64,000 nucleotides of DNA. Source: Ensifer sp. BR816 (lineage in GTDB: Bacteria > Pseudomonadota > Alphaproteobacteria > Rhizobiales > Rhizobiaceae). Positions 1-64,000 of this stretch are shown here, in pieces. Position 1 is the stretch's first letter; every line of letters begins with the position of its first letter. A program made the translations under genes and the position numbers. The DNA is taken from contig NZ_KB905370.1 in NCBI RefSeq assembly GCF_000378985.1, positions 3,803,342 through 3,867,341 on the forward strand, written 5' to 3'. A model generated the notes under the pieces. That model saw nothing but the letters and a program-made list of their open reading frames with translations. It was not told the origin of the DNA and searched no databases.

Positions 1-1110
1 CTGGATGTTTTCGAGGATGGCTTCGTTGGCGGCGGACGATGCCTCCATCTGCGGCATGTGGCCGACCGCCGGGATGACGCGCAGCCGAACATTTTCGGGC
101 AGGTCGGCCGCCTGCGGGAGCGGGACGATCTCGTCCCGTTCGCCCCACAGGAGCGTCACCGGGCAGGTCAGTTCCCGAAGCTGGCCGGCGATCGACTGCA
201 ACTGGCCATTGTCGTCGGCGATCGTGTCGGCGATCGCCGACAGCGCCTCCGGCACGCCCTCGAGCCGCTTGAAGCGAAGCGTTCCCTCGACCATGTCGCT
301 GGTGATCTTCGACGGATCGGCAAACAGCCGCTCCAATACGCCGAGCAGCGGCCGGCGGCGTTCCACCGCAACGAAGTCGACGAGGAAATCCCGGCTCATC
401 TGCTTGCTCAGCCCGATCGGGGCGATCAGCGTCAGCGAACCGACGCGCGAGGACCGCTTGGCGGCGATCGCCGCAGCGACAGCGCCGCCAAACGAGTGCG
501 CCACCAGATGGATCCTGCCGGGCGCAACGGCTTCGACCGCCGCGTCGACGGCAGCGACGATCTTCGGGAAGACATCCTCGCCCGCGATCGGCGACGAGGC
601 GCCGTGTCCGGGCAGATCGACCGCAACCACCCGCATGTTTTCGGCGAGCGCCGACTGGTTGAACAGCCAGGTCGAGAGATCGCCGCCAAAGCCGTGCAGC
701 AGCACGGCGGTCTCGTCACTCTCCGGTCCCGCTTCGAGGACGTTGATCACACCACCATCCACAGCGATCGTCCGTGGCGCCGACGCGCCGCCTTCGCCTT
801 CCTCACCCGCACCAAGCCGGTCCGCATAGCTTGCGATGAAGGCGTCGATCTCTTCCGACGTCGCCGCCGCGTCGGCGATCACGCCGGCGAGCGCACCGAC
901 CGGCGCCGTCGTTCCCTCGCCAAGGACGATGCGCCTCAGCGTTCCGGTCGCGGCGGCTTCCACGACATTGGTGACCTTGGTGGTTTCGATCTCGAGGATT
1001 TCCTGACCGCGAGTGACATGTCCGCCCTCGCCGACCATCCACTGGGTGATCTTGCCCTCGGTCATCGTCATTCCCCATTTGGGAACGGTGACTGCCTCGA
1101 TTGACGACAT
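1..1110 (-). CDS. acoC: Acetoin dehydrogenase E2, dihydrolipoyllysine acetyltransferase, copy 1 (3' end cut by window edge)
   Basis: E2 component of an acetoin-cleaving complex: a lipoyl domain carries the acyl group made by AcoAB to CoA. The 370 codons present start at ATG 1110 and run off the left edge. Comparison with the complete second copy (373 aa) says only about three residues and the stop are missing. Residues 1-78 are a biotinyl/lipoyl domain with the modified lysine in IETTKVTN (K45). From about residue 114 an alpha/beta-hydrolase domain follows, with nucleophile elbow AHSFGG (S206) and charge-relay D326 (GERDE) and H351 (VGHMP), as in AcoC of other bacteria (about 370 aa). It starts 5 bp after acoB. 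It differs from copy 2 at two bases (172, 187) and in roughly the last 30 bp. Confidence 0.9.
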   Translation of the reverse strand, partial: MSSIEAVTVPKWGMTMTEGKITQWMVGEGGHVTRGQEILEIETTKVTNVVEAAATGTLRRIVLGEGTTAPVGALAGVIADAAATSEEIDAFIASYADRLGAGEEGEGGASAPRTIAVDGGVINVLEAGPESDETAVLLHGFGGDLSTWLFNQSALAENMRVVAVDLPGHGASSPIAGEDVFPKIVAAVDAAVEAVAPGRIHLVAHSFGGAVAAAIAAKRSSRVGSLTLIAPIGLSKQMSRDFLVDFVAVERRRPLLGVLERLFADPSKITSDMVEGTLRFKRLEGVPEALSAIADTIADDNGQLQSIAGQLRELTCPVTLLWGERDEIVPLPQAADLPENVRLRVIPAVGHMPQMEASSAANEAILENIQ

Positions 1111-1115
1111 CGTGT

Positions 1116-2123
1116 CTACCTCTTGATGATGGAGGTCGCTGCCTTCACCACGGCATCGGCCGAGGGAATATAGGCGTCCTCGAGATTGGGGGCGTAGGGA
1201 ACCGGGGAATGCGGCGCCGTCACCAGCTTGATCGGCGCCTTCAGCGCATCGAAGCACTTGTCGGCCAAGAGTGCCGAGATATCGGCAGCCACGCCGCAGC
1301 GCGGATTGGCTTCGTCGACGATGACGACACGGCCGATCGTCTCGGTGAACTCGAGCAGCGTGTCCTCGTCGAGCGGCGAGGTGGTACGCGGGTCGATGAT
1401 ACAGGCGGAGATGCCCTCGGCCGCCAGCTTGCGGGCGGCCTCTTCGGCGACCTGGACCATGCGGCCGATAGCGACGATCAGCACGTCCTTGCCGTCGCGC
1501 GCCACCCGCGCCTCACCGAAGGGGATCGTGTAGGCGCCGTCCGGCACCTCTCCCACCGTGTCGTAGAGCATCTTGTGCTCGAGGAAGATCACCGGATCGT
1601 CGTCGCGGATCGCCTGCAGCAGCAGCCCCTTGGCGTCATAGGGGGTCGACGGGATGACCACCTTGAGGCCGGGAATGTGGGTGAAGATCGGATAGAGCGC
1701 CTGGGTGTGCTGCGACCCGGAGCGGCTGCCGGCGCCATAGGTGGCGCGAACGACGAGCGGGGTCTTGGCGCGGCCGCCGAACATGTAGCGGAACTTCGCC
1801 GCCTGGTTCATGATCTGGTCGAGGCAGACGCCGGCGAAGTCAACGAACATGATTTCCGCGATCGGCCGCAGGCCGGTGAGCGCCGCCCCCGCCGCTGCGC
1901 CGATAAAGGCCGCCTCGCTGATCGGCGTGTCGCGAATGCGCTCCGGCCCGAAGGCGTCCAGCAGCCCGCGGGTGACGCCGAACGGACCACCCCAGGCATC
2001 CTTCACGCCGTTGGCGCCGGCGCCGCCGGTCAGATCCTCGCCCATCATGATCACGCGCGGATCGCGGCCCATCTCGAAATGAAGGGCTTCGTTCAGGGCC
2101 TGCCGGAAAGACTTCTGTGCCAT
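1116..2123 (-). CDS. acoB: Acetoin dehydrogenase E1 beta subunit, copy 1
   Basis: Beta subunit of the thiamine-diphosphate-dependent E1 heterotetramer, which cleaves an alpha-hydroxyketone and reductively acylates the E2 lipoyl arm. The 335 aa match the length of AcoB proteins. There is no N-terminal lipoyl domain, unlike the roughly 460 aa PdhB of alphaproteobacterial pyruvate dehydrogenase, which favours the acetoin-type assignment. Typical family blocks are visible: GEDLTGGAG near residue 28, DTPISEAAFIGAA near 84, and the C-terminal transketolase domain with VVIVDEANPRCG near 264. It lies between acoA and acoC with gaps of 12 and 5 bp. The predicted protein is identical to that of copy 2. 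Confidence 0.93.
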   Translation of the reverse strand: MAQKSFRQALNEALHFEMGRDPRVIMMGEDLTGGAGANGVKDAWGGPFGVTRGLLDAFGPERIRDTPISEAAFIGAAAGAALTGLRPIAEIMFVDFAGVCLDQIMNQAAKFRYMFGGRAKTPLVVRATYGAGSRSGSQHTQALYPIFTHIPGLKVVIPSTPYDAKGLLLQAIRDDDPVIFLEHKMLYDTVGEVPDGAYTIPFGEARVARDGKDVLIVAIGRMVQVAEEAARKLAAEGISACIIDPRTTSPLDEDTLLEFTETIGRVVIVDEANPRCGVAADISALLADKCFDALKAPIKLVTAPHSPVPYAPNLEDAYIPSADAVVKAATSIIKR

Positions 2124-2135
2124 CGTCGCGGCTCC

Positions 2136-3113
2136 TTACAAATACTTGACGTAAACATCGGTGGTGAGCGCGGACATCGGCGGGAACGGCGCCGCTCGAG
2201 CCGCGCTGACGGCACGGTCGATTGCGGCTTCGACTTCCTCGTCGACGGCATCGAGCTCTGCCGTCTCGACCAGCGACACGTCCTTGACGCGCTTGCGGAA
2301 ATTACCGAGGCAATCGCGCTCGCGTCGCATTGCCGCCTTCTCCTCGGGGGTGCGGTAGGTGTCGGGATCGCCGCTATAATGGCCGTAGTAGCGCGGCACA
2401 TGCACATGCAGCATCGTCGGGCCGCCGCCCGCCCGGGCGCGCTCCACCGCCTCGCCGGCCGCGGCATAGACGCTGAAGACGTCGGTGCCGTCGACCTCGA
2501 TGGTGGGGATGTCGTAGCTTTCGGCGCGGCGGGTGAAGCTGCCGGCCGACACATGCGCATTCGCCGTCGCCTCGCCGAAGCCGTTGTCCTCGATGACGAA
2601 GATGATCGGCAGCATCCAGATCTTGGCGAGGTTGAAGCTTTCCGACATCACCCCTTCGTTCATGGCGCCGTCGCCGGCAAAGGCCACCGCCACCTGACCG
2701 GTGCCGAGCAGCTTGGCGCTCAACGCCGCCCCGCAGGTGATCGGCGCCCCCGCCGCGACGATGCCGTTGGCGCCGAGCATCCCCTTGCGCAGGTCGGCAA
2801 TGTGTTGCGATCCGCCCTTGCCGCCGCAGGTGCCGCTGGCGCGGCCGAACAGCTCGGCCATCATGCTGTCGATGTCGACGCCTTTGGCGATCGAGTGACC
2901 ATGACCGCGGTGCGTCGAGGAGATGTAGTCGTCGTCGCGAAGCTGCAGGCAGACGCCAACGGCGCTCGCCTCCTGGCCGGCATAGAGATGGGTGTTGCCG
3001 GGGATGTCGCCGGTACCCATTTCCTGCATCACCCGTTCTTCGAACCGGCGGATCATCCGCATGGTTCGGTAGACGTTGACGAGCTCATCATGTGATAGCT
3101 GCAGAGCTGACAT
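2136..3113 (-). CDS. acoA: Acetoin dehydrogenase E1 alpha subunit, copy 1
   Basis: Alpha subunit of the E1 component, binding thiamine diphosphate. The TPP motif runs from GDG (147-149) to EDN (N177), and the conserved [13 protein letters not shown] segment lies near residues 66-78. Length 325 aa, exactly the usual AcoA size. An upstream in-frame start would add 21 residues, but ATG 3113 has a strong GTGAGGAAC ribosome site and matches the start of copy 2. It begins 93 bp downstream of the permease gene, so it is probably co-transcribed with that transporter operon. Its first 115 codons are diverged from copy 2 (for example L6F, H8R, M20T, Q30E), while the rest appears identical. Confidence 0.93.
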   Translation of the reverse strand: MSALQLSHDELVNVYRTMRMIRRFEERVMQEMGTGDIPGNTHLYAGQEASAVGVCLQLRDDDYISSTHRGHGHSIAKGVDIDSMMAELFGRASGTCGGKGGSQHIADLRKGMLGANGIVAAGAPITCGAALSAKLLGTGQVAVAFAGDGAMNEGVMSESFNLAKIWMLPIIFVIEDNGFGEATANAHVSAGSFTRRAESYDIPTIEVDGTDVFSVYAAAGEAVERARAGGGPTMLHVHVPRYYGHYSGDPDTYRTPEEKAAMRRERDCLGNFRKRVKDVSLVETAELDAVDEEVEAAIDRAVSAARAAPFPPMSALTTDVYVKYL

Positions 3114-3206
3114 TTGTTCCTCACTGATATTTCGGTCCGGCACGGCGCTTACGAACCGATCTTTCTTCGTCGGCATCCATCTGGCGTGTGGTCTCCTCGA
3201 TTCAGT

Positions 3207-4253
3207 TCACACTCTTGTTTTTCGGGAGCGTCTGTACTGATCGATGATGACGGCTGCGACGATGATCATCCCCTTGATGATCTCCTGGTAATAGGAGCCG
3301 ACCTTAAGGAAGGTGAAACCGGAGGTGATGACGCCGAGAATGATAGTTCCGATCACGGTGCCAGTGATGCGACCGACGCCGCCGGCAAGCGAGGTGCCGC
3401 CAATCACCGCGGCCGCGATGGCATCGAGCTCATAGGCAACCCCCATTGTAGGCTGGGCGGAAGCCGCACGTGCCGCTGTCACAACACCGGCAAGGCCGGA
3501 AAGCAGGCCGGCGATGGCATAGACCTTAAGAAGGTGCGAGCCGATATCGATGCCCGACACTCGCGCAGCCTGCGGATTGGCGCCGATCGCATAGGTGAAC
3601 TTGCCGTAGCGTGTATAGCGCAGAGCGATGTGTGAGATGATCGCAACGGCAATGAAAATAATTACCGGCAGCGGCAAGGGGAAGCCCAGGAGGATAAAGC
3701 TCTTGCCGAGCCAGGTGAAGTCAGGATTCAGCAGCCCGATGGGCTGGCCAAGCGTGTACCACTTGGCAACGCCGCGGGCGCAGACCATCATGCCCAGCGT
3801 AGCAATAAAAGGCGGAATATTGGTTTTGGCTATTATCAAGCCGTTGATAAGACCGGCAAGCAAGCCAACCAAGAGCCCTGCCAGAATTGGCCAGATCGGA
3901 AGCAGATCCGTCAGCGCCGGATAAAGGGCGCGCACGTCTGCCGAGCTTTGAGCAAGCGACGCCGCCACCATAGCAGCGAGACCAAGCACGGAGCCCGATG
4001 AGAGGTCGATCCCACTCGTAATAATCACCTGCGTTACGCCAACGGCAAGAATACCGATGACCGAGACCTGAAGAATAATGATCGACAGCCGCTGCTGGTT
4101 GCCGAGGAATGAACTTCCAACAAAAATCCAGCCAAGAAGCTCGAACATGAGCGCAATACCGACGAGCACAAGGGCCGTCGACATTTCGTTCGAAAGCTTT
4201 CTTTTCGCTACCGGCTTTCCTGCCACGGCCGTGGCTCCCGAGGACGTTGTCAT
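3207..4253 (-). CDS. ABC transporter permease, ribose/inositol (CUT2) type
   Basis: Inner-membrane permease of the RbsC/FrcC/IatP family (348 aa) for pentose, hexose or inositol uptake. A charged N-terminus is followed by eight or more hydrophobic segments. Family signatures are VGVTQVIITSGIDLSSGSV near residues 76-94, ATLGMM near 150, and RYTRYGKFTYAIGANPQAAR near 215-234. It follows the binding-protein gene by 85 bp that hold a strong hairpin, and precedes acoA. Normally an ATPase gene (iatA/rbsA type) sits between binding protein and permease; here there is none, so energy coupling must come from an ATPase elsewhere. The substrate cannot be fixed from sequence; polyol or inositol is suggested by the neighbouring oxidoreductases. 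Confidence 0.9.
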   Translation of the reverse strand: MTTSSGATAVAGKPVAKRKLSNEMSTALVLVGIALMFELLGWIFVGSSFLGNQQRLSIIILQVSVIGILAVGVTQVIITSGIDLSSGSVLGLAAMVAASLAQSSADVRALYPALTDLLPIWPILAGLLVGLLAGLINGLIIAKTNIPPFIATLGMMVCARGVAKWYTLGQPIGLLNPDFTWLGKSFILLGFPLPLPVIIFIAVAIISHIALRYTRYGKFTYAIGANPQAARVSGIDIGSHLLKVYAIAGLLSGLAGVVTAARAASAQPTMGVAYELDAIAAAVIGGTSLAGGVGRITGTVIGTIILGVITSGFTFLKVGSYYQEIIKGMIIVAAVIIDQYRRSRKTRV

Positions 4254-4291
4254 TGCGAAGAAACCTCCGCCTTAAGAGTCGTTGGAGATAG

Positions 4292-4328
4292 CCTGCGGAT
4301 GTGCCGCCGTATGCGGCACATCCGCAGG
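4292..4328 (-). terminator. Perfect 16-bp hairpin between binding-protein and permease genes
   Basis: CCTGCGGATGTGCCGC (4292-4307), loop CGTAT, then its exact complement (4313-4328). There is no T-tract, so it is more likely an mRNA-stabilising or attenuating stem that raises binding-protein message over permease than a full terminator. It occupies the place where the missing ATPase gene would be expected. Confidence 0.7.
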
Positions 4329-4338
4329 TCAGCGGCGA

Positions 4339-5277
4339 TCAGTTCTTGTTGAGGTAGGTGTCGACGTTAGCCGCATTCACCAGTTCAAACGGAATCCAGA
4401 CCGGGGATTGGACCTTCTCGCCCTTGGCAAGCTTGATCGCGGTGTCGACTGAACCGGCGCCCTGTCCCACCGCATCCTGGAAGACTGTGGCGTCGAGATC
4501 GCCGGTCTTCACGTAATGCATCGCTTCCTTGGTGGCATCGATGCCGGCGACGATGACGTCCTTCATCTCCCAACCGGCCGCCTTGAGCGAGTTGACAGCG
4601 CCCAGCGCCATGTCGTCGTTGTTGGAGAGGACCGCGACCGGCTTGTAACCCGCCGTGATCCAGTTGGTCATCAGATCCTGCGCCTTCACCGGATCCCACT
4701 GTGCCGTCTGCTCGTCGATGATCTTCATGAAGTTGCATTCCGGCGTGGCAACAACGTCGTGGACCGCCTTGCTCCGCTGTTCCGCAGCGTGTTGGGCGAG
4801 AACACCCTGAATGATCAGAATGCCGGCATCCTCGGTCTTGCCCTCTTCCTTCAAGACGCGGCAGACTTCCTTGGCCTGCAGAGTGCCGGCATCGATCTCC
4901 TTCGAGCCGATGAAGGCCGCCTTCGGGCCAAGCTGGTCGAGATCGCTCGGCGTGTTGTTGACATAGACCAGCGGAATGCCGGCATCGGCCGCCATTTTCG
5001 TGATTGTCGGTGTTGCGGTGCTTTCCACCACGTTGACGATGATGGCGTCGACCTTGGCGGCAATGAAGTTCTGGATCTGCGACAGCTGTTTGTTGACGTC
5101 AGCGTCGGCAAACTCGATCTGCAGAGGTTGGCTGGTCTTGGCGGCCTCGTCCTTCATCGCCTGGACCATCACCGCCAGGAACGTGTCGTTCGAAGCAATG
5201 GTAACCCCGATGTCGCCTGCATAAGCAGATGACGCCGCGAGAAGCATCGCCGTTGTGCTAATAATCATTCGCTTCAT
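4339..5277 (-). CDS. Periplasmic sugar-binding protein, ribose/inositol (CUT2) type
   Basis: Secreted substrate-binding protein (312 aa). The start at ATG 5277 has an AGAGGGAA ribosome site and yields a Sec signal peptide MKRMIISTTAMLLAASSAYA cleaved before GD. The body is the periplasmic-binding-protein type 1 fold of RbsB/IbpA: DIGVTIASNDTFLAV opening, NKQLSQIQNFIAAKVDAIIV near residue 70, VLSNNDDMALGA near 225 and VAGIDATKEAM near 250. It lies 90 bp after the isomerase gene, with an operator-like site in that gap (5359-5372), so it may have its own promoter. Sequence resembles inositol/ribose binders, but the ligand is unproven. Confidence 0.9.
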   Translation of the reverse strand: MKRMIISTTAMLLAASSAYAGDIGVTIASNDTFLAVMVQAMKDEAAKTSQPLQIEFADADVNKQLSQIQNFIAAKVDAIIVNVVESTATPTITKMAADAGIPLVYVNNTPSDLDQLGPKAAFIGSKEIDAGTLQAKEVCRVLKEEGKTEDAGILIIQGVLAQHAAEQRSKAVHDVVATPECNFMKIIDEQTAQWDPVKAQDLMTNWITAGYKPVAVLSNNDDMALGAVNSLKAAGWEMKDVIVAGIDATKEAMHYVKTGDLDATVFQDAVGQGAGSVDTAIKLAKGEKVQSPVWIPFELVNAANVDTYLNKN

Positions 5278-5358
5278 TTCTATTCCCTCTTTTCTTGTTC
5301 GGGTGTCCGGCAGCACCCAAGAGCAACCGGACCGTCCTCCTCCACTGAGAACGGCTAA

Positions 5359-5372
5359 TGGCAACGTTTACA
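5359..5372 (-). promoter_or_regulatory. CG-centred LacI-type operator candidate
   Basis: TGGCAACGTTTACA, 82 bp upstream of the binding-protein start and overlapping the 3' end of the isomerase gene. It fits the motif TGkmAACGwTTACA that recurs at 7484, 7515, 7922 and more weakly at 19559. CG-centred near-palindromes of this length are typical of LacI/GalR-family operators. No regulator with an obviously matching site is adjacent. Confidence 0.5.
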
Positions 5373-6234
5373 TTCGGGAGAGCGATTTCGATGCATTTGC
5401 TGCATCCACCAATGGTCTGAGATATTCCAGCGAGACGCGTGCTACCCAGTCTGGCTCGATGCCTCGCTGGTGGAAGCCGCATTCCATCGACAGATAGCCG
5501 TCGAAGCCGGTTTCCTTCAGCGCGTCTATGAGCGCCGGGAAGTCGCCCCTGCCCATACCAGGTGGCAAGCGGTTGTTGTCGGAAGCGTGGATATGGACCA
5601 GGTCCTTCCCCATCGCATAGACATAGTCGCTCATCACCTCCTTCTCGGTGATGACGTGATGGCTATCGAACATCAGCCGTACGTTCGGCTCACCGACATC
5701 CTTCATCATGTCGATGGTATTATCGCAGGTGTTGACGATGTTGCTGTCTTCCGGCGTGGGTTCAATCACAATCTCGACGCCGAAGTCCTGCGCGAAGCCG
5801 GCGATTTCCCGAATAGCCTGCGCGGCCCAGTCCCATGCCTGCCGATATGTCGTTCCGAAGATATACCAACCGGGCAGGCAGATCAGCCGCTTGCCCCCCC
5901 AATCGGCGGTGAGCTGGACCATCTCCTTGTAATGGTCGACGGCCCAACGACGTTCCTCCGGAATCGGCGACGCGACATTATTGCCAGGCCCGCCGCCATG
6001 CGCCGGCAGCATAGCCGCCAGCTCCAGGTCATAGTCCTTAAGCATCTTGCCGATGTCCTTACGCCTTTGGGCGCTCAGCGTCGGCGGAAAGACATGAGGG
6101 CTGGCCGCGCCAATTTCGATCGCGTCGTACCCGATTTTCTTGATCCGCCTGATCGTTTCCTCAAGCGTATAGGCCGGCAACCATGTCGGGTTGCTTGCGT
6201 AGGGCCAGGTGTGCATTGCGAGCTTGATCGTCAT
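5368..6234 (-). CDS. Sugar isomerase/epimerase, xylose-isomerase-like TIM barrel
   Basis: Cytoplasmic metal-dependent isomerase or epimerase of the AP_endonuc_2/xylose-isomerase-like family (288 aa), a group that includes inosose isomerase IolI, inosose dehydratase IolE and ketose 3-epimerases. Candidate metal ligands are E158 (IVIEPTPED), D190 (MFDSHH), H217 (HIHASDN) and E251 (SMECGF). It lies 11 bp downstream of the Gfo/Idh gene and upstream of the binding-protein gene in the same operon. That points to isomerisation or epimerisation of the keto product made by the oxidoreductase. The exact reaction cannot be read from sequence. Confidence 0.85.
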   Translation of the reverse strand: MTIKLAMHTWPYASNPTWLPAYTLEETIRRIKKIGYDAIEIGAASPHVFPPTLSAQRRKDIGKMLKDYDLELAAMLPAHGGGPGNNVASPIPEERRWAVDHYKEMVQLTADWGGKRLICLPGWYIFGTTYRQAWDWAAQAIREIAGFAQDFGVEIVIEPTPEDSNIVNTCDNTIDMMKDVGEPNVRLMFDSHHVITEKEVMSDYVYAMGKDLVHIHASDNNRLPPGMGRGDFPALIDALKETGFDGYLSMECGFHQRGIEPDWVARVSLEYLRPLVDAANASKSLSRM

Positions 6235-6245
6235 GGGACCACTCC

Positions 6246-7409
6246 TCAGGCAGCAGACTGCTTGATATCTTCCCAGGCGCCCTTCTCTCCCGAGACGAGA
6301 ATGGCTTCAGCTATGCGCTCGATCTGCACGCCGTCCTTGAAGTCCGGCGAGGCCGGCTTATTCTCGGCAATGGCCTTGAGGAAGTTGTACCATTCGATTG
6401 ATTTGATATCGATATAGCCCTGCCCCATGCCCGCAACCGGCCACAGCTTGTCGCCGAACGGCTGGTTCGGTCCGGAATAGATGGTGCGAAAGCCGAAGGC
6501 ATCCGCCGGATCATCGGCAAAGGCTACGCGAAGCTCATTGAGGCGCTGGTAATCGAAGGCGATCGAGCCTTTGGTGCCGTGGATCTCGAAGCCAAGCTGG
6601 TTATGGTGGCCCCACGAATTGCGCGTCACTTCGATGCTGCCGTGCGCCCCGTTGGCAAACTTGATTAGAGTGAGCGCAGTATCGTCGACGTCGACCTTGC
6701 CCTTTTCGGAGGAGGCGGCACCGCTTTGGCCAAAGAAGCGCCCAAGAGGCAATGGCCGTTCCGGAATGAAGGTCTTGACGATGGCGTTGACCGAGGCAAA
6801 CTCGCCAACCAGAAGGCGCGCCGCATCGATCACATGCGTCCCGATATCCCCTAGCGTTCCTGAGCCGGCCTTGGCCTTGTTGAAGCGCCAGGACAGGGGG
6901 GCATTCGGGTCAGCGCCCCAATCCTGGAGGTAGTAGCCCCGGAAAGTGAGGATATCGCCAATGCGCCCCTCATCAATCAGGCGTTTTGCCATCTGCAGGG
7001 CCGGCGTGTGACGATAGTTGTAGGAGACCATCGTCACTACGCCAGTCTCGTTCGCCGCAGCAAGCATCGCCTCCGCTTCCGCAACCGTCATCGACATCGG
7101 CTTTTCGCACATGACGTGCTTGCCGGCCTTTGCGGCAGCGATCGAGATTTCGGCGTGCGTATCATTCGGAGTGCAGATATCGACGATATCGATATCGGGG
7201 CGCGAGACCACCTCGCGCCAATCGGTCGCGTACTCCGCGAAGCCATACTGTTTGGACGCCTTCTGCGCCATCTCCTCGTCGATGTCGACGATAACCTTGC
7301 GTTCGATCTCGATCGGCGCACCGAAGAGAATTGGCACCACCGCTGTGGCAATCGAATGGGCCTTGCCCATGAAGCCTGTACCGATCAATGCAACGTTCAG
7401 CTTTTTCAA
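6246..7409 (-). CDS. Gfo/Idh/MocA-family oxidoreductase (first gene of module A operon)
   Basis: NAD(P)-dependent sugar or polyol dehydrogenase (387 aa). A Rossmann fold opens right at the N-terminus (LNVALIGTGFMGKAHS), with the family hallmark CEKPMS near residue 99 and a C-terminal GFO_IDH domain (GTLGDIGTHVIDAARLL). The start is TTG 7409, preceded by GGGGGAG at 7-nt spacing. An in-frame ATG 37 codons upstream would add a non-conserved tail and overlap the operator-like sites. First gene of the operon running through isomerase, transporter and acoABC. The 387 aa length with an extended C-terminus (YSGPNQPFGDKLWPVAGMG) is longer than IolG, so it is a distinct subgroup. Confidence 0.85.
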   Translation of the reverse strand: MKKLNVALIGTGFMGKAHSIATAVVPILFGAPIEIERKVIVDIDEEMAQKASKQYGFAEYATDWREVVSRPDIDIVDICTPNDTHAEISIAAAKAGKHVMCEKPMSMTVAEAEAMLAAANETGVVTMVSYNYRHTPALQMAKRLIDEGRIGDILTFRGYYLQDWGADPNAPLSWRFNKAKAGSGTLGDIGTHVIDAARLLVGEFASVNAIVKTFIPERPLPLGRFFGQSGAASSEKGKVDVDDTALTLIKFANGAHGSIEVTRNSWGHHNQLGFEIHGTKGSIAFDYQRLNELRVAFADDPADAFGFRTIYSGPNQPFGDKLWPVAGMGQGYIDIKSIEWYNFLKAIAENKPASPDFKDGVQIERIAEAILVSGEKGAWEDIKQSAA

Positions 7410-7483
7410 CCTTCGTCTCCCCCATTCGAGCCGGCAATGTGCCCGGCTGTGGCAAATTTCGATCCTGCCGTGGATTTTTCTGA

Positions 7484-7497
7484 TGTAAACGTGTACA
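7484..7497 (-). promoter_or_regulatory. CG-centred LacI-type operator candidate (site 1)
   Basis: TGTAAACGTGTACA, palindromic except for one base pair, 75 bp upstream of the TTG start of the Gfo/Idh operon. Paired with a second copy 31 bp away (three helical turns), as expected for cooperative binding. Confidence 0.55.
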
Positions 7498-7514
7498 CCA
7501 TAAAAAAATTGCCG

Positions 7515-7528
7515 TGTCAACGATTACA
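7515..7528 (-). promoter_or_regulatory. CG-centred LacI-type operator candidate (site 2)
   Basis: TGTCAACGATTACA, same motif as 7484-7497, start-to-start distance 31 bp. Both sit in the divergent intergenic region between the minus-strand Gfo/Idh operon and the plus-strand genes from 7690. Confidence 0.5.
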
Positions 7529-7689
7529 TGCTAGAAATCGGACACACTGTTACACCGGCTCTCGCTGCCGCCGTTGTCCGAAACGAAGGAGGGAAATGGC
7601 CGAAGAGACGGGCATCGTCTGAGACGATTTTTGGTCCTTAAGGCTCGAGAGCAGGCAAGCACATGTTTGAGAGTGATTGGGAGGTTTCA

Positions 7690-7896
7690 ATGCATCAACA
7701 ACGCCGCAAACGTGTGGGGAGCAGCATCGCAGTCTTCGTTGTTGTGCCCCTTTTGTTGCTCCAAGGTGGGCTCGTGAACTTTCAAGGAGCGATAGCGGTC
7801 GTCACACGCGAGGTCGCTAGAATGAGCGAAATGAGAACACAACTGGCCGAAGCGAAGCTAGCTGCGCTCAAACATTATCTGGACTTCTCGCACTGA
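7690..7896 (+). CDS. Possible small membrane protein, 68 aa, unknown
   Basis: Short open frame starting at ATG 7690 after a very good GGGAGG site (5-nt spacing). The product begins with a basic stretch (HQQRRKR), then one hydrophobic segment (SSIAVFVVVPLLLLQGG), then an amphipathic charged tail (VTREVARMSEMRTQLAEAK). This is the make-up of a single-pass small membrane protein with a short coiled coil. I do not recognise a family. It lies in the divergent region upstream of the IolG-like gene. Support is only the ribosome site and composition. Confidence 0.4.
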   Translation: MHQQRRKRVGSSIAVFVVVPLLLLQGGLVNFQGAIAVVTREVARMSEMRTQLAEAKLAALKHYLDFSH

Positions 7897-7921
7897 CATG
7901 CGCTTACCGATGCCCCTGGCG

Positions 7922-7935
7922 TGTAAACGTCGCCA
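7922..7935 (+). promoter_or_regulatory. CG-centred LacI-type operator candidate upstream of the IolG-like gene
   Basis: The complement reads TGGCGACGTTTACA, one base different from the 5359-5372 site. It lies 137 bp upstream of the IolG-like start, suggesting the plus-strand dehydrogenases are co-regulated with the minus-strand operon. Confidence 0.4.
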
Positions 7936-8071
7936 TTGGCGAAAAGACCCGCTTTGCTAACCGCAACGCAAGAAACCACTCGGACGAGCGGGCCACTGCG
8001 CCTGAGCGATGCATGGCAGTGCCGACAACTTGATTCGCTCAAATATGCTTGAAGATTTGAAAGGATAAAGA

Positions 8072-9064
8072 ATGCTTCGGATCGGGATTTTGGGATGCGG
8101 AAGAATCGGACAGGTGCATGCTCATTCCATCCAGCGAATTTCGCAGGCAACGCTTGTCGCTGTCGCCGACGCCTCTGCAGATGCAGCAAAGGCTTGTGCA
8201 CGGCGCTTTGGGATAGAGGTTCGCGACACCGCCGGTATCCTGGCCGCGAAAGACATAGATGCCGTGGTAATCGCCACCTCTACGCCAACCCATTTCGACA
8301 TGATCCACGCCGCGGCGGCAGAAGGCAAAGCTATCTTTTGCGAAAAACCAATCGATCTTTCTTCCGAACGAGTCCGGACATGCATTGATGCTATTGAAAG
8401 GGCAGGCGTTCCTTTCATGACCGCGTTCAACCAGCGCTTCGATCCGCACTTTGGCGCTCTGCGCCAGCGAGTGAAGGATGGCGAAATTGGGGATGTTGAA
8501 ACAGTCTCGATCACGTCCCGGGACCCGGCGCCTCCGCCAGCGGCTTACATCAAAGGTTCAGGGGGCATTTTCCGGGACATGATGATTCACGACCTGGACA
8601 TGGCGCGCTTCGTGTTGGGTGAGGAACCTGTCGAGGTATTTGCAGTCGGATCCAATCTCATTGACGAAGCAATCAGAGAAGCGGGTGATGTGGACACGGC
8701 GGCAGTCATTCTGACGACTGCCTCTGGTCGTATTTGCCAAATTACAAACTCTCGCAGAACGACCTACGGTTACGACAAGCGTCTTGAAGTACACGGCTCA
8801 AAAGGCATGCTGCGCGTCTCAAACGTCCTGGAAAACCTCGTGGAAAGCGCCAAAATCACGGGCTTCCAGAGTGCGCTTTCTCAACCGTTTTTCCTCGAGC
8901 GCTTCGAGGCGGCATATCTCGCCGAGATGAAGCACTTTGTCGAAGCTGTTTCGACGGGGTCGACGCCAATTCCGAATGCACAAGATGGGCTTCGGGCGCA
9001 GCTCATTGCCGATGCGGCAACGCTGTCCTGGCAAGAAGGCCGGGCCGTGGCGATCCCAAAGTAG
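8072..9064 (+). CDS. Inositol 2-dehydrogenase-like oxidoreductase (Gfo/Idh/MocA)
   Basis: NAD-dependent dehydrogenase of the IolG/IdhA type (330 aa). N-terminal nucleotide-binding motif GILGCGRIGQVHAHS, hallmark CEKPIDLS near residue 91, catalytic-region motif FRDMMIHDLDMARFVLG near 169-185 (with the D and H expected in IolG), and a C-terminal domain with GYDKRLEVHGSKGML. Length and motif spacing match myo-inositol 2-dehydrogenase, so oxidation of a cyclitol or related sugar to its 2-keto form is likely. Start ATG 8072 has GAAAGGATAAAG upstream. Followed after 45 bp by another family member. The remaining iol genes (iolB, C, D, E) are not in the window. Confidence 0.87.
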   Translation: MLRIGILGCGRIGQVHAHSIQRISQATLVAVADASADAAKACARRFGIEVRDTAGILAAKDIDAVVIATSTPTHFDMIHAAAAEGKAIFCEKPIDLSSERVRTCIDAIERAGVPFMTAFNQRFDPHFGALRQRVKDGEIGDVETVSITSRDPAPPPAAYIKGSGGIFRDMMIHDLDMARFVLGEEPVEVFAVGSNLIDEAIREAGDVDTAAVILTTASGRICQITNSRRTTYGYDKRLEVHGSKGMLRVSNVLENLVESAKITGFQSALSQPFFLERFEAAYLAEMKHFVEAVSTGSTPIPNAQDGLRAQLIADAATLSWQEGRAVAIPK

Positions 9065-9109
9065 CCGAAGCGCGGTCTCGGTAATTCAGAGATAGATAGG
9101 AATAGTCTA

Positions 9110-10072
9110 ATGAAGCTTGCAATTATTGGGCTGGGTCGCGTGGCCGAGCTTCACGTTCAGGCGCTTCGCCAACTCGGTTCCGACATCTTCATCGGGGGAT
9201 GGAGCCGGTCGTTGAACAAGGCCGAAGAATTCTGCCGGCGGTTTGGTGGCACGGTCTATGCCACTCTTGAAGACCTCTTGTCGGACCAGCAGATCGACGC
9301 CGTCCTTGTTGCCACAAGTACCGCTTCCCATCTCGAGTACGCGAAACGTTCGATTCTGGCGGGCAAGCATGTGCTTTTGGAGAAGCCGCTTTGCGAGCGC
9401 GCATCTCAAATAAAAGAGCTTGCCGTACTTGCGAAGGCTCACAACCGAACTTGTATGCCTTCACACAACTATGTGTATGCGGAAAGCATGAGGCGGCTGA
9501 ACGCTCACATTAAGAATGGCAACCTTGGCGACATCGTAAGCTTTTGGGCGATCTACAATAAGCGGCACGACGCCTCAATTGGCGAACCGGATCTCACAAT
9601 GCGCGAGCTGATGGTGCACCACGCCTACTGCATGCTCTACTTCTTGGGGCGACCATCTCACGTATATGCGACGGGCACCAACGTACATTTCACGGACAGA
9701 AACGCCCACGATCAGTTGATGATCACAGCGGAATATCCCGACGGAAAAATCGCAAATCTTTGGGGCAGCTTTTCCGCCGACGATCGAAGCCGCGAGCCCT
9801 GGTCATGTTATTTCAAGGTCATCGGGATGGATGGAAGCGGCGTTGTGCCATGGGACGTTACGAAATTCGGTGATGCCACCATTCCGTTCTGGGATGACGC
9901 AACATATTGGGATAGCTTCCTCCAGGTGCAGAATTACTTTCTAAACCATTGTCTGGCAAACTCAGAAGCACCACTATCGACGCTTGAAGACGCTTACGAT
10001 GCTGCTGTCGTGCTAGACGCAGCACGCCGGTCGTTGCAGGAAAAACGGCGGGTCGAAGTCGACTATTCGTAA
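9110..10072 (+). CDS. Gfo/Idh/MocA-family oxidoreductase
   Basis: Second plus-strand sugar oxidoreductase (320 aa). Rossmann motif AIIGLGRVAELHVQAL at the N-terminus, hallmark LLEKPLCE near residue 90 (with L in place of the usual C), and family C-terminal domain. The usual H-D catalytic block is altered to MRELMVHHAYCMLYFLG near 163-179, so it belongs to a divergent subgroup, possibly a 1,5-anhydro- or keto-sugar reductase. Forty-five bp after the IolG-like gene, same strand, so probably co-transcribed. The 252 bp between its stop and the end of acoC copy 2 holds no convincing gene. Confidence 0.82.
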   Translation: MKLAIIGLGRVAELHVQALRQLGSDIFIGGWSRSLNKAEEFCRRFGGTVYATLEDLLSDQQIDAVLVATSTASHLEYAKRSILAGKHVLLEKPLCERASQIKELAVLAKAHNRTCMPSHNYVYAESMRRLNAHIKNGNLGDIVSFWAIYNKRHDASIGEPDLTMRELMVHHAYCMLYFLGRPSHVYATGTNVHFTDRNAHDQLMITAEYPDGKIANLWGSFSADDRSREPWSCYFKVIGMDGSGVVPWDVTKFGDATIPFWDDATYWDSFLQVQNYFLNHCLANSEAPLSTLEDAYDAAVVLDAARRSLQEKRRVEVDYS

Positions 10073-10324
10073 GGCGATTGGGAATGCGGAGTTCGGCGCG
10101 CATGCGCTGAACCCCGCGGCCGTTTCTTCCTGAAGCGCAGCAAGAGTCATGGCGGAAGGTTCGTCACCGAGGCGGAGTTGCCGGCCGATCCCAAGCTTCG
10201 CTACGTGCCCTGCAATGGGCGTACACCACCATCTGTGTCGAGCAGCCGAGTTCGCGTGTGATTGCCAGCTCGCCTTCACCTTATAGAAGACCAGCTGCCC
10301 TTCGCCTCGGCAGCTCGCATTTCT

Positions 10325-11446
10325 TCATCCGGTGCCTTGTATGTTCTCCAGAACCGCTTCGTTGACGGCGGACGATGCCTCCATCTGCGGCATGTGGCCG
10401 ACCGCCGGGATGACGCGCAGCCGAACATTTTCGGGCAGGTCGGCCGCCTGCGGGAGCGGGACGATCTCGTCCCGTTCGCCCCACAGGAGCGTCACCGGGC
10501 AGGTCAGCTCCCGAAGCTGGCCAGCGATCGACTGCAACTGGCCATTGTCGTCGGCGATCGTGTCGGCGATCGCCGACAGCGCCTCCGGCACGCCCTCGAG
10601 CCGCTTGAAGCGAAGCGTTCCCTCGACCATGTCGCTGGTGATCTTCGACGGATCGGCAAACAGCCGCTCCAATACGCCGAGCAGCGGCCGGCGGCGTTCC
10701 ACCGCAACGAAGTCGACGAGGAAATCCCGGCTCATCTGCTTGCTCAGCCCGATCGGGGCGATCAGCGTCAGCGAACCGACGCGCGAGGACCGCTTGGCGG
10801 CGATCGCCGCAGCGACAGCGCCGCCAAACGAGTGCGCCACCAGATGGATCCTGCCGGGCGCAACGGCTTCGACCGCCGCGTCGACGGCAGCGACGATCTT
10901 CGGGAAGACATCCTCGCCCGCGATCGGCGACGAGGCGCCGTGTCCGGGCAGATCGACCGCAACCACCCGCATGTTTTCGGCGAGCGCCGACTGGTTGAAC
11001 AGCCAGGTCGAGAGATCGCCGCCAAAGCCGTGCAGCAGCACGGCGGTCTCGTCACTCTCCGGTCCCGCTTCGAGGACGTTGATCACACCACCATCCACAG
11101 CGATCGTCCGTGGCGCCGACGCGCCGCCTTCGCCTTCCTCACCCGCACCAAGCCGGTCCGCATAGCTTGCGATGAAGGCGTCGATCTCTTCCGACGTCGC
11201 CGCCGCGTCGGCGATCACGCCGGCGAGCGCACCGACCGGCGCCGTCGTTCCCTCGCCAAGGACGATGCGCCTCAGCGTTCCGGTCGCGGCGGCTTCCACG
11301 ACATTGGTGACCTTGGTGGTTTCGATCTCGAGGATTTCCTGACCGCGAGTGACATGTCCGCCCTCGCCGACCATCCACTGGGTGATCTTGCCCTCGGTCA
11401 TCGTCATTCCCCATTTGGGAACGGTGACTGCCTCGATTGACGACAT
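10325..11446 (-). CDS. acoC: Acetoin dehydrogenase E2, dihydrolipoyllysine acetyltransferase, copy 2
   Basis: Complete E2 (373 aa) of the second acetoin-type cassette and last gene of the module B operon. Lipoyl domain with K45 in IETTKVTN, hinge near 98-113, then an alpha/beta-hydrolase domain with S206, D326 and H351 as probable triad. Start ATG 11446 gives MSSIEAVTVPKWGMTMTEG, the conserved lipoyl-domain opening. A longer in-frame extension upstream would run into acoB and is rejected. It is missing the large catalytic core and subunit-binding domain of PDH-type E2; the hydrolase domain takes that role in AcoC proteins. No Lpd gene lies in this operon; the nearest is at 20918. Confidence 0.93.
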   Translation of the reverse strand: MSSIEAVTVPKWGMTMTEGKITQWMVGEGGHVTRGQEILEIETTKVTNVVEAAATGTLRRIVLGEGTTAPVGALAGVIADAAATSEEIDAFIASYADRLGAGEEGEGGASAPRTIAVDGGVINVLEAGPESDETAVLLHGFGGDLSTWLFNQSALAENMRVVAVDLPGHGASSPIAGEDVFPKIVAAVDAAVEAVAPGRIHLVAHSFGGAVAAAIAAKRSSRVGSLTLIAPIGLSKQMSRDFLVDFVAVERRRPLLGVLERLFADPSKITSDMVEGTLRFKRLEGVPEALSAIADTIADDNGQLQSIAGQLRELTCPVTLLWGERDEIVPLPQAADLPENVRLRVIPAVGHMPQMEASSAVNEAVLENIQGTG

Positions 11447-11451
11447 CGTGT

Positions 11452-12459
11452 CTACCTCTTGATGATGGAGGTCGCTGCCTTCACCACGGCATCGGCCGAG
11501 GGAATATAGGCGTCCTCGAGATTGGGGGCGTAGGGAACCGGGGAATGCGGCGCCGTCACCAGCTTGATCGGCGCCTTCAGCGCATCGAAGCACTTGTCGG
11601 CCAAGAGTGCCGAGATATCGGCAGCCACGCCGCAGCGCGGATTGGCTTCGTCGACGATGACGACACGGCCGATCGTCTCGGTGAACTCGAGCAGCGTGTC
11701 CTCGTCGAGCGGCGAGGTGGTACGCGGGTCGATGATACAGGCGGAGATGCCCTCGGCCGCCAGCTTGCGGGCGGCCTCTTCGGCGACCTGGACCATGCGG
11801 CCGATAGCGACGATCAGCACGTCCTTGCCGTCGCGCGCCACCCGCGCCTCACCGAAGGGGATCGTGTAGGCGCCGTCCGGCACCTCTCCCACCGTGTCGT
11901 AGAGCATCTTGTGCTCGAGGAAGATCACCGGATCGTCGTCGCGGATCGCCTGCAGCAGCAGCCCCTTGGCGTCATAGGGGGTCGACGGGATGACCACCTT
12001 GAGGCCGGGAATGTGGGTGAAGATCGGATAGAGCGCCTGGGTGTGCTGCGACCCGGAGCGGCTGCCGGCGCCATAGGTGGCGCGAACGACGAGCGGGGTC
12101 TTGGCGCGGCCGCCGAACATGTAGCGGAACTTCGCCGCCTGGTTCATGATCTGGTCGAGGCAGACGCCGGCGAAGTCAACGAACATGATTTCCGCGATCG
12201 GCCGCAGGCCGGTGAGCGCCGCCCCCGCCGCTGCGCCGATAAAGGCCGCCTCGCTGATCGGCGTGTCGCGAATGCGCTCCGGCCCGAAGGCGTCCAGCAG
12301 CCCGCGGGTGACGCCGAACGGACCACCCCAGGCATCCTTCACGCCGTTGGCGCCGGCGCCGCCGGTCAGATCCTCGCCCATCATGATCACGCGCGGATCG
12401 CGGCCCATCTCGAAATGAAGGGCTTCGTTCAGGGCCTGCCGGAAAGACTTCTGTGCCAT
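11452..12459 (-). CDS. acoB: Acetoin dehydrogenase E1 beta subunit, copy 2
   Basis: 335 aa, predicted protein identical to copy 1. Pyr-domain and C-terminal transketolase domain of the TPP-dependent E1, without a lipoyl domain. Twelve bp after acoA and five bp before acoC. Being inside the homogenised core, it could assemble with either AcoA copy, so the two cassettes may produce mixed complexes. Its role in module B would be cleavage of whatever hydroxyketone the upstream SDR and hydrolase generate. Confidence 0.93.
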   Translation of the reverse strand: MAQKSFRQALNEALHFEMGRDPRVIMMGEDLTGGAGANGVKDAWGGPFGVTRGLLDAFGPERIRDTPISEAAFIGAAAGAALTGLRPIAEIMFVDFAGVCLDQIMNQAAKFRYMFGGRAKTPLVVRATYGAGSRSGSQHTQALYPIFTHIPGLKVVIPSTPYDAKGLLLQAIRDDDPVIFLEHKMLYDTVGEVPDGAYTIPFGEARVARDGKDVLIVAIGRMVQVAEEAARKLAAEGISACIIDPRTTSPLDEDTLLEFTETIGRVVIVDEANPRCGVAADISALLADKCFDALKAPIKLVTAPHSPVPYAPNLEDAYIPSADAVVKAATSIIKR

Positions 12460-12471
12460 CGTCGCGGCTCC

Positions 12472-13449
12472 TTACAAATACTTGACGTAAACATCGGTGG
12501 TGAGCGCGGACATCGGCGGGAACGGCGCCGCTCGAGCCGCGCTGACGGCACGGTCGATTGCGGCTTCGACTTCCTCGTCGACGGCATCGAGCTCTGCCGT
12601 CTCGACCAGCGACACGTCCTTGACGCGCTTGCGGAAATTACCGAGGCAATCGCGCTCGCGTCGCATTGCCGCCTTCTCCTCGGGGGTGCGGTAGGTGTCG
12701 GGATCGCCGCTATAATGGCCGTAGTAGCGCGGCACATGCACATGCAGCATCGTCGGGCCGCCGCCCGCCCGGGCGCGCTCCACCGCCTCGCCGGCCGCGG
12801 CATAGACGCTGAAGACGTCGGTGCCGTCGACCTCGATGGTGGGGATGTCGTAGCTTTCGGCGCGGCGGGTGAAGCTGCCGGCCGACACATGCGCATTCGC
12901 CGTCGCCTCGCCGAAGCCGTTGTCCTCGATGACGAAGATGATCGGCAGCATCCAGATCTTGGCGAGGTTGAAGCTTTCCGACATCACCCCTTCGTTCATG
13001 GCGCCGTCGCCGGCAAAGGCCACCGCCACCTGACCGGTGCCGAGCAGCTTGGCGCTCAACGCCGCCCCGCAGGTGATCGGCGCCCCCGCCGCGACGATGC
13101 CGTTCGCGCCCAGCATCCCCTTGCGCAGGTCGGCAATGTGTTGCGATCCGCCCTTGCCGCCGCAGGTGCCGCTGGCGCGGCCGAACAGCTCGGCCATCAT
13201 GCTGTCGATGTCGACGCCTTTGGCGATCGAGTGACCGTGACCGCGATGCGTCGAGGAGATGTAGTCGTCGTCGCGAAGCTGCAGGCAGACGCCAACCGCG
13301 CTCGCTTCCTGGCCGGCATAAAGATGGGTGTTGCCGGGGATGTCGCCGGTACCCATTTCCTCCATGACCCGCTCCTCGAACCGGCGGATCGTCCGCATGG
13401 TTCGATAAACGTTGACGAGTTCTTCGCGAGAGAATTGTAAAGCCGACAT
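12472..13449 (-). CDS. acoA: Acetoin dehydrogenase E1 alpha subunit, copy 2
   Basis: 325 aa, TPP-binding subunit with GDG (147-149) and EDN (N177) and the HRGHGHSIAKG block. Start ATG 13449 has a GGGGAGC site 5-6 nt upstream. The N-terminal third differs from copy 1 by a handful of conservative changes (MSALQFSREE against MSALQLSHDE), while the rest is the same. It starts 187 bp after the hydrolase gene; that gap contains a 14-bp hairpin, so aco expression may be partly uncoupled from the upstream genes. Confidence 0.93.
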   Translation of the reverse strand: MSALQFSREELVNVYRTMRTIRRFEERVMEEMGTGDIPGNTHLYAGQEASAVGVCLQLRDDDYISSTHRGHGHSIAKGVDIDSMMAELFGRASGTCGGKGGSQHIADLRKGMLGANGIVAAGAPITCGAALSAKLLGTGQVAVAFAGDGAMNEGVMSESFNLAKIWMLPIIFVIEDNGFGEATANAHVSAGSFTRRAESYDIPTIEVDGTDVFSVYAAAGEAVERARAGGGPTMLHVHVPRYYGHYSGDPDTYRTPEEKAAMRRERDCLGNFRKRVKDVSLVETAELDAVDEEVEAAIDRAVSAARAAPFPPMSALTTDVYVKYL

Positions 13450-13544
13450 TTCAAGCTCCCCTTGCTTATGGCTCCCAAAGCTGCCTTTTCACCCGTGCGC
13501 CGGTCATCGTTGAGCGTTCGATGCCGTGTGGCGATTCTGATCTT

Positions 13545-13578
13545 GGCTGCGGTTGACCGACCACGGTCAACCGCAGCC
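13545..13578 (-). terminator. Perfect 14-bp hairpin between hydrolase gene and acoA copy 2
   Basis: GGCTGCGGTTGACC (13545-13558), 6-nt loop GACCAC, exact complement at 13565-13578. No T-run follows on the minus strand, so it is a candidate attenuator, RNA-processing site or weak terminator rather than a classical Rho-independent terminator. Confidence 0.55.
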
Positions 13579-13636
13579 ACTGGAATCCACCCGTCTTGGG
13601 AAGGTGGACCACCGGACCCCACGCTGACGTCAAGTG

Positions 13637-14524
13637 TCAGCCAAAAAAGCCTTGCAACTCCCGCGCAAGTGCGTCGGGTTGTTCTTCCGCCAGATAGTGA
13701 CCGCAGGACTCTATTGCGGTCCCCCGGACATTGGTTGCGATCTTCTGCAATTGCGCCACCAGGTCCGGCATTGACCCCTGATCGGCTCGCACCGCCAGGA
13801 CCGGCATCTCCAGCTTTCCCTTGGCGCTGAGTTCCCGATTTTGCTCGGCCGACAGCGTTACGGCACGGTAGTAGGCGAGTCCGCCCTTGAGCCCGCTGTA
13901 CAAGAAGACGCGGAGATACTCTTCGAAGTCGGCATCAGAGAACACTTGCGGATTCGCCGCCTTGCGCTGGAGAAACCAGTTAAGATAGATGTGCTCCCGG
14001 CCTTGGATGAGTGCCTCCGGCAAGTCAGCAACGTTGTGGAAGGCAACATGCCAGGTGCGCCATGCAACGTCGGAAGACCAAGGCAGTGCGTCGGGAAGGC
14101 TGATGCCGGGTATTCCCGTATCCAGGATGGCTAGCCCTTTAACGCTACTTCCGTAGAGCGCTGCGTAGGGATATGCGACCCAGGCGCCGACATCATGGGC
14201 CACGAGAAAGTGGCGATCCACACCCAACTTCTGAACCAGCCCGCGGGCGATCTTCGCAACACTCAACGTATCACAGCCGCCCATCGGGCGATCAGAATCG
14301 CCCTGTCCAGGCAGATCGGGCGCTATGATCCTGTAACGCTCGCCAAGGATCGGCATAATCTTGCGCCATGCGTACCAGCTCTGTGGGAAGCCTGCGAACA
14401 GAAGGACGACTTCGCCGTACGCTCTCCCGCCAGTGACATAATGCAACCTGACACCGTCCACAGTTGCAAAGCCGCGTTCGAAACCCTCAATCCCGGTTTC
14501 GGGCCATTGTTGTCTGTCAACCAT
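13637..14524 (-). CDS. Alpha/beta hydrolase, epoxide hydrolase/haloalkane dehalogenase-like
   Basis: Cytoplasmic alpha/beta hydrolase (295 aa) of the group using an aspartate nucleophile: AHDVGAW near residues 113-119 puts D where serine hydrolases have S, as in epoxide hydrolases and dehalogenases. A C-terminal CGHYLAEEQPD supplies the histidine. The usual HGFP oxyanion motif reads AGFPQSWYAW, so the histidine is replaced by alanine. Cap domain near 150-210. It sits between the SDR and acoA in the module B operon, compatible with making a diol that an SDR could oxidise to a hydroxyketone. That substrate logic is inference; hydrolysis of another bond is possible. Confidence 0.8.
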   Translation of the reverse strand: MVDRQQWPETGIEGFERGFATVDGVRLHYVTGGRAYGEVVLLFAGFPQSWYAWRKIMPILGERYRIIAPDLPGQGDSDRPMGGCDTLSVAKIARGLVQKLGVDRHFLVAHDVGAWVAYPYAALYGSSVKGLAILDTGIPGISLPDALPWSSDVAWRTWHVAFHNVADLPEALIQGREHIYLNWFLQRKAANPQVFSDADFEEYLRVFLYSGLKGGLAYYRAVTLSAEQNRELSAKGKLEMPVLAVRADQGSMPDLVAQLQKIATNVRGTAIESCGHYLAEEQPDALARELQGFFG

Positions 14525-14657
14525 CGCAGTCTCCCTCTTGCAGGTATTTTATTGCCTCAATGGCGAACGTCTTCGCCCAACTCGCAGACGGCCTCTGCAA
14601 CTCGTGAATGTACTGGAATCTTGCCGATGCCCACCGACAAGACCAAACCCCAACCGC

Positions 14658-15428
14658 TTAGAACGGGTCGCGTGCGGCGGTCAGCCAACCGCCGTCCATC
14701 ACGTAGGCGCTCCCGTGAACGTAGTCCGCATCATCACTTCCGAGGAATGCTGCAAGCTTTGCGATTTCCTCAGGCTGGCACCAACGGCGAGCCGGCACCT
14801 TGCTGATTGCCAAATCCATGTCTGGAGAGGCCGCGTTGTGTTCGGGCAGCGCTAAAGGCGTGGCGGTCGCTCCGGGGCAGATGGAATTTACCCTGATGCC
14901 GCGAGCGCCGTACTCAAATGTGAGCTGCCGGGTCAAACCTATGACACCATGCTTGGAAGCAGTGTAGGCCGAGCCCCCCCCGGCAGCACTGAAGCCAGAT
15001 GTTGACGCCGTATTGATGATTGCGCCTTTTCCCTGTGCCAGCATTTGCGGGATGACGGCTCGCGACATTAGGAACGGACCGGTGAGATTCACCGCCATAA
15101 CCCTGTTCCATTCCTCGAGACTTACTTCATGTGCTGGAGCATGGCCGTCGAGAATGCCCGCATTGTTGCAGAGAAGATCAATACGCCCCCACCTGGCAAT
15201 GATCGTTTCTACCCCGCGCTGCACGCTTTGCGGATCGCTCACATCGACCTGCACGGGAATTGCCATTTCCGGCTTTTCCAGCTTTTCAACCGTCTGCACG
15301 GCACGCGCCATATTGATGTCGAGAGCGGCGACGTACGCCCCTCTGGATACAAACTCGCCTACCATCGCCCGCCCCATGCCGGATCCGGCGCCGGTCACGA
15401 CAACCACTCGACCGCTATAGCTACTCAC
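14658..15428 (-). CDS. Short-chain dehydrogenase/reductase
   Basis: NAD(P)-dependent SDR (about 256 aa). Cofactor motif TGAGSGMGRAM, structural NNAG (LLCNNAGILD), active-site YTASKHG with the Y-x3-K pair and the catalytic serine in INTASTSGFSAAG. Start is chosen as GTG 15428, which has AGAGGAAAGG 6-8 nt upstream and places the first strand normally. An ATG seven codons further upstream (15449) is an alternative. The gene lies 112 bp after the fused permease gene and 133 bp before the hydrolase gene. Likely oxidises a secondary alcohol, diol or polyol imported by the Pot-like transporter. Confidence 0.85.
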   Translation of the reverse strand: MSSYSGRVVVVTGAGSGMGRAMVGEFVSRGAYVAALDINMARAVQTVEKLEKPEMAIPVQVDVSDPQSVQRGVETIIARWGRIDLLCNNAGILDGHAPAHEVSLEEWNRVMAVNLTGPFLMSRAVIPQMLAQGKGAIINTASTSGFSAAGGGSAYTASKHGVIGLTRQLTFEYGARGIRVNSICPGATATPLALPEHNAASPDMDLAISKVPARRWCQPEEIAKLAAFLGSDDADYVHGSAYVMDGGWLTAARDPF

Positions 15429-15540
15429 CTCTAAAACCTTTCCTCTCATGATTGCTGCTCTCGCAGCTCGCGTACGATCCATTTCGGCAGATGGTCGCCC
15501 ATGAGCGGACCTGCCGCCGCTGCCAGCTGCGTACAAATCC

Positions 15541-17259
15541 TCAATTCGGCACCCGAGCTCGCTTGGAAGCGTTCCGCCAACTCGCAACCGTCACCGCTAG
15601 CAAGCATGCAACCAAGAGCAGCGAGAAGACCGCGTTGACCGAAGGCGTGAACCCAAATCGCATCTGGTTGAACACCCAGATCGGCAATGTCGGTGAACCA
15701 CCGGACAGGAACAGCGTGACCATGACGTCATCGGCAGACAGGGTGAGACCGAGAAAGGCGCTGGCCAGGATCGTCCCCCGGATCATGGGGAATAGAACGT
15801 GGGCAAAGCTTTGCCAGCGGTTTGCCCCGAGATCCAACGAAGCTTCCATGAGGCTTGGATCGATGCGCCGCAGGCGAACCAGCAATAGAAGCAGGGTCAC
15901 CGGCATCACGAAGCTCATCTGGCCAACGACAATTCTGGTGATGCCGGACGGAATGCCGAACAGTTCCGTCCCCAGCACCATCTCGATGCCCAAGACGACG
16001 CCCGGGGTGGCGATTGGAAGAGCGAACGCCATTTCGTAGAAGCGCGCTCCCTTCAGTCTTGCGTAGTGCACGATGAGGGCAAAGGCTGTCCCGACCACAA
16101 CCGATACCGACACGACACACGCAGCAACCACAACAGAGCGCCGCGCAGCCTCGATCAGGGACTGGTCCTGAAGAAGTTCGTGGTACCAGTGCAGTGTCAG
16201 CCCCTGAAGCGGAAAAACCTGCAGGTTTGCCGAGTTGAACGAGAACAGCACGATGATTGCTAGCGGCGCATACAGGTAAGCAATCGCAGCGACAAATCCG
16301 GCGGCGCCCAGACGGCGACCAAAGCGGGTCGCCGCGGACGAAGCCGCCTGATCAGACTCTCCCCCGACCATGACTCCCCTAGCAGGGCACAGTGCAAGGA
16401 TGACGCCAAGAAGCAAGGCAACGCTCAGCATCAAAGCAACGGCGACGGCCGCACCGTAAGGCCAGTTGTTTGCAAATCCGAATTGTGTGGAGACGACTAC
16501 CCCTAAGGTCGTGCCATCGATTCCGCCGATCATTGCCGGAGTGACGAAGTCGCCAACAGTCACGAGAAACGCCAGTGAAAAGCCTATCGCCAGGTTTCTG
16601 CGCGTAAGCGGCCAGACAAGATGGACGAAGGTCTGAAAGGCGGTAGCGCCGGAGTCTTCCGATGCTTCGAATAGGTCCCGCGGGATCTTCTCGAACGCCC
16701 CCATGGTCGAGATGAAGATGAACGGTACAGAGATGTAGGCGAAGACGATCACGACTGCCGTCGGGCTGTAGAGAAACGCTTCCGATGGCGCGTCCAGAAT
16801 GCCACTCGACACTAACGCCGCATTGAGCACGCCCGACTGACCGAGGATCACCCGCCATGCGAAAATCCGCATCAGGAGGCTGATCCACAGCGGGATTACA
16901 ACGAGCATTGTCAGCAGGGCTTTATTCCGTCCGACAACCCTGCCTACATAGAAAGCCAGCGGATAGGCAATCATCGTAGCGAATACGCACGCGATGAAAC
17001 TGAACGAGAGCGTGCGCCACAGCAACGCCCAAAAACCCGCCGAATTCCAGATGCGCGCGTAATTTACCAGCGACGGTTCAAAGAGGATCACGCCTGCCGA
17101 CGACTTGAGGAAGCTCGTTCCTATGAGCAGGAGGTTGGGCAGGAAAACGATGAGGAACAGCCAAGCCACCACAGGAGCGCTTGCGAAACTGAATTTCAGC
17201 GGCAAGCGTCGCCGGAACGTTTTGCCGTCAGCAGCTATTGTCGCGATACTATCAGTCAT
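15541..17259 (-). CDS. ABC transporter permease, two PotB/PotC-type units fused
   Basis: A 572 aa inner-membrane protein with two consecutive binding-protein-dependent permease domains (about residues 60-280 and 330-560). Each has an EAA loop: EASEDSGATAFQTF near 200 and EASLDLGANRWQSF near 480. In spermidine/putrescine systems these are two separate genes; here they are one polypeptide joined by a short linker near 290-310 (SDQAASSAATRFGRR). It overlaps the ATPase gene by 8 bp, indicating translational coupling. Double-length permeases are known in iron and thiamine transporters, less often in Pot-type sets. Confidence 0.88.
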   Translation of the reverse strand: MTDSIATIAADGKTFRRRLPLKFSFASAPVVAWLFLIVFLPNLLLIGTSFLKSSAGVILFEPSLVNYARIWNSAGFWALLWRTLSFSFIACVFATMIAYPLAFYVGRVVGRNKALLTMLVVIPLWISLLMRIFAWRVILGQSGVLNAALVSSGILDAPSEAFLYSPTAVVIVFAYISVPFIFISTMGAFEKIPRDLFEASEDSGATAFQTFVHLVWPLTRRNLAIGFSLAFLVTVGDFVTPAMIGGIDGTTLGVVVSTQFGFANNWPYGAAVAVALMLSVALLLGVILALCPARGVMVGGESDQAASSAATRFGRRLGAAGFVAAIAYLYAPLAIIVLFSFNSANLQVFPLQGLTLHWYHELLQDQSLIEAARRSVVVAACVVSVSVVVGTAFALIVHYARLKGARFYEMAFALPIATPGVVLGIEMVLGTELFGIPSGITRIVVGQMSFVMPVTLLLLLVRLRRIDPSLMEASLDLGANRWQSFAHVLFPMIRGTILASAFLGLTLSADDVMVTLFLSGGSPTLPIWVFNQMRFGFTPSVNAVFSLLLVACLLAVTVASWRNASKRARVPN

Positions 17260-18334
17260 AAAACACCTGAGTGTTTATGAGATCGAAGCCGACCTGCACC
17301 GGTTGACCTACCAAAAAAGTTGACTCTCGTGCGGCTGGCACGGTTCCGATCAAGCTGATACCGCCGCAACGGACGTTGACTTCACAGTTCGTCCCCAGGA
17401 AAAGGACGTCTTCGACTATTCCGGGAACTGCGTCGGGCAAGCGGCCGGCACCGTTGGGCGCCATCACTTGAACCGCTTCGTACCTTATTGCCATCCGCGC
17501 TGTTCCACCTCGTTCGGAGGTAAGACCAGCAATTCTGGTTCCCTCAATCGTCCCAGCATAGCCGCTGCCCTCCGGCTCAAAGTGAACGGGGACGAGGTTC
17601 GAACGCCCTACGAACCTGGAGACGAACTCGTTCTGAGGTGCGAAATAAATTTCTCTCGGGGTAGCCAGTTGGGCGATTTTGCCATCGTGCAGGACGACAA
17701 CGCGATCTGACATGGACAGCGCCTCGCCCTGATCGTGCGTGACGTACATGAACGCGATCCCGAGTTCCTTCTGCAGGGCGACCAATGTGTGTTGCATCTG
17801 CTGCCGCAAGCGGAGATCGAGAGCGGCAAGGGGCTCGTCGAGAAGAAGAAGTCTTGGCCGGGAGACTATGGAGCGCGCCAGAGCCGCCCGCTGTCGTTGT
17901 CCCCCCGAAAGCTGGTGAGGCAGCCTGTCGGCAAAAGTTGACAGTTCGACGAGCGACAGCGTTTCCTCGGCCTTCCTCCGACGACTTGCCTTCGGCTCGC
18001 CCTGCATCCGGAGGGGATATTCGACATTTTCCCGCACCGTGAGGTGCGGGAACAATGCATAACTCTGAAATACCGTGCGAACGTCCCGCTTGAATGGGGG
18101 CACGGCATTCATCACATCTCCGTCCATCACGATCTGGCCGCTATCTGGCTTTTCGAAGCCGGCAACGGTCCTAAGGATGGTAGTCTTACCGGATCCACTC
18201 GGGCCAAGTATCGAGAAGAACTCTCCAGGCTTCACCGAGAATGACACCTTCTCGAGCGCCGGCTTTTGTGCGCCCTCATAGGTTTTAGATACCCCCACAA
18301 GCGAAAGTACCGGGCCAGCTTCACGCGTTCCCAT
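17252..18334 (-). CDS. ABC transporter ATP-binding protein, PotA-like
   Basis: ATPase subunit (360 aa) with Walker A GPSGSGKT near residues 39-46, Q-loop VFQSYAL, signature LSGGQRQR, Walker B LLLLDEPLAALD and switch histidine in YVTHDQGEA. A TOBE-type regulatory domain fills residues 280-360. Start ATG 18334. The gene lies 31 bp after the binding-protein gene. This is the classical order binding protein, ATPase, permease of an operon for polyamines, opines or similar small polar compounds. Confidence 0.9.
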   Translation of the reverse strand: MGTREAGPVLSLVGVSKTYEGAQKPALEKVSFSVKPGEFFSILGPSGSGKTTILRTVAGFEKPDSGQIVMDGDVMNAVPPFKRDVRTVFQSYALFPHLTVRENVEYPLRMQGEPKASRRRKAEETLSLVELSTFADRLPHQLSGGQRQRAALARSIVSRPRLLLLDEPLAALDLRLRQQMQHTLVALQKELGIAFMYVTHDQGEALSMSDRVVVLHDGKIAQLATPREIYFAPQNEFVSRFVGRSNLVPVHFEPEGSGYAGTIEGTRIAGLTSERGGTARMAIRYEAVQVMAPNGAGRLPDAVPGIVEDVLFLGTNCEVNVRCGGISLIGTVPAARESTFLVGQPVQVGFDLINTQVFYD

Positions 18335-18365
18335 GGGCAGTCTCCAGAGCTAATTTGGGCCGAAA

Positions 18366-19478
18366 TCAAAGGGTGCCGGCCAGGAAATCATTCCAGATCT
18401 GGATTCGCCGTTCGACGTCCTCGGGCTCTCGGAAGAATACGAGGTTATCCTTGAAGCCAGGGTCCTCGGAATCCGGGACATTCGTATTCTTCAGCTCCTC
18501 TTCAGTAAGCCCGGCCTTGAGGGCGTCCGCGCCCGTAAGAATGCCGTTGCTACCGGAGAATTTCATGAACCTCGCCTGCCAAGGGAGCGACATGGTGTCA
18601 TTGAGGAACTTATAGACGATGTCCCGCTGCCCCTTCGGCGTCACGAATGTACCTTCGATCCAGGAGGGAGTGCCTTCTTTTGGCAGCGAATACTTGGAAT
18701 TCACGCCTTTTTTCTTAAGCGAATTCACAACAGCGACATTGTGACAGTAGCCGATCAACGCCTCGCCGGACGCGTAGAGGTTAGCCGCATCGTCAAAGCC
18801 ACGGGTAACCACCCGAACCTGCTGTCTCAGTGCACGAAGCGCGTCCGTGACGCTCGTAAACTCTTCCTCGGTCAGGTTGAAAGGGTCCTTGGCGCCGACG
18901 TAGAGCGCGACCATCGGAATATTGACGGTAGCGTCATCGAACGTCGTCACCTTACCTTTATACTTTTCGTCCCAAAGGTCGCCCCAAGTGGTAGGTGGCT
19001 CTTTGATCACATCGGCATTGTACTGGAGCGGCTGCGTGCCCCAGTGGAGCGGGATACCCATAAGGGTACCTTCGACTGAGAGGGGCTCCTTCCAGTTCAG
19101 CCCCGGAAGCACATTTGCCACGTTGGGAACTTTGGAGATATCGAACGGACCGATTTGTCCTGCCTTCTTGAGGCGCCCGGCTGTGGAAGCCTCCGAGTAG
19201 ACGACGTCGGGCTTGACAGCGCCGGACTGCAACTGCGCGAATACTTCATCCAGCGAAGAAATAATAATTGGCTTTACTTTAACTCCGCCGTTGGCAGCTT
19301 GCCATTCGGCGATCCACTCAGGCTCATGGTAGGTCTCCCAGGTGAGCAGTGTAATCGGCTCCTCCTCTGCCCAGGCGCTTCGAATGATTGCCGGTGCAAC
19401 GAGCGAGCTGGCTGCCAAGGCACCACCAGCTTTCAGGATCGTGCGGCGAGTAACCGATCGCGGCATGTTATCGAACAT
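18366..19478 (-). CDS. Periplasmic binding protein, PotD-like, Tat-exported
   Basis: Extracellular solute-binding protein of the PotD/PotF type (370 aa). The N-terminus has a twin-arginine signal (SVTRRTILKAGGALAASSL) cleaved after SAWA, so the protein probably exports folded. Mature start EEPITLLTWETYHEPEW is the classical opening of this fold, with family blocks SEASTAGRLKKAG near 118 and IGYCHNVAVVNSLKKKG near 253. First gene of the module B operon, 20 bp downstream of a perfect TetR-type operator. Ligand unknown; Pot-like proteins bind polyamines but also other small polar molecules. Confidence 0.88.
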   Translation of the reverse strand: MFDNMPRSVTRRTILKAGGALAASSLVAPAIIRSAWAEEEPITLLTWETYHEPEWIAEWQAANGGVKVKPIIISSLDEVFAQLQSGAVKPDVVYSEASTAGRLKKAGQIGPFDISKVPNVANVLPGLNWKEPLSVEGTLMGIPLHWGTQPLQYNADVIKEPPTTWGDLWDEKYKGKVTTFDDATVNIPMVALYVGAKDPFNLTEEEFTSVTDALRALRQQVRVVTRGFDDAANLYASGEALIGYCHNVAVVNSLKKKGVNSKYSLPKEGTPSWIEGTFVTPKGQRDIVYKFLNDTMSLPWQARFMKFSGSNGILTGADALKAGLTEEELKNTNVPDSEDPGFKDNLVFFREPEDVERRIQIWNDFLAGTL

Positions 19479-19497
19479 TTCTGGATCCCCTTTTTTA

Positions 19498-19523
19498 TTA
19501 TCTAACTAACGACAGTTAGATAA
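19498..19523. promoter_or_regulatory. TetR-type operator: 10-bp perfect inverted repeat
   Basis: TTATCTAACT, 6-bp spacer AACGAC, AGTTAGATAA. Located 20 bp upstream of the PotD-like start and 187 bp from the divergent TetR-family gene at 19710. Its position over the expected promoter or ribosome region of the transporter operon suits a repressor released by the transported ligand. Confidence 0.7.
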
Positions 19524-19558
19524 ATCCAAATCGCGTCCGCTGTCAATATTTTTTGGAA

Positions 19559-19572
19559 TGTTATCGTTTACA
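19559..19572. promoter_or_regulatory. Weak match to the module A operator motif
   Basis: TGTTATCGTTTACA shares the CG centre and TTTACA half-site with the sites at 5359 and 7922 but is degenerate in the left half. About 80 bp upstream of the PotD-like gene. If real, modules A and B would share a LacI-type regulator. Confidence 0.3.
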
Positions 19573-19709
19573 TACTCTCCGAGGAGCGGCTTGGGGGAGA
19601 AGCTGTCGCCTCCTAAGAATTGCACGAGCCGAGACATACATATAGATGAAGGAGGTACGAAGCCTTGTTAGCGGAGGCTCAAAGCCGCCATGTTGTTAGG
19701 ACCCTGTAG

Positions 19710-20417
19710 ATGACCCTGCCGCCTCGAGTTCAGCAAGCGTGTGATGAAATGCGCCGCCACCTCGATCAATTTGACTGGACCAAATTGACTAACGGGCGCC
19801 GCCAAGTTCTTGAAGCTTTTCTCGAACTTGCAACGACGCAAGGTTTCTCGGGCGTAACGATGAGAGGACTTGCCAAGGCTCTCGACGTGAAGGCGTCGAG
19901 TATATATTTCCATTTTCCGGACGGGCGAGATGAAATCGTCGCCCAGACGCTGCGGTGGCATTATCACTGCTGGGGTTCCGCGATCCTCAGCGCTGTCGAG
20001 AACAGCGCTGGCGTGAACGAATTTTGGGACAGCATGGTACGAACGCATGTGAAGCGGCAGCTCGAACTTCCAGAAAGCGACCTGTGGGACATACTCGTTG
20101 CCACGGATCGTATTTGCGGTTTCCTACAGCCAGGAATTCGGCAGGAAATTGAGCACTGGCTGCAATTGTGTGTCCGAATGTACGAGGCAGCGGCCTGCGA
20201 AATGGGCTACAACAATTGTGAGGTTTCGGCGCGCGCCATCATGAAGCTGCTCGATGGCGTCAGGTCATGGTGCGACTCGTCGGGAACTGGTGTCGACCCT
20301 GAAGCCTGTACCGCACGTTCAATTGCGATTTCACGCGCTATATTGGCGTCGCAGTCTGATTGCGCAGACGCCACAGGTGGTCGCGCTGAGCCCCCAAATA
20401 GCCAGCCAGGAAATTGA
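19710..20417 (+). CDS. TetR-family transcriptional regulator
   Basis: DNA-binding regulator (235 aa). HTH of TetR type at about residues 33-76: LEAFLELATTQGFSGVTMRGLAKALD followed by KASSIYFHFPDGRDEI. The C-terminal ligand domain is all-alpha and not recognisable. Divergent from the PotD-like operon, with a perfect inverted repeat between them, so it most likely represses that operon and responds to the imported compound or a product. The C-terminus (GGRAEPPNSQPGN) looks unstructured. Confidence 0.85.
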   Translation: MTLPPRVQQACDEMRRHLDQFDWTKLTNGRRQVLEAFLELATTQGFSGVTMRGLAKALDVKASSIYFHFPDGRDEIVAQTLRWHYHCWGSAILSAVENSAGVNEFWDSMVRTHVKRQLELPESDLWDILVATDRICGFLQPGIRQEIEHWLQLCVRMYEAAACEMGYNNCEVSARAIMKLLDGVRSWCDSSGTGVDPEACTARSIAISRAILASQSDCADATGGRAEPPNSQPGN

Positions 20418-20917
20418 GCGCGACGTGATAGGCGCCGGGTCTACTCATTGCGGCGCCGCGACTGACGCATAAGCTGGCGCTTTGGGTATGCGCTGATGTC
20501 CATACGGCCGCCATCTCTCGAACCCAGCTCAAAATCGTTCAAGCATTCTCCTAAGTTGCGCATTCTCTTTGCGCAGCATTTCCGCGCATAGTTCTTCAGA
20601 ACGCATATTTTCCGCATTCAGGAGGTCAAGCTCGCTCTATCGGTCCAAGTGGAAACCACCATCCTCTCACGTTTCTCGCATCTTCCGGAAATAACCCTTT
20701 CGGTTGTTTCACGGTTCGTGGGTTAGCCTGCGCGACCTGCTCTAGCCGCCGAGAGTGGTCTCTAGGCAACAGGGATGGCTTGTTCTAAACACAATTTGGC
20801 ACGCATTGATGGGCGCCATCTCCCTCGGTTTGATACTGCTTCGAGACGGACAACAGGGAAGCGACCGCGCGCGCCGGGCTTATAAGGGCTACCGAAGATT
20901 CGGGAGGGAAGGACCGC
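20418..20917. other. 500-bp intergenic stretch with possible transposase remnant
   Basis: No intact gene. On the minus strand 20529-20606 encodes RSEELCAEMLRKENAQLR followed by RMLERF and a stop. It is preceded in frame by SELDLLNAEN and an earlier stop. This coiled-coil repeat of ENAQLR type resembles the C-terminus of small transposase subunits, so it may be a decayed mobile element. The rest shows nothing recognisable. Confidence 0.3.
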
Positions 20918-22357
20918 TCACGCGTTCAACACCTTGCCATAAGCGTCGAGCACGCTTTCCTTCATCATCTCGGAGAGCGTCGGATGCGGGAAGATCGTGT
21001 GCATCAGCTCTTCCTCGGTCGTCTCCAGATTCATGGCAACGACGAAGCCCTGGATGAGCTCGGTGACTTCCGCGCCCACCATGTGCGCGCCGAGGAGCTC
21101 GCCGCCCTTCTTGTCGAAGATCGTCTTGACCATGCCCTGGTCCTCGCCGAGCGCAATCGCCTTGCCGTTGGCGCCGAAGCTGTAGCGGCCGACGCGAATG
21201 TCCCGGCCGAGCTCTTTGGCCCTCGCCTCGGTGAGGCCGACGGAAGCGACCTGCGGGTCGCAATAGGTGCAGCCCGGGACCTTGCTTTTGTCGAGCGCAT
21301 GGACGCTTGGGACGCCGGCAATCTTCTCGACGCAGATGACGCCCTCATGCTCGGCCTTGTGCGCCAGCATCGGCGGACCCGCAACGTCGCCGATCGCATA
21401 AATGCCTGCGACGTTCGTCTTGCCGTAGCCGTCGGTGACGATGCAGCCGCGGTCGGTTTTGACGCCGAGCGCCTCCAGGCCAAGGTCTTCGATATTGCCC
21501 TGTACGCCAATGGCTGAGATCAGGCGATCGGCCTTGATTTGCGTTGTCTTGCCGTCTTTCGTCTCGACATGGGCCGTGACGTCATTGGCGCCCTTCTCGA
21601 CCTTCGTCACCTTGGCGTCGGTGAAGATCTTCATGCCGCGCTTTTCAAGCTGCTTGCGGGCAAAGGCGGAAATCTCGGCATCCTCGACCGGCATGACCTG
21701 CGGCAGGAGTTCGACGACCGTGACGTCGACGCCCATGGAAAGATAGAAGCTGGCAAATTCGATGCCAATCGCGCCGGATCCCATGACCACCATGGTTTTC
21801 GGCAGCTCTTCGGGCTTCATCGCCTCGAAATAGGTCCAGATCAGCTTGCCGTCAGGCTCGATGCCGGGCAGTGCCCGCGGCCGGGCGCCGGTCGCAATGA
21901 TGATGTGCTTGGCCGTATAGGTGCCCTCGCCCTTCACGCCCTTCGGCACGGGATTCTGCGGCTGGACGGCCGGCTTCGACGGTGCGCCGACGACGATCTC
22001 GCCGGGCTTCGTCAGCTTGGCCTCGCCCCAGATCACGTCGATCTTGTTCTTCTTCATGAGGAAGGCGACGCCACCGTTCAGCCGCGCCGAGACGCCGCGC
22101 GAGCGGGCAACGACATCCTTGACGTTGGCTGTCATCTTGCCTTCGAGCGTCAGGCCATAGTTTTTGGCGTGGTTGGCATGGTCGAGAATCTCGGCGGAGC
22201 GAAGCAGCGCCTTCGTGGGGATGCAGCCCCAGTTCAGGCAGATGCCGCCCAGATGCTCGCGCTCGACGATCGCCGTCTTCAAGCCCAGCTGCGCCGAGCG
22301 GATGGCGGTGACATAGCCGCCCGGGCCCGAACCGATAACGATGACGTCGTAGGACAT
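20918..22357 (-). CDS. lpdA: Dihydrolipoyl dehydrogenase (E3)
   Basis: FAD-dependent E3 that reoxidises dihydrolipoyl groups of E2 with NAD. 479 aa; start ATG 22357 gives MSYDVIVIGSGPGGY. Redox-active disulfide C40-C45 in GGICLNWGCIPTKAL, NAD motif MGSGAIGIEFASF near 185, and C-terminal catalytic FPHPTLSE (H458, E463). Last gene of the operon DRL-E1alpha-E1beta-E2-Lpd, 84 bp after E2. It is the only Lpd in the window, so it may also serve the two acoABC cassettes, which lack their own. Confidence 0.95.
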   Translation of the reverse strand: MSYDVIVIGSGPGGYVTAIRSAQLGLKTAIVEREHLGGICLNWGCIPTKALLRSAEILDHANHAKNYGLTLEGKMTANVKDVVARSRGVSARLNGGVAFLMKKNKIDVIWGEAKLTKPGEIVVGAPSKPAVQPQNPVPKGVKGEGTYTAKHIIIATGARPRALPGIEPDGKLIWTYFEAMKPEELPKTMVVMGSGAIGIEFASFYLSMGVDVTVVELLPQVMPVEDAEISAFARKQLEKRGMKIFTDAKVTKVEKGANDVTAHVETKDGKTTQIKADRLISAIGVQGNIEDLGLEALGVKTDRGCIVTDGYGKTNVAGIYAIGDVAGPPMLAHKAEHEGVICVEKIAGVPSVHALDKSKVPGCTYCDPQVASVGLTEARAKELGRDIRVGRYSFGANGKAIALGEDQGMVKTIFDKKGGELLGAHMVGAEVTELIQGFVVAMNLETTEEELMHTIFPHPTLSEMMKESVLDAYGKVLNA

Positions 22358-22441
22358 GAGCATTCCTTGAAAAAAAAATTGGGGGACGCGCCTCGGCTCG
22401 ACTGCGCCGCGGCAACGATCCCCCATAGTTGCGGGAGGAAA

Positions 22442-23728
22442 CTAGACCAGCATACTCAATGGATTCTCGATGAGCGCGCGGAACTTCGCGAGAAGCTCTG
22501 CGCCCAGCGCACCATCCACGGCACGATGGTCCGTGGACAGCGTTACGCTCATGACCGTAGCAACGCCCACCCCCCCTTCTGCGGTTACCACCGGCCGCTT
22601 CTCTCCGGCGCCGACCGCCAGGATCGTGGAGTGGGGGGGATTGATGATCGCAGCGAATTCCTTCACGCCGTACATTCCGAGGTTTGACACCGCTCCCGTG
22701 CCGCCTTGGTACTCGTTGGGCTTCAGCTTTCCTGCCTTGGCACGCGCGGCCAAGTCTTTCATCTGGTTCGAGATGGTCGAAAGGCTCTTTTGCTCCGCCT
22801 GGCGGATGATCGGGGTGATAAGCCCACCGGGGACGGAAACCGCCACGCCGACATCGGAATGGCTGTGGCGCACCAGATGCTCGTCCGTCCAAGACACGTT
22901 AGCGTCCGGAACACCCGCCAGAGCGAGTGCGTAAGCCTTGATGACGAGGTCGTTCACCGAGAGCTTGTAGGCCGGCACGCTCTCGATCAGCGGCGCCGCA
23001 GCATTGAGCTCCGCGCGCAATTTCAGGAGCGCGTCGAGCCGGCAGTCCGCCGCAAGGTAGAAGTGCGGAACACTGCTCTTGGCCTCGACGAGCCGCCGTG
23101 CGATCGTCCGACGCATGGAGCTGTGCGCCTGAAGTTCGTAGGACCCTTCGGGAAAATGCCGAAGCGCGTTCTCGCCTGCGATGCTCCCCGGAGCCTCCGA
23201 CTGAACCGCTGCGGGCTCGGCCTGTGCCCCGGCATCGACGACCGTGTTGGAGACTCCCAGGACATCGGCACTGACGACGCGGCCACGCGGGCCGCTGCCG
23301 TTTAGCCTGGCTAGATCCAGCTCTCGCTCCCGCGCGAGGCGTCGTGCGAGCGGCGTGGCGCGGGGGGCGCTGTCAACTTTCTGTTCGACTGCGAGCTCCG
23401 CGGCCGGCGTCTTTGCTTCGGACACCGGCAGCGGACTTTCGGCGGTGGCCGAAGGCGCAAGAGGGACGGCCGTCTCGTTGACGGCCTCTCCCTCGGCATA
23501 GATCCACGCGACGGCCGAGCCGACCGGGATATCCACGCCTTCCTTGCCGGTCACGTTACGCAGGACTCCGCTCGCCGGCGCGTCGATTTCCATTGCGGCT
23601 TTGTCGGTCTCGATCTCGAAAAGGACGTCGCCCTCCTTCACGGCATCGCCCTCGCCGAAGAACCACTTCGAGATCTTGCCGGTCGCCATGTCCATGTCGA
23701 CCTTCGGCAAAATGACTTCGGTCGCCAT
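22442..23728 (-). CDS. Dihydrolipoamide acyltransferase (E2), three-domain type
   Basis: E2 core (428 aa) unlike the AcoC proteins elsewhere in the window. Lipoyl domain 1-78 with K43 in IETDKAAME, Ala/Pro/Glu-rich linker to about 120, peripheral-subunit-binding domain 122-156 (ATPLARRLARERELDLA then GSGPRGRVV), and chloramphenicol-acetyltransferase-like catalytic domain with TDHRAVDG near the C-terminus (H401, D405). It takes the acyl group from the adjacent E1 and passes it to CoA. Two bp after E1beta. The hybrid of acetoin-type E1 size and PDH-type E2 architecture also occurs in other acetoin and branched-chain complexes, so substrate must be judged from context. Confidence 0.93.
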   Translation of the reverse strand: MATEVILPKVDMDMATGKISKWFFGEGDAVKEGDVLFEIETDKAAMEIDAPASGVLRNVTGKEGVDIPVGSAVAWIYAEGEAVNETAVPLAPSATAESPLPVSEAKTPAAELAVEQKVDSAPRATPLARRLARERELDLARLNGSGPRGRVVSADVLGVSNTVVDAGAQAEPAAVQSEAPGSIAGENALRHFPEGSYELQAHSSMRRTIARRLVEAKSSVPHFYLAADCRLDALLKLRAELNAAAPLIESVPAYKLSVNDLVIKAYALALAGVPDANVSWTDEHLVRHSHSDVGVAVSVPGGLITPIIRQAEQKSLSTISNQMKDLAARAKAGKLKPNEYQGGTGAVSNLGMYGVKEFAAIINPPHSTILAVGAGEKRPVVTAEGGVGVATVMSVTLSTDHRAVDGALGAELLAKFRALIENPLSMLV

Positions 23729-23730
23729 AC

Positions 23731-24729
23731 CTATCGCACTCCCCTCGCAAGGCCGCGGGCCGCATCGATTATGTCCGGTACCTGCGGGACGGCAGCCTTT
23801 TCCAGCTCGGGATTGTAGGGGATCGGCGTCTCGGACCCGCCGAGGCGCAATATCGGAGCATCCAAGTAGTCGAACGCCTCGCTTTCGGCGATCATTGCAC
23901 TGATCTCCGCCCCGACACCGAGCGTTTTAACGCCTTCATAAACGCAGATCAGCCGGGAGGTCTTCATGACGCTGGCGATGACCGTCTCCCGATCGATGGG
24001 GCGGATTGATCGCAGATCGATCACTTCGGCGCTGATGCCCTCGCCGGCAAGCACTTCCGCTGCCTCCAGGGCCTTGTGAACCATGATAGAAGTTGCGACT
24101 ATCGAGACGTCGCGCCCTTCCCTCCGGACCTCCGCCTTGTCGAGCGGCACCGTGTAGTGTCCCTCGGGAACCGGCCCCTTCATCTTGTAGAGCAGCTTGT
24201 GCTCGAAGATCATCACCGGATCCGGATCCGCCACGGCAGCAAGGAGCATGCCTTTCACGTCATGCGGCGTCGCCGGCTGAATGACCTTTAGCCCTGGCAC
24301 GTGACCAAGCCATGCTTCCAGGCTCTGGCTGTGCTGTGCCGCAGCCCCGGTTCCGGAGCCGGCCGGGAACCGCATTACGAGTGGAACCGACACCGCACCG
24401 CCAAGCATGTAGCGCATCTTGGCCGCCTGGTTGACGATTTGCTCCATTGCGAGCGCGGCGAAATCGGAAAACTGGAATTCGAAGATCGGTCGCAAGCCGG
24501 TGACCGCTGCGCCGACGGCGACACCTGCGCCGCCAAGCTCGGAAATGGGGGTATCCATGACGCGGTCGGAGCCGAAGCGGTCAACCAGATCGCCGGTCAC
24601 CTGAAAGGCGCCGCCATAGACGCCGATGTCCTCGCCCATGAGGATCACGCGCTCATCCGCTTCCATGGCGATCGCCATGGCTTCCTGGATGGCTTGGGAG
24701 TAGCTGATTTCTCTGACTGGCGCGTTCAT
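23731..24729 (-). CDS. 2-oxo acid/acetoin-type dehydrogenase E1 beta subunit (module C)
   Basis: 332 aa, start ATG 24729 ([18 protein letters not shown]), one bp after the E1alpha stop. Blocks [32 protein letters not shown] and [15 protein letters not shown] identify the pyrimidine and C-terminal transketolase domains. Absence of an N-terminal lipoyl domain separates it from alphaproteobacterial pyruvate dehydrogenase PdhB and fits an acetoin-type E1. It is clearly a paralog of, not a copy of, the AcoB proteins in modules A and B. An in-frame extension upstream would overlap E1alpha by 100 bp and lacks conservation. Confidence 0.92.
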
Positions 24730-24730
24730 G

Positions 24731-25765
24731 TCATGCCTCGAGCGTGTAGACGTTGTCAGCGAGGCCATCGATTGACGGCATCGGGCTAGCCTTCGCGAAC
24801 TCGATACCAGCGTCGATTTCCTGCTGCACACTGCCGCGGATCGCCTCTAGCTCGTCCGACGTCGCGATACCGAACTCGATCAACTGAGCTTCGTAGCGTT
24901 TGATCGGATCCCGGTTGGTCATCCAGTCGTCAATCTCGTCCTTCGTGCGATAGCGATTGCGGTCGCTTTTGGAATGTCCGCGATACCGGTAGGTCTTGCA
25001 TTCGATGAGCGTCGGTCCGTCGCCGCGGCGGGCCCTTTCAACCGCCTCATGGGAGGCCTCCGCGACCTCCGACAAAACGTTGCCGTCGACGATCACACCC
25101 GGCATGGAGTAGGCGGCCGCGCGATCGGCGACGTTGGCGACCGCCGTCGAACGGGCGGTCGAAGTCGACATGCCGTAGCCGTTGTTTTCGCACACGAAAA
25201 TGACGGGCAACTTCCAGATGGCAGCCATATTCAGCGCCTCGTGAAAGGCACCCTCGTTGTTCGCGCCGTCACCGAAGAAGCAGACAACGACCTTGCCCGT
25301 GCGAAGCCGCTTTGCGGTGAGCGCCGCGCCGACGGCGATCGGAAGCCCGCCCCCTACGATCCCGTTCGCGCCAAGGTTCCCAGTCGACACATCGGCGATG
25401 TGCATCGACCCGCCGCGACCTGCACAGTAGCCGGTAGTCTTGCCAAAGAACTCTGCGAACATCCGCTTCACTTCGGCGCCCTTGGCGATGCAGTGGCCGT
25501 GCCCTCGGTGGGTAGAGGTTATCTGGTCCTCGTTGACAAGAGGCATGCAGATTCCCATTGCGCTCGCTTCCTGACCGATGGAAAGATGCATCGTCCCGTG
25601 AATGAGCCCGCGCATGTAGCACTCTTCGGCACCTTCCTCGAACCGGCGAATGAGGTGCATCTTTCGAAGCGCATCAAGAAGCTGCTCGCGTTCGTATTGG
25701 CGGTAGATGAAGGGCAGATTGCTGGTCTCGCCTTCCACTTGCATCGCCTGGGCGCGTCCCGACAT
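24731..25765 (-). CDS. 2-oxo acid/acetoin-type dehydrogenase E1 alpha subunit (module C)
   Basis: 344 aa TPP-binding subunit. Start ATG 25765 follows AAAGGAGG at 6-nt spacing; a TTG two codons earlier is less likely. TPP motif GDGANNEG to CENNGYG, and [12 protein letters not shown] block. Two bp after the DRL gene, so DRL and E1alpha are almost certainly translated from one message. In this family E1alpha attacks the keto carbon of a 2-oxo acid or alpha-hydroxyketone with thiamine diphosphate. The gene pairing with a 1-deoxyketose-forming enzyme argues for a hydroxyketone substrate. Confidence 0.92.
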
Positions 25766-25767
25766 GA

Positions 25768-27093
25768 TCAAGCCTCCTTTCCGTAAACGAGCGCATCCTG
25801 TCGCGCGCGGAGTTCCGCAATGCGCGAGCCGGGCGCAACCGACGCGTTCTGATAGGTTATAAGCTCTCCTTTACGGATCGGCTGCGTGACGGTACCGCCC
25901 TGAAGGAGGCCGCACGGGATTGCGGAGGAGGACCGCGCCTCCGGCGCCGTCATGATCCAGGCCCGATAGGAGTATTCACCGATGGCGTCGAGCGTTTCGC
26001 CGGGCGCAAGGTCCTTCTTGGCGACCGCGCAGACCTCCGCGACCGGGGTCGACAGCGGCACCATGTCCGGCTTACCGTAGAGCACGACACGCGCACAGGT
26101 GAGCGGGACCTCGAGCGAGGTGAGGTGATAGGGGCGATGGAACGTGAAGTAGGGCCCCTTGCCCATCTTGAGGTCTTCCATGCGCTCGGAAATGCGCGGA
26201 TGTGACATGTCGGCGACCACGAAAACGCCCGGCGCCACACCCTTGCCGATGGAATAGTCGACCACACCCGCCTTCGAGAGGACGCCCCCGTCCTTCTCCG
26301 GGATCAGGACCGAGGAAAGCTTGTCCAGCGTGGCCGCCGGGCCGTGCATGCCGGGCTTGTCAGGGACTAGTCCCGTGGCATTCGCGATCGCGGCCATTTC
26401 GACCATTGTCTTGGAACCGTCGACGAACTCCACGAGCATGCGGACATTCATGTTCCGGCGCGCGGCTTCCTCGGCATAGTCGTCTGGAACAGCATCGACG
26501 TTCAGCGGATTGTTCTTGCCTTTGCCGGCCGCAACGATCGGATGCCCCATGGCCGACACGAACTCGATCAGCTCAATGCATGAAGACGGCTCGTCACCCG
26601 CCCCGAGCGAGTAGGTCACGCCAAGCCGCTCGGCTTCGCTCTTGAGATAGGCGCCGATCGTTACATCGGCCTCAACATTCATCATCACCAGGTGCTTGCC
26701 GTGCTCCATGGCGGCGAGCCCGATCTCGGCGCCGACTGCCGGCACGCCGGTGGCATCGATGACCACGTCGATGAGGCCACTGTTGAGAATGTTGGTCGAA
26801 TCCGCGGTGATCGCGACCTTTCCGCTCTCGATGGCGGTGTTCAGCTCCATCGAATTGACCGCGTCGCGATGATAGCCGTCAGATTGGTAGGCGATGTCCA
26901 CTGCAGCGCGAGCGCGGGCGACGTTCAGGTCGCAAATCGCGCCAATTTCGATGCCTGGCATGTGGGCGACACGGGTCACGATGTCGGTGCCCATTTCTCC
27001 ACTGCCTACCAGGCCTATACGGATGGGCCTCCCCTCCTCCTCGCGTCGCATGAGGTCTCGCGCAAGGCCCGTTGGCGCAACATTGATGGGCAT
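25768..27093 (-). CDS. DRL/DXR-II-like NAD(P)-dependent reductoisomerase with SAF domain
   Basis: 441 aa protein of the homoserine-dehydrogenase-like family with a C-terminal SAF domain, to which Brucella DRL belongs (about 440 aa; converts 1-deoxy-D-xylulose 5-phosphate to 2-C-methyl-D-erythritol 4-phosphate). Start ATG 27093 after GGGAGGAC. N-terminal Rossmann motif [14 protein letters not shown] near 25-38, central catalytic region with [17 protein letters not shown] near 190-206 and GKGKNNPLN near 220, SAF-like end ([18 protein letters not shown]) near 400. It heads the operon and is tightly coupled to E1alpha. Not all DRL-family members have DXR activity, so the exact substrate (2-C-methylerythritol 4-phosphate or another branched or deoxy sugar phosphate) is inferred. 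Confidence 0.82.
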
Positions 27094-27558
27094 TTCAGTC
27101 CTCCCGATATCCACTGCCAGCAATGTAGGTAGTGTACATTTGTACTTCCGTCAACATATTTGTTCGCGCTTGACGATCGTCATGACAGCGCTTGGGGAGC
27201 GCTTTCGCGGCAAGGATGGGGATTTCAAGGGGTTAGACTGGGAGCTTAGGAATCTCGCGTGCTCCTTTTGCGGAAGGCATCAAACTGGACCGATGCTCAC
27301 GTGCAGACGCGGGTTTAGGCTCCGCCGATCCCCGGCAGGCAACGCGGAAGGCTGCCAAATGTCTTGCACATTCGTCGGGCTTGCCTGAAACCAGGGATGC
27401 TGTGGCGGCCATCGCAAACCAAATTTATGCGAAAAGACGGGACGTCCATGCAAAGAGTGCACCGACTCACACGAGCAGAATAGAACAAACAGTCGAGACT
27501 TTTGAATAATGTTCGTGAAGGCGAACGCCAAACGGATGCCGCGCCTTCTCCGCGACGT
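27094..27558. promoter_or_regulatory. 465-bp intergenic region upstream of the DRL operon
   Basis: Lies between the SorC-type regulator gene (ending 27559) and the DRL start, both minus strand, and must hold the promoter of the DRL-dehydrogenase operon. Visible structure: 12-bp perfect palindrome TGACGATCGTCA at 27171-27182, and GTACATTTGTAC near 27134-27145. Open frames here are short, with no ribosome site or recognisable product. Confidence 0.4.
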
Positions 27559-28539
27559 CTATGTGTTGGTCTGCTCAGCCGCCAACAGCAACGCCTTTGC
27601 CGTTTGCTCATCGGTTACAAAAGTGGTCGGCTTGATGGTCGAAAGAGAGGCGAGCAGCGCGTGCAGTTTTTCCGGACCGCCCGAGATCAGCACACGCTCG
27701 GGAGTACGACGCAAGCGATCAAGATTCACCGAGATCACGCGGGAATTAACCTCGTGATCTATCAGGTTGCCCTGCTTGTCGATGAAGTTGTAAAGGACGT
27801 CGCCGACTGCGCCCGCGTCGATGAGGGAGCGGCGGTCAGCCTCGCTCAAATAGCCCGTGCGATAGCTTGTTGTAAGGGCCGAAATCCCGCCGACGGACAA
27901 TAGGGCAACGTCCAGTTTGTCCGCCATCTCAAAAATTGCCGCAAGCCCGCACCTCTCGAGCAGCGCATGCTTTGTTTCCGGACTGTCGACCACAGCCGGC
28001 GCGGGGACCAGGAATCCCTCCCCCATGAATAGTTCCGCGAACTGCCAGGCAAATTCGGCTGGATTGAAACGCCGCGCCGCAGAAATGCCCCCCAACAAGG
28101 AGACGACGCGGAAGTCTTCGAGAGTGGCTCCAGCAATGAAAGGCAGCGTATTGTAAAGGGTTCGCCCCCAGCCCACGCCGACGATCATCCCAGATTTCAT
28201 CATCGTGGATATGAGCGCTCCCGCGGCAGCGGCGATAACTTTCGTAGGGTCTCCGTCGGGATCACTGAACGGCGCGACGATTGCCCGCGTGACCCCGAAG
28301 GCGATCTCAAGGTCCCTTTCGAGCGCCACCATGTCTGAGAGCGGCGACGAAATGGAAACGCGGACCTCATTGCGACGCCGCGCCTCCGCCAAGAGTCGGA
28401 CGACCATCACTCGATTGATGCCAAGCTGTTTGGCAATGTCGTTCTGCGTGTAGTTCTCCACGTGATACAGCCACACGACGCGGGCTCGCAGTCTCTCAGA
28501 CTCGCTCTGGGCCATCACAACTGGAGACGTGATCTGCAT
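27559..28539 (-). CDS. SorC-family sugar-responsive transcriptional regulator
   Basis: 326 aa; start ATG 28539 after GAGGAACGCAAA. N-terminal HTH (YTQNDIAKQLGINRVMVVRLLAEARRR, residues about 30-56 in two overlapping blocks) followed by the SorC/DeoR sugar-phosphate-binding domain (VGWGRTLYNTLPF near 128, VALLSVGGISALTTSYRTG near 220). Relatives such as EryD regulate erythritol and polyol catabolism in rhizobia and Brucella. It sits between the DRL operon and the divergent transporter-kinase operon, so it probably controls both. The expected inducer is a phosphorylated sugar, in keeping with the PfkB kinase downstream. Confidence 0.88.
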   Translation of the reverse strand: MQITSPVVMAQSESERLRARVVWLYHVENYTQNDIAKQLGINRVMVVRLLAEARRRNEVRVSISSPLSDMVALERDLEIAFGVTRAIVAPFSDPDGDPTKVIAAAAGALISTMMKSGMIVGVGWGRTLYNTLPFIAGATLEDFRVVSLLGGISAARRFNPAEFAWQFAELFMGEGFLVPAPAVVDSPETKHALLERCGLAAIFEMADKLDVALLSVGGISALTTSYRTGYLSEADRRSLIDAGAVGDVLYNFIDKQGNLIDHEVNSRVISVNLDRLRRTPERVLISGGPEKLHALLASLSTIKPTTFVTDEQTAKALLLAAEQTNT

Positions 28540-28973
28540 TTTGCGTTCCTCATGGGTTCTACAGGCGTAGCGGTCGATATCACACTGCCGTCGCGATTTC
28601 ACCTCCTCCTGCCGGGGCGAACACGAACGGCAAAAGGCTCAAAGGCCAGAAGCCGTTCCGGCCAAGACGAGGGACGCACTTTATAGTCAGACCTACCGTC
28701 GGCCCACTCGCCTGCCATTGTCTCCGCAACACAACGAATATTCGCACATATTGACGTTATTTGCCATTGATGTTCGCTTTTGCGCAGCCAGCGCTCCCGA
28801 AAAAGGGGTTGACATCGGGGCATCGTGAACACATTGTATTTTTGGATGGCAATTGTTCTATCGCTCGTGAAGCGGAGATCGCCGCCGGAATGGCACGGAA
28901 TGGAGGCCGTGCCAAAACAGTCTTGCCTCCATGGGCATTCAACTGATTAGTTTACATTGGGGAGGAACAGCTA
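28540..28973. promoter_or_regulatory. Divergent promoter region of module C
   Basis: 434 bp without a gene between the SorC-type regulator and the transporter operon. A candidate sigma-70 -35 box TTGACA at 28809-28814 has only a weak -10 (CATTGT or TTGTAT, 28832-28839). An imperfect inverted repeat, GAACACATTG (28827-28836) against CAATTGTTC (28850-28858), overlaps it and is a candidate regulator site. Position of the true start is unknown. Confidence 0.35.
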
Positions 28974-30533
28974 ATGACTATCTTGAATACGGGTGTGTCG
29001 CGCCGCGGCTTTCTGCGGCAGACCGCAGTGTTGGGCCTGGCCGCGGGTGCGGCCTCCAGCCTGAGGCTGCCGGCCTTCGCCCAGTCCGATCTTCCGGATA
29101 TCCAATCCATTCTCGACAAAATCTCGGTTAAGGACTACGTGCGAGAGGACTACCGCAAGCTCTACTCGATGTCGGACGAACCGTTGTGGGATCCGGCAAA
29201 AGACTGGATCAGAACGGTCGATTGGGAACAGGTACGTTCAGAACAAGCAGGTAAAACCGTCCGCTTCGCCGTCGGAGCAGCAGACCAGGAATCCGCGGCC
29301 GAGGGTCTCAAGCCTTTCGAACAGTTGTCCGGCATCAAGGTGGAGCTTGTTCCGATCCCGGACGACAGCTTCTACGACAAGGCCGTCTCCGAGTTCATTT
29401 CAGGCAACGCTTCCTTCGACGCGCTGCAATTTTTCTCCCCGTGGCTGGGTGATTTCGCCGGTCCAGGATTCCTGTACGATGATCTCGGCGCGTTCGTCGA
29501 AAAGTGGAAGCTTCCGCTCGACGACTTTTACGACACATACCGCCTCAATTACGGGTATTTTGGGGGAAAGCTCGTCGGCATTCCGTTCGATTGCGACATT
29601 CAGATGGTGCACCTTCGCAAATCGATCATGGAGAAGATCCTTGGCGGAACGATCGATCGTGCGAGCTCCGTTCCGACTTATGACGAACTCATCCGCATTA
29701 CCGCCGAAGCAAATAAACTTGGCGGTGGCGTATCGGGCGTCGGCCTGATGGCGGCGCGTGGCTTCTGGGCCACCTATACTTGGGAGCACATCGCCGCGCA
29801 GGCCGGGTTGAAGCTGTTCGACGACCAGTGGAATCCGCAACTGACGAGCGATGCGGGGATGAAGGCCATGGACATTATCATGGCGCTTCAGAAGAATGCC
29901 ATCGAGGGCGTCTCGGGCGCCGGCTGGGGCGAAAACCGTGCCGCTTGGCTCGGCGGTCAGGTTGCTGCCAATATCAGCTGGCAAGACAGCGGCACGCAGG
30001 CCATGCGCCCGGACCAGTCGAAAATCGTTGATGATTTCGTGACGATTTATGAGCCGCGGATTTCGGGCGGTGTGTTCGCTCCGCCGAACATTGCAGGCTC
30101 GACCTCTTGCGTCGCTGCAACCGCGCAGAACCCCGAAGGCGCGTTCCTGATGCTCGCCTTCCTTACGACCTCCTCCATCATGGCCATGAATGAGGCCAAC
30201 GCCAACGGCGTAGCCCCCGGCTATCGCTCCGTGTTGGCGAATGAGCGGTTAAGAGCGGTCAGCCAGCCGGCAAAGGTGTGGGCGGATAGCCTTGAGCACG
30301 CTTGGTGCGCGCCCCGCCTTCCGGGCATGTTCGAGATGGAACAGGCCCTCGGCAACGAGATTAACCGCGCAGTTACTGGCCAGATCTCCGCGAAGGAAGC
30401 TCTTGAGAACGGCCAGGCGGCGTGGAAGAGTATCATGGAGAAGAACGGCTTCTCAGGCGGAAACGGCCCCGTCGCTTATGCAGATGTGGCACCCGGCATG
30501 TATGTTGGTGGCGGCAAGGCGTTGCCGTTCTAA
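28974..30533 (+). CDS. Extracellular solute-binding protein (family 1), Tat-exported
   Basis: 519 aa periplasmic binding protein of a CUT1-type ABC transporter. Tat signal SRRGFLRQTAVLGLAAGAA, cleaved around PAFA-QS. The mature protein has the family 1 fold (TVRFAVGAADQESAAEGLKPFEQLSGIKVE, NASFDALQFFSPWLGDFA, and a GAFLMLAFL region near 387-395), with about 60 extra residues before the first strand. Start ATG 28974 has GGGGAGG 12 nt upstream. First gene of an operon with two permeases, ATPase and PfkB kinase. This transporter class usually imports disaccharides, glycosides or polyols; the ligand here is unknown, with a polyol favoured by context. Confidence 0.88.
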   Translation: MTILNTGVSRRGFLRQTAVLGLAAGAASSLRLPAFAQSDLPDIQSILDKISVKDYVREDYRKLYSMSDEPLWDPAKDWIRTVDWEQVRSEQAGKTVRFAVGAADQESAAEGLKPFEQLSGIKVELVPIPDDSFYDKAVSEFISGNASFDALQFFSPWLGDFAGPGFLYDDLGAFVEKWKLPLDDFYDTYRLNYGYFGGKLVGIPFDCDIQMVHLRKSIMEKILGGTIDRASSVPTYDELIRITAEANKLGGGVSGVGLMAARGFWATYTWEHIAAQAGLKLFDDQWNPQLTSDAGMKAMDIIMALQKNAIEGVSGAGWGENRAAWLGGQVAANISWQDSGTQAMRPDQSKIVDDFVTIYEPRISGGVFAPPNIAGSTSCVAATAQNPEGAFLMLAFLTTSSIMAMNEANANGVAPGYRSVLANERLRAVSQPAKVWADSLEHAWCAPRLPGMFEMEQALGNEINRAVTGQISAKEALENGQAAWKSIMEKNGFSGGNGPVAYADVAPGMYVGGGKALPF

Positions 30534-30537
30534 GTCC

Positions 30538-31485
30538 ATGGCACATTCAACTCACACACTTGAAAAGGGGGCGGCCAAGGCCGCTCCCGCTGCAGCGGTG
30601 TACTCGATCCGCCGCCCACGCTCGGCGACCGCTAAGAAGATGTTTCCCTATCTTCTTGTCGGACCCGCGGTCCTGTACCTGCTCGCGATCACGCTCTACC
30701 CTGGCCTGTTCGCGATGTATCAGAGCCTTTTCGTCGTCAAGTTCGTGAACTGGTCATGGGCCGGCCTCGGGAACTACACGCGCATCATCCAGGATCGGGA
30801 ATTCTGGGCTGCACTGGCCAACACTGCGATCATCGGCGGCCTGTCATTGAGCCTCCAGACAATCATAGCAATGACGGTTGCGTTCTATTGCTACCGCGAC
30901 CCATTTGTGCGCGGCTGGCGGATCGTCTTCCTGATGCCCATGCTGTTCATGCCGTCCGCGGTAGCATTCATCTGGAAGCTCGCCTTCAACGACGGCCGCG
31001 TGATTTCCGATCTGCTGATGTCGGTCGGACTGGTGTCGAACAATGTCGACTGGCTGTCGTCCGTATGGCTGGCACGGCTGACCCTTATCGTTGCCGACGT
31101 CTGGCAGTGGACCCCGTTTCTGTTCATCATCTTTGTGGGTGCACTCCAGGGACAGGACGAGGAAATCGAAGAAGCCGCCCGGCTCGATGGAGCAAGCTGG
31201 GGGAGCATCTTCTGGAACATCTCGCTTCCGATGATGCGGCCGATAATCGTCGTCGCGGTAACGCTGCGAGGCATCGATATCACGACAATGTTCACCAATG
31301 TCTACATTATGACCCAGGGCACACCTGGCGGCGCGACAGAGACAATGAGCTACTTCATCTACCGCCAAGGCTTCCGGATGTTCAACTTCGGTTATGCATC
31401 CGCCGCCTCTGTCCTCATGCTCCTCATCACGATTGTCATCGCCCAAACGATCGTCAAGCGTGCATTCAAGTCAGGAAAGTCGTGA
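30538..31485 (+). CDS. Sugar ABC transporter permease, MalF/UgpA-like
   Basis: 315 aa inner-membrane subunit. Start ATG 30538 lies 5 bp after the binding-protein stop. Six transmembrane segments; the first begins at MFPYLLVGPAVLYLLAITL (about residue 35). EAA loop EEAARLDGASWGSIFWN near 215-231 precedes the last two helices. It pairs with the next gene product to form the channel. A proline/alanine-rich cytoplasmic N-terminus of about 30 residues precedes helix 1. Confidence 0.9.
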   Translation: MAHSTHTLEKGAAKAAPAAAVYSIRRPRSATAKKMFPYLLVGPAVLYLLAITLYPGLFAMYQSLFVVKFVNWSWAGLGNYTRIIQDREFWAALANTAIIGGLSLSLQTIIAMTVAFYCYRDPFVRGWRIVFLMPMLFMPSAVAFIWKLAFNDGRVISDLLMSVGLVSNNVDWLSSVWLARLTLIVADVWQWTPFLFIIFVGALQGQDEEIEEAARLDGASWGSIFWNISLPMMRPIIVVAVTLRGIDITTMFTNVYIMTQGTPGGATETMSYFIYRQGFRMFNFGYASAASVLMLLITIVIAQTIVKRAFKSGKS

Positions 31486-31486
31486 G

Positions 31487-32329
31487 ATGGCCAGCGTTCG
31501 CAAATCCGGTGGTGACAACCTTCTTGTCCGCTACATCATTCTCGTCAGTTGGGCGATGGTCTGCCTGGTGCCAATCCTGTGGTTCCTGACGATCGGCTTC
31601 CGCCCGCGCACCGAGATCATTGTTCCAGAACCCATCTACTGGCCGACCTGGAGCCTGGATGCATGGCGCCTGCTTGTAAGCGATTGGCCCATCGCACTCT
31701 ACCTGCGAAACTCGATTCTGGCTGTAGCGGGGTCCGTCGTCATCGACCTTGTCCTTGCGATCCCCGCAGCTTTTGCGCTTGCCCGATACGAGTTCAAGGG
31801 GCGCGAGGATATCGGCTTCTACATCCTTTCCACACGGATGATGGCACCGGCGATCGTCGCTGTACCGATCTTCTTCCTGTTCAAGAACATCGGCCTGCTC
31901 GACTCCGTCTGGGCACTCATGCTCATCTACGCGGCCATCAATCTCAGTCTCGTGACCTGGATCATCCGCAGCTACATGCTGGATATCCCGAAGGAGCTCG
32001 AGGACGCGGCGCGTACCGACGGCGCAGGCGACCTGACCATCCTCTGGGAGATCATGATACCGGCCTGTCTGCCCGGCATCATCACCGCGGCGGTCATCGC
32101 GGCCATTTTCGCCATCAATGAGTTTCTCTTCACACTCCTCATCGCCTCCACGTCGAAAGCCTACACGATGTCGGTTGCCCTCGCCAATTTCACCGGCGGC
32201 TCCGATGGGGTGATCTACAACGCAATCGCACTCGTCTCGTTCATCGCCTTCGCGCCGATCCTGATCCTCGTGATCCTGATCCAAAAGCATCTTTCGCGCG
32301 GGCTGACGATGGGTGCCGTGAAAGGATAA
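31487..32329 (+). CDS. Sugar ABC transporter permease, MalG/UgpE-like
   Basis: 280 aa, start ATG 31487 one bp after the preceding stop. Six hydrophobic segments and the EAA loop LEDAARTDGAGDLTILWE near 180-197. The extracytoplasmic loop PEPIYWPTWSLDAW near 45-58 is typical of the MalG branch. Forms the heterodimeric pore with the previous subunit and docks the ATPase encoded 3 bp downstream. Confidence 0.9.
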   Translation: MASVRKSGGDNLLVRYIILVSWAMVCLVPILWFLTIGFRPRTEIIVPEPIYWPTWSLDAWRLLVSDWPIALYLRNSILAVAGSVVIDLVLAIPAAFALARYEFKGREDIGFYILSTRMMAPAIVAVPIFFLFKNIGLLDSVWALMLIYAAINLSLVTWIIRSYMLDIPKELEDAARTDGAGDLTILWEIMIPACLPGIITAAVIAAIFAINEFLFTLLIASTSKAYTMSVALANFTGGSDGVIYNAIALVSFIAFAPILILVILIQKHLSRGLTMGAVKG

Positions 32330-32332
32330 GCC

Positions 32333-33376
32333 ATGGCTTCCATTCTACTCAAGAACGTCGTCAAGAGCTTCGGCTCGTTCGTCGGCGTACAGGATATGAA
32401 CCTCGACGTTGTCGACGAAGAGTTCCTGGTACTTCTCGGTCCATCTGGTTGCGGAAAAACGACGACCATGCGGATGATTGCTGGCCTTGAACACCCGACG
32501 GAAGGCGAGATCCGCATCGGCGATGCGTTGATGAACGACATCGACGCCCGTGACCGGGACGTGGCCATGGTTTTCCAGGGGTATGCCCTTTATCCGAATA
32601 TGTCGATTTACGAGAACATCCGCTTCCCGTTGAGGATGCGTCAGGTGCCGAAGGCAAAGCATGATGACCTCATCCGGCGCGCAGCGGAAATGGTCGAATT
32701 GGGTCCTTTCCTGGATCGCAAGCCCGGCGCTCTCTCGGGGGGACAACGTCAGCGCGCGGCGCTCGCGCGCGCAATCGTGCGACAACCGCAGGTATTCCTC
32801 ATGGACGAGCCCTTGTCCAATCTGGACGCTAAGTTGCGCGCCAGCATGCGCGTACAGATCAAGCATATGCAGCGGGAGCTGAAGGTGACCACCGTGTACG
32901 TGACCCACGACCAGATCGAGGCGATGACGCTGGCCGATCGCATCGTGATCATGAACAAGGGCGTCATCCAGCAAATTGGCACGCCCGACGACATCTATTC
33001 AAACCCTGCCAACACCTTCGTGGCCGGTTTTATCGGCTCGCCGCCGATGAACCTCATTGCCGGCACGGCACAGAATGGAACATTCTCCTCCGCCGGCATC
33101 AGGGTTCCCTGTCCTGCAAATCTCTCCGGAAACATCACGCTTGGCATCCGTCCTGAGGACTGCCAGATTGGCGGAGACAACCTTCAGGGGCAAGTCTACG
33201 GCGTGGAGCCGACCGGCGACATCACCTACCTCACGGTGCGCACAGCGAACAAGAACATCGAGATCAAGGCGGGTCGTGAATTCCGCGCCCCAATCGACAG
33301 CGCCATTGCGGTGGGTTTCGATACAAGCCGCCTCTACTTCTTCGGCGAAGACGGCTATCGTGTGGGGGTGAACTGA
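32333..33376 (+). CDS. ABC transporter ATP-binding protein, MalK/UgpC-like
   Basis: 347 aa ATPase. Walker [11 protein letters not shown] near residues 36-45, Q-loop VFQGYALYPNM, signature LSGGQRQR, Walker B FLMDEPLSNLD, switch histidine YVTHDQIEA. The regulatory MalK-type C-terminal domain (about 240-347) includes LGIRPEDCQ. Its stop overlaps the kinase start by one base (TGATG), a sign of translational coupling of uptake to phosphorylation. Confidence 0.92.
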   Translation: MASILLKNVVKSFGSFVGVQDMNLDVVDEEFLVLLGPSGCGKTTTMRMIAGLEHPTEGEIRIGDALMNDIDARDRDVAMVFQGYALYPNMSIYENIRFPLRMRQVPKAKHDDLIRRAAEMVELGPFLDRKPGALSGGQRQRAALARAIVRQPQVFLMDEPLSNLDAKLRASMRVQIKHMQRELKVTTVYVTHDQIEAMTLADRIVIMNKGVIQQIGTPDDIYSNPANTFVAGFIGSPPMNLIAGTAQNGTFSSAGIRVPCPANLSGNITLGIRPEDCQIGGDNLQGQVYGVEPTGDITYLTVRTANKNIEIKAGREFRAPIDSAIAVGFDTSRLYFFGEDGYRVGVN

Positions 33377-34371
33377 TGTCGACGACATTCGATCTTAGCT
33401 GCGTCGGTTTCTACACCTTTGACGCTCTCTGCCGCCCCGTCACGGCGATACCGCCCGGAGGCCAGACATGTTTCGTGGAGGACTACACGCTCGCGGTCTC
33501 GGGCGCGGCGGGATCGGCCGCCATCGTCGCCGCCAAATACGGCCTGCGCGTCCAAGCGGTCGGAGGTGTGGGGTACGACGACATGGGAGATTGGGTCCGC
33601 ATGAAACTCAGCTCATACGGCGTCGACATCCGTATGATGCAGCGCTGCAAGGGCTTCTCGACGTCTTCCTCGATCGTGACCACGCGTCCGGACGGCACGC
33701 GTCCGGCCCTTCACAAACGGGGCGCTACGGACGCATTCTACGTGTCAGATTCAGCCATTGATGGATTGCTGGACACAAAAATCCTCCATATCGGCGGCGT
33801 TGGCCTCATGAATCGCATGGATGACACTGGCAGGACGGCGGAACTGATGTCAGAGGCGCGCCGCCGGGGCGTGATCACCACTCTTGACGTATTCGCTTCG
33901 ACGCCGGAAGACCTGCCGAAGGTCGAGGCTCTTCTCCCCTACACGGACTATTTCCTTCCATCCGAAGAGGAGGCCAAGGCGCTGTCCGGATTGACGGAGA
34001 ACCGCGACCTTGCCCACTTCCTGCTGAGCAGGGGCGCCGGGTGCGTTATCCTGACACTTGGCGCCGATGGCGCCTATTATCTAGACCAGTCGGGTCTGGA
34101 GTTCCATTCTCCAGCCTTCAAGGTTGAGGTAAAATGCACGTGCGGATGTGGAGATTGCTTCAATGGCGGATTTGCCGCCGGCCTTGTCAAGGGCCTTTCA
34201 CCCTACGATGCCGTCGAGGTCGGCCAAGCGTCTTCGGCGCTGAACGCGACCGGTCTCGGCAGTCAGGCGGGCGTTGCAAGTTACGAGGCGACTCGGCGAT
34301 TTATAGAGTCCACTCCGAGACGCGGAGGAGCTATGTTGGCGGCAGCCGGCGCAGCGAAAGCGATGCAATGA
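33376..34371 (+). CDS. PfkB-family sugar/polyol kinase
   Basis: ATP-dependent carbohydrate kinase of the ribokinase/PfkB fold (331 aa). Early glycine-rich segment VSGAAGSAAIVAAKYG near 39-54 replaces the common GGxxxN signature. The second signature reads CTCGCGDCFNGGFAAG near 253-268, with the catalytic-base aspartate in CGDC. ATP-site blocks VILTLGADGAYYL and LPSEEEAKAL are present. Start ATG 33376 overlaps the ATPase stop. Its position after the transporter and opposite the DRL operon makes it the likely first enzyme after uptake. If the pathway is as proposed, it would form a polyol phosphate such as 2-C-methylerythritol 4-phosphate. Confidence 0.88.
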   Translation: MSTTFDLSCVGFYTFDALCRPVTAIPPGGQTCFVEDYTLAVSGAAGSAAIVAAKYGLRVQAVGGVGYDDMGDWVRMKLSSYGVDIRMMQRCKGFSTSSSIVTTRPDGTRPALHKRGATDAFYVSDSAIDGLLDTKILHIGGVGLMNRMDDTGRTAELMSEARRRGVITTLDVFASTPEDLPKVEALLPYTDYFLPSEEEAKALSGLTENRDLAHFLLSRGAGCVILTLGADGAYYLDQSGLEFHSPAFKVEVKCTCGCGDCFNGGFAAGLVKGLSPYDAVEVGQASSALNATGLGSQAGVASYEATRRFIESTPRRGGAMLAAAGAAKAMQ

Positions 34372-34389
34372 GGTCATGGGAGTAGGGTC

Positions 34390-35085
34390 ATGGGCGTGCG
34401 GCCACAATTCGCTCCAGACGCAGCGCAACTGAAGGACGCGCTGCGTGGATTGCGGTATGCGTTAAAGAGAGGATGTGACGCCGTGCAGGGTACGCCGACG
34501 AAACTTCCTTCCCCCGCCTCAAAGATAGCGTTGACAGCGCTCCGGGAAATGGGGCTGCTCGCCCGCAGCGTCGACCAGATGGTAAGCAGCGTCGTCCATA
34601 CGGTTTTCGGCGAGGTGACGCTTGGATCTCACAAGCTCCAGGACATGATGGCTCCCGGCGGGCAATCAGAGGAATTCTCCGCTGTATTCTACGAGACGAT
34701 GAAAATCGTCCTCAGCGAACTGGGCGCCAGCAGGGCGCTGGTCAGCCAGAGCGCTGGGCGAAAGGCTTTTGGTCAGGTCACGTCGCGCGCCGCGCCAGAG
34801 CATTTCGCCGCGCAACTAGCCCTCCAACTTCTCAGGGAAGAGCCTATCCGGATCGATTATCTAGACGCCCATTCCCCCGCATCGAAGGAAACCCTCGCGC
34901 AGGTCGCCGTCTTTTCCGTCTTGCTGTACCTGCTATCGGACCGCGAGAACGGAGATTACGCGAAGATGGTTCAGGCCGCGACCAATCTAACGACCGCGCT
35001 TCAGGACGAGATTTCGCAAGCCTTTCGGACGCAGGACCGCGCGAAGTTATCTACGTTTTTTGCGAGGTACGCGGCCCATGTTTGA
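34390..35085 (+). CDS. Hypothetical protein, first of a coupled pair
   Basis: 231 aa, unrecognised. It begins at ATG 34390, 18 bp after the kinase stop. No signal peptide or membrane helix is evident. Predicted mainly helical, with a hydrophobic patch LAQVAVFSVLLYLLSD near 177-192 and a basic N-terminus. Its end overlaps the next gene by 8 bp, so the two products are probably made together and may interact. Orientation and spacing suggest it belongs to the transporter-kinase operon, but nothing indicates an enzymatic role. Codon composition looks like that of its neighbours. Confidence 0.65.
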   Translation: MGVRPQFAPDAAQLKDALRGLRYALKRGCDAVQGTPTKLPSPASKIALTALREMGLLARSVDQMVSSVVHTVFGEVTLGSHKLQDMMAPGGQSEEFSAVFYETMKIVLSELGASRALVSQSAGRKAFGQVTSRAAPEHFAAQLALQLLREEPIRIDYLDAHSPASKETLAQVAVFSVLLYLLSDRENGDYAKMVQAATNLTTALQDEISQAFRTQDRAKLSTFFARYAAHV

Positions 35086-35668
35086 CCTTCGCCAGTTGAT
35101 CGCGCATTTGCCGCCGACGAACAAGCCGCTGCGGATCGCCGCGAGACAGTTGCACTGGTTCAGAACGGCGTTCGAGGCCCACGCTGCATTGTGCGGCGAG
35201 CTCATGGGATATCGCTTTCAGATCGACGAGTTGAAATTGGCGCGCACCTTTGTCGGTTGGCTGAAAAGCATAGAGCAACAAAGGCCGGCTAACCAAACTG
35301 AACGCCGCGAGTTCTTCGAATTTGCTCCGTCGCTCATGCTGCGGGAACTCATTGCCGAGATGCCGTTAAAAACAACGAAGCCTCCACAACAGCTTGTTCG
35401 AGGCTCTGCTGCTGAGTTCTGGCCTGAAGGGTATGTCGCCACGACATTCTGCCTGACCGTATACGCCGCGACGATGGACCAAGAGTTCCACACGGAGGTC
35501 GAAATCGACAGGGTGATCGATGACCTGCGCAGTTGGTGGTCTTTCCGGGAGAACGCCAACGAGGATACGAGCTATGCGGCGGGATTTTTTCAGAGGGTTC
35601 TCGGCAATGAGCCCAACTGGTCGATGCCCGCAAACTTCAACGCTCGTTATCAACGCAACCTAACCTAG
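35078..35668 (+). CDS. Hypothetical protein, second of a coupled pair
   Basis: 196 aa from ATG 35078, whose start overlaps the preceding stop by 8 bp. Unrecognised family. Soluble, rich in aromatic residues (RQLHWFRTAFEAH near 22-34, DDLRSWWSFRENAN near 150-163). Last gene of the plus-strand module C operon as far as can be judged; no clear terminator follows. Possible roles include an accessory or regulatory factor of the pathway, or an unrelated two-gene unit downstream of the kinase. Confidence 0.6.
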   Translation: MFDLRQLIAHLPPTNKPLRIAARQLHWFRTAFEAHAALCGELMGYRFQIDELKLARTFVGWLKSIEQQRPANQTERREFFEFAPSLMLRELIAEMPLKTTKPPQQLVRGSAAEFWPEGYVATTFCLTVYAATMDQEFHTEVEIDRVIDDLRSWWSFRENANEDTSYAAGFFQRVLGNEPNWSMPANFNARYQRNLT

Positions 35669-35949
35669 GCGAGCACCAAAGAACGGTGCCCAGGGGCGTC
35701 GGGCAAAGCGCAGCCTTGCCATGTGCATAATTCCGCAGGAACTTCGCCCAACAAAAGCCGCTGTTCAGCGCACTCGCAATGAATTCCCGCTTTCCACCCC
35801 TTCCCGACGGGAAGGAACCGGAAACATCGACCCGTTGCAGTCCTTGACGACAAGCACAACGAACGGCCCGGCTAAAGTCTAAAGCGGTCACTACCTCGCA
35901 AGGGCAATCTACCAGCCAAAAATAGGAAGATTGCTGACGACATTCGTAG

Positions 35950-36258
35950 TCAAGAGGAGAAGTCGCCGAGATGCGGCATGCGCCCGATGCGGTCACACAA
36001 GTGTTCCCGGAACAGGGTTCTCAGTTCCCCAAAGCTGGCGAAACCTAGAAGACCGGCGAGACGCACGACCGTCGTCTGGGAAACCGAGCACGCCGCGGCG
36101 ACAGAGTATGTTGAGCCAAAGGCGATCAGTTCAGGCTCGGCGAGCGCCTTGCGGACCACACTCTCAACCTGATCCGGGAAAATGACGCTCCTTGCCGCGA
36201 TCATCGATCTTAGCTCAGAGAGATTTATTGGAGTTGCCGGCTCGCCCCGGTTTGTCAT
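35950..36258 (-). CDS. RpiR/MurR-type HTH domain without SIS domain
   Basis: 102 aa with an RpiR N-terminal helix-turn-helix: MIAARSVIFPDQVESVV, then AACSVSQTTVVRLAGLLGF and SFGELRTLFREHL. Family members are about 280 aa with a C-terminal SIS sugar-phosphate domain; here a stop follows at residue 103, and the next 280 bp (35669-35949) encode no SIS sequence in any frame I can see. It is either a truncated relic or a stand-alone DNA-binding fragment. It lies 166 bp downstream side of the module D operon start of TIM barrel, both minus strand. Confidence 0.65.
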   Translation of the reverse strand: MTNRGEPATPINLSELRSMIAARSVIFPDQVESVVRKALAEPELIAFGSTYSVAAACSVSQTTVVRLAGLLGFASFGELRTLFREHLCDRIGRMPHLGDFSS

Positions 36259-36424
36259 GGACCGCTCCTTTTCCGAATGGTGGACATAGGAGGCCGGCTG
36301 CCACCCGGCGCACAGGCAGAGGCCGCTACGTCGGGCCTCACCTTGTCGATCGGTTGCGCTTTGCGCATTGCAGGCGCAGCCGGGGGACGGCCGCGTCCTC
36401 CCTGTCTCTTCCTTGCCGGCTCCG

Positions 36425-37384
36425 TCAGATTGCCTGCGGCCTGTAATCGCTCGCGGCCACCGGCATGACGCCCCTCAACAGTGCAATCGACTTCTCCAGC
36501 CCTTCGAGACTGTTGAGCAGCACATCCTCATGCTCGACCGACAGCCAGCCGTCATAGCCGGCCATCTTGAGCCGATAGCAGAATTGCCGCCACCATTGCT
36601 CGCCATGGCCGAAGCCGAGCGTGATGTAGGACCAGCTACGCGCTGGAATGTCCATCAATGAGCCGTTTTCCAGGAGCGAGGTCGTCGCCTGGATAGGAGC
36701 GTTGAGCATCGTGTCCTTGGCATGGACGTGATAGACCGCTTCCCCAAGGGCCTCGGCCGCGACGAGCGGATCGGCCCCCATCCAGAACAAATGCGAAGGA
36801 TCAAGATTGGCGCCGACGACCGGACCGATGGCGGCCCGAAGCTTCAGAAGGGACGGAACGTTGTAGACGCACTGATTGCCGTGCAGTTCCAGCGCGATGC
36901 GCTCGACGCCGCTCTCCCTCGCAAGCACCGCGATCTCCGCCCAGAACGGCAGCAGCTTCTCCTCCCATTGGTAACGGAGAATTTCCTGCGTCTCCGGCGG
37001 CCAGGAGGAGACGACCCAGTTCGGCATCAGGTCGCCGGTGCGACCGGCGGGAAGACCCGACATCGCGCAGACGGTCTTGATGCCCATCTCACCGGCGACG
37101 CGGATCGTGTCCTTGAGGCATTTGCCCTGTTCCGGCTGGGTCGGATGAAGCGGATTGCCGTTGGCGTTGAGCGCGATGATCTCGAGCCCGCGGCTCTCAA
37201 AGGATTTCATGAAGCTGCGGCGCGCATCGGCACTCGCCTTCATCGTCTCGAGGTCGAAATGCGGCGCGGTCGACCAGCCGCCCGTGTTGACCTCGACACC
37301 CGAGACGCCCAGGCGGGCGGCATTGTCGAGAAGCGCATCGAAGGTCAGGCCGCCAAGACAGTCGGAAACGAAGCCCATTTTCAT
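36425..37384 (-). CDS. Sugar isomerase/epimerase, xylose-isomerase-like TIM barrel
   Basis: 319 aa metal-dependent isomerase-fold protein. Candidate ligands: E166 (ALELHGN), D194 region (ANLDPSHLFW), H220 region (YHVHAKDTM) and a C-terminal glutamate in LSVEHED near 290. Last gene of the operon SBP-permease-ATPase-permease-Gfo/Idh-TIM, 12 bp after the Gfo/Idh gene. It probably acts on the keto-sugar or inosose produced by that dehydrogenase. The sequence is distinct from the module A isomerase. Confidence 0.85.
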   Translation of the reverse strand: MKMGFVSDCLGGLTFDALLDNAARLGVSGVEVNTGGWSTAPHFDLETMKASADARRSFMKSFESRGLEIIALNANGNPLHPTQPEQGKCLKDTIRVAGEMGIKTVCAMSGLPAGRTGDLMPNWVVSSWPPETQEILRYQWEEKLLPFWAEIAVLARESGVERIALELHGNQCVYNVPSLLKLRAAIGPVVGANLDPSHLFWMGADPLVAAEALGEAVYHVHAKDTMLNAPIQATTSLLENGSLMDIPARSWSYITLGFGHGEQWWRQFCYRLKMAGYDGWLSVEHEDVLLNSLEGLEKSIALLRGVMPVAASDYRPQAI

Positions 37385-37396
37385 GTCACTATCCTT

Positions 37397-38407
37397 TTAT
37401 CGGTTGTACAGGGACGGTCTTTCCGCCCTTGTTATGGTAATGCGCTCGCCCTTGCGCAGGGCCTCAACGCCGGCCTCGGCGACGAGGGCCGCGCAATAGC
37501 CGTCCCAGGCGTCGGAGGCGATCGGCGGGAAAACGCTGGTTCGAACGAAGTTCAGGAAGGCCTTGTTCTGCAGTCGGTAGGCCTCGGCAAAGCGCGGGCG
37601 CCAATCGGGCGCATAGCGCTCGTAGGCCATCAGGTCGCTGTTGTGGCGCGTGTAGACAGGTGCGTTCAGGGAAATCGATCCCTTCTCGCCGATCAGCTCA
37701 CCGCGAACGTCGTAGCCGTAGGCGGCATTATTGTTGATCTCGATGTTGACGAGCTGTCCCCTGTCAGTTTCGAGAACCATGAAGACCGGAGCGCCGGTCC
37801 TTGTCGCGTCGACGCCCGTCGGCTGGAAAACAGTGATGGTCGTGTAATCGGCGCCGAGCACGAAACGCGCGACGTCGAACTCATGCGGTGCGGAATTGGT
37901 GATCGCCATCTGGCCGGTAAAGTTCGCTGGCGCTTCGACATTGCGGTGGAAGTTGTGCATCATGATCGCGCCGCCAAGGGAGCCGTCGTCAAGCAATGCC
38001 TTCATATCACGGTATGACGGATCGAAGCGCCGCATGAAACCGAGTTGGACGAACTGACGACCGCGTGCAACTTCCGCGTCGATTACGGTAAGGCACTCCT
38101 TCGAACTCTGCGATAACGGCTTTTCGCAGAGCACCGGCTTGCCGGCCTCGATAGCAGCGAGTGACAGCGAGGCATGGGTTTCATCGGGACTGGCGATCAG
38201 CACGGCATCGACGTCGCCGCGCGTGATCGTCGCCAGCGGGTCGGAGGAGACGTCAACGGCACCGCATTCCTCAGCCACCTTTCGGGCGCGCTCCGACGAG
38301 GCATCGCACACCACCTGAAGGGTTGCCCCCGGCAGATCTTCGGAGACAATCCGGGCATGGTCGGCGCCCATGATACCGGCGCCGATGATCGCTATTCTGA
38401 CAGACAT
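37397..38407 (-). CDS. Inositol 2-dehydrogenase-like oxidoreductase (Gfo/Idh/MocA)
   Basis: 336 aa NAD(P)-dependent dehydrogenase. Rossmann motif AIIGAGIMGADHARI, hallmark CEKPLSQS near residue 93, FMRRFDPSY near 124-132 and catalytic block SAPHEFDVARFVLG near 170-183 with the expected H and D. This is close to the IolG/IdhA pattern (length about 330). Nine bp after the upstream permease gene. In the operon it would oxidise an imported cyclitol or sugar, with the following TIM barrel taking the product further. Confidence 0.88.
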   Translation of the reverse strand: MSVRIAIIGAGIMGADHARIVSEDLPGATLQVVCDASSERARKVAEECGAVDVSSDPLATITRGDVDAVLIASPDETHASLSLAAIEAGKPVLCEKPLSQSSKECLTVIDAEVARGRQFVQLGFMRRFDPSYRDMKALLDDGSLGGAIMMHNFHRNVEAPANFTGQMAITNSAPHEFDVARFVLGADYTTITVFQPTGVDATRTGAPVFMVLETDRGQLVNIEINNNAAYGYDVRGELIGEKGSISLNAPVYTRHNSDLMAYERYAPDWRPRFAEAYRLQNKAFLNFVRTSVFPPIASDAWDGYCAALVAEAGVEALRKGERITITRAERPSLYNR

Positions 38408-38416
38408 TTAAGACCT

Positions 38417-39391
38417 CTATTTCCGAAGTGCCCACTGACGCAGGGATCGGTCGCCATAGGCGGCGATCACCACTATGAGCCCCAAGATCAGGATGAACCA
38501 TTGCGGACGAACGCCCGTGACGACGAGATAGGACTGGACCGAGGACAGCACGAACGCGCCCATCAGCGCCCCGATCAGGGACATGCGGCCCCCGGCGAGC
38601 AGGCAGCCACCCAGCACGCAGGAGGCAATCGCCTGCAGTTCCATCAGGCGGCCCATGGAACCGTCCGCGAAGCCGAGCTTGCCGGCCTCGAGCGTTCCGG
38701 CGAAAGCGGCAAGGACGCCGCAGAGGACAAAGGCCGATAGCTTGATCCGATCCACCCGCACGCCGCGAGAATGGGCGCTCTCGGCCGAACCGCCGACCGC
38801 AAGCAGGCGATTGCCGAAAGGCATCGCCTTCAACATCGCCATCAGAATGACGAGCACGATAATCAGCCAATAGAGGGCAGTGTTGAAACCGAGGAACTCG
38901 CCACCTCCGAGCCCGAAATAGGCCCAGCCCTTGCGCGCCGCATAGGGGACGGAAAAGGAAAAGCCTTCGGTCAACGCGATCGAAATGCCGCGAAAAATCA
39001 TCAGCGTACCGAGTGTGATGATAAGGGACGGCGTGCCCGTCCGCGTGACGAGCAGTCCGTTAACTAGGCCGATCGCGGCGCCGACAGCGATCGCAGCCAC
39101 GGCGGCGAGCGACGGGTCAACGTGCGCGGCGAGCCAGAGATAGGCGAGCGCACCCATACCGAACGTCGAGCCTACGGAAATGTCAATCTCGCCCGTGCCG
39201 ATCACCAAGGCCACGCCGAGGCTCATCAGCCCGAGCGTCGCGGTCACCTGCAGAATCGTGCCAATGTTGTAGAAATTGGCCCATTTGCCGTCCGAGGTTA
39301 AAGTGAATACGACGATCAGCACCGCGCCGATCAGGAATATCCCCAATTCCGCATGACGACGAATGAGGGGTTTGGCGATCGACAGTGTCAT
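38417..39391 (-). CDS. ABC transporter permease, ribose (CUT2) type, second of two
   Basis: 324 aa with about eight to ten hydrophobic segments. Family signature VIGTGEIDISVGSTFGMGA near 65-83, TLGTLMIFRGISIA near 140 and GGSAESAHSRGVRVDRIK near 208-225. Its start overlaps the ATPase stop by one base. Together with the permease at 40185 it suggests a heterodimeric channel, whereas simple RbsC or FrcC systems use one permease gene. Confidence 0.9.
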   Translation of the reverse strand: MTLSIAKPLIRRHAELGIFLIGAVLIVVFTLTSDGKWANFYNIGTILQVTATLGLMSLGVALVIGTGEIDISVGSTFGMGALAYLWLAAHVDPSLAAVAAIAVGAAIGLVNGLLVTRTGTPSLIITLGTLMIFRGISIALTEGFSFSVPYAARKGWAYFGLGGGEFLGFNTALYWLIIVLVILMAMLKAMPFGNRLLAVGGSAESAHSRGVRVDRIKLSAFVLCGVLAAFAGTLEAGKLGFADGSMGRLMELQAIASCVLGGCLLAGGRMSLIGALMGAFVLSSVQSYLVVTGVRPQWFILILGLIVVIAAYGDRSLRQWALRK

Positions 39392-40167
39392 CAGACCGCC
39401 TCCCGCTTCTCAACAAGGCGGCCTCCCTGCCGGATGACCTCTTCGAGTTCTTCCGCCGTCAGCGCGTCAGTCGAGGCATCGGCGACCTTCTCGCCGTTTT
39501 CCATGATCACGACACGGTCGGCTAGTTTGTGCACCTGGAAGATGTCGTGCGTGATGTAGATGACCAGAAGGCCCTGCTCCTTCAGTTGCACCGCCAACTC
39601 GTTGACATGCTCGCGCTCGCGCACCGACAGGTGGTTCGTCGGCTCGTCCATGATGACGACCCGGTTCATGAACTCGACCGCGCGACCGATCTTCACCGAC
39701 TGACGCTCACCACCGGAAAGGCGTTCCACCTCGTCGTCGGCCGAGACGTTCTCGCGCAGGCCAAATTGTCGAATGACCCGTGTCGACTTCTCCCGCATCT
39801 TGGCAAAGTCGAGAAAGGGGATGCCAAGCACACGCTTCACCGGCTCACGGCCAAGGTAGAAATTGCGCGCGATCGAGAGATTGTCGCAAAGCCCGACGGA
39901 CTGTTGAATCGTCTCGATGCCCTGGTCGATGGCGAGCTTCGGGTGAAACTTCTCGATCTTCTTGCCGTCGAAATAGACTTCTCCTGAGCTCGGCGCGTAG
40001 ATGCCACAGAGAACGCGGATCAGCGTCGTTTTTCCGGCGCCGTTGTCGCCGACCAGGCCGATCAGCTCGCCGGCATGAAAGTCCACCGAGACGTTTTTGA
40101 GGGCATGGAAGGCGCCGAAGTGAAGGTCGAGGCTCTTGACCTGAATGAGGGGGTGGGTGTTCGTCAC
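39391..40167 (-). CDS. ABC transporter ATP-binding protein, single-domain FrcA type
   Basis: 258 aa ATPase starting at GTG 40167 after GGGAGG (9-nt spacing). Walker A GDNGAGKT near 41-48, signature RLSGGERQS near 150, Walker B VVIMDEPTNHLS near 172-183, switch histidine YITHD. Most CUT2 ATPases (RbsA, MglA) are double-length at about 500 aa; this is the short one-domain form found in fructose FrcA of rhizobia. A much longer open frame in the same phase continues upstream but is out of frame with the permease gene there and is not coding. Confidence 0.9.
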   Translation of the reverse strand: MTNTHPLIQVKSLDLHFGAFHALKNVSVDFHAGELIGLVGDNGAGKTTLIRVLCGIYAPSSGEVYFDGKKIEKFHPKLAIDQGIETIQQSVGLCDNLSIARNFYLGREPVKRVLGIPFLDFAKMREKSTRVIRQFGLRENVSADDEVERLSGGERQSVKIGRAVEFMNRVVIMDEPTNHLSVREREHVNELAVQLKEQGLLVIYITHDIFQVHKLADRVVIMENGEKVADASTDALTAEELEEVIRQGGRLVEKREAV

Positions 40168-40184
40168 TTGAGCGTCCTCCCGCG

Positions 40185-41141
40185 TCAAGCGCTGTGCCCG
40201 AGGAAACGGGCCAGCTTCTGGTTGAAGATGACCGCGACGATGAGCACGGCGCCGATGAAGGTGATGTACCAGGACGACGGCGCGCCAAGTGCGATCAGTT
40301 CGTAGCGGAAGCTGACGACGATCAGCGCTCCGAGAATGGCGCCGAGGATCGAACCGCGCCCGCCGGTCAGCAGGCAGCCGCCGATGACTGCCGCGGCAAT
40401 CGCCTCGAGCTCCATGTTTTCGCCGAGGGTGACATGGGTCTGCGGCTGGTTGCACAAGGTCAGGATGCCGGCGAATCCAGCCAGCAATGAGCAGAGAATG
40501 AATGCGGCGATCTTGATCCGATCGGTGCGCACGCCGCGCGTTTCCGCGCTTTCGCGGCTGCCGCCGGTGGCGAGGAGGCCGTTGCCGAACGGCGTCGCCC
40601 ACAGCAGAAGACCGAGTATTGCTGCGACGGCGATCAGCCAGAAAATGGCGGCGTCGATGCCAAAAAGCTCGCCGCCAAACAGGCGCGTCATTGGGTGACT
40701 GCGTGCCGCCGGCGAGAAATTGTGCACCGAACCGCCGGTCCATACATAGATGATCCCGCGCGCGGTAAAGAGGCCGCCGAGCGTGACGATCATCGACGGC
40801 AGTTCGCCCTTGACCACCGCGATCGCCTGAAGCAATCCGACAAGCGCCGCGACGACAAGGGCCAGGACAAAGGAGCCGGGCACGCCGAGCGCCGGTTCCA
40901 TCGTGATGAAGGCGACACCGGCCAACCCGTAGACCGATCCCACGGACAGGTCGATTTCCTTCGTCATGATGACCAGTGCTTGACCCATCGCGACAAAGGC
41001 GAGAATGGCGGTGAACTGGCTGACGTTGGCGATGGTCTGAATAGTCCACCAGCCGGAAAAATCGATCAATGTGAAGACGACAAGCATGACGACGACGCCG
41101 ATAATCGCGCCGAAGCCTTGGCTTCGCACAAGGTGTTTCAT
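40185..41141 (-). CDS. ABC transporter permease, ribose (CUT2) type, first of two
   Basis: 318 aa inner-membrane protein. Signature MTKEIDLSVGSVYGLAGVA near 59-77, TLGGLFTARGIIYVW near 122-136, and TGGSRESAETRGVRTDRIK near 198-216, almost the same as in the partner permease. Start ATG 41141. The gene lies 99 bp after the binding-protein gene, with a hairpin in between, and 17 bp before the ATPase start. Confidence 0.9.
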   Translation of the reverse strand: MKHLVRSQGFGAIIGVVVMLVVFTLIDFSGWWTIQTIANVSQFTAILAFVAMGQALVIMTKEIDLSVGSVYGLAGVAFITMEPALGVPGSFVLALVVAALVGLLQAIAVVKGELPSMIVTLGGLFTARGIIYVWTGGSVHNFSPAARSHPMTRLFGGELFGIDAAIFWLIAVAAILGLLLWATPFGNGLLATGGSRESAETRGVRTDRIKIAAFILCSLLAGFAGILTLCNQPQTHVTLGENMELEAIAAAVIGGCLLTGGRGSILGAILGALIVVSFRYELIALGAPSSWYITFIGAVLIVAVIFNQKLARFLGHSA

Positions 41142-41192
41142 GACACTATGCTCGCTGGTTCAGTGCGCGACGTGAGTCACATCCAAACGATC

Positions 41193-41228
41193 GAGGGCAG
41201 CCGGCCCGTGCAGTGTCCGGCCGCCCTC
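41193..41228 (-). terminator. Hairpin after the module D binding-protein gene
   Basis: GAGGGCAGCCGG (41193-41204) pairs with CCGGCCGCCCTC (41217-41228) with a single mismatch and a 12-nt loop. No T-tract. Position between binding protein and permease matches the stems at 4292 and 52016, suggesting a message-stabilising or attenuating role. Confidence 0.5.
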
Positions 41229-41240
41229 CGGGAGGAACCC

Positions 41241-42272
41241 TTACCAGGTGTTCTGCTCGTCGTAGGCCTTGTCGCCGAACACGCCCCGGACCAGTTCGGC
41301 CCACTTGTCGGCATTATCCTTGTTGATGATGACCGGGCCCGTCAGGATGTTTGACTGCGGTGCGTAGCCGAACTCTTTGTTCCAGTAGAGCCACTCCATC
41401 GGAGCATAACCCTGCAGCCAGAAACCCTGGCTGTTCGTCGCCAAGACGTGGCCGGCGCGCACGCCTTCGATCGAAACCGGACCCTCGTCGACTGTCAGGA
41501 CGGTTACGCCCTTGTCGTCGACATCCGGGTCAAGCTTCGTGTCGTTGGCAACACCCCATGCCCAGGGCGATGACCAGCCGGCAACCGTGAAGATGTAATT
41601 GGTGTCCGGATTGGCCTGCAGGAAGGCCTGAAGCGCGTTGCGAGCAGTCGCCGGCTCGGCGCCGATGAACAGTTCATCGACTTTGGCGCCGGCCTTCTCC
41701 ATCGCCTCCTTCATCCCATTGCAGCGGGCCTTGAGGCCCTGGTGCGCAGAGTCATGGCTGGCGCAGACAACGCGGGTCGGCTTCGGGATTTCTCCGGCTT
41801 CTGCCTTTTCAAGAGCATACTCGCCGAGTTTCTTGCCGGTGAGATATTCGTCGCCGCCGACATAGGTGAGGTAGGGAATACGCTCACCATCGGGGCGTCC
41901 ATCGGGAATGTTGAAGGCGACGACCGGGATTCCGGCCTCGATCGCCTTGCGCAGCGGCGCTTCGAAAGCATCGGAACTGACGATCGGCACGGCAATGCCG
42001 TCCGGCTGCGTTGAAATCGCCTGCTCGAGAAGGCGAACGTGCTCCTGGACCGAATAGTTGTTGGTGGAGATATATTCGGTTTTGACGTTCGGATATTTCT
42101 TCTCGAACTCCTCCATCGATTTCGTCAGCCAACCCATGTTCGGATCGTTCGAGCCGATATGGGAGACCATGACGAAGCGATACTGTTTCTCGCCATCCTG
42201 CGCATTTGCAGCACCGCCAAGCGCGGTCGCGGCTAGCAGAGCGGAAAGCAGCACAGTTTTTTTAAAGTTCAT
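41241..42272 (-). CDS. Periplasmic sugar-binding protein, ribose (CUT2) type
   Basis: 343 aa, start ATG 42272, Sec signal peptide ending AATALGGAANA-QD. Periplasmic type 1 fold: YRFVMVSHIGSNDPNMGWLT opening, HVRLLEQAISTQPDGIAVPI near 85-104, AGIPVVAFNIPDG near 122-134 and RAGHVLATNSQGFWLQGY near 275-292. First gene of the module D transporter operon, divergent from a LacI-family regulator. Ligand not evident; sugar or cyclitol likely. Confidence 0.9.
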   Translation of the reverse strand: MNFKKTVLLSALLAATALGGAANAQDGEKQYRFVMVSHIGSNDPNMGWLTKSMEEFEKKYPNVKTEYISTNNYSVQEHVRLLEQAISTQPDGIAVPIVSSDAFEAPLRKAIEAGIPVVAFNIPDGRPDGERIPYLTYVGGDEYLTGKKLGEYALEKAEAGEIPKPTRVVCASHDSAHQGLKARCNGMKEAMEKAGAKVDELFIGAEPATARNALQAFLQANPDTNYIFTVAGWSSPWAWGVANDTKLDPDVDDKGVTVLTVDEGPVSIEGVRAGHVLATNSQGFWLQGYAPMEWLYWNKEFGYAPQSNILTGPVIINKDNADKWAELVRGVFGDKAYDEQNTW

Positions 42273-42350
42273 AGGGGTTCTCCTCCTCTTAACGGAGGCA
42301 TTGTCTTCGATTGGAAGCACATCATTCAAGGACCGTGATGCCGTCTTAAC

Positions 42351-42365
42351 GATGTGTTTCGCATC
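42351..42365. promoter_or_regulatory. LacI operator candidate 1 (module D)
   Basis: GATGTGTTTCGCATC, a pseudo-palindrome 79 bp upstream of the binding-protein start. It nearly repeats the site at 42442-42456 (differences at two positions only). The centres are 91 bp apart, which would permit looping. Confidence 0.55.
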
Positions 42366-42441
42366 AATGTTGTTGCAAAGCACAAATCTTGCCCAAGTGT
42401 GGGAAAAATGAGGGTTGCGCATGGGCGCGATTTTGAAAGAT

Positions 42442-42456
42442 GATGTCTTTCACATC
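42442..42456. promoter_or_regulatory. LacI operator candidate 2 (module D)
   Basis: GATGTCTTTCACATC, with flanks extending the outer arms to TGATGT and ACATCA. It lies 18 bp upstream of the GTG start of the LacI-type gene, so binding here could also autoregulate. Confidence 0.55.
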
Positions 42457-42473
42457 ACATTGGAGACGCCACA

Positions 42474-43499
42474 GTGGCTGATTACTCGAATTCCAAGACT
42501 TGGAAGGGCCCCACGGTGCACGACATCGCGCGATTGGCCGGCGTCGGTCCTGCGACGGTCGATCGAGTCCTGAACAACCGTGAAGGCGTCAGGGAACGAA
42601 CGAGATCGCGCGTTCTGGGGGCCCTGGAGAAGTTAAGAAACGAACGGTCCGATAGCGATGTGCCTGTTCAGATCCGGCTGTTTTGCGATTCTGGGGAAAC
42701 GTTCAATGCCGCGATGGCTGCTGCTGCCGCGGAGGTCAATCGAAGCGTCGCTGGGGTTGAGGTCGAGGGCACTTACGTGACCACCAGCGAGGTCGATCCC
42801 ATCGCTCTCGCCCGCCAGATTGAGCAGGACGGCAGCGGGGCAGACGGCGCAGTGATCATCGCGCGCGAGCATCCGGCGATCAATCGAGCGATACGAAAGC
42901 TTCGGTCGATCGATATTCCTGTCGTTTGCCTGACGACGGATCTGCCCAGTTCCCGCCGCAGTGTCTATATCGGCAACGATCAATATGCCGCCGGCAGTGT
43001 CGCAGCGCTGCTGATCGGCAACGCCTTGCCGAAGGAGCGAAACAATATCTTGATCGTCATGAGCGTGCCATTCCGCTGCCAACAAGAGCGTGAAATGGGC
43101 TTCCGCAGGGTTCTGCGATCGGATTTTCCTTACCTAAAGATCGAGGAGCGTGTGATCTCGGACGACCGGCCGGAAAGCACATGCGAGCAACTAACCCGGT
43201 ATTTTGAAGCGAACGGCCATCCTGCAGCCATTTACAACGTCGCCGGCGCAAACCGCGGTGTTGCAAAGGCCTTGGAGAACGCCGGCAAGGCGGACGAGAC
43301 AGTCTTCGTCGGACACGAGTTGACGAACCATTCCCGTGGTCTGCTCGAATCGAGGGTGATGGACTATGTCATCTCCCACGACTTCGCGAACGAACTCGCA
43401 TCGGCCGCCAGATGGATTAAGGACAACCTGAACGGCGTTACGACCGAGCCGTCTCCCTCTCAGATACTCGTCCACACTCGATACAACTGCGGCCTGTGA
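42474..43499 (+). CDS. LacI-family transcriptional regulator
   Basis: 341 aa, GTG start at 42474 preceded by GGAGACG. HTH and hinge VHDIARLAGVGPATVDRVLN at residues 15-34, then a periplasmic-binding-protein-like effector domain (VQIRLFCDSGETFNAAM near 62, YIGNDQYAAGSVAALLIG near 165). The DRVLN recognition helix and the early glycine-rich linker fit the subgroup that regulates ribose-type transporters. Divergent from the module D binding protein, with two matching operator candidates in the 201-bp gap, so it very likely controls that operon. Confidence 0.88.
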   Translation: MADYSNSKTWKGPTVHDIARLAGVGPATVDRVLNNREGVRERTRSRVLGALEKLRNERSDSDVPVQIRLFCDSGETFNAAMAAAAAEVNRSVAGVEVEGTYVTTSEVDPIALARQIEQDGSGADGAVIIAREHPAINRAIRKLRSIDIPVVCLTTDLPSSRRSVYIGNDQYAAGSVAALLIGNALPKERNNILIVMSVPFRCQQEREMGFRRVLRSDFPYLKIEERVISDDRPESTCEQLTRYFEANGHPAAIYNVAGANRGVAKALENAGKADETVFVGHELTNHSRGLLESRVMDYVISHDFANELASAARWIKDNLNGVTTEPSPSQILVHTRYNCGL

Positions 43500-43911
43500 C
43501 TTCGCGGAATCAAAAGCTGAATTGGCATCGCCACGAGCTGGACCGCGAACAAGAACGGCGCCTGCAGTAACCGCAGCGGCGAGCCGAGGCCGATTCCCGC
43601 CTCGCCGCTTGCTCTTAGACTCCGGGCATTCGCCCCTTCTCCTCGAGCAATTCTCTCCGAACGGACCTTGCAGCGGGTCGGTCCATCCAGAGCCAGCCGG
43701 TTCCCAGCGTCGGCTATGGCCGTTCCACGGTCTTTCGTGCTGTGCGCGGCGGACGCCCGCTTTCCACCCGACTGAGATGGTGGGTGAACGTCACGAAGAG
43801 CTATTGCGGGCTTTCCAACCTCCGGCCCACTTCGCAGAGACTGCGCGCCGGGACCCGCGTGCCCGCGAGCACCTACTCGTCTAAATATGGATAAGAAGCA
43901 GTGGGCCGCGT
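43500..43911. other. 412-bp intergenic stretch, nothing recognised
   Basis: Open frames here lack ribosome sites and have low-complexity Arg/Pro-rich translations. No repeat or RNA structure stands out. Confidence 0.5.
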
Positions 43912-44238
43912 CTACGTGGCCGGCGGTCGGTACCGGATCGTCTTCGCCTTTCCGAGAGCTTCAATCGTCTCCTCAACGCTGAGGAGCACAGTCGTCTCGA
44001 TAGAGCTGAGCGCGCCTCCTGCGCCGATGGCTAGCGCGACAGCCGCCATCGAGACGGTATCAGGCGCCTCCCACAGGTTCCAGCCATCATGCTCACCAAA
44101 GCCGTACCAGAACCCGTGGAGCTTTCCCCCTACTGATTCAATATACGTGCGTGCCGCCTCTCGGCGATCCTCGGGGTTTTCGATCATGCGCGCCCACGTC
44201 TCGGGTGTGTAGCTGAAGCGCGTGAGATACATCGCCAT
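43912..44238 (-). CDS. GYD-domain protein
   Basis: 108 aa cytoplasmic protein of the GYD family (named for a conserved GYD-like motif in proteins of roughly 100 aa). Opening MAMYLTRFSYTPETWARMI, centre GGKLHGFWYGFGEHDGWNLWEAPD near 37-60 in two blocks, end LLSVEETIEALGKA. Start ATG 44238 has GGAGGCAAACC upstream. Family members are widespread in rhizobia; their biochemical role is not established. It stands alone between the module D regulator and a broken integrase. Confidence 0.82.
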   Translation of the reverse strand: MAMYLTRFSYTPETWARMIENPEDRREAARTYIESVGGKLHGFWYGFGEHDGWNLWEAPDTVSMAAVALAIGAGGALSSIETTVLLSVEETIEALGKAKTIRYRPPAT

Positions 44239-44493
44239 GGTTTGCCTCCTCCGTCAGCACAGTCCAGTTAACGCTCAGTCCAGAGCTAACGCGAATCATT
44301 TCCACCGTGCGGACATGTTGCGGTGAATGGTTTCAATTTCGCCGTTTCTCTTGGCGCGGCGGGCTCCAGATAATCCAGCCACAATCCGCAGAGGGCAGAA
44401 TAGACCCGAACGGTCGCTTCTAGGAGGATTACCATTGGGCCGCTTGAAGGTTGAGCGCTGCGGCAGTGGAGGGTGGATTTTGGGAGAAAGGCC

Positions 44494-45086
44494 ATGTCTA
44501 GCTGGAACTCCGGCCGCATCATCGGCCAGAAGCCTCCATTGAAGCCGAAGGAGGTCTGGGCCATCCAAACCCGCCTGCAGATGTCGAGTGCGGTGCGCGA
44601 CCTGGCGCTGTTCAATCTCGCGATCGACAGCAAACTGCGGGCTTGTGATCTCGTCGCGATCTCAGTTGCCGATGTTGCAATTTCCGGCAGGGTGCGCGAC
44701 CGGGCGATCATCATCCAACGGAAAACAGGCCGACCAGTGCAATTCGAACTGACCGATCAAACGCGGGAGGCTGTCGGTGCCTGGATCGGACGTCGGAGGC
44801 TCGGTGAACGGGATTACCTGTTTCCCAGCCGAGTGCACGCAAAGCCGCATCTGTCGACGCGGCAGTATGGCCGGATCGTCGAACGGTGGTGTCGAGCATC
44901 GGGCTTGATCCGAAGCGCTACGGCACGCATTCGATGAGGAGGACGAAGGCGGCCCACATTTACAAGAAGACAGGCAACCTGCGCGCCGTCCAGCTCTTGC
45001 TCGGGCACAGGAAGCTGGAGAGCACCGTGCAGTACCTCGGAATAGAGGTGGACGACGCCCTTGCCTCTGAGCAAGTGGAACTCTAG
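44494..45086 (+). pseudogene. Tyrosine recombinase/integrase, frameshifted
   Basis: Reads as a roughly 198 aa phage-type integrase if one base is restored. The first part (MSSWNSGRIIGQKPPLK through RQYGRIVERW) is in one frame and reaches a stop at 44937. The rest (VSSIGLDPKRYGTHSMRRTK through LGIEVDDALASEQVEL) is in the next frame. A single G is missing at about 44888 (TGGTGTCG where TGGGTGTCG restores the frame). The second half carries the catalytic THSMRRTKAAHI (H and R), LLGHRKLEST (H) and tyrosine in TVQYLG. The break separates core-binding from active-site residues, so the gene is inactive unless this is a sequencing error. Confidence 0.85.
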
Positions 45087-45089
45087 GCA

Positions 45090-45127
45090 CTCAGGGCGGC
45101 ATTTCTCGTCTTAAATGCCGCCCTGAG
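45090..45127 (+). terminator. Perfect 15-bp hairpin after the integrase
   Basis: CTCAGGGCGGCATTT (45090-45104), 8-nt loop CTCGTCTT, exact complement AAATGCCGCCCTGAG (45113-45127). It begins 4 bp after the integrase stop. The stem is strong but only a short T-containing loop is present, so it may act as a bidirectional terminator or be a recombination-related structure. Confidence 0.6.
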
Positions 45128-45552
45128 CCTGCTTAAAGCCAAAGATCGACCCTTTGCGGCCGCCCGCCGCTCACACATTGAACGTCCCCTGCTGGCGCGC
45201 GAAGCAGACTTCCTTGCCGGAGCTCGGATGTGCTCCGTACCGGGCGCAGCGTCTTGCCCCGCCCTCAAACAGATTTTGAAACAATCATTCGCTGAGCTTT
45301 AGAGATGCCGAAGGCAGTCAAGGGGTAACCAACAAGCCCAAGAGTGAAGCATGCTGGACCAATGCAGCGAACCGCGCTCCAATGCGGATGAATCAACTGC
45401 GTTGTAGTGAACCCTTCACCGCTATATTGGCACTCCATGAACGCTGTCGCGTGAACCGTACGTCGATCGCCCCCAGGGCACCGAATTCGCAATAAGAGTG
45501 GTCGGCAACGGGTGTCGCCGACTGCCGCCGTTCGTTGAGCTGCCGACACACG
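45128..45552. other. 425-bp intergenic stretch, nothing recognised
   Basis: A minus-strand open frame of 94 codons (45265-45549) ends next to the transporter gene but has no clear ribosome site or family resemblance. No repeats were found. Confidence 0.45.
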
Positions 45553-47208
45553 TCAAATTCCCTTCAGCCGAGAACCCTGAAGGATGCCCAACTCCTCCAG
45601 GACGGGATAGGCCATTGAGGCCAGAAGCGAATTGATCTGTTTCAGATCTCTGACGGTGTCGAGATGGATCGAGCTCGTTTCGATGCTTTTCGCCGTTCCT
45701 TCGCGCAGGCGCTTGAAATGGCTCGTGTTGGCGGATTTCTCCAGATCGCGAAGGCGATCTTTCTCTTCTACGAGCTGGCGGGCAGATTCGGCGTCGCGGG
45801 AAACCAGAACGTTAAAGGCGAGCCGCGCGTTTGCAAGCACGGTGCCGTGGAAATCGAGAAGTTCTCTCCAACCTTCTGGCGTGAATTCCAAGCCTCGAGC
45901 GTTCCTCTTTCGCGCATGCGTAAGCATATTGCCGACAATAATGTCACCCACCTGCTCGAGCTTCACGCAGGCGCCCAGCAGTTCTCGGCACCGGAGCGCC
46001 TCGTCGTGGCTCAGGGAGCGCGTTGCCAGTTTGGCGAGATATAGCTTGATGCTTTGATGCTTGGCGTCGACCCGATCGTCGAGCGTGGTCAGGGACTTGA
46101 TCTTGTCGTCTCCAGCCAATTCGTAGAGCTCGATGATACGCTGAAGCATGTTTTCTATCAGCTCGCTGACGGCGACGACCTCTCGCGTGGCGTTGCCAAG
46201 TGCCTGCATTGGCGTGTCGAGCGCCGCCTCGTTGAGCACAGTGTGCGCGACATCCGTCGTTTCCGGCCGCGTTGTGTTAGAACTCGTCATGCGCTCTGCC
46301 AGACGGACGACAGGTCCTACGAGCGGAAGGCCGACCAGTGCGAGCATGACATTGAAGATGACGTGCCAGTTCAGCATCGCCAAGGCGGGACTGTCGCCCA
46401 AGCGCTCGTAAGGCGGATGCAGCAGGATGATCGCGCCGAGCGCCGTCAGCGCGCCGGCGCCACGAAGAAGCAGGTTCCCGATGGGCACGATGCGCGAACG
46501 CGGCGGCGCGGCGCGCGTTAACATGGCAGCGATGATGCCGCCGCCGACATTGGCGCCCAACACCAGCACTACACCAAGGGTCAACGGAATGAGGTTGCGC
46601 TCCGCAAGCGCCGCGAACAACAAAATAGCAGCGACGCTGGAGTGAAAGAGCCAGGTCATGATTGCCGCGACAAGAAAGGCCGTTACCCTGTCGTCGGCAA
46701 GATAGCGCACAATGACCGGCAGGAGCTCGCTATGTCTAAGCGGTTCGGAGGCCTCACCAATCAGCCTGAGCGAAAGAATAAGGAGCCCGACACCAATCAG
46801 GATGCGTCCGACCTGGAGCAATTCGCGTTTTTCGGTGGACATGAAAAACGCGGTACCGGCGACGAGGCAAAGCGGGGTCACAAAGCTGAAGTTGAATGAC
46901 AGCAACTTGGCAACGATCGCGGAGCCCAGATCGGCCCCCAACGCCGCCAGCAACCCGGACGAGCCGCCGACGATACCGGCCCCCACAAAGGCGCCAACGA
47001 TGAGGCAAACTGCCGTAGCACTCTGCAGGCAAATCGCAAGGATGCTGCCGGCGCCGACGGCCAGCATCGGATTCTCGAGAGTTCCACGCAGGCGCTGGCG
47101 GAGCAGATCTCCATACGCTCGTTCAACGCCGGTACGGACCATGCGTGTGGCAAACAACAGCAACGCGACGGCACCCGCGAGATTGAGCAGAACCAGTGAA
47201 CCGCTCAT
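45553..47208 (-). CDS. Na/Pi cotransporter family protein with PhoU-like domain
   Basis: 551 aa membrane protein. N-terminal half has two inverted repeats of the Na/Pi-cotransporter fold with the QSATA motif (ICLQSATAVCLIVGAF near 58-73) and its counterpart TWLFHSSVAAILLFAAL near 186-202. The C-terminal half (about 330-540) is a soluble PhoU-like helical bundle (REVVAVSELIENMLQRIIEL, CVKLEQVGDIIVGNML). Such NptA/YjbB-type proteins move phosphate across the inner membrane, often outward. Single gene, not in an operon with either neighbour. Confidence 0.9.
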   Translation of the reverse strand: MSGSLVLLNLAGAVALLLFATRMVRTGVERAYGDLLRQRLRGTLENPMLAVGAGSILAICLQSATAVCLIVGAFVGAGIVGGSSGLLAALGADLGSAIVAKLLSFNFSFVTPLCLVAGTAFFMSTEKRELLQVGRILIGVGLLILSLRLIGEASEPLRHSELLPVIVRYLADDRVTAFLVAAIMTWLFHSSVAAILLFAALAERNLIPLTLGVVLVLGANVGGGIIAAMLTRAAPPRSRIVPIGNLLLRGAGALTALGAIILLHPPYERLGDSPALAMLNWHVIFNVMLALVGLPLVGPVVRLAERMTSSNTTRPETTDVAHTVLNEAALDTPMQALGNATREVVAVSELIENMLQRIIELYELAGDDKIKSLTTLDDRVDAKHQSIKLYLAKLATRSLSHDEALRCRELLGACVKLEQVGDIIVGNMLTHARKRNARGLEFTPEGWRELLDFHGTVLANARLAFNVLVSRDAESARQLVEEKDRLRDLEKSANTSHFKRLREGTAKSIETSSIHLDTVRDLKQINSLLASMAYPVLEELGILQGSRLKGI

Positions 47209-47390
47209 CGACGTTGCGCCTCAGTGCGAGCCGTGCCGAACGTCGAACGCATTGTGAATGCGCCGATCGGGCTTTCATGGCAGGTTCCTGGCGTCAGGAC
47301 TTGACATCGCTGCGAAGGGAAAAGCATCGAGCACCTCCAACTTGGCAAATGGGTTGCTAGTTACAGAGACAGCCGGAGCCGCTGCGAACG

Positions 47391-48182
47391 TCATTTCCTG
47401 CGCAGTCGCTCGAGCGCCGCCGTGTGAAGCGTTTTGTTCGCCGCCATGAGGACAGTTTCGTAATGGCTCGCGTCGTCCAGCGGCCGCCCCTCCCAATCCG
47501 AAATGACCCCTCCGGCACCCTCGATGATCGGAATCTGTGGCAGGATGTCGTAGTCGAACACCTTGCTCTCGACTAAGAGGTCAACACTGCCAAGCGCGAG
47601 CAAACCGGCAGCATAGCAATCATGCGACAGTCGCGTGAAACGCGCCCCTGCTGCCAGGTCTGAAAAGCGTTCCCGTCCTTGGACGTCGAATTGCTCCATC
47701 GCCGACGTATAGACAATTGCCTCATTGAGACAGGACGTGGCGCTTGTATGGATTTGCGTGCCATTGAACAGCGTCGGCCATCCGCGGCGGCCAATCCAAC
47801 GCTCTTCGGTTATAGGCTGATCGATGATTCCGAGCAGCGGCATGCCCTGATACAGCAGCGCAATCTGCGTACCGAATGCCAGCGAGCCGGAGGCGAAGGA
47901 TTTCGTGCCGTCAATCGGATCGAGCACCCACACCCATTCCGCATCCGCCTTGGAGTGGCCGAACTCCTCGCCACGAATGCCGTGGTCAGGGAAACGGTCC
48001 TCAATCATCCGCCGCATCGTCATTTCGGCAGCCCGATCAGCCTCTGTGACGGGACTCGCATCTGCTTTGGCGGCAATTTCGATCCGCTGACGAAAATATG
48101 GCCGGATCACCGCAGCGGCGGCAGCGACCATTTCGTGAGCAAACGCCAGAAACACTGGCGGACAGACTTGTTCGACAGTCAT
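47391..48182 (-). CDS. Inositol-monophosphatase-family phosphatase (HisN-like)
   Basis: 263 aa Mg-dependent sugar or cyclitol phosphatase. Metal-binding residues E72-E73 (GEEFG), D88-P-I-D91-GT (VLDPIDGTKSF) and D214 region (FDYDILPQIPIIEGAGG). Sequence pattern is closest to histidinol-phosphatase HisN/inositol phosphatase types. It overlaps the TIM-barrel gene by 4 bp (ATGA) and is the last gene of the operon with the AfuABC-like transporter. This suggests it dephosphorylates an imported or internally formed phospho-sugar rather than histidinol phosphate. Confidence 0.88.
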   Translation of the reverse strand: MTVEQVCPPVFLAFAHEMVAAAAAVIRPYFRQRIEIAAKADASPVTEADRAAEMTMRRMIEDRFPDHGIRGEEFGHSKADAEWVWVLDPIDGTKSFASGSLAFGTQIALLYQGMPLLGIIDQPITEERWIGRRGWPTLFNGTQIHTSATSCLNEAIVYTSAMEQFDVQGRERFSDLAAGARFTRLSHDCYAAGLLALGSVDLLVESKVFDYDILPQIPIIEGAGGVISDWEGRPLDDASHYETVLMAANKTLHTAALERLRRK

Positions 48183-49210
48183 CCTTCAATCCTCTCGGCT
48201 TCTGTTGCAATTTCCTGCAATAAAGTTCTGACAGTTTCGACCTGCCTATGCGCGGCAACGAACTCCTGCCGTAGCCGCGCTGCCAGATCGCCGGATCCGA
48301 TATCCGTGAAGCTCGCCGAGCGCGCGGGAATGAACGGATCCAGGCCGTCAGAGGGAAAGCGCAGCGCAGGCGCAAAATAGCCTTCTTCCTCCTCCAGCCC
48401 GAAGGCCAGAACCTGCGGTCGATCGGTGCCTAGTAGCAGCAATTCCACAAACATCGCGTGCATCGGCAAATCACCCTGCCCCGACAGACAGGCAAGATGA
48501 GCCCAGCCGCCGCGATCCGGTTGGACGAGGCAGTCCTTGACATGCACCTCGGTGATATGCGGCGCCTGAGCCCTCAGCGCCGGCATCGGCAATTCGAAGG
48601 CATTGATCATATTGCCGAAATCGAACAGCAGGCTGAGGCGCGGATTTGCGACAGCCTCGAGAATATGGATCAGCTCTTCCGACTTGAGATCTTCGTGCTG
48701 TTCGAGCGTGTAGCGGAGCCTGCCGTGTGGATCAAACTCCTTGAGGCGCCGCAGGTCCGCGATCGTCGAGTCGACTATCTGGGAAATGCGGCCCTCATAT
48801 CGTGGATAGCAGCGAAGCGAGGTGGCGCCAGTGGCAAGCGCGATGCGCGCGGCGTCAGAAAGACCGGCCACCTCCGTCGTGCTGGTCTCGACATGCAGTT
48901 CCAGACCGAGCCCGTCCACCGCCGCCGCAAAGGCGCGCAACGCGTCATCAGGCATCCTGTTCAGGCTTGCCTGTTCGCCGTCTTCGACATGGATTTTGAG
49001 GCCGGAGAGACGCCGCGCACTGGCGAACTCGGCCAGATGCAACGGCGTCATGCCGCCAAAGCGCATATTGAGATGAAAAGCGTAGGCATGGGCAAACAAC
49101 GGTGCGCTGCGGGCCCGCGATGCAAGCCGGGTACGGCTTTCGACAGGAAGGGCTGCAATTCTCTGCCGCCAGTCCGGGCGCGGCATGACGTTCCATGGCA
49201 TATCGGTCAC
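48179..49210 (-). CDS. Xylose-isomerase-like TIM-barrel protein
   Basis: 343 aa, with a long N-terminal part before the barrel. Conserved barrel blocks LRCYPRYEG near 134, RYTLEQHEDLKSEEL near 167-181, LSLLFDFGNMINAFE near 193-207 and ITEVHVKDCLVQPD near 220-233 carry the probable E, D and H ligands. Substrate unknown. Coupled to the phosphatase gene downstream (4-bp overlap) and 57 bp after the transporter ATPase. A run of nine G bases (49247-49255) lies in that gap on the plus strand. Confidence 0.8.
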   Translation of the reverse strand: MTDMPWNVMPRPDWRQRIAALPVESRTRLASRARSAPLFAHAYAFHLNMRFGGMTPLHLAEFASARRLSGLKIHVEDGEQASLNRMPDDALRAFAAAVDGLGLELHVETSTTEVAGLSDAARIALATGATSLRCYPRYEGRISQIVDSTIADLRRLKEFDPHGRLRYTLEQHEDLKSEELIHILEAVANPRLSLLFDFGNMINAFELPMPALRAQAPHITEVHVKDCLVQPDRGGWAHLACLSGQGDLPMHAMFVELLLLGTDRPQVLAFGLEEEEGYFAPALRFPSDGLDPFIPARSASFTDIGSGDLAARLRQEFVAAHRQVETVRTLLQEIATEAERIEG

Positions 49211-49267
49211 GATGCCGGCTCCTTCGCAAGCGATCGGGTTTGTTGGGGGGGGGTTAATTCGGCTCTG

Positions 49268-50326
49268 TCAGGCGGCCAGAACGAGCAGGTCGCGATCCGA
49301 GACACTGACCTCGACCGGCGTGCCGACCGAGGGCGGCGGCCTGTCGGGCTGGTTGAAGGTGTCGAGCGAGACAAGCTGACCGGCGACCGCAACACGGATG
49401 CGGATCACCGAGCCGAGGAAATGCACCTCGGCAATATGGCCGGAGAGAACGACGTTGCGCTCCTCTTTGCGCCCCAGCGCCACCGTTTCCGGCCGGAGCG
49501 CCAGGCTGACGCGGTCGCCGGTCCGGCCGGGTAGCGTCCGGTTCAGCGCCACTGGCACGTCGCCCAGCCCGATCCGGCCAGCGGCGGCATCCAGCAAGTT
49601 GGCGTCCAGGAGGTTCAACGTACCCACGAACTGCGCCACGAAACGCGTCGCCGGCCGATTGTAGATTTCGAACGGTGTACCGACCTGATCGGCGACGCCT
49701 TGATGCATGACCACCACGCGATCCGACATGGACAATGCCTCTTCCTGATCATGCGTCACGAAAATGGTGGTGATGCCGAGCTCGCGTTGGATGCGACGGA
49801 TTTCCTCGCGCAGGCTGACGCGGATTTTCGCATCGAGCGCCGACAGCGGCTCATCGAGCAGCAGCACCTGCGGGCGCACCGCAAGCGCGCGCGCCAGCGC
49901 CACCCGCTGCTGCTGGCCGCCGGAAAGTTGGAAGGGATAGCGATTGCCGAGCTGCGGTAGCCCGATCAGTTCCAGCATTTCGGCGACACGCACGCGGGTC
50001 TCGGCCTTGCCCTCACCCGCGACCCGCAGGCCGAAGCCGATGTTCTGCTCGACCGTCAGGTTGGGAAACAGCGCATAGGCCTGGAACACCATGCCGATCT
50101 TGCGCCGGTTGGCGGGCTGGCCGGTGACGTCCCGCCCGTCGATGCGGATTGCGCCCGAGGTCGGCATCTCGAAGCCTGCCACCATCCGCAGCACCGTCGT
50201 CTTGCCGCAGCCGGAAGGACCGAGGAAGGAGACGAATTCGCCCTTTTCTATGCCGAGGTTGAAGTCCTTGACCACGCGCTGTGCGCCGAAGGATTTTTCC
50301 AGATGATGAATGTCGAGGAAGGCCAT
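49268..50326 (-). CDS. ABC transporter ATP-binding protein, AfuC/FbpC-like
   Basis: 352 aa ATPase. Walker [11 protein letters not shown] near 37-46, Q-loop [11 protein letters not shown], signature QLSGGQQQR, Walker [25 protein letters not shown] domain at about 280-350 includes [10 protein letters not shown]. Fe3+, sugar-phosphate and phosphonate importers share this type. Start ATG 50326, 3 bp after the upstream permease gene. Confidence 0.9.
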
Positions 50327-50329
50327 GGT

Positions 50330-51118
50330 TCAGCGCCTCACGGTTGAGAATTTGGAAAAGCGGGTGAAAAGCTGGATCAGTCCCATGCAGACCCAGGTTA
50401 TGGCGAAGGCGACCACGGCCAGCGCCGAAGGCTCGTAGGCGCGATTGCCGCCCATCCAGACCATGTAGGGGCCAAAGGAGTTGACGTTGAGCAGCGCGGC
50501 AAAAACATACTCGCCAATGACAATTGCGAAGGTCAGGAAGGCGCCCGACAGTACCGACACGAAGACGTTCGGCAGGATCACGACGGCGAGGATGCGCGCC
50601 CAGCCGGACCCGAGACTTTGTGCGGCTTCCGTGAGGCTGGCGATGTCGATAGTGCGTAGGCCCGTATCCACTGAACGGTACATGTAGGGCAGCGACAGCG
50701 TTGCATAACCGAACACGAGGAGGATGTTGGTGCCCCACCAGCTTCCCGTCAGCGGCAGGATGGAGGAGGTGTTGTAGATGCGAATATAGCCGAAGACGAT
50801 GACGATCGGCGGAATAACCAGCGGCAGCAGCGTGATGAATTCCACGATGGGGCGCAGGCCGGGAAAGCGTAGCCGCACGAAATAGGCCGTGGGCACGACG
50901 ATCAGGATGCCGAGCACGATGGTCAGTAGGGCCAGCATGACCGAATAGCCGAAGGTCTGCTGAAATTGCGTATCGGCGAGCACGATGCGATAGGCTTCGA
51001 AACTGTAGCCGCCACGCTGCATGCGCAGCGAGAAATCAAACATGCCGACCAGCGGAAGCAGGAAATAAATCCCGCCCAGGACGACGGCGAGCCAGGACCA
51101 GAGACGTTTCCCCATCAT
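50330..51118 (-). CDS. ABC transporter permease, AfuB/PotC-like, second
   Basis: 262 aa inner-membrane subunit. It starts at ATG 51118, overlapping the previous gene by 4 bp (ATGA). Six hydrophobic segments and EAA loop TEAAQSLGSGWARILAVV near 170-187. The frame stays open upstream for over 100 codons but those codons lie inside the previous gene and have an unlikely composition. Confidence 0.9.
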   Translation of the reverse strand: MMGKRLWSWLAVVLGGIYFLLPLVGMFDFSLRMQRGGYSFEAYRIVLADTQFQQTFGYSVMLALLTIVLGILIVVPTAYFVRLRFPGLRPIVEFITLLPLVIPPIVIVFGYIRIYNTSSILPLTGSWWGTNILLVFGYATLSLPYMYRSVDTGLRTIDIASLTEAAQSLGSGWARILAVVILPNVFVSVLSGAFLTFAIVIGEYVFAALLNVNSFGPYMVWMGGNRAYEPSALAVVAFAITWVCMGLIQLFTRFSKFSTVRR

Positions 51119-51999
51119 TTGACCCACCTCTCGGCGCGCAGGCGCAGCAGGATATAGATGCCGTTGGCGACAGCGGTGAGCACGATCATCGCAAACGCGA
51201 TGGCGTAGCCGAGATGCGGATCGTTGAGCACGTCGCCACGGATCTGCGCAAAAAGCACGATCGGCGCGATGGAAAGGGATGAGCCAGTAAGTGCGATGGC
51301 GGTCGCAACGGCACCGAAGGCGTTGGCGAAAAGCAGCGCCAGCGTGCCGAGAAGCGAGGGCCACAATATCGGCAGCGCTACCAGGCGCCAGTATTGGAAG
51401 CCGGTGGCGCCCAGGCTTTCGGCCGCCTCGCGCCATTCGCGCCGCAGCCCCTCCAGCGCCGGGGTGATGATGAGCACCATCAGCGGGACCTGGAAATAAA
51501 GATAGGTGAGCGCCAGGCCGAGGAACGAGACGATGTTGAAGCCGAGGCCGTAGAGATTGATGCCGAACCAGTGGCGCAGCAGCATCGTTACGAAGCCGAG
51601 ACGGCCGAGTGTCGCGATGAAGGCGAAGGCGAGCGGCACGCCGGCGAAGTTCGAGGCCACGCCGGAAAAGGTGAGGATGGCATTACGAAGCCAACGCGGC
51701 AGTTCCCCAAGGGTGATGGCAGCGGCGATGAAAAAGCCGAATACGCAACCAAGCGCCGCGGTCAGCAGGCTCAGTTCGATGGAGATCCAGAAGGCAGCGC
51801 GGATCGATGGTGAGAACAGCTTGCCGAGGTTTTCCAGCGTCGCCTGCCCTTCCGCATTGCGGAAGGCGCCGAGCACGATGTTGAGCGTCGGCAGGATCAG
51901 GAACAAAAGTGCGAAAAGGAAGAAGGGAGCGACCCCGAACCAGTTGAGTGCCTGCCGCGGCCGCACGGCGCTCGGCAGGATAGCTGCGCTTGTCGTCAT
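51115..51999 (-). CDS. ABC transporter permease, AfuB/PotB-like, first
   Basis: 294 aa, start ATG 51999. Six transmembrane segments starting APFFLFALLFLILPTLNIVLG near 25-45, in two overlapping blocks. EAA loop REAAESLGATGFQYW near 195-209. Partner of the following permease. The gap to the binding-protein gene (101 bp) contains a hairpin at 52016-52040. Confidence 0.9.
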   Translation of the reverse strand: MTTSAAILPSAVRPRQALNWFGVAPFFLFALLFLILPTLNIVLGAFRNAEGQATLENLGKLFSPSIRAAFWISIELSLLTAALGCVFGFFIAAAITLGELPRWLRNAILTFSGVASNFAGVPLAFAFIATLGRLGFVTMLLRHWFGINLYGLGFNIVSFLGLALTYLYFQVPLMVLIITPALEGLRREWREAAESLGATGFQYWRLVALPILWPSLLGTLALLFANAFGAVATAIALTGSSLSIAPIVLFAQIRGDVLNDPHLGYAIAFAMIVLTAVANGIYILLRLRAERWVK

Positions 52000-52015
52000 T
52001 GGATTTTTCCCTGAA

Positions 52016-52040
52016 GCCGTTCCGGTCTTGCCGGAACGGC
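52016..52040 (-). terminator. Hairpin after the module F binding-protein gene
   Basis: GCCGTTCCGG, loop TCTTG, CCGGAACGGC: perfect 10-bp stem (52016-52025 with 52031-52040). On the minus strand it is followed by AAAAATCC-type sequence rather than a T-tract. Third example in the window of a stem between binding protein and permease. Confidence 0.55.
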
Positions 52041-52100
52041 GTGAAAGGAGAGGCAGCCGAGACTTCGCAACGGCGTAGCCTTCGTGCGGGGGATCTCGCC

Positions 52101-53219
52101 CTATTTCACGTTGGCGCCGACCACCTTGTCCCAACCTTCGACGATGGCGGTCTTGTTGGCGGCCAGCTCGTCCACGGTCGGGAAGACGGCCTTTTCATAG
52201 GCTTCGGCTGGCGGCAGCTTGTCGAGCAGCTCCTGCGGGAACTTGCCCGCCTGCAGCATGGCGTTGAAGCGCGCCGGATGGCAGTAGCCCTTCAGCCAAG
52301 CGGTTTGGCCCGCGTCGGAATAGAGATATTCCATCCATAGTTTGGCGGCATTCGGATGCGGCGCAAAGGCCGAGATCGCCTGAACATAGACGCCGGCGAC
52401 CACGCCGCTATCCGGCACGACGACCTCCATGGGCGGATTGCCCTTCAGGCCGTCGCGCCAGGCGAGCAGGTTGTAGTCCCACGCGGCCACGATCGGCGTC
52501 TGCCCCTGAGCGATGGTGCCGGCCTTGCCGAGCACCGGCACGAAGTTGCCGGCCTTGTTCAGTTCCGCAAAGAGTTCCAGACCCTTGCCGCCGGATTCCG
52601 CGCCGGGCTTGCCCCCACGCGAGAGGCCTGCCGACATCAGCGCAAGGATCGCCTGCGCGGACGAACGCGGATCGCCGGTCAGCGCGACGGCGCCGGAATA
52701 GTCGGATTTCAGGAGATCGGCCCAATCGGCCGGCGGGGTGTCAAGCAAGTCCTTGTTCACGCCGAAGGCCATCACGCCGTAATAATCGCCGTACCAATAG
52801 CCCTTCTCGTCCTTGATGTTGGCCGGGATTTCGTCCCACGTGGCCACCTTGTAGGGCTGCAGCAACCCCTCCTCGGCAGCCGCTGGCGCAAAGGCGAGGC
52901 CGAGGTCGACGACATCGGGCGCCTGCGAGCCCGTATTGCCCTTGTTGGACCGGATTGCCTCCAGCTCGTCGGCGGTGCCGGCATCCGGGTTCAGCTCGTT
53001 GACCGTAATGCCCGGATACTTGATCTTGAAGCCCGCGATGACCTCGCCGTAGTTGCACCAGTCATGCGGCAGCGCGATGACCGTCAGCATGCCTTCCTTC
53101 GTGGCGGCGGCCACCAGTTCTTCCGGCGCCTCGGCGCGGGCAAGGCCCGGTAGCGCGACGGTCAGGGCGAGCGTGGCGATGAATGCGCGGCTCGTTGCGC
53201 GCGATACAAGCTTCTTCAT
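52101..53219 (-). CDS. Extracellular solute-binding protein, AfuA/FbpA-like
   Basis: 372 aa periplasmic protein. Start ATG 53219 gives a Sec signal peptide ending LALTVALPGLARA-EA. Fold of the iron/thiamine/phosphonate group: EELVAAATKEGMLTVIALP opening, DVVDLGLAFAPAAAEEGLLQ near 107-126, WYGDYYGVMAFGVNKDLL near 145-162, and VAAWDYNLLAW near 250-260. The first half lacks the tyrosine pair typical of Fe3+ binders, and the downstream phosphatase and TIM barrel favour an organic, perhaps phosphorylated, ligand. Divergent from a MocR-type regulator. Confidence 0.85.
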   Translation of the reverse strand: MKKLVSRATSRAFIATLALTVALPGLARAEAPEELVAAATKEGMLTVIALPHDWCNYGEVIAGFKIKYPGITVNELNPDAGTADELEAIRSNKGNTGSQAPDVVDLGLAFAPAAAEEGLLQPYKVATWDEIPANIKDEKGYWYGDYYGVMAFGVNKDLLDTPPADWADLLKSDYSGAVALTGDPRSSAQAILALMSAGLSRGGKPGAESGGKGLELFAELNKAGNFVPVLGKAGTIAQGQTPIVAAWDYNLLAWRDGLKGNPPMEVVVPDSGVVAGVYVQAISAFAPHPNAAKLWMEYLYSDAGQTAWLKGYCHPARFNAMLQAGKFPQELLDKLPPAEAYEKAVFPTVDELAANKTAIVEGWDKVVGANVK

Positions 53220-53389
53220 GGTTCCTCCTGTTGACCGTCTGTGACGGATCGTGGGCAATGGCTGCTGTTGTCTGTCTTGCATCCGGTCGTCGGCGCCGCC
53301 GTCTATCCGGGTTCCCCTTGCACTTTGTTCGCGTCTTGCCGAAGGGCTCGAAGCCGTGCGTTTTCGTGTAGGGGCAGGATGCAACAATT

Positions 53390-53408
53390 GGACAAGAATA
53401 AAATGTCC
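53390..53408. promoter_or_regulatory. Inverted repeat in MocR/transporter divergent promoter
   Basis: GGACA, 9-bp spacer, TGTCC. It lies 44 bp upstream of the MocR GTG start and 171 bp from the binding-protein start. Candidate regulator site; no experimental parallel is claimed. Confidence 0.35.
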
Positions 53409-53451
53409 ATTATGATGCATTCAACCGTACCAATTTTGCGGAGGCATACCG

Positions 53452-54933
53452 GTGATCAAACAGCTCGAAGGCCCGATTCTGCCCTTCCTGCGCCTTGACG
53501 CCGGGGTCGCGTTGCCGAAATTCCGCCAGGTGCAGGACCAATTGCGGATGGCGATCCTGCACGGACACCTGCGCGCGGGAACCCGCCTGCCAGCGAGTCG
53601 CATCCTTGCCGAGGAACTGGGGCTGTCGCGCCAAACCGTGGTGCGGGTGCTAGAGAACCTGAAGGCGGAGGGTTATCTGGAAGCGCGCCAGGGGGCCGGC
53701 ACTTTCGTCGCAGCGGCCCTGCCGCGCCAATCGCCGAAGCCGCGCTTCGCACCAACCCGTGGAGACGCACCGGACATCGCATTGTCCCGCCTGTCGCGGA
53801 TCGGCGAGCTTTCTCGCCAGATGTCGGCTGATATCGGCCAGATGGAAGAAAAGCCGTTCCTGCCCAACCGACCGGCGCTCGAACGCTTTCCCTTCGCCGT
53901 CTGGCGAAAATGCTGGAATTCGGTGACGCGCAGCGGCAAGGCGACCATGGGCTATGGCGATGTTGCGGGCGAGCTGGTGCTGCGGCAGAGGATCGCCGAA
54001 TATCTGGCCCTGCACCGACGTGACCCTTGCGATCCGGAGCAGATCGTCATCACGCCCGGCGGGCACGCCGCCTTCACGCTCGCCGCACTTGCGCTTGCCG
54101 ATCCCGGAGACGGGATATGGTTCGAGGATCCCGGCCCCCTAACCACCTGTAACCTGTTTCGTACGCTCGGGCTGCACCTGTGCTTGGCAGATGTCGATGC
54201 CGACGGCATGGATGTCGCGGGCGTCAGCGCCCGCTATCCCGATGCGCGGCTCGCTTTCGTAATGCCGTCGCGCCACCATCCGCTCGGGGTGACGCTGTCG
54301 CTGCCGCGCCGGCTCGCCCTACTCGAATGGGCACAGGCAAGCGATGCGTGGATCATCGAGGACGACTACGACAGCGAGTTCCGCTACGACGGTGCGCCGC
54401 TACCCTCCATGCGTTCCGTCGACAGCCATGACCGGGTGATCTATGCGGGCAGTTTCAGCAAGGCGCTCTATCCAGGCATCCGCATCGGCTATCTCGTGCT
54501 GCCGCCACAGCTGGTGGGCGTCTTTCGCAATCTTGCGGGGCTGATCCATCGCAGCGTTCCGGTGGAAGCTCAGCTCGCGCTTGCCGAATTCATCGGCGGC
54601 GGACATTTCGCCAGCCATTTGCGCCGCATGCGCGGCCTTTACGTAGAACGCCGCGAGGTCTTCATGGAGGCGGGAGGAATGGCCCTTGCCGGCCTCGCAC
54701 GCCTCGATTGCTCCGAAAGCGGGCTCAACGCGCTCGCCTGGCTGGAAGGCGGCCGGGAGGACCAAGCCGTGCATCGCGCTGTGCTCGACGCGGGGCTGCA
54801 ATGCTATCCGCTCTCGGACTATACAATCACGACGCCGCGGCCAGGCGCGCTCATCCTCGGCTATGCCGGCGTTCCGGCGGACCGCATGAAGCCGTATCTT
54901 CTACGGCTTGCGGAAGCGATCGCCCCAGCATGA
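53452..54933 (+). CDS. MocR/PdxR-type regulator (GntR HTH fused to aminotransferase fold)
   Basis: 493 aa, GTG start 53452 after GCGGAGG. N-terminal winged helix (LPASRILAEELGLSRQTVV near 44-62, RQGAGTFVA). From about residue 130 a type I aminotransferase domain: ITPGGHAAFTLAALAL, IIEDDYDSEFRYDG and the pyridoxal-phosphate lysine in YAGSFSKALYPGIRIG near 330-345. These regulators sense amines, amino acids or vitamin B6 through the bound cofactor. Divergent from the AfuABC-like operon, which it probably controls; an amino-sugar or amine ligand for that operon is therefore possible. Confidence 0.9.
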   Translation: MIKQLEGPILPFLRLDAGVALPKFRQVQDQLRMAILHGHLRAGTRLPASRILAEELGLSRQTVVRVLENLKAEGYLEARQGAGTFVAAALPRQSPKPRFAPTRGDAPDIALSRLSRIGELSRQMSADIGQMEEKPFLPNRPALERFPFAVWRKCWNSVTRSGKATMGYGDVAGELVLRQRIAEYLALHRRDPCDPEQIVITPGGHAAFTLAALALADPGDGIWFEDPGPLTTCNLFRTLGLHLCLADVDADGMDVAGVSARYPDARLAFVMPSRHHPLGVTLSLPRRLALLEWAQASDAWIIEDDYDSEFRYDGAPLPSMRSVDSHDRVIYAGSFSKALYPGIRIGYLVLPPQLVGVFRNLAGLIHRSVPVEAQLALAEFIGGGHFASHLRRMRGLYVERREVFMEAGGMALAGLARLDCSESGLNALAWLEGGREDQAVHRAVLDAGLQCYPLSDYTITTPRPGALILGYAGVPADRMKPYLLRLAEAIAPA

Positions 54934-55065
54934 TGGCGCAACGGGCTACCATGCGGCTCAGGAACACCTCGATGGCAGTGGCCCATTCATGCGACCGCTC
55001 CGCATCGTTGCAATCCCGCCGGGCGGTCACATAACCGATACCTCGCAACATTCCCTGCCCCCAAC

Positions 55066-56751
55066 TCAGTGCTGGACGACGCGCACCGGCGTGCCGCTGC
55101 GCTGCGTGGCGCCGACGCCGGGCGCAACACTAACCTCGGCATTGGAGGCAGCGAGCAGCGGCTTGCCGCAGACGATGTCGGAAGCCCGCTCCGCCAGCAT
55201 GATCGTCGGCGCGTTGAGATTGGCGTTTGGCTCCGAGGGAAAGACGGAACTGTCGATCACCCTCAGTCCGTCGATGCCGCGCACCTTGAGCTCGCTGTCG
55301 ACCACGGCCATGGCGTCCTCGCCCATGCGGCAGGAGCCACAGGGGTGATAGGTGCTCTCCATGGTCTCGCGCACCCAGGCGTCGATCTCGTCATTGCTGC
55401 GCACACTCGCGCCGGGGGCGATCTCCTCGCCGCGGAACCGATCGAAGGCCGGCTGGGCGATGATCTCGCGCGTCAGCCGCAGACAGCGGCGAAAACCCTC
55501 GCGATCCTCCTCGCGGTCGAGATAGTTGAACAGGATATGCGGCTGCTCGTGCGCTTCGGGCGAGCGCAGATGCACATAACCCCGGCTCTTCGGCTTATTC
55601 GGCCCGGTCAGCACCATGAAGCCGTGGCCGTCGAGCGGCTTCTTGCCGTCGTAGCGCATGGCGGCGGGCAGGAAATGGAACTGGATGTCCGGCCATGCGA
55701 GCGACGCATCGGACCGGATGAAGCCGCCGCTTTCGAAATGGTTGGAGACCGACAGCCCTTTCTTGAACAGCAACCATTCCGCGCCGATCAGGGCGCGGCT
55801 CAGGAGGCCCATCTTGCCGTTGAGCGTGATCGGCTCCTTGCAGGAATATTGGATATAGACCTCGGAATGGTCCTGCAGGTTTTCGCCGACGCCCGGCAGA
55901 TCGTGCAGAACCGCGACCCCGGCACGCTGAAGCACCCCCGCGGGACCGATGCCAGAGCGCTGCAACAGGTGCGGCGAGCCGATCGGACCGGAGGAGACGA
56001 GCACCTCGCGGTTTGCGCGCGCGACATGACGCTCGCCGGCGAGTTCATATTCGACGCCGATGGCGCGCTTGCCGTCGAGCAGCACGCGCCGCGTCATCGC
56101 GTGGGTCACGACTTTAAGATTCGGACGGCTCATCGCCGGCTTCAGGTAAGCATTGGCGGTCGACCAACGCACGCCGTCCTTCACGGTCATGTGCATCGGT
56201 CCGAAGCCCTCCTGCATGGAGCCGTTCGGGTCGTCGGTGGCGATATAGCCGGCCTCGCGGCCAGCATCGACGAAGGCTCGGTAGAGCGGATTTTTCATCT
56301 TGTTGCCGGCGTTGGTGGCGAGCGGCCCGGAAGCGCCGCGATAGGCGTCGCCTCCGCCCTGCCAGTTTTCGGCGCGCTGGAAATAAGGCAGGCAATTGGC
56401 ATAGCGCCAGCCGCGTGCGCCCAGCTCCTCCCACTCATCGAAGTCGCGCGCATGGCCGCGCATGTAGACCAAGCCATTGATCGAGGAGGAGCCGCCGATG
56501 ACCTTGCCGCGCGGGCAATGCACTCGCCTTCCGTCGAGGCCGGGTTCCGGCAGGGTCATGTATTTCCAGTTGTACTTGGTGCCATTCATCGGGATGGAGA
56601 GCGCCGTCGGCATCTGGATGAAGATCGACTTGTCGCTGCCGCCGTATTCGAGGACGAGAACTTTCGTGGCCGGTTCTTCCGACAGGCGGTTGGCGAGCAC
56701 GCAGCCGGCCGATCCGGCGCCGATGATGATGTAGTCGTAGGTGTCGGTCAT
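55066..56751 (-). CDS. Choline dehydrogenase-like GMC oxidoreductase (BetA paralog)
   Basis: FAD-dependent alcohol oxidase or dehydrogenase (561 aa). FAD motif [17 protein letters not shown] at the N-terminus, GMC signatures [15 protein letters not shown] near 80-94 and [15 protein letters not shown] near 255-269. Catalytic C-terminal histidine lies in [10 protein letters not shown] and asparagine in NLNAPTIM. Overall it is very close to choline dehydrogenase BetA, but no betB or betI is adjacent; it is the last gene of an operon with an NCS1 permease, SDRs and a ureohydrolase. Likely oxidises a primary alcohol, choline or an analogue. The C-terminal about 20 residues are a non-conserved tail. 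Confidence 0.9.
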
Positions 56752-56769
56752 GGTGGTCTTCTCCGGACG

Positions 56770-58233
56770 TTATGGATACTGGCCCCAGCCGCGGCCGCGG
56801 GCGAAGAGCCGGGTCAGGGCGTAGTGGACGGCACCCGCCGCAACACAGGCGGGAATGGAGGCGGTCAGGTATTTGAAGGCCGGCAGGCTGGCGAGCGTCT
56901 GCGGATTGAAGACGACGACATAAACGATGCAACCGATGGCAAGCGCGAAGAGCCCGATCGGATTGAAGCCTGCCCAGAAGCGGTAGGGGCCGTTTTGCTG
57001 CGGTCCGTGCAGGCTGCGCACGTCGAGCTTCTGGCCGCGCAGGAAGAAGTAGTCGACGATGCCGATGCCGGCGAGCGCCGAATTGAGCGCCGAGGTCCAG
57101 ACGAGGAAGATGAAGAACCCGTCATACATCTGCGGGTAGAAGACCACGAGGCCGAGCGGGATGACGCAGAACAGGAAGAGGATCGTGCCCCACGGAATGG
57201 CGCGCACGGAGGCCGTTCCCACCTGGCGGAGGCCGACGATGGACGTATAGAGGATGTTCGCCATCGAGGTCATGTTGGCGAAGGCGACGAAAAGCAGCGC
57301 GACGATGCCGATGATCGGACCGGCGATCTTTGTCATCCAGATCGTCGGATCGCTTTCGCCGAGCGCCACCGCCGCCAAAAGGCCGACGATCTCGCCGAGT
57401 GCGGCCGCCCCGAAGATGCCGAGAACGTTCGGCCAGAAGGCTCTGCGCTCGTTCTTCGTCAGTCGCGCCAGATTGCCGATGTAGGGCCACCAGGAGAAGC
57501 CGGCGGCGAGATTGACCTCGACGGCGACGATGAAGTTCAGCGTGTTGTCCTCGAAGGGGGGCGCGAGCGCCGGCAGCGCCAGAAGCTCGCCGAAGGAGCG
57601 CTGGCTGAGGATGAGATAGAGCATCACACCCATCAGCAGCACCAGAGCCGGTGACACCACCATGTTGAAGAATTTGATCGAAGTCGGCCCCTTGGCGACG
57701 ACGAACCAGGTGAGCAGGATGGCGCCGACCGATGCGACGGTCATCTTGACGCCGGTCGGGTTGGCCGCTTCCCCGGCGCTGAGCGCCATCAGGCCGTCGA
57801 TCGAGCGGCCGAACATCATGGCGAGAACCGCCAGCCACCCCATCGTCAGCAGCACGACTGCCAGCAGATAGACGACGCGGCTGCCGTTGTAGCCGAACTG
57901 GCTGCGCAACGCGATGAACTGCTCGATGCCGTAGCGTCCGGACATGGTGGTGGTGGCGAGCGCCGTCAGCACGACACCGATGATATTGCCGATGACGATA
58001 GCGGCAATGCCCTCCTTCGGCCCGACGAAGAGACCGACGGCGCCACCGATCAGGAACGCCCAGGTGGCGATGGCGAGCGCCGAATTGGCATAGGTGAATT
58101 CCCAGAAGCCCCAGAGCCTCTCGGATGGCAGAAGCGGCGCATCGCCCCGCTCGGCGCAGGCGCGATAGAAGGCGGCATCTGTCCGCTCGGTTTCGATGAC
58201 CGCCAGACGATCATGTGCAACATCGTCGGTCAT
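56770..58233 (-). CDS. NCS1-family permease (cytosine/purine/allantoin/hydantoin type)
   Basis: 487 aa inner-membrane secondary transporter with about twelve hydrophobic segments. Signatures: LWGFWEFTYANSALAIATW near 40-58, FVGPKEGIAAIVIGNIIG, and FSWWPYIGNLARLTKNERR near 245-263, characteristic of cation-coupled NCS1 carriers. It carries nucleobases, allantoin, hydantoins or related N-rich compounds. Eighteen bp upstream of the GMC gene and one bp after a 56 aa membrane protein. Substrate identity cannot be decided from these motifs. Confidence 0.9.
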   Translation of the reverse strand: MTDDVAHDRLAVIETERTDAAFYRACAERGDAPLLPSERLWGFWEFTYANSALAIATWAFLIGGAVGLFVGPKEGIAAIVIGNIIGVVLTALATTTMSGRYGIEQFIALRSQFGYNGSRVVYLLAVVLLTMGWLAVLAMMFGRSIDGLMALSAGEAANPTGVKMTVASVGAILLTWFVVAKGPTSIKFFNMVVSPALVLLMGVMLYLILSQRSFGELLALPALAPPFEDNTLNFIVAVEVNLAAGFSWWPYIGNLARLTKNERRAFWPNVLGIFGAAALGEIVGLLAAVALGESDPTIWMTKIAGPIIGIVALLFVAFANMTSMANILYTSIVGLRQVGTASVRAIPWGTILFLFCVIPLGLVVFYPQMYDGFFIFLVWTSALNSALAGIGIVDYFFLRGQKLDVRSLHGPQQNGPYRFWAGFNPIGLFALAIGCIVYVVVFNPQTLASLPAFKYLTASIPACVAAGAVHYALTRLFARGRGWGQYP

Positions 58234-58234
58234 C

Positions 58235-58405
58235 TCAAGCCCCCCAGATCCAGAAGCCGATGACGAGCACGAGCGTCAGCGCGGTCATGCCGGCATAGTC
58301 GAGTGCGGTCATCACGCCCTCGAAACGGCTTCCCGCCTCGATGTCCTCGTAGATGCGGGCGCGCCGCGTGAGTTCGTTCTGCCAGGCGATATCGTTGTTT
58401 TCCAT
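58235..58405 (-). CDS. Small membrane protein accompanying the NCS1 permease, 56 aa
   Basis: Start ATG 58405 preceded by GGGGAACGACG. Short acidic/basic N-terminal half (MENNDIAWQNELTRRARIYE) and one C-terminal transmembrane helix (MTALTLVLVIGFWIWGA). The stop lies one bp before the permease start, so the pair is translationally linked. Probably a small accessory subunit of the transporter, comparable in layout to other small proteins paired with secondary carriers; no named family recognised. Confidence 0.65.
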   Translation of the reverse strand: MENNDIAWQNELTRRARIYEDIEAGSRFEGVMTALDYAGMTALTLVLVIGFWIWGA

Positions 58406-58506
58406 CGTCGTTCCCCTTTTCGCGTCGCGCCTTCTGGCGTCTTTCCGCGAAGACAGTTGCGGCTCCATCAGCCGCCGATCTGCGAAGGTGGAGTCCGCCT
58501 TCGCTG

Positions 58507-59397
58507 CTACCGAACCCGGACGGGTTCCGTATAGAAGGGCAGCCGGTCGATCCTCGGCGACCAGTTGCCATTTTCGACAACGCGCCGCACATGGGCGGCA
58601 ATTTCCTCCATTGGCGCGAACCAGACGTCGCCGCGCTTCAGAACCTGCTCGAGAAAACGATGAACCACCTCCCAACGCGCGAGCCGGCCGGTGGCGAAGG
58701 GATGCACGACCGGCACCCAGAGCGCGCCGTGGCGGTAAGCGGCCGCGAACTCCTGCGCGAAGGCGGCAAAGCCCTGCTCTGGTGCGCGGATCGGCATCAT
58801 GTAGTCAAGGTCCACCGACTGGACGTATTGCGGCCAATCGTCGAGTCCCCAGTGAGACGGCAGTTCAACGAGCCGCCCGGCGCCACACTCCAGCAAATAG
58901 GGAATGTCGTCACCCATCAGCGAGGCGTCGTAGTCGAAGCCACGCGACACCAGGAGATCGGCGGAGCGATGGGAGAAATTGTAGAGCGGCGCGCGCCAAC
59001 CCCGCGGCCGCTTGCCGCTCGCCTTCACGATCACCTCGATGCCGCGGTCGAGCCAATAGGCTTCGTCCTCGTCGGAAAGCTCGCGCGGGTGCTCGTGCAG
59101 GAAACCATGATGGGCGAGCTCGTGGCCGCCTTCGAGGATGGTTTCGATCGCCCGCGGATATTGCTCGATACACCAGGCCGGCACGAAGAAGGTCTGTTTG
59201 ATGCCGAGTTGCCGGTAGCTTTCGACGATGCGCGGGACTGCCACCTTCGGGCCGTACTGCAGCATCGAGATCGCCGAAACACGGCTGTGGCCATCCTGCG
59301 GATGGGCGATATGAATGAGGCTGTCGGCATCCATGTCAAAGGTAATGCAGGCGGCGCAGCGTGCGCCGTTCGGCCACGGAATGGGATTGCTGATCAC
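58507..59397 (-). CDS. Polysaccharide-deacetylase-fold hydrolase (PuuE-like)
   Basis: 296 aa NodB-homology protein. Metal-site motifs TFDMDAD near residues 19-25 and HHGFLHEHP near 94-102 (H-x3-H), plus WRAPLYNFSHRS near 134-145. Without a signal peptide it acts in the cytoplasm, as PuuE-type allantoinases and peptidoglycan-deacetylase relatives that open cyclic amides or imides do. Overlaps the next SDR gene by 4 bp. In an operon with an NCS1 carrier and ureohydrolase, hydrolysis of a cyclic ureide is plausible but unproven. Confidence 0.85.
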   Translation of the reverse strand: MISNPIPWPNGARCAACITFDMDADSLIHIAHPQDGHSRVSAISMLQYGPKVAVPRIVESYRQLGIKQTFFVPAWCIEQYPRAIETILEGGHELAHHGFLHEHPRELSDEDEAYWLDRGIEVIVKASGKRPRGWRAPLYNFSHRSADLLVSRGFDYDASLMGDDIPYLLECGAGRLVELPSHWGLDDWPQYVQSVDLDYMMPIRAPEQGFAAFAQEFAAAYRHGALWVPVVHPFATGRLARWEVVHRFLEQVLKRGDVWFAPMEEIAAHVRRVVENGNWSPRIDRLPFYTEPVRVR

Positions 59398-60131
59398 GGC
59401 ATGACACTCCCGCCGTTGCTACCGACACCCTGGCCAGTGAAGTAGCGCCCTCCGGATCCCGCGAGGAACAGTGCGAGTTCTCCGATCTCCCCGGGCTTCC
59501 CGAAGCGGGCGAGCGGAATGGCCAGTTCCCTGGCGCGCCATTCGGCGCTCATATGGGCAGCACCCAGCATTTCGGTGTCGATCGGACCGGGGCAGATGGC
59601 GTTGACCAGGACGCGCGGCGCGAACTCCTTCGCCCAAGAGCGGACCAAGCCAAGAACGCCGTGCTTGGAGGCGACATAAGGAGAAAAGGTCTCGCGGCCG
59701 TAATAGGCCATGTCCGAGGCGATCATGATGAGTCGCGCCGGCGCCTCGGCGGACCCCTCCATCAGCCCCAGCGCCATCTTGCCGACCAGAAAGCTGCCGC
59801 GCAGGTTGATGGCGATTACCCTGTCGAAATCGGCTATCGAAGTTTCGAGCAACGGCGCCTCGTGAATGATCCCGGCGCAATGCACGACTACGTCCACCCC
59901 ACCGAATTTTTTCAGCACCGCCTCACCCACGAGCGTGACGGCGTTTTCGTCGGAGACGTCGCAGGCGAGCGTGAGAACCTCGACCGCCCCTGCCCTTGCG
60001 GCCGCATCCGCGGACTCGTCCGGTTTGCGGATATCGGCGAGCGCAACACGCGCACCCGAAGCGGCAAAAGCCATGGCACAGGCCGCGCCGATACCGCGAT
60101 ATGCGCCGGTGATGAGAATGCGTCGGGTCAT
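59394..60131 (-). CDS. Short-chain dehydrogenase/reductase
   Basis: 245 aa. Cofactor motif TGAYRGIGAA (glycine-rich, with Y-R insertion), VVHCAGIIHE, catalytic serine in MIASDMAYYGRE and Y-x3-K in YVASKHG. Overlaps the following and preceding genes by 4 bp each (ATGA), placing it firmly in the operon. Probably interconverts an alcohol and ketone intermediate of the pathway. Confidence 0.88.
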   Translation of the reverse strand: MTRRILITGAYRGIGAACAMAFAASGARVALADIRKPDESADAAARAGAVEVLTLACDVSDENAVTLVGEAVLKKFGGVDVVVHCAGIIHEAPLLETSIADFDRVIAINLRGSFLVGKMALGLMEGSAEAPARLIMIASDMAYYGRETFSPYVASKHGVLGLVRSWAKEFAPRVLVNAICPGPIDTEMLGAAHMSAEWRARELAIPLARFGKPGEIGELALFLAGSGGRYFTGQGVGSNGGSVMP

Positions 60132-60910
60132 GCCATCACCTCGCCGCGATCGAGCATCAGCGCCTGACCAGTCATATCCTTGGCCCCGTCGGAGGCGAGG
60201 AAGAGATAGGGGGCGGCCAGATCCTCCGGTTCCAGCAGGCCGGGCAGAACCTGGGCTCCGACGATCTCGGCCAACAGGTCCTCTTCGCTGCGGCCAGTGC
60301 GCAGCGACATGTTTTGGAGTGACAGCACGGCCGCCTCGGTGCGCACCCAGCCGGGGCAGACGGCGTTAACGCGGATCCCCTTCGGTCCGAGCTCCTTTGC
60401 CATAACTCGCGTAAAGCCGAGATTGGCGTGCTTGGAGGCGATGTAGGCGGAAAATTCCGGCACGGCCACCCTGCTCCAGATCGAGCCGGTGATGACAATG
60501 CGCCCACCCGCTGCCATTCGCGGCACGGCATGCCGGGTGACGTAGAACGTCCCGTTTGTGTTGATGTCGGTGATGCGGCGAAACGTGTTCTCGACGGCAT
60601 CGTCCTCATCGAGCAGCGGCGTGATGCGTTCCAGCCCGGCATTATTGACGAGGACGTCGATGCGGCCGAGGGAGGCGATCGTCGCCTTCACGGCTGTACC
60701 GTCGGTGATGTCGCATTCCAGCGCCGCGACCTTCCGGCCGAAGCGGGCCGACATTTCGTGGGCCGCATCATGGATGCCGGCGCCGGAGGAAAGGATCGTT
60801 ACGTCGGCGCCGGCCGCGGCGAATCCCTCCGCCACCGCCCGGCCGATGCCGCGGCTCGCCCCCGTGACCAGCACGTGTTCGCCGGAAAAATCGTAGCGGA
60901 TGCGTCCCAT
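60128..60910 (-). CDS. Short-chain dehydrogenase/reductase
   Basis: 260 aa from ATG 60910 (MGRIRYDFSGEHVLVTG). Cofactor motif TGASRGIGRAV, LVNNAGLE, catalytic serine in VITGSIWSRVA and YIASKHA. Paralogous to the next SDR (about the same length, different sequence). Four bp downstream of the ureohydrolase stop and overlapping the next SDR by 4 bp. Confidence 0.9.
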   Translation of the reverse strand: MGRIRYDFSGEHVLVTGASRGIGRAVAEGFAAAGADVTILSSGAGIHDAAHEMSARFGRKVAALECDITDGTAVKATIASLGRIDVLVNNAGLERITPLLDEDDAVENTFRRITDINTNGTFYVTRHAVPRMAAGGRIVITGSIWSRVAVPEFSAYIASKHANLGFTRVMAKELGPKGIRVNAVCPGWVRTEAAVLSLQNMSLRTGRSEEDLLAEIVGAQVLPGLLEPEDLAAPYLFLASDGAKDMTGQALMLDRGEVMA

Positions 60911-60914
60911 GATC

Positions 60915-61886
60915 TCAGCCCTTGTTCGCATGCATGACGCGGCCGATGAGGTTCATCAGCACCTGCGCGGCGAGGATCGCGGTGGAATCGGAATGGTCGT
61001 AATCCGGCGCGACCTCGACCAGGTCGATGCCGACGACGGTGCCGCGCTTGGCGAGCGCGGCGAGGATTTCCAGCACCTCGTAATAGATGAAGCCACCATG
61101 CGACGGCGTGCCGGTGCCCGGCGCAATCGAGGGGTCGAAACCATCGATGTCTATGGTCACGTAATAGCGCGCGCCGGCCGGCACGCGCGCGACCACCGTC
61201 TCCGTGCCGAGCGCCCGTATCTGGCGCACGGAAAGGATGTCGGAGCCCATCGTGCGGGCATCCTCATAGCCTTCCTTCGCCGTGGAGGAAACGTTGCGGA
61301 TGCCGAGTTGCGATAGCCCGCTGACATAGGGCTTTTCCGCGGCGCGGCGCATCGGGTTGCCGTGGCCGTAGCGCACGCCATGTCGCTCGTCGACGAAGTC
61401 GAGATGCGCGTCGATCTGGACGATGTGGATCGGCCCGTTCTTGGCACAGTCCTCATCAAAGGCGCTGATGCAGGGGATGTTGACGGAATGATCTCCACCG
61501 AGCACCACCGGTAGCGCGCCAGCAGCGAGGATCTTGCGTACGCCGTATTCGATATTGGCGTGGCTTTTCGTCGTGTCGGTATGGACGATGTCGGCGTCGC
61601 CGATATCGACGATCGAGACACCGTCGTTGGGAAGGTAGGTTACGTCGTCTTCGTGGTCATAGGCGCCACCGTGCCCGAAGGAAAACAGCGTCGATGCCTC
61701 GCGAATGGCGCGCGGTCCGAAACGTGTGCCGGCCCGCCATTGCGTGCCGCAGTCGAAGGGTGCGCCGAGAATTGCAACGTCCGCTTCGATCGCATCCCAG
61801 TCCGGCTGATAGGGATATTTGCCAAAGGTGCAAATGCCGACAAACGGCAGGTCCAAACGTCCGGCCTCATAGGAATTTCTAGCCAT
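60915..61886 (-). CDS. Agmatinase/arginase-family ureohydrolase
   Basis: 323 aa Mn-dependent hydrolase that releases urea from guanidino compounds. Metal motifs GGDHSVN near 147-153, QIDAHLDF near 170-177, and DIDGFDPSIAPG near 246-257 are all intact. Length and TRFGPRAIREAS segment match agmatinases, guanidinobutyrases and guanidinopropionases; which guanidine is cleaved cannot be read. First gene of the module G operon, opposite a LysR regulator. Its GAGGAG ribosome site lies in a hairpin. Confidence 0.88.
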   Translation of the reverse strand: MARNSYEAGRLDLPFVGICTFGKYPYQPDWDAIEADVAILGAPFDCGTQWRAGTRFGPRAIREASTLFSFGHGGAYDHEDDVTYLPNDGVSIVDIGDADIVHTDTTKSHANIEYGVRKILAAGALPVVLGGDHSVNIPCISAFDEDCAKNGPIHIVQIDAHLDFVDERHGVRYGHGNPMRRAAEKPYVSGLSQLGIRNVSSTAKEGYEDARTMGSDILSVRQIRALGTETVVARVPAGARYYVTIDIDGFDPSIAPGTGTPSHGGFIYYEVLEILAALAKRGTVVGIDLVEVAPDYDHSDSTAILAAQVLMNLIGRVMHANKG

Positions 61887-61893
61887 ATTACCA

Positions 61894-61911
61894 CTCCTCA
61901 GGTGAGAGGAG
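61894..61911 (-). promoter_or_regulatory. Hairpin sequestering the ureohydrolase ribosome site
   Basis: CTCCTC, 6-nt loop, GAGGAG, where on the minus strand the second arm is the Shine-Dalgarno sequence 7 nt before ATG 61886. Could dampen translation. The stem is only six base pairs. Confidence 0.4.
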
Positions 61912-61978
61912 TTTGACGAATGACGAATATATCTAAAAGGTCCTATGTTTGTATGTTTAGTTGTGTATTAATCAATGT

Positions 61979-62914
61979 ATGATCAACAAGGTTCGCCAAC
62001 GAGTTCTGAATTTATCGCTGGGAAACGCAGAACTGCGGCTCCTTCGCGTCTTTGCGTCGGTCGTCCAGCACGGTGGGTTCTCCGCCGCCCAAGCCGCGCT
62101 CGGCATGACGCAGGCGACAATCTCCACCCATATGCGCCACCTGGAAGAACGCCTGGGCCTCCGCCTATGCAGCCGCGGGCGCAGCGGTTTTCTGCTCTCT
62201 GACGAGGGACGGCTCGTCTACGAGGCGACGCTGGAACTCTTCGGCTCCCTAGAAAAATTCCAGAGCCGCGTCGGCGAAGCACAGGGTGAGCTTACCGGCA
62301 GTCTCAGCTTCGGCACCGTGGACGCCATGATCACCAATCTGACTCTCGACCTGCAGGGCGGGCTTGCCGCATTCCACCGGCAGGCACCGCGCGTGCATCT
62401 GGAAATCGACGTCGCCGCGCCGCAGGTGTTGCACCAGGGCCTCCTAAACGGGTCCTACCAGATCGTGCTCATGCCCTCGGTCGGTAGCGTCATGCCGCAC
62501 GTCCGCAGCCAGTCCGTCTTTTCCGAAGTGCAGAAGCTCTACTGCGCCCAGCGGCACCCGCTCTTTAACATGCCCGATGCCGAAATCACCGACGAGATTC
62601 TGGAAGCCCAGTCCTTCGCCGGCCGCACCTATATGCTGAATGAGACGATCTGCGGCGTGGACTTCACCTGGGCGGCCGCGACGCCGCATATGGAGGGAAC
62701 GCTGCTGCTCCTCCTCTCAGGCGCCTATATCGGCTTCCTGCCCGATCACTATGCCGACGAATGGGTGCGCAACGGCCGCCTGCGGGTGCTTGCGCCCGAG
62801 CGGATGACCTTTGAGGACATGTTTCATATCGCTTATCCGCGCAACAAGCCGTCCCGCGCGGCCGAAACATTAGCCCAGGCCATTACAGAGAGCGTGCGCA
62901 AACCGCATTGTTAG
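61979..62914 (+). CDS. LysR-family transcriptional regulator
   Basis: 311 aa from ATG 61979; a TTG six codons earlier is an alternative. HTH FSAAQAALGMTQATISTHMR near residues 39-58 and LSDEGRLVYEATLELF, followed by the two-lobed effector domain. Divergent from the ureohydrolase operon with 92 bp between, the standard layout for LysR control of its neighbour. The inducer is likely an intermediate of that pathway. Confidence 0.9.
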   Translation: MINKVRQRVLNLSLGNAELRLLRVFASVVQHGGFSAAQAALGMTQATISTHMRHLEERLGLRLCSRGRSGFLLSDEGRLVYEATLELFGSLEKFQSRVGEAQGELTGSLSFGTVDAMITNLTLDLQGGLAAFHRQAPRVHLEIDVAAPQVLHQGLLNGSYQIVLMPSVGSVMPHVRSQSVFSEVQKLYCAQRHPLFNMPDAEITDEILEAQSFAGRTYMLNETICGVDFTWAAATPHMEGTLLLLLSGAYIGFLPDHYADEWVRNGRLRVLAPERMTFEDMFHIAYPRNKPSRAAETLAQAITESVRKPHC

Positions 62915-63692
62915 ACTTTGAGGCCATGATGTGCTCCTTGAAACGGATATGTGGTCACGAACCACAAATGAGCGATCGCCCTTCAGTACCGGATCATGAT
63001 CACTCCTTCGTTGAACCAAGAAAGAAACGCAGCCGCCTTCTCTGGAAGCCGGTCGGCAGCGGCGAGTGCGCCGATGTCGAGGCCGAGCCGGCGGGCAATC
63101 GAGGAGCGGATTTGCTCCTTTCTAAACTGGCCCTTAATCTCTCTGGATTTCAGTCCCCAGTTAGAGTGTAAAGAACTCATTCAGCACGAAGATCAAACCC
63201 CAGCGCTTCCATCCGGCCGAGTAGGCGAGCGTGCCTATGCCGCACCCGTAAGACATTCTCCGGGCATTTCCACCGCATCGAAAATCTCGACACGATTATT
63301 GAGGCCAGCAGCGACAACTGCCGCAGGCCAACATTCCGCGTGCTGGTTCCCGTTAATACATTATGCGATTTTGGAAGCACGAACGAGAACATCTCCCGCT
63401 GCGACGCCTCGAGCGGGCTGAGGTACGACCGCTATCGACCCAGCTGCGGCTCGCTATAGTTGCGACAATGTCGGGTGCCGGTGAGCAATGTTGCCGTTTG
63501 ACACTGTTGCTGCGAATTTCCCTAATCCACCCATCCACGACGCTTCGGTGGATGGAAACTAGCCGCGGCAGTAATGGCAATGGTACAGTGAATACTTTGC
63601 ACTGAGCTCTGACATTCAACTTCCAGCCACCAATGCTGATCCGGCGCGAGGTGCGGTCGCGTCGGCTGTCTACCGCGACAGAGAAATGCGCT
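62915..63692. other. 778-bp stretch without a convincing gene
   Basis: Contains only short open frames on both strands without ribosome sites or family resemblance (for example 62983-63180 minus, 62996-63421 plus). A/T content is higher than in neighbours. Could be a decayed gene or promoter region; nothing specific seen. Confidence 0.5.
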
Positions 63693-64000
63693 TCACCCAG
63701 TGCAGCGAAGGCCCGTCTTCATCTCTCCGCCGTCGACCATGAACGCGAGAACGCGCTCCAGCGTCACCGTTCCGATCGTCTGCCTGTCAGGGTCGACAAC
63801 CGCAATTTCTGTTTCCCCGGCGCGTGTCATTACCCTTGCTGCTTCTTCTAATGTGGCGCCAACCGGCACCGAAACTCTCGTTACTGAATCGGCGGTGCGC
63901 GGTCCGAGCGCGATCGTCTCGATTTTGAGCACGCGCGCGCGGTTCACTTCCTTGACGAAGCTTGCGATGTATTCATTGGCGGGGTTCATCACAATTTCTT
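63693..64000 (-). CDS. Glycine betaine/choline ABC transporter ATPase, ProV/ChoV-like, C-terminal part
   Basis: The frame is open to the right edge, so only the last 102 codons are present. EIVMNPANEYIASFVKEVNR is the linker typical of ProV/ChoV ATPases after the nucleotide-binding domain. It continues into a CBS-type segment (VSVPVGATLEEAARVM then TEIAVVDPDRQTIGTVTL) that senses osmolarity in related transporters. The nucleotide-binding domain lies outside the window. Having a choline/betaine-type transporter near a BetA-like oxidoreductase is suggestive but the genes are 6.9 kb apart. Confidence 0.82.
   Translation of the reverse strand, partial: EIVMNPANEYIASFVKEVNRARVLKIETIALGPRTADSVTRVSVPVGATLEEAARVMTRAGETEIAVVDPDRQTIGTVTLERVLAFMVDGGEMKTGLRCTG

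Follow-up and report, generated by a model that had tools for sequence, protein, structure and literature searches.

The window analysed here, a stretch of 64,000 nt from Ensifer sp. BR816, contains a DRL gene among genes for a dehydrogenase complex, a SorC-type regulator, an ABC transporter and a sugar kinase (Table 1). On the minus strand the order is DRL, E1alpha, E1beta, E2 and Lpd, with first three gaps of 2, 1 and 2 nt; the gap between E2 and Lpd is 78 nt with the Lpd start of the S. americanum annotation (22363), and 87 nt with a later start. The transporter operon, which comprises a solute-binding protein (SBP), two permeases, an ATPase and the PfkB-family kinase, extends from 28974 to 34371 on the plus strand. 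LipA lies within the gene run in A. tumefaciens CFBP7129 and in the nodule strain S. meliloti Rm41, where the operon is on pRM41A. Open reading frames and profile matches agreed with the first-pass annotation of this DNA in the coordinates and gene content of the DRL/E1/E2/Lpd/SorC/transporter/PfkB locus. Its account of the layout held for E1alpha, 2 nt after DRL; however, the SorC gene does not stand opposite DRL, but lies 5' of it on the same strand and is divergent from the transporter operon only.

Table 1. Genes and candidate elements at the DRL locus, in positions of the window
Feature	Position	Strand	Evidence
Lpd, dihydrolipoyl dehydrogenase (E3)	20918..22363	-	TIGR01350 587 bits, cut-off 408.8; start as in S. 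americanum
E2, PDH-type dihydrolipoyl acetyltransferase; lipoyl, E3-binding and catalytic domains	22442..23728	-	TIGR01349 447.9 bits; PF00198, PF00364, PF02817
E1beta, beta subunit of TPP-dependent dehydrogenase; no lipoyl domain	23731..24729	-	NF006667 401.4 bits, cut-off 321; PF02779, PF02780
E1alpha, TPP-dependent dehydrogenase alpha subunit; putative DXP cleavage	24731..25765	-	PF00676 308 bits
DRL, DXP reductoisomerase type II	25768..27093	-	PF21135 229 bits; 3UPL 685 bits
SorC/DeoR-type regulator, sugar-binding domain	27559..28539	-	PF04198 183 bits; start as in S. americanum
Candidate SorC operator, GAACA/TGTTC inverted repeat 5' of SBP gene	28827..28858	.	by eye
ABC transporter solute-binding protein (SBP)	28974..30533	+	PF01547
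ABC sugar permease 1	30538..31485	+	ORF; L117 counterpart annotated as sugar ABC permease
ABC sugar permease 2	31487..32329	+	ORF; counterpart annotated in L117
ABC transporter ATPase	32333..33376	+	ORF; counterpart annotated in L117
PfkB-family sugar kinase; putative MEP formation	33376..34371	+	PF00294 144.6 bits
c24, uncharacterised ORF	34390..35085	+	phmmer matches in L033, L034, L117, L132
c9, uncharacterised helical protein	35078..35668	+	family tied to genomes with E1-linked DRL; AF2 pLDDT 86.1

The DRL aligned with PDB 3UPL without gaps across 435 residues and far exceeded the PF21135 cut-off of 27 bits. Residues that set DXR-II apart from DLO1/DLO2 (T229, R320) and that anchor fosmidomycin (K191, K193) (PMC3847144) are kept in the window DRL and in all 80 alphaproteobacterial DRLs surveyed; the window DRL also has H250, E174, F178 and Y322. 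By sequence, it is a DXR-II. On the grounds of residues and similarity we rejected a DLO-type oxidoreductase, and the DRL does not fall, as the first-pass annotation had allowed that it might, in a subfamily of a different known function. A scan of viral contigs with a Priestia DRL found no relative. The genome of Ensifer sp. BR816 encodes its own ordinary DXR-I besides this one DRL, and also DXS and its own PDH. Because DXR-I is present, DRL is not needed for isoprenoids, and we rejected the idea that it serves as an isoprenoid DXR required by the host.

We compared the adjoining complex with PDH and acetoin dehydrogenase. E2 scored above the PDH cut-off TIGR01349 (445 bits) and matched PdhC of the host at 61%, and Lpd was 96% identical to the Lpd of the host PDH operon over the 309 aa present in L213. 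E1alpha fell below the PDH cut-offs (TIGR03182, 383.4 vs 393.85; TIGR03181, 252.5 vs 411.35), matching its host PDH counterpart at 41% and the E1 of a Mycetohabitans acetoin cluster at 50%. In a tree of 69 rows, the window E1alpha fell in its own group, outside PDH E1alpha and three acetoin-cluster E1alphas. E1alphas of DRL-linked loci from both phyla formed one group apart from PDH and acetoin E1 (90/91), with moderate support for the whole linked group and one very long outgroup branch. Acetoin dehydrogenase systems have an E2 with an alpha/beta hydrolase and a sigma-54 regulator, AcoR, alongside. The window E2 has PF00198 and no alpha/beta-hydrolase domain, and its adjoining regulator is SorC, not sigma-54; in L228, an acetoin-type E2 annotation does occur together with a sigma-54 regulator. 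The earlier designation of the complex as acetoin-type was therefore half right: it has a two-subunit E1 with E2/E3, but E1alpha stands apart from acetoin E1alphas, and E2 and Lpd are PDH-like. Because E2 and Lpd are PDH-like, the acyl group handled by the complex is probably acetyl.

It is highly improbable that the complex serves as an accessory PDH, or that it runs toward DXP and feeds DRL from pyruvate. Such a supply has a precedent in PMC3424233, in which purified PDH made deoxyxylulose, and one genome of the survey described below (G372) gave no full-length DXS match. However, DXP synthesis has no use for E2 and Lpd, the host already has DXS and its own PDH, and E1alpha lies below the PDH cut-offs.

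A survey of DRL-E1 neighbourhoods in other genomes, as suggested by the first-pass annotation, found that they recur in Alphaproteobacteria, Firmicutes and one Rubrobacteraceae locus. For Alphaproteobacteria, 87 of 94 listed matches of at least 47% identity were fetched and 80 counted; E1alpha lay near DXR-II in 28 of these 80 loci (29 before L088 was dropped, the E1alpha of which groups with another host paralogue in the tree; L110, with E1alpha at the end of its stretch, was kept). Seven matches fetched later, outside the 80 counted, had no E1 nearby. Among the best 80 of 555 relatives from a second search, E1alpha lay near DXR-II in 29 of 79 loci, which are mostly Firmicute because a Listeria sequence was used first in the search. 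E1beta accompanied E1alpha in 27 of the 28 and 28 of the 29 loci, respectively, and within the latter (best 80 of 555) SorC or glucitol-PTS genes occurred in 28, the exception, L182, being a short contig. As controls, we used 20 loci of the sister DLO group, taken from high-listed matches with G181 passed over, some of which have ABC genes nearby; the DRL tree was a quick one without bootstrap. None of the 20 had E1alpha near the DRL relative, compared with 28/80 and 29/79 DXR-II loci, so the adjacency of DRL and E1alpha is more than chance.

E1alpha was absent from 50 of the 79 mostly Firmicute loci (best 80 of 555 relatives), some of which carry instead aldolase, TIM-like and YjbQ genes, FSA and/or transketolase, or dehydrogenases. 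Because E1-free loci carry other enzymes, there may be more than one substrate or route among DRL operons. In the alphaproteobacterial set, 52 of 80 loci were counted as E1-free; two Phyllobacterium DRLs (81-83%) had no E1 and ribose-type ABC genes alongside.

We then inventoried DXR-I and DRL per genome. Among the 27 genomes with an E1-linked DRL, another MEP enzyme was present in 20, and neither DXR-I nor another DRL of at least 47% was found in 7. Because of these seven genomes, the linked DRL probably acts on DXP/MEP. Some genomes are drafts (G183 is 91% complete, G372 consists of about 260 contigs), and a missing DXR-I could thus be an assembly loss in single cases. DXS was present in six of the seven, and IspH in all 33 genomes checked. 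Of the 37 genomes in which every DRL is E1-free, 33 lack DXR-I, so E1-free copies in genomes lacking DXR-I are probably biosynthetic; the four genomes combining DXR-I with only E1-free DRL include G155, which has a DRL-type E1 elsewhere. This count of 33 out of 37, and the description of DXR-II as a biosynthetic enzyme (PMC3847144), would suit a window DRL that is a spare biosynthetic DXR with the PDH-like complex, transporter and kinase as unrelated neighbours. We regard this as very unlikely: the host has DXR-I, the linkage recurs over phyla with one E1 group and is found in 0/20 DLO loci, and genes for uptake, a kinase and SorC repeatedly accompany it.

The PfkB kinase clearly exceeded the PF00294 cut-off (25.8 bits) and no cut-off of an NCBIfam kinase model; the SorC regulator exceeded that of the PF04198 sugar-binding domain (27), with DeoR and LsrR models below cut-off. 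The candidate operator has a like element in S. meliloti Rm41, noted by eye without a significance test, and a repeat search of intergenic regions gave no clear shared operator. Uptake modules are exchangeable among the loci. The commonest alternative is a glucitol-type PTS, which often replaces missing ABC and PfkB genes: Gut-PTS IIC and IIB occurred in 62 of the 79 mostly Firmicute loci (best 80 of 555 relatives) and in 12 of 80 alphaproteobacterial loci, accompanied by HPr/EI in Rhizobium, Nitratireductor and Aminobacter.

The glucitol PTS is best known for hexitols. This fits a locus of the same architecture and chemistry with another natural substrate, such as 2-C-methyl-threitol or a six-carbon 2-C-methyl polyol, yielding acetyl-CoA and another aldose phosphate, with DXR activity being shared or a side activity. 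L138 and L144 have two DRLs each, and L146 and L149 share a single contig of Enterococcus avium; the presence of several DRL operons in one genome, together with the variety of enzymes encoded downstream, hints at more than a single substrate. We nevertheless consider such a substrate rather unlikely, given that seven genomes yielded no DXR other than the linked DRL, that the fosmidomycin anchors K191, K193 and T229 are kept in 80/80 alphaproteobacterial DRLs, and that the sorbitol PTS is reported to import 2-C-methylerythritol itself into Salmonella (Testa 2004). The phosphorylation of 2-C-methylerythritol in Salmonella has been credited to an ATP-dependent kinase, not to the PTS (PMC3994034).

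Downstream of the kinase gene, c9 belongs to a family present in 27/27 genomes with an E1-linked DRL compared with 7 of 370 others, and in 18 of 80 alphaproteobacterial loci, every one E1-linked. The protein is predicted to be helical. It matched no PHROG at E 0.1 and no PDB sequence better than E 0.18, and its model had no Foldseek match to PDB folds under E 0.001; on these negatives we rejected a phage protein or a known fold. We conclude that c9 represents a new protein family tied to the E1-linked DRL system, without known fold. c24 was found by phmmer only in four Sinorhizobium/Rhizobium-type loci and had no Pfam or PHROG match.

These results make it likely that the locus serves the catabolism of 2-C-methyl-D-erythritol (ME), or of a branched polyol very similar to it, leading via MEP and DXP to acetyl-CoA and glyceraldehyde 3-phosphate. 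The ABC transporter would import ME, and the PfkB kinase would convert it to MEP. DXR favours MEP at equilibrium; DRL would here run oxidatively, from MEP and NADP+ to DXP and NADPH. The TPP enzyme formed by E1alpha/E1beta would attack the keto group of DXP and break C2-C3, freeing glyceraldehyde 3-phosphate, whereupon the acetyl unit would move over the E2 lipoate to CoA and Lpd would reoxidise the lipoate with NAD+. SorC may sense a phosphorylated intermediate and control both operons. The substrates of all steps, the direction of the route, the cleavage of DXP and the regulation are our inference, as is ME itself rather than a relative. The first-pass annotation had proposed such a route, and it gains support from the DXR-II identity by sequence, the recurring neighbourhood, the seven genomes with a linked DRL as the only DXR found, the glucitol-PTS alternative and the precedent in PMC3424233, where AceE mutants also raised DXP about 20-fold. 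Against it count the loci without E1alpha (50 of 79 and 52 of 80), the two Phyllobacterium DRLs, the four genomes with DXR-I and only E1-free DRL, the PfkB kinase below the cut-off of every NCBIfam kinase model, the ATP-dependent kinase credited in Salmonella, the equilibrium of DXR and wild-type AceE, with which DXP did not rise in vivo (PMC3424233). Our literature search on methyltetrol or methylerythritol as a carbon source found no related paper, as judged by title.

Beyond the window, we see about an even chance that a large part of the DXR-II family functions in catabolism and not in biosynthesis. Widespread ME utilisation operons in Firmicutes and Rhizobiales-type bacteria would combine uptake by ABC and PfkB, by MFS or ABC with an FGGY kinase, or by a glucitol-type PTS with DRL forming DXP, and with cleavage by a dedicated DXP-splitting E1/E2/E3 complex, FSA/transketolase or aldolase modules; some lineages would have kept DRL as the only isoprenoid DXR after loss of DXR-I, and c9 would be part of the system in the bacterial order to which the window belongs. 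DXR-II activity was confirmed in Finegoldia, which has neither MVA enzymes nor any further MEP enzyme among those found, and the same study raises the question of how a redundant DXR-II could evolve (PMC3847144); a 2026 review still describes no defining DXR-II pattern apart from a higher frequency in some pathogens (PMC13001223). Such a distribution is what one would predict from a catabolic role in polyol operons. The catabolic reading would explain the patchiness of DXR-II, including its presence in bacteria without the MEP pathway, and offers a concrete reason for the existence of DXR-II alongside DXR-I. If true, it would also add an enzyme activity that is new, namely a complex that splits DXP and transfers acetyl, and warn that a DXR-II gene alone is no evidence for isoprenoid synthesis. 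Finally, it would identify a compound on which root and plant bacteria can draw for carbon; in Arabidopsis, free methylerythritol has been measured and methylerythritol glucosides are named (PMC6850158).

The proposed system resembles several known ones in part. With Brucella-type DXR-II (PDB 3UPL/3UPY, PF21135), the window DRL shares a full-length gapless match and the diagnostic residues, but it sits in an uptake/kinase/E1-E2-E3 locus of a host with DXR-I and would run backwards. Like acetoin dehydrogenase (AcoABC, AcoR), the complex would split CH3-CO-CHOH-R into acetyl-CoA and an aldehyde, whereas its E1alpha lies outside the acetoin group, its E2 lacks the hydrolase domain and SorC replaces the sigma-54 regulator. 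The alphaproteobacterial PDH complex is matched by E2 and Lpd, but not by E1alpha or by E1beta, which has no lipoyl domain; the deoxyxylulose made by purified PDH (PMC3424233) is a chemical precedent in the direction opposite to the proposed DXP cleavage. Homologues of the Gut IIC/IIBC/IIA/GutM genes of the Salmonella sorbitol (glucitol) PTS lie beside DRL-E1 in relatives, whereas the window has ABC and PfkB genes instead.

The ORFs and family matches bore out the gene content listed in the first-pass annotation (DRL, E1alpha, E1beta, E2, Lpd, SorC, a transporter operon and a PfkB kinase), and the genome holding the window comprises 6.95 Mb. On the minus strand, DRL, a type II DXP reductoisomerase (DXR-II), is followed by E1alpha, E1beta, E2 and Lpd, with 1–2 nt between the first four genes. 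That annotation had placed DRL opposite both SorC and the transporter operon; this holds for the operon, but SorC shares the strand of DRL and is located on its 5' side. An ABC solute-binding protein (SBP), two permeases, an ATPase and the PfkB kinase are divergent from SorC, and the first base of the kinase gene is the last base of the ATPase gene. A counterpart locus, whose DRL is 99.5% identical to that of the window, is carried on plasmid A of Sinorhizobium americanum CCGM7. The GAACA-type half-sites are a possible SorC operator, and S. meliloti Rm41 carries an inverted repeat resembling this element. Beyond the locus, the IolE-like and IolG-like genes probably form a separate sugar cluster, and the two near-identical acetoin-type E1alpha/E1beta pairs, about 10 kb apart, are a recent duplication.

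Coordinates of features in the window
Feature	Positions	Strand	Remark
Acetoin-type E1alpha/E1beta pair, first copy	1-3176	minus	
Acetoin-type E1alpha/E1beta pair, second copy	10325-13449	minus	includes E2 with hydrolase-like part
GAACA-type half-sites	27155-27165		upstream of DRL
GAACA-type half-sites	28809-28858		upstream of SBP gene
c9	35078-35668		196 aa; no Pfam, PHROG or PDB relative
IolE-like and IolG-like genes	36425-38407	minus	both below model cut-offs

Aligned with Brucella DRL (3UPL), the window DRL scores 685 bits across 435 residues, with no gap. DXR-II has been set apart from its sister families DLO1 and DLO2, and seven residues (T229, R320, K191, K193, E174, F178 and Y322) are named for it in PMC3847144. 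All seven are present in the window DRL; together with the 3UPL match, they place it in DXR-II and not in a subfamily of another known function, which the first-pass annotation had named as a refuting outcome. In our alphaproteobacterial set (80 loci out of 94 matches at 47% identity or more), T229, R320, K191, K193, E174, F178 and H250 were kept in 80/80 sequences and Y322 in 75/80. Because the host genome has one ordinary reductoisomerase (DXR-I) and the window DRL is its only DRL, isoprenoid synthesis does not need the latter.

We searched 397 Rhizobiales genomes and found DRL-family matches, distant DLO-type ones included, in 212. E1alpha occurred within the compared stretch in 29 of the 80 alphaproteobacterial loci, or 28 after locus L088 was removed on the basis of the E1alpha tree, and E1beta was also present in 27 of these 28. 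Among 79 named loci, drawn from the best 80 of 555 relatives and mostly from Firmicutes, E1alpha was found in 29, both E1 subunits in 28, SorC in 64 and glucitol-PTS IIC plus IIB in 62. By contrast, E1, Gut-PTS, GutM, SorC, PfkB, FGGY kinase and c9 were all absent from 20 DLO-type control loci of the same order (32–40% identity). When the E1-linked label was mapped on a rapidly built DRL tree (159 rows), it required 18 changes compared with 47 after shuffling, indicating that the linkage occurs in the alphaproteobacterial branch as well as in both branches of the Firmicutes. The E1alphas of linked loci clustered together (90/91), separately from the PDH and acetoin E1alphas included; this cluster comprised 28 alphaproteobacterial rows, 29 Firmicute-side rows (one from a Priestia plasmid) and one C. 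difficile row from a SorC-E1-E2-Lpd cluster without DRL beside it, and a Rubrobacteraceae row lay just outside. The conserved neighbourhood that had been proposed for survey thus recurs across phyla.

The window E2 is narrowly over the PDH acetyltransferase cut-off and 61% identical to host PdhC, and Lpd is 96% identical to the compared part of the host PDH Lpd. Identity of E1alpha to its host PDH counterpart is just 41%, and its scores fall below the PDH cut-offs. The parts that handle the acetyl group therefore appear to derive from PDH, unlike the part that recognises the substrate. The complex had been called acetoin-type; the two-subunit E1 with E2/E3 agrees with this, but E1alpha stands apart from acetoin E1alphas in the tree. 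DXP has the structure CH3-CO-CHOH-R, the group split by acetoin-type E1, and would be the substrate cleaved. According to PMC3424233, purified PDH converts pyruvate and glyceraldehyde to deoxyxylulose, and DXP rises about 20-fold with AceE mutants but not with wild-type AceE. LipA comes after Lpd in S. meliloti Rm41 and A. tumefaciens CFBP7129. In two loci (L218 and L219), an acetoin-type E2, with an alpha/beta hydrolase by Pfam in L218, directly follows DRL with no E1 alongside, and a DRL-type E1 lies elsewhere in both genomes.

Uptake modules are interchangeable among DRL loci, and most would supply the cell with a phosphorylated sugar or polyol. The ABC and PfkB module is found in the window, S. 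meliloti Rm41 and A. tumefaciens CFBP7129, while Rhizobium rhododendri, Nitratireductor and Aminobacter carry GutM, Gut IIC, IIB, IIA and an HPr/EI protein, gene calls that were backed by Pfam on like genes. Since sugar PTSs are rare in Alphaproteobacteria, these loci are notable; the sorbitol PTS reportedly carries 2-C-methylerythritol in Salmonella (Testa et al. 2004, by title). A dxr mutant fed 2-C-methylerythritol makes MEP, but the phosphorylation is credited to an ATP-dependent kinase and not to the PTS (PMC3994034). The Priestia plasmid has an MFS transporter and an FGGY kinase alongside a complete E1/E2/Lpd set. An FGGY kinase also adjoins DRL in three E1-free alphaproteobacterial loci (L094, L089 and L112), possibly a further catabolic variant; L094 additionally carries ABC genes and an iron-type alcohol dehydrogenase. 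Two Phyllobacterium DRLs (L116 and L133), 81–83% identical to that of the window, are E1-free and lie beside ribose-type ABC genes.

Other downstream modules occur in many DRL-PTS operons that lack E1. Firmicute DRL-glucitol-PTS operons (L147, L151, L155 and others) enclose genes for a class II aldolase, a TIM-like protein and YjbQ, a set present in 9–10 loci, among which L175 has E1 as well; FSA was found in 9 loci and transketolase in 8, and RpiB, or Zn-ADH with a 2-hydroxyacid dehydrogenase, also occurs. This variety suggests that the substrate or the cleavage route may vary among DRL operons. The Anaerococcus locus L155 combines DRL, Gut-PTS, FSA and transketolase. In PMC3847144, Anaerococcus prevotii and Finegoldia magna are described as having DXR-II with the other MEP enzymes and the MVA enzymes absent, and a catabolic role of DRL would explain its presence there.

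The 80 alphaproteobacterial loci represent 64 genomes, 27 of which have an E1-linked DRL. An alternative MEP enzyme was present in 20 of the 27 (7 have DXR-I; 13 lack it but carry a second DRL that is not E1-linked), and the remaining seven (G336, G264, G183, G322, G372, G188 and G085) showed neither DXR-I nor another DRL of at least 47% identity. In these seven, of which G336 is the closest (DRL 83% identical to that of the window), the E1-linked DRL probably makes MEP, provided that the assemblies have lost no gene. IspH was present in 33/33 genomes checked, although broken into two fragments in each of G183 and G372, and DXS in 6 of the 7; G372 gave no full-length DXS match despite its IspH pieces and E1-linked DRL, which may be assembly loss. 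A counter-indication is that, of 37 genomes whose DRLs are all E1-free, 33 also lack DXR-I, so E1 is not required for keeping DRL.

We further found that c9, a protein with an invariant WPEG, tracks the E1-linked DRL. Its profile matched 34/397 genomes of the order, namely 27/27 with an E1-linked DRL and 7/370 others (Fisher P about 1e-35), and the host only among 385 genomes of the class. It lies inside the compared DRL stretch in 18 of 28 linked loci and farther away in the remaining genomes. Among the 7 others, c9 adjoins DRL-type E1 and Gut-PTS genes in G155 and G162, and Gut-PTS and SorC in G104; in G308 the DRL-type E1 is elsewhere in the genome, and c9-positive G135, G384 and G329 showed no such neighbour genes and no DRL-type E1. 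Conversely, G310 and G282, which possess a DRL-type E1, lack c9. The AlphaFold model is helical and confident (pLDDT 86.1, pTM 0.84), and no PDB fold matched it. c9 represents a new, predicted helical protein family.

The idea that imported methylerythritol, or a similar branched polyol, would be phosphorylated by the PfkB kinase (to MEP in the case of methylerythritol), converted by DRL to DXP and cleaved to acetyl-CoA and glyceraldehyde 3-phosphate holds, with more support than it had at the outset. What the sequences show is the gene content, the DXR-II identity of DRL, an E1 linkage that spans phyla and is absent from the DLO controls, and exchangeable uptake modules, while the substrate, the reaction direction and the splitting of DXP are inferred. 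In mainly openly accessible literature, judged by titles and abstract openings among the matches listed, we found no account of methylerythritol breakdown by bacteria and none that places DXR-II within a catabolic operon. The enzyme families are already known; within that scope, no description was found of the pathway, of c9 or of the E1 activity proposed here.
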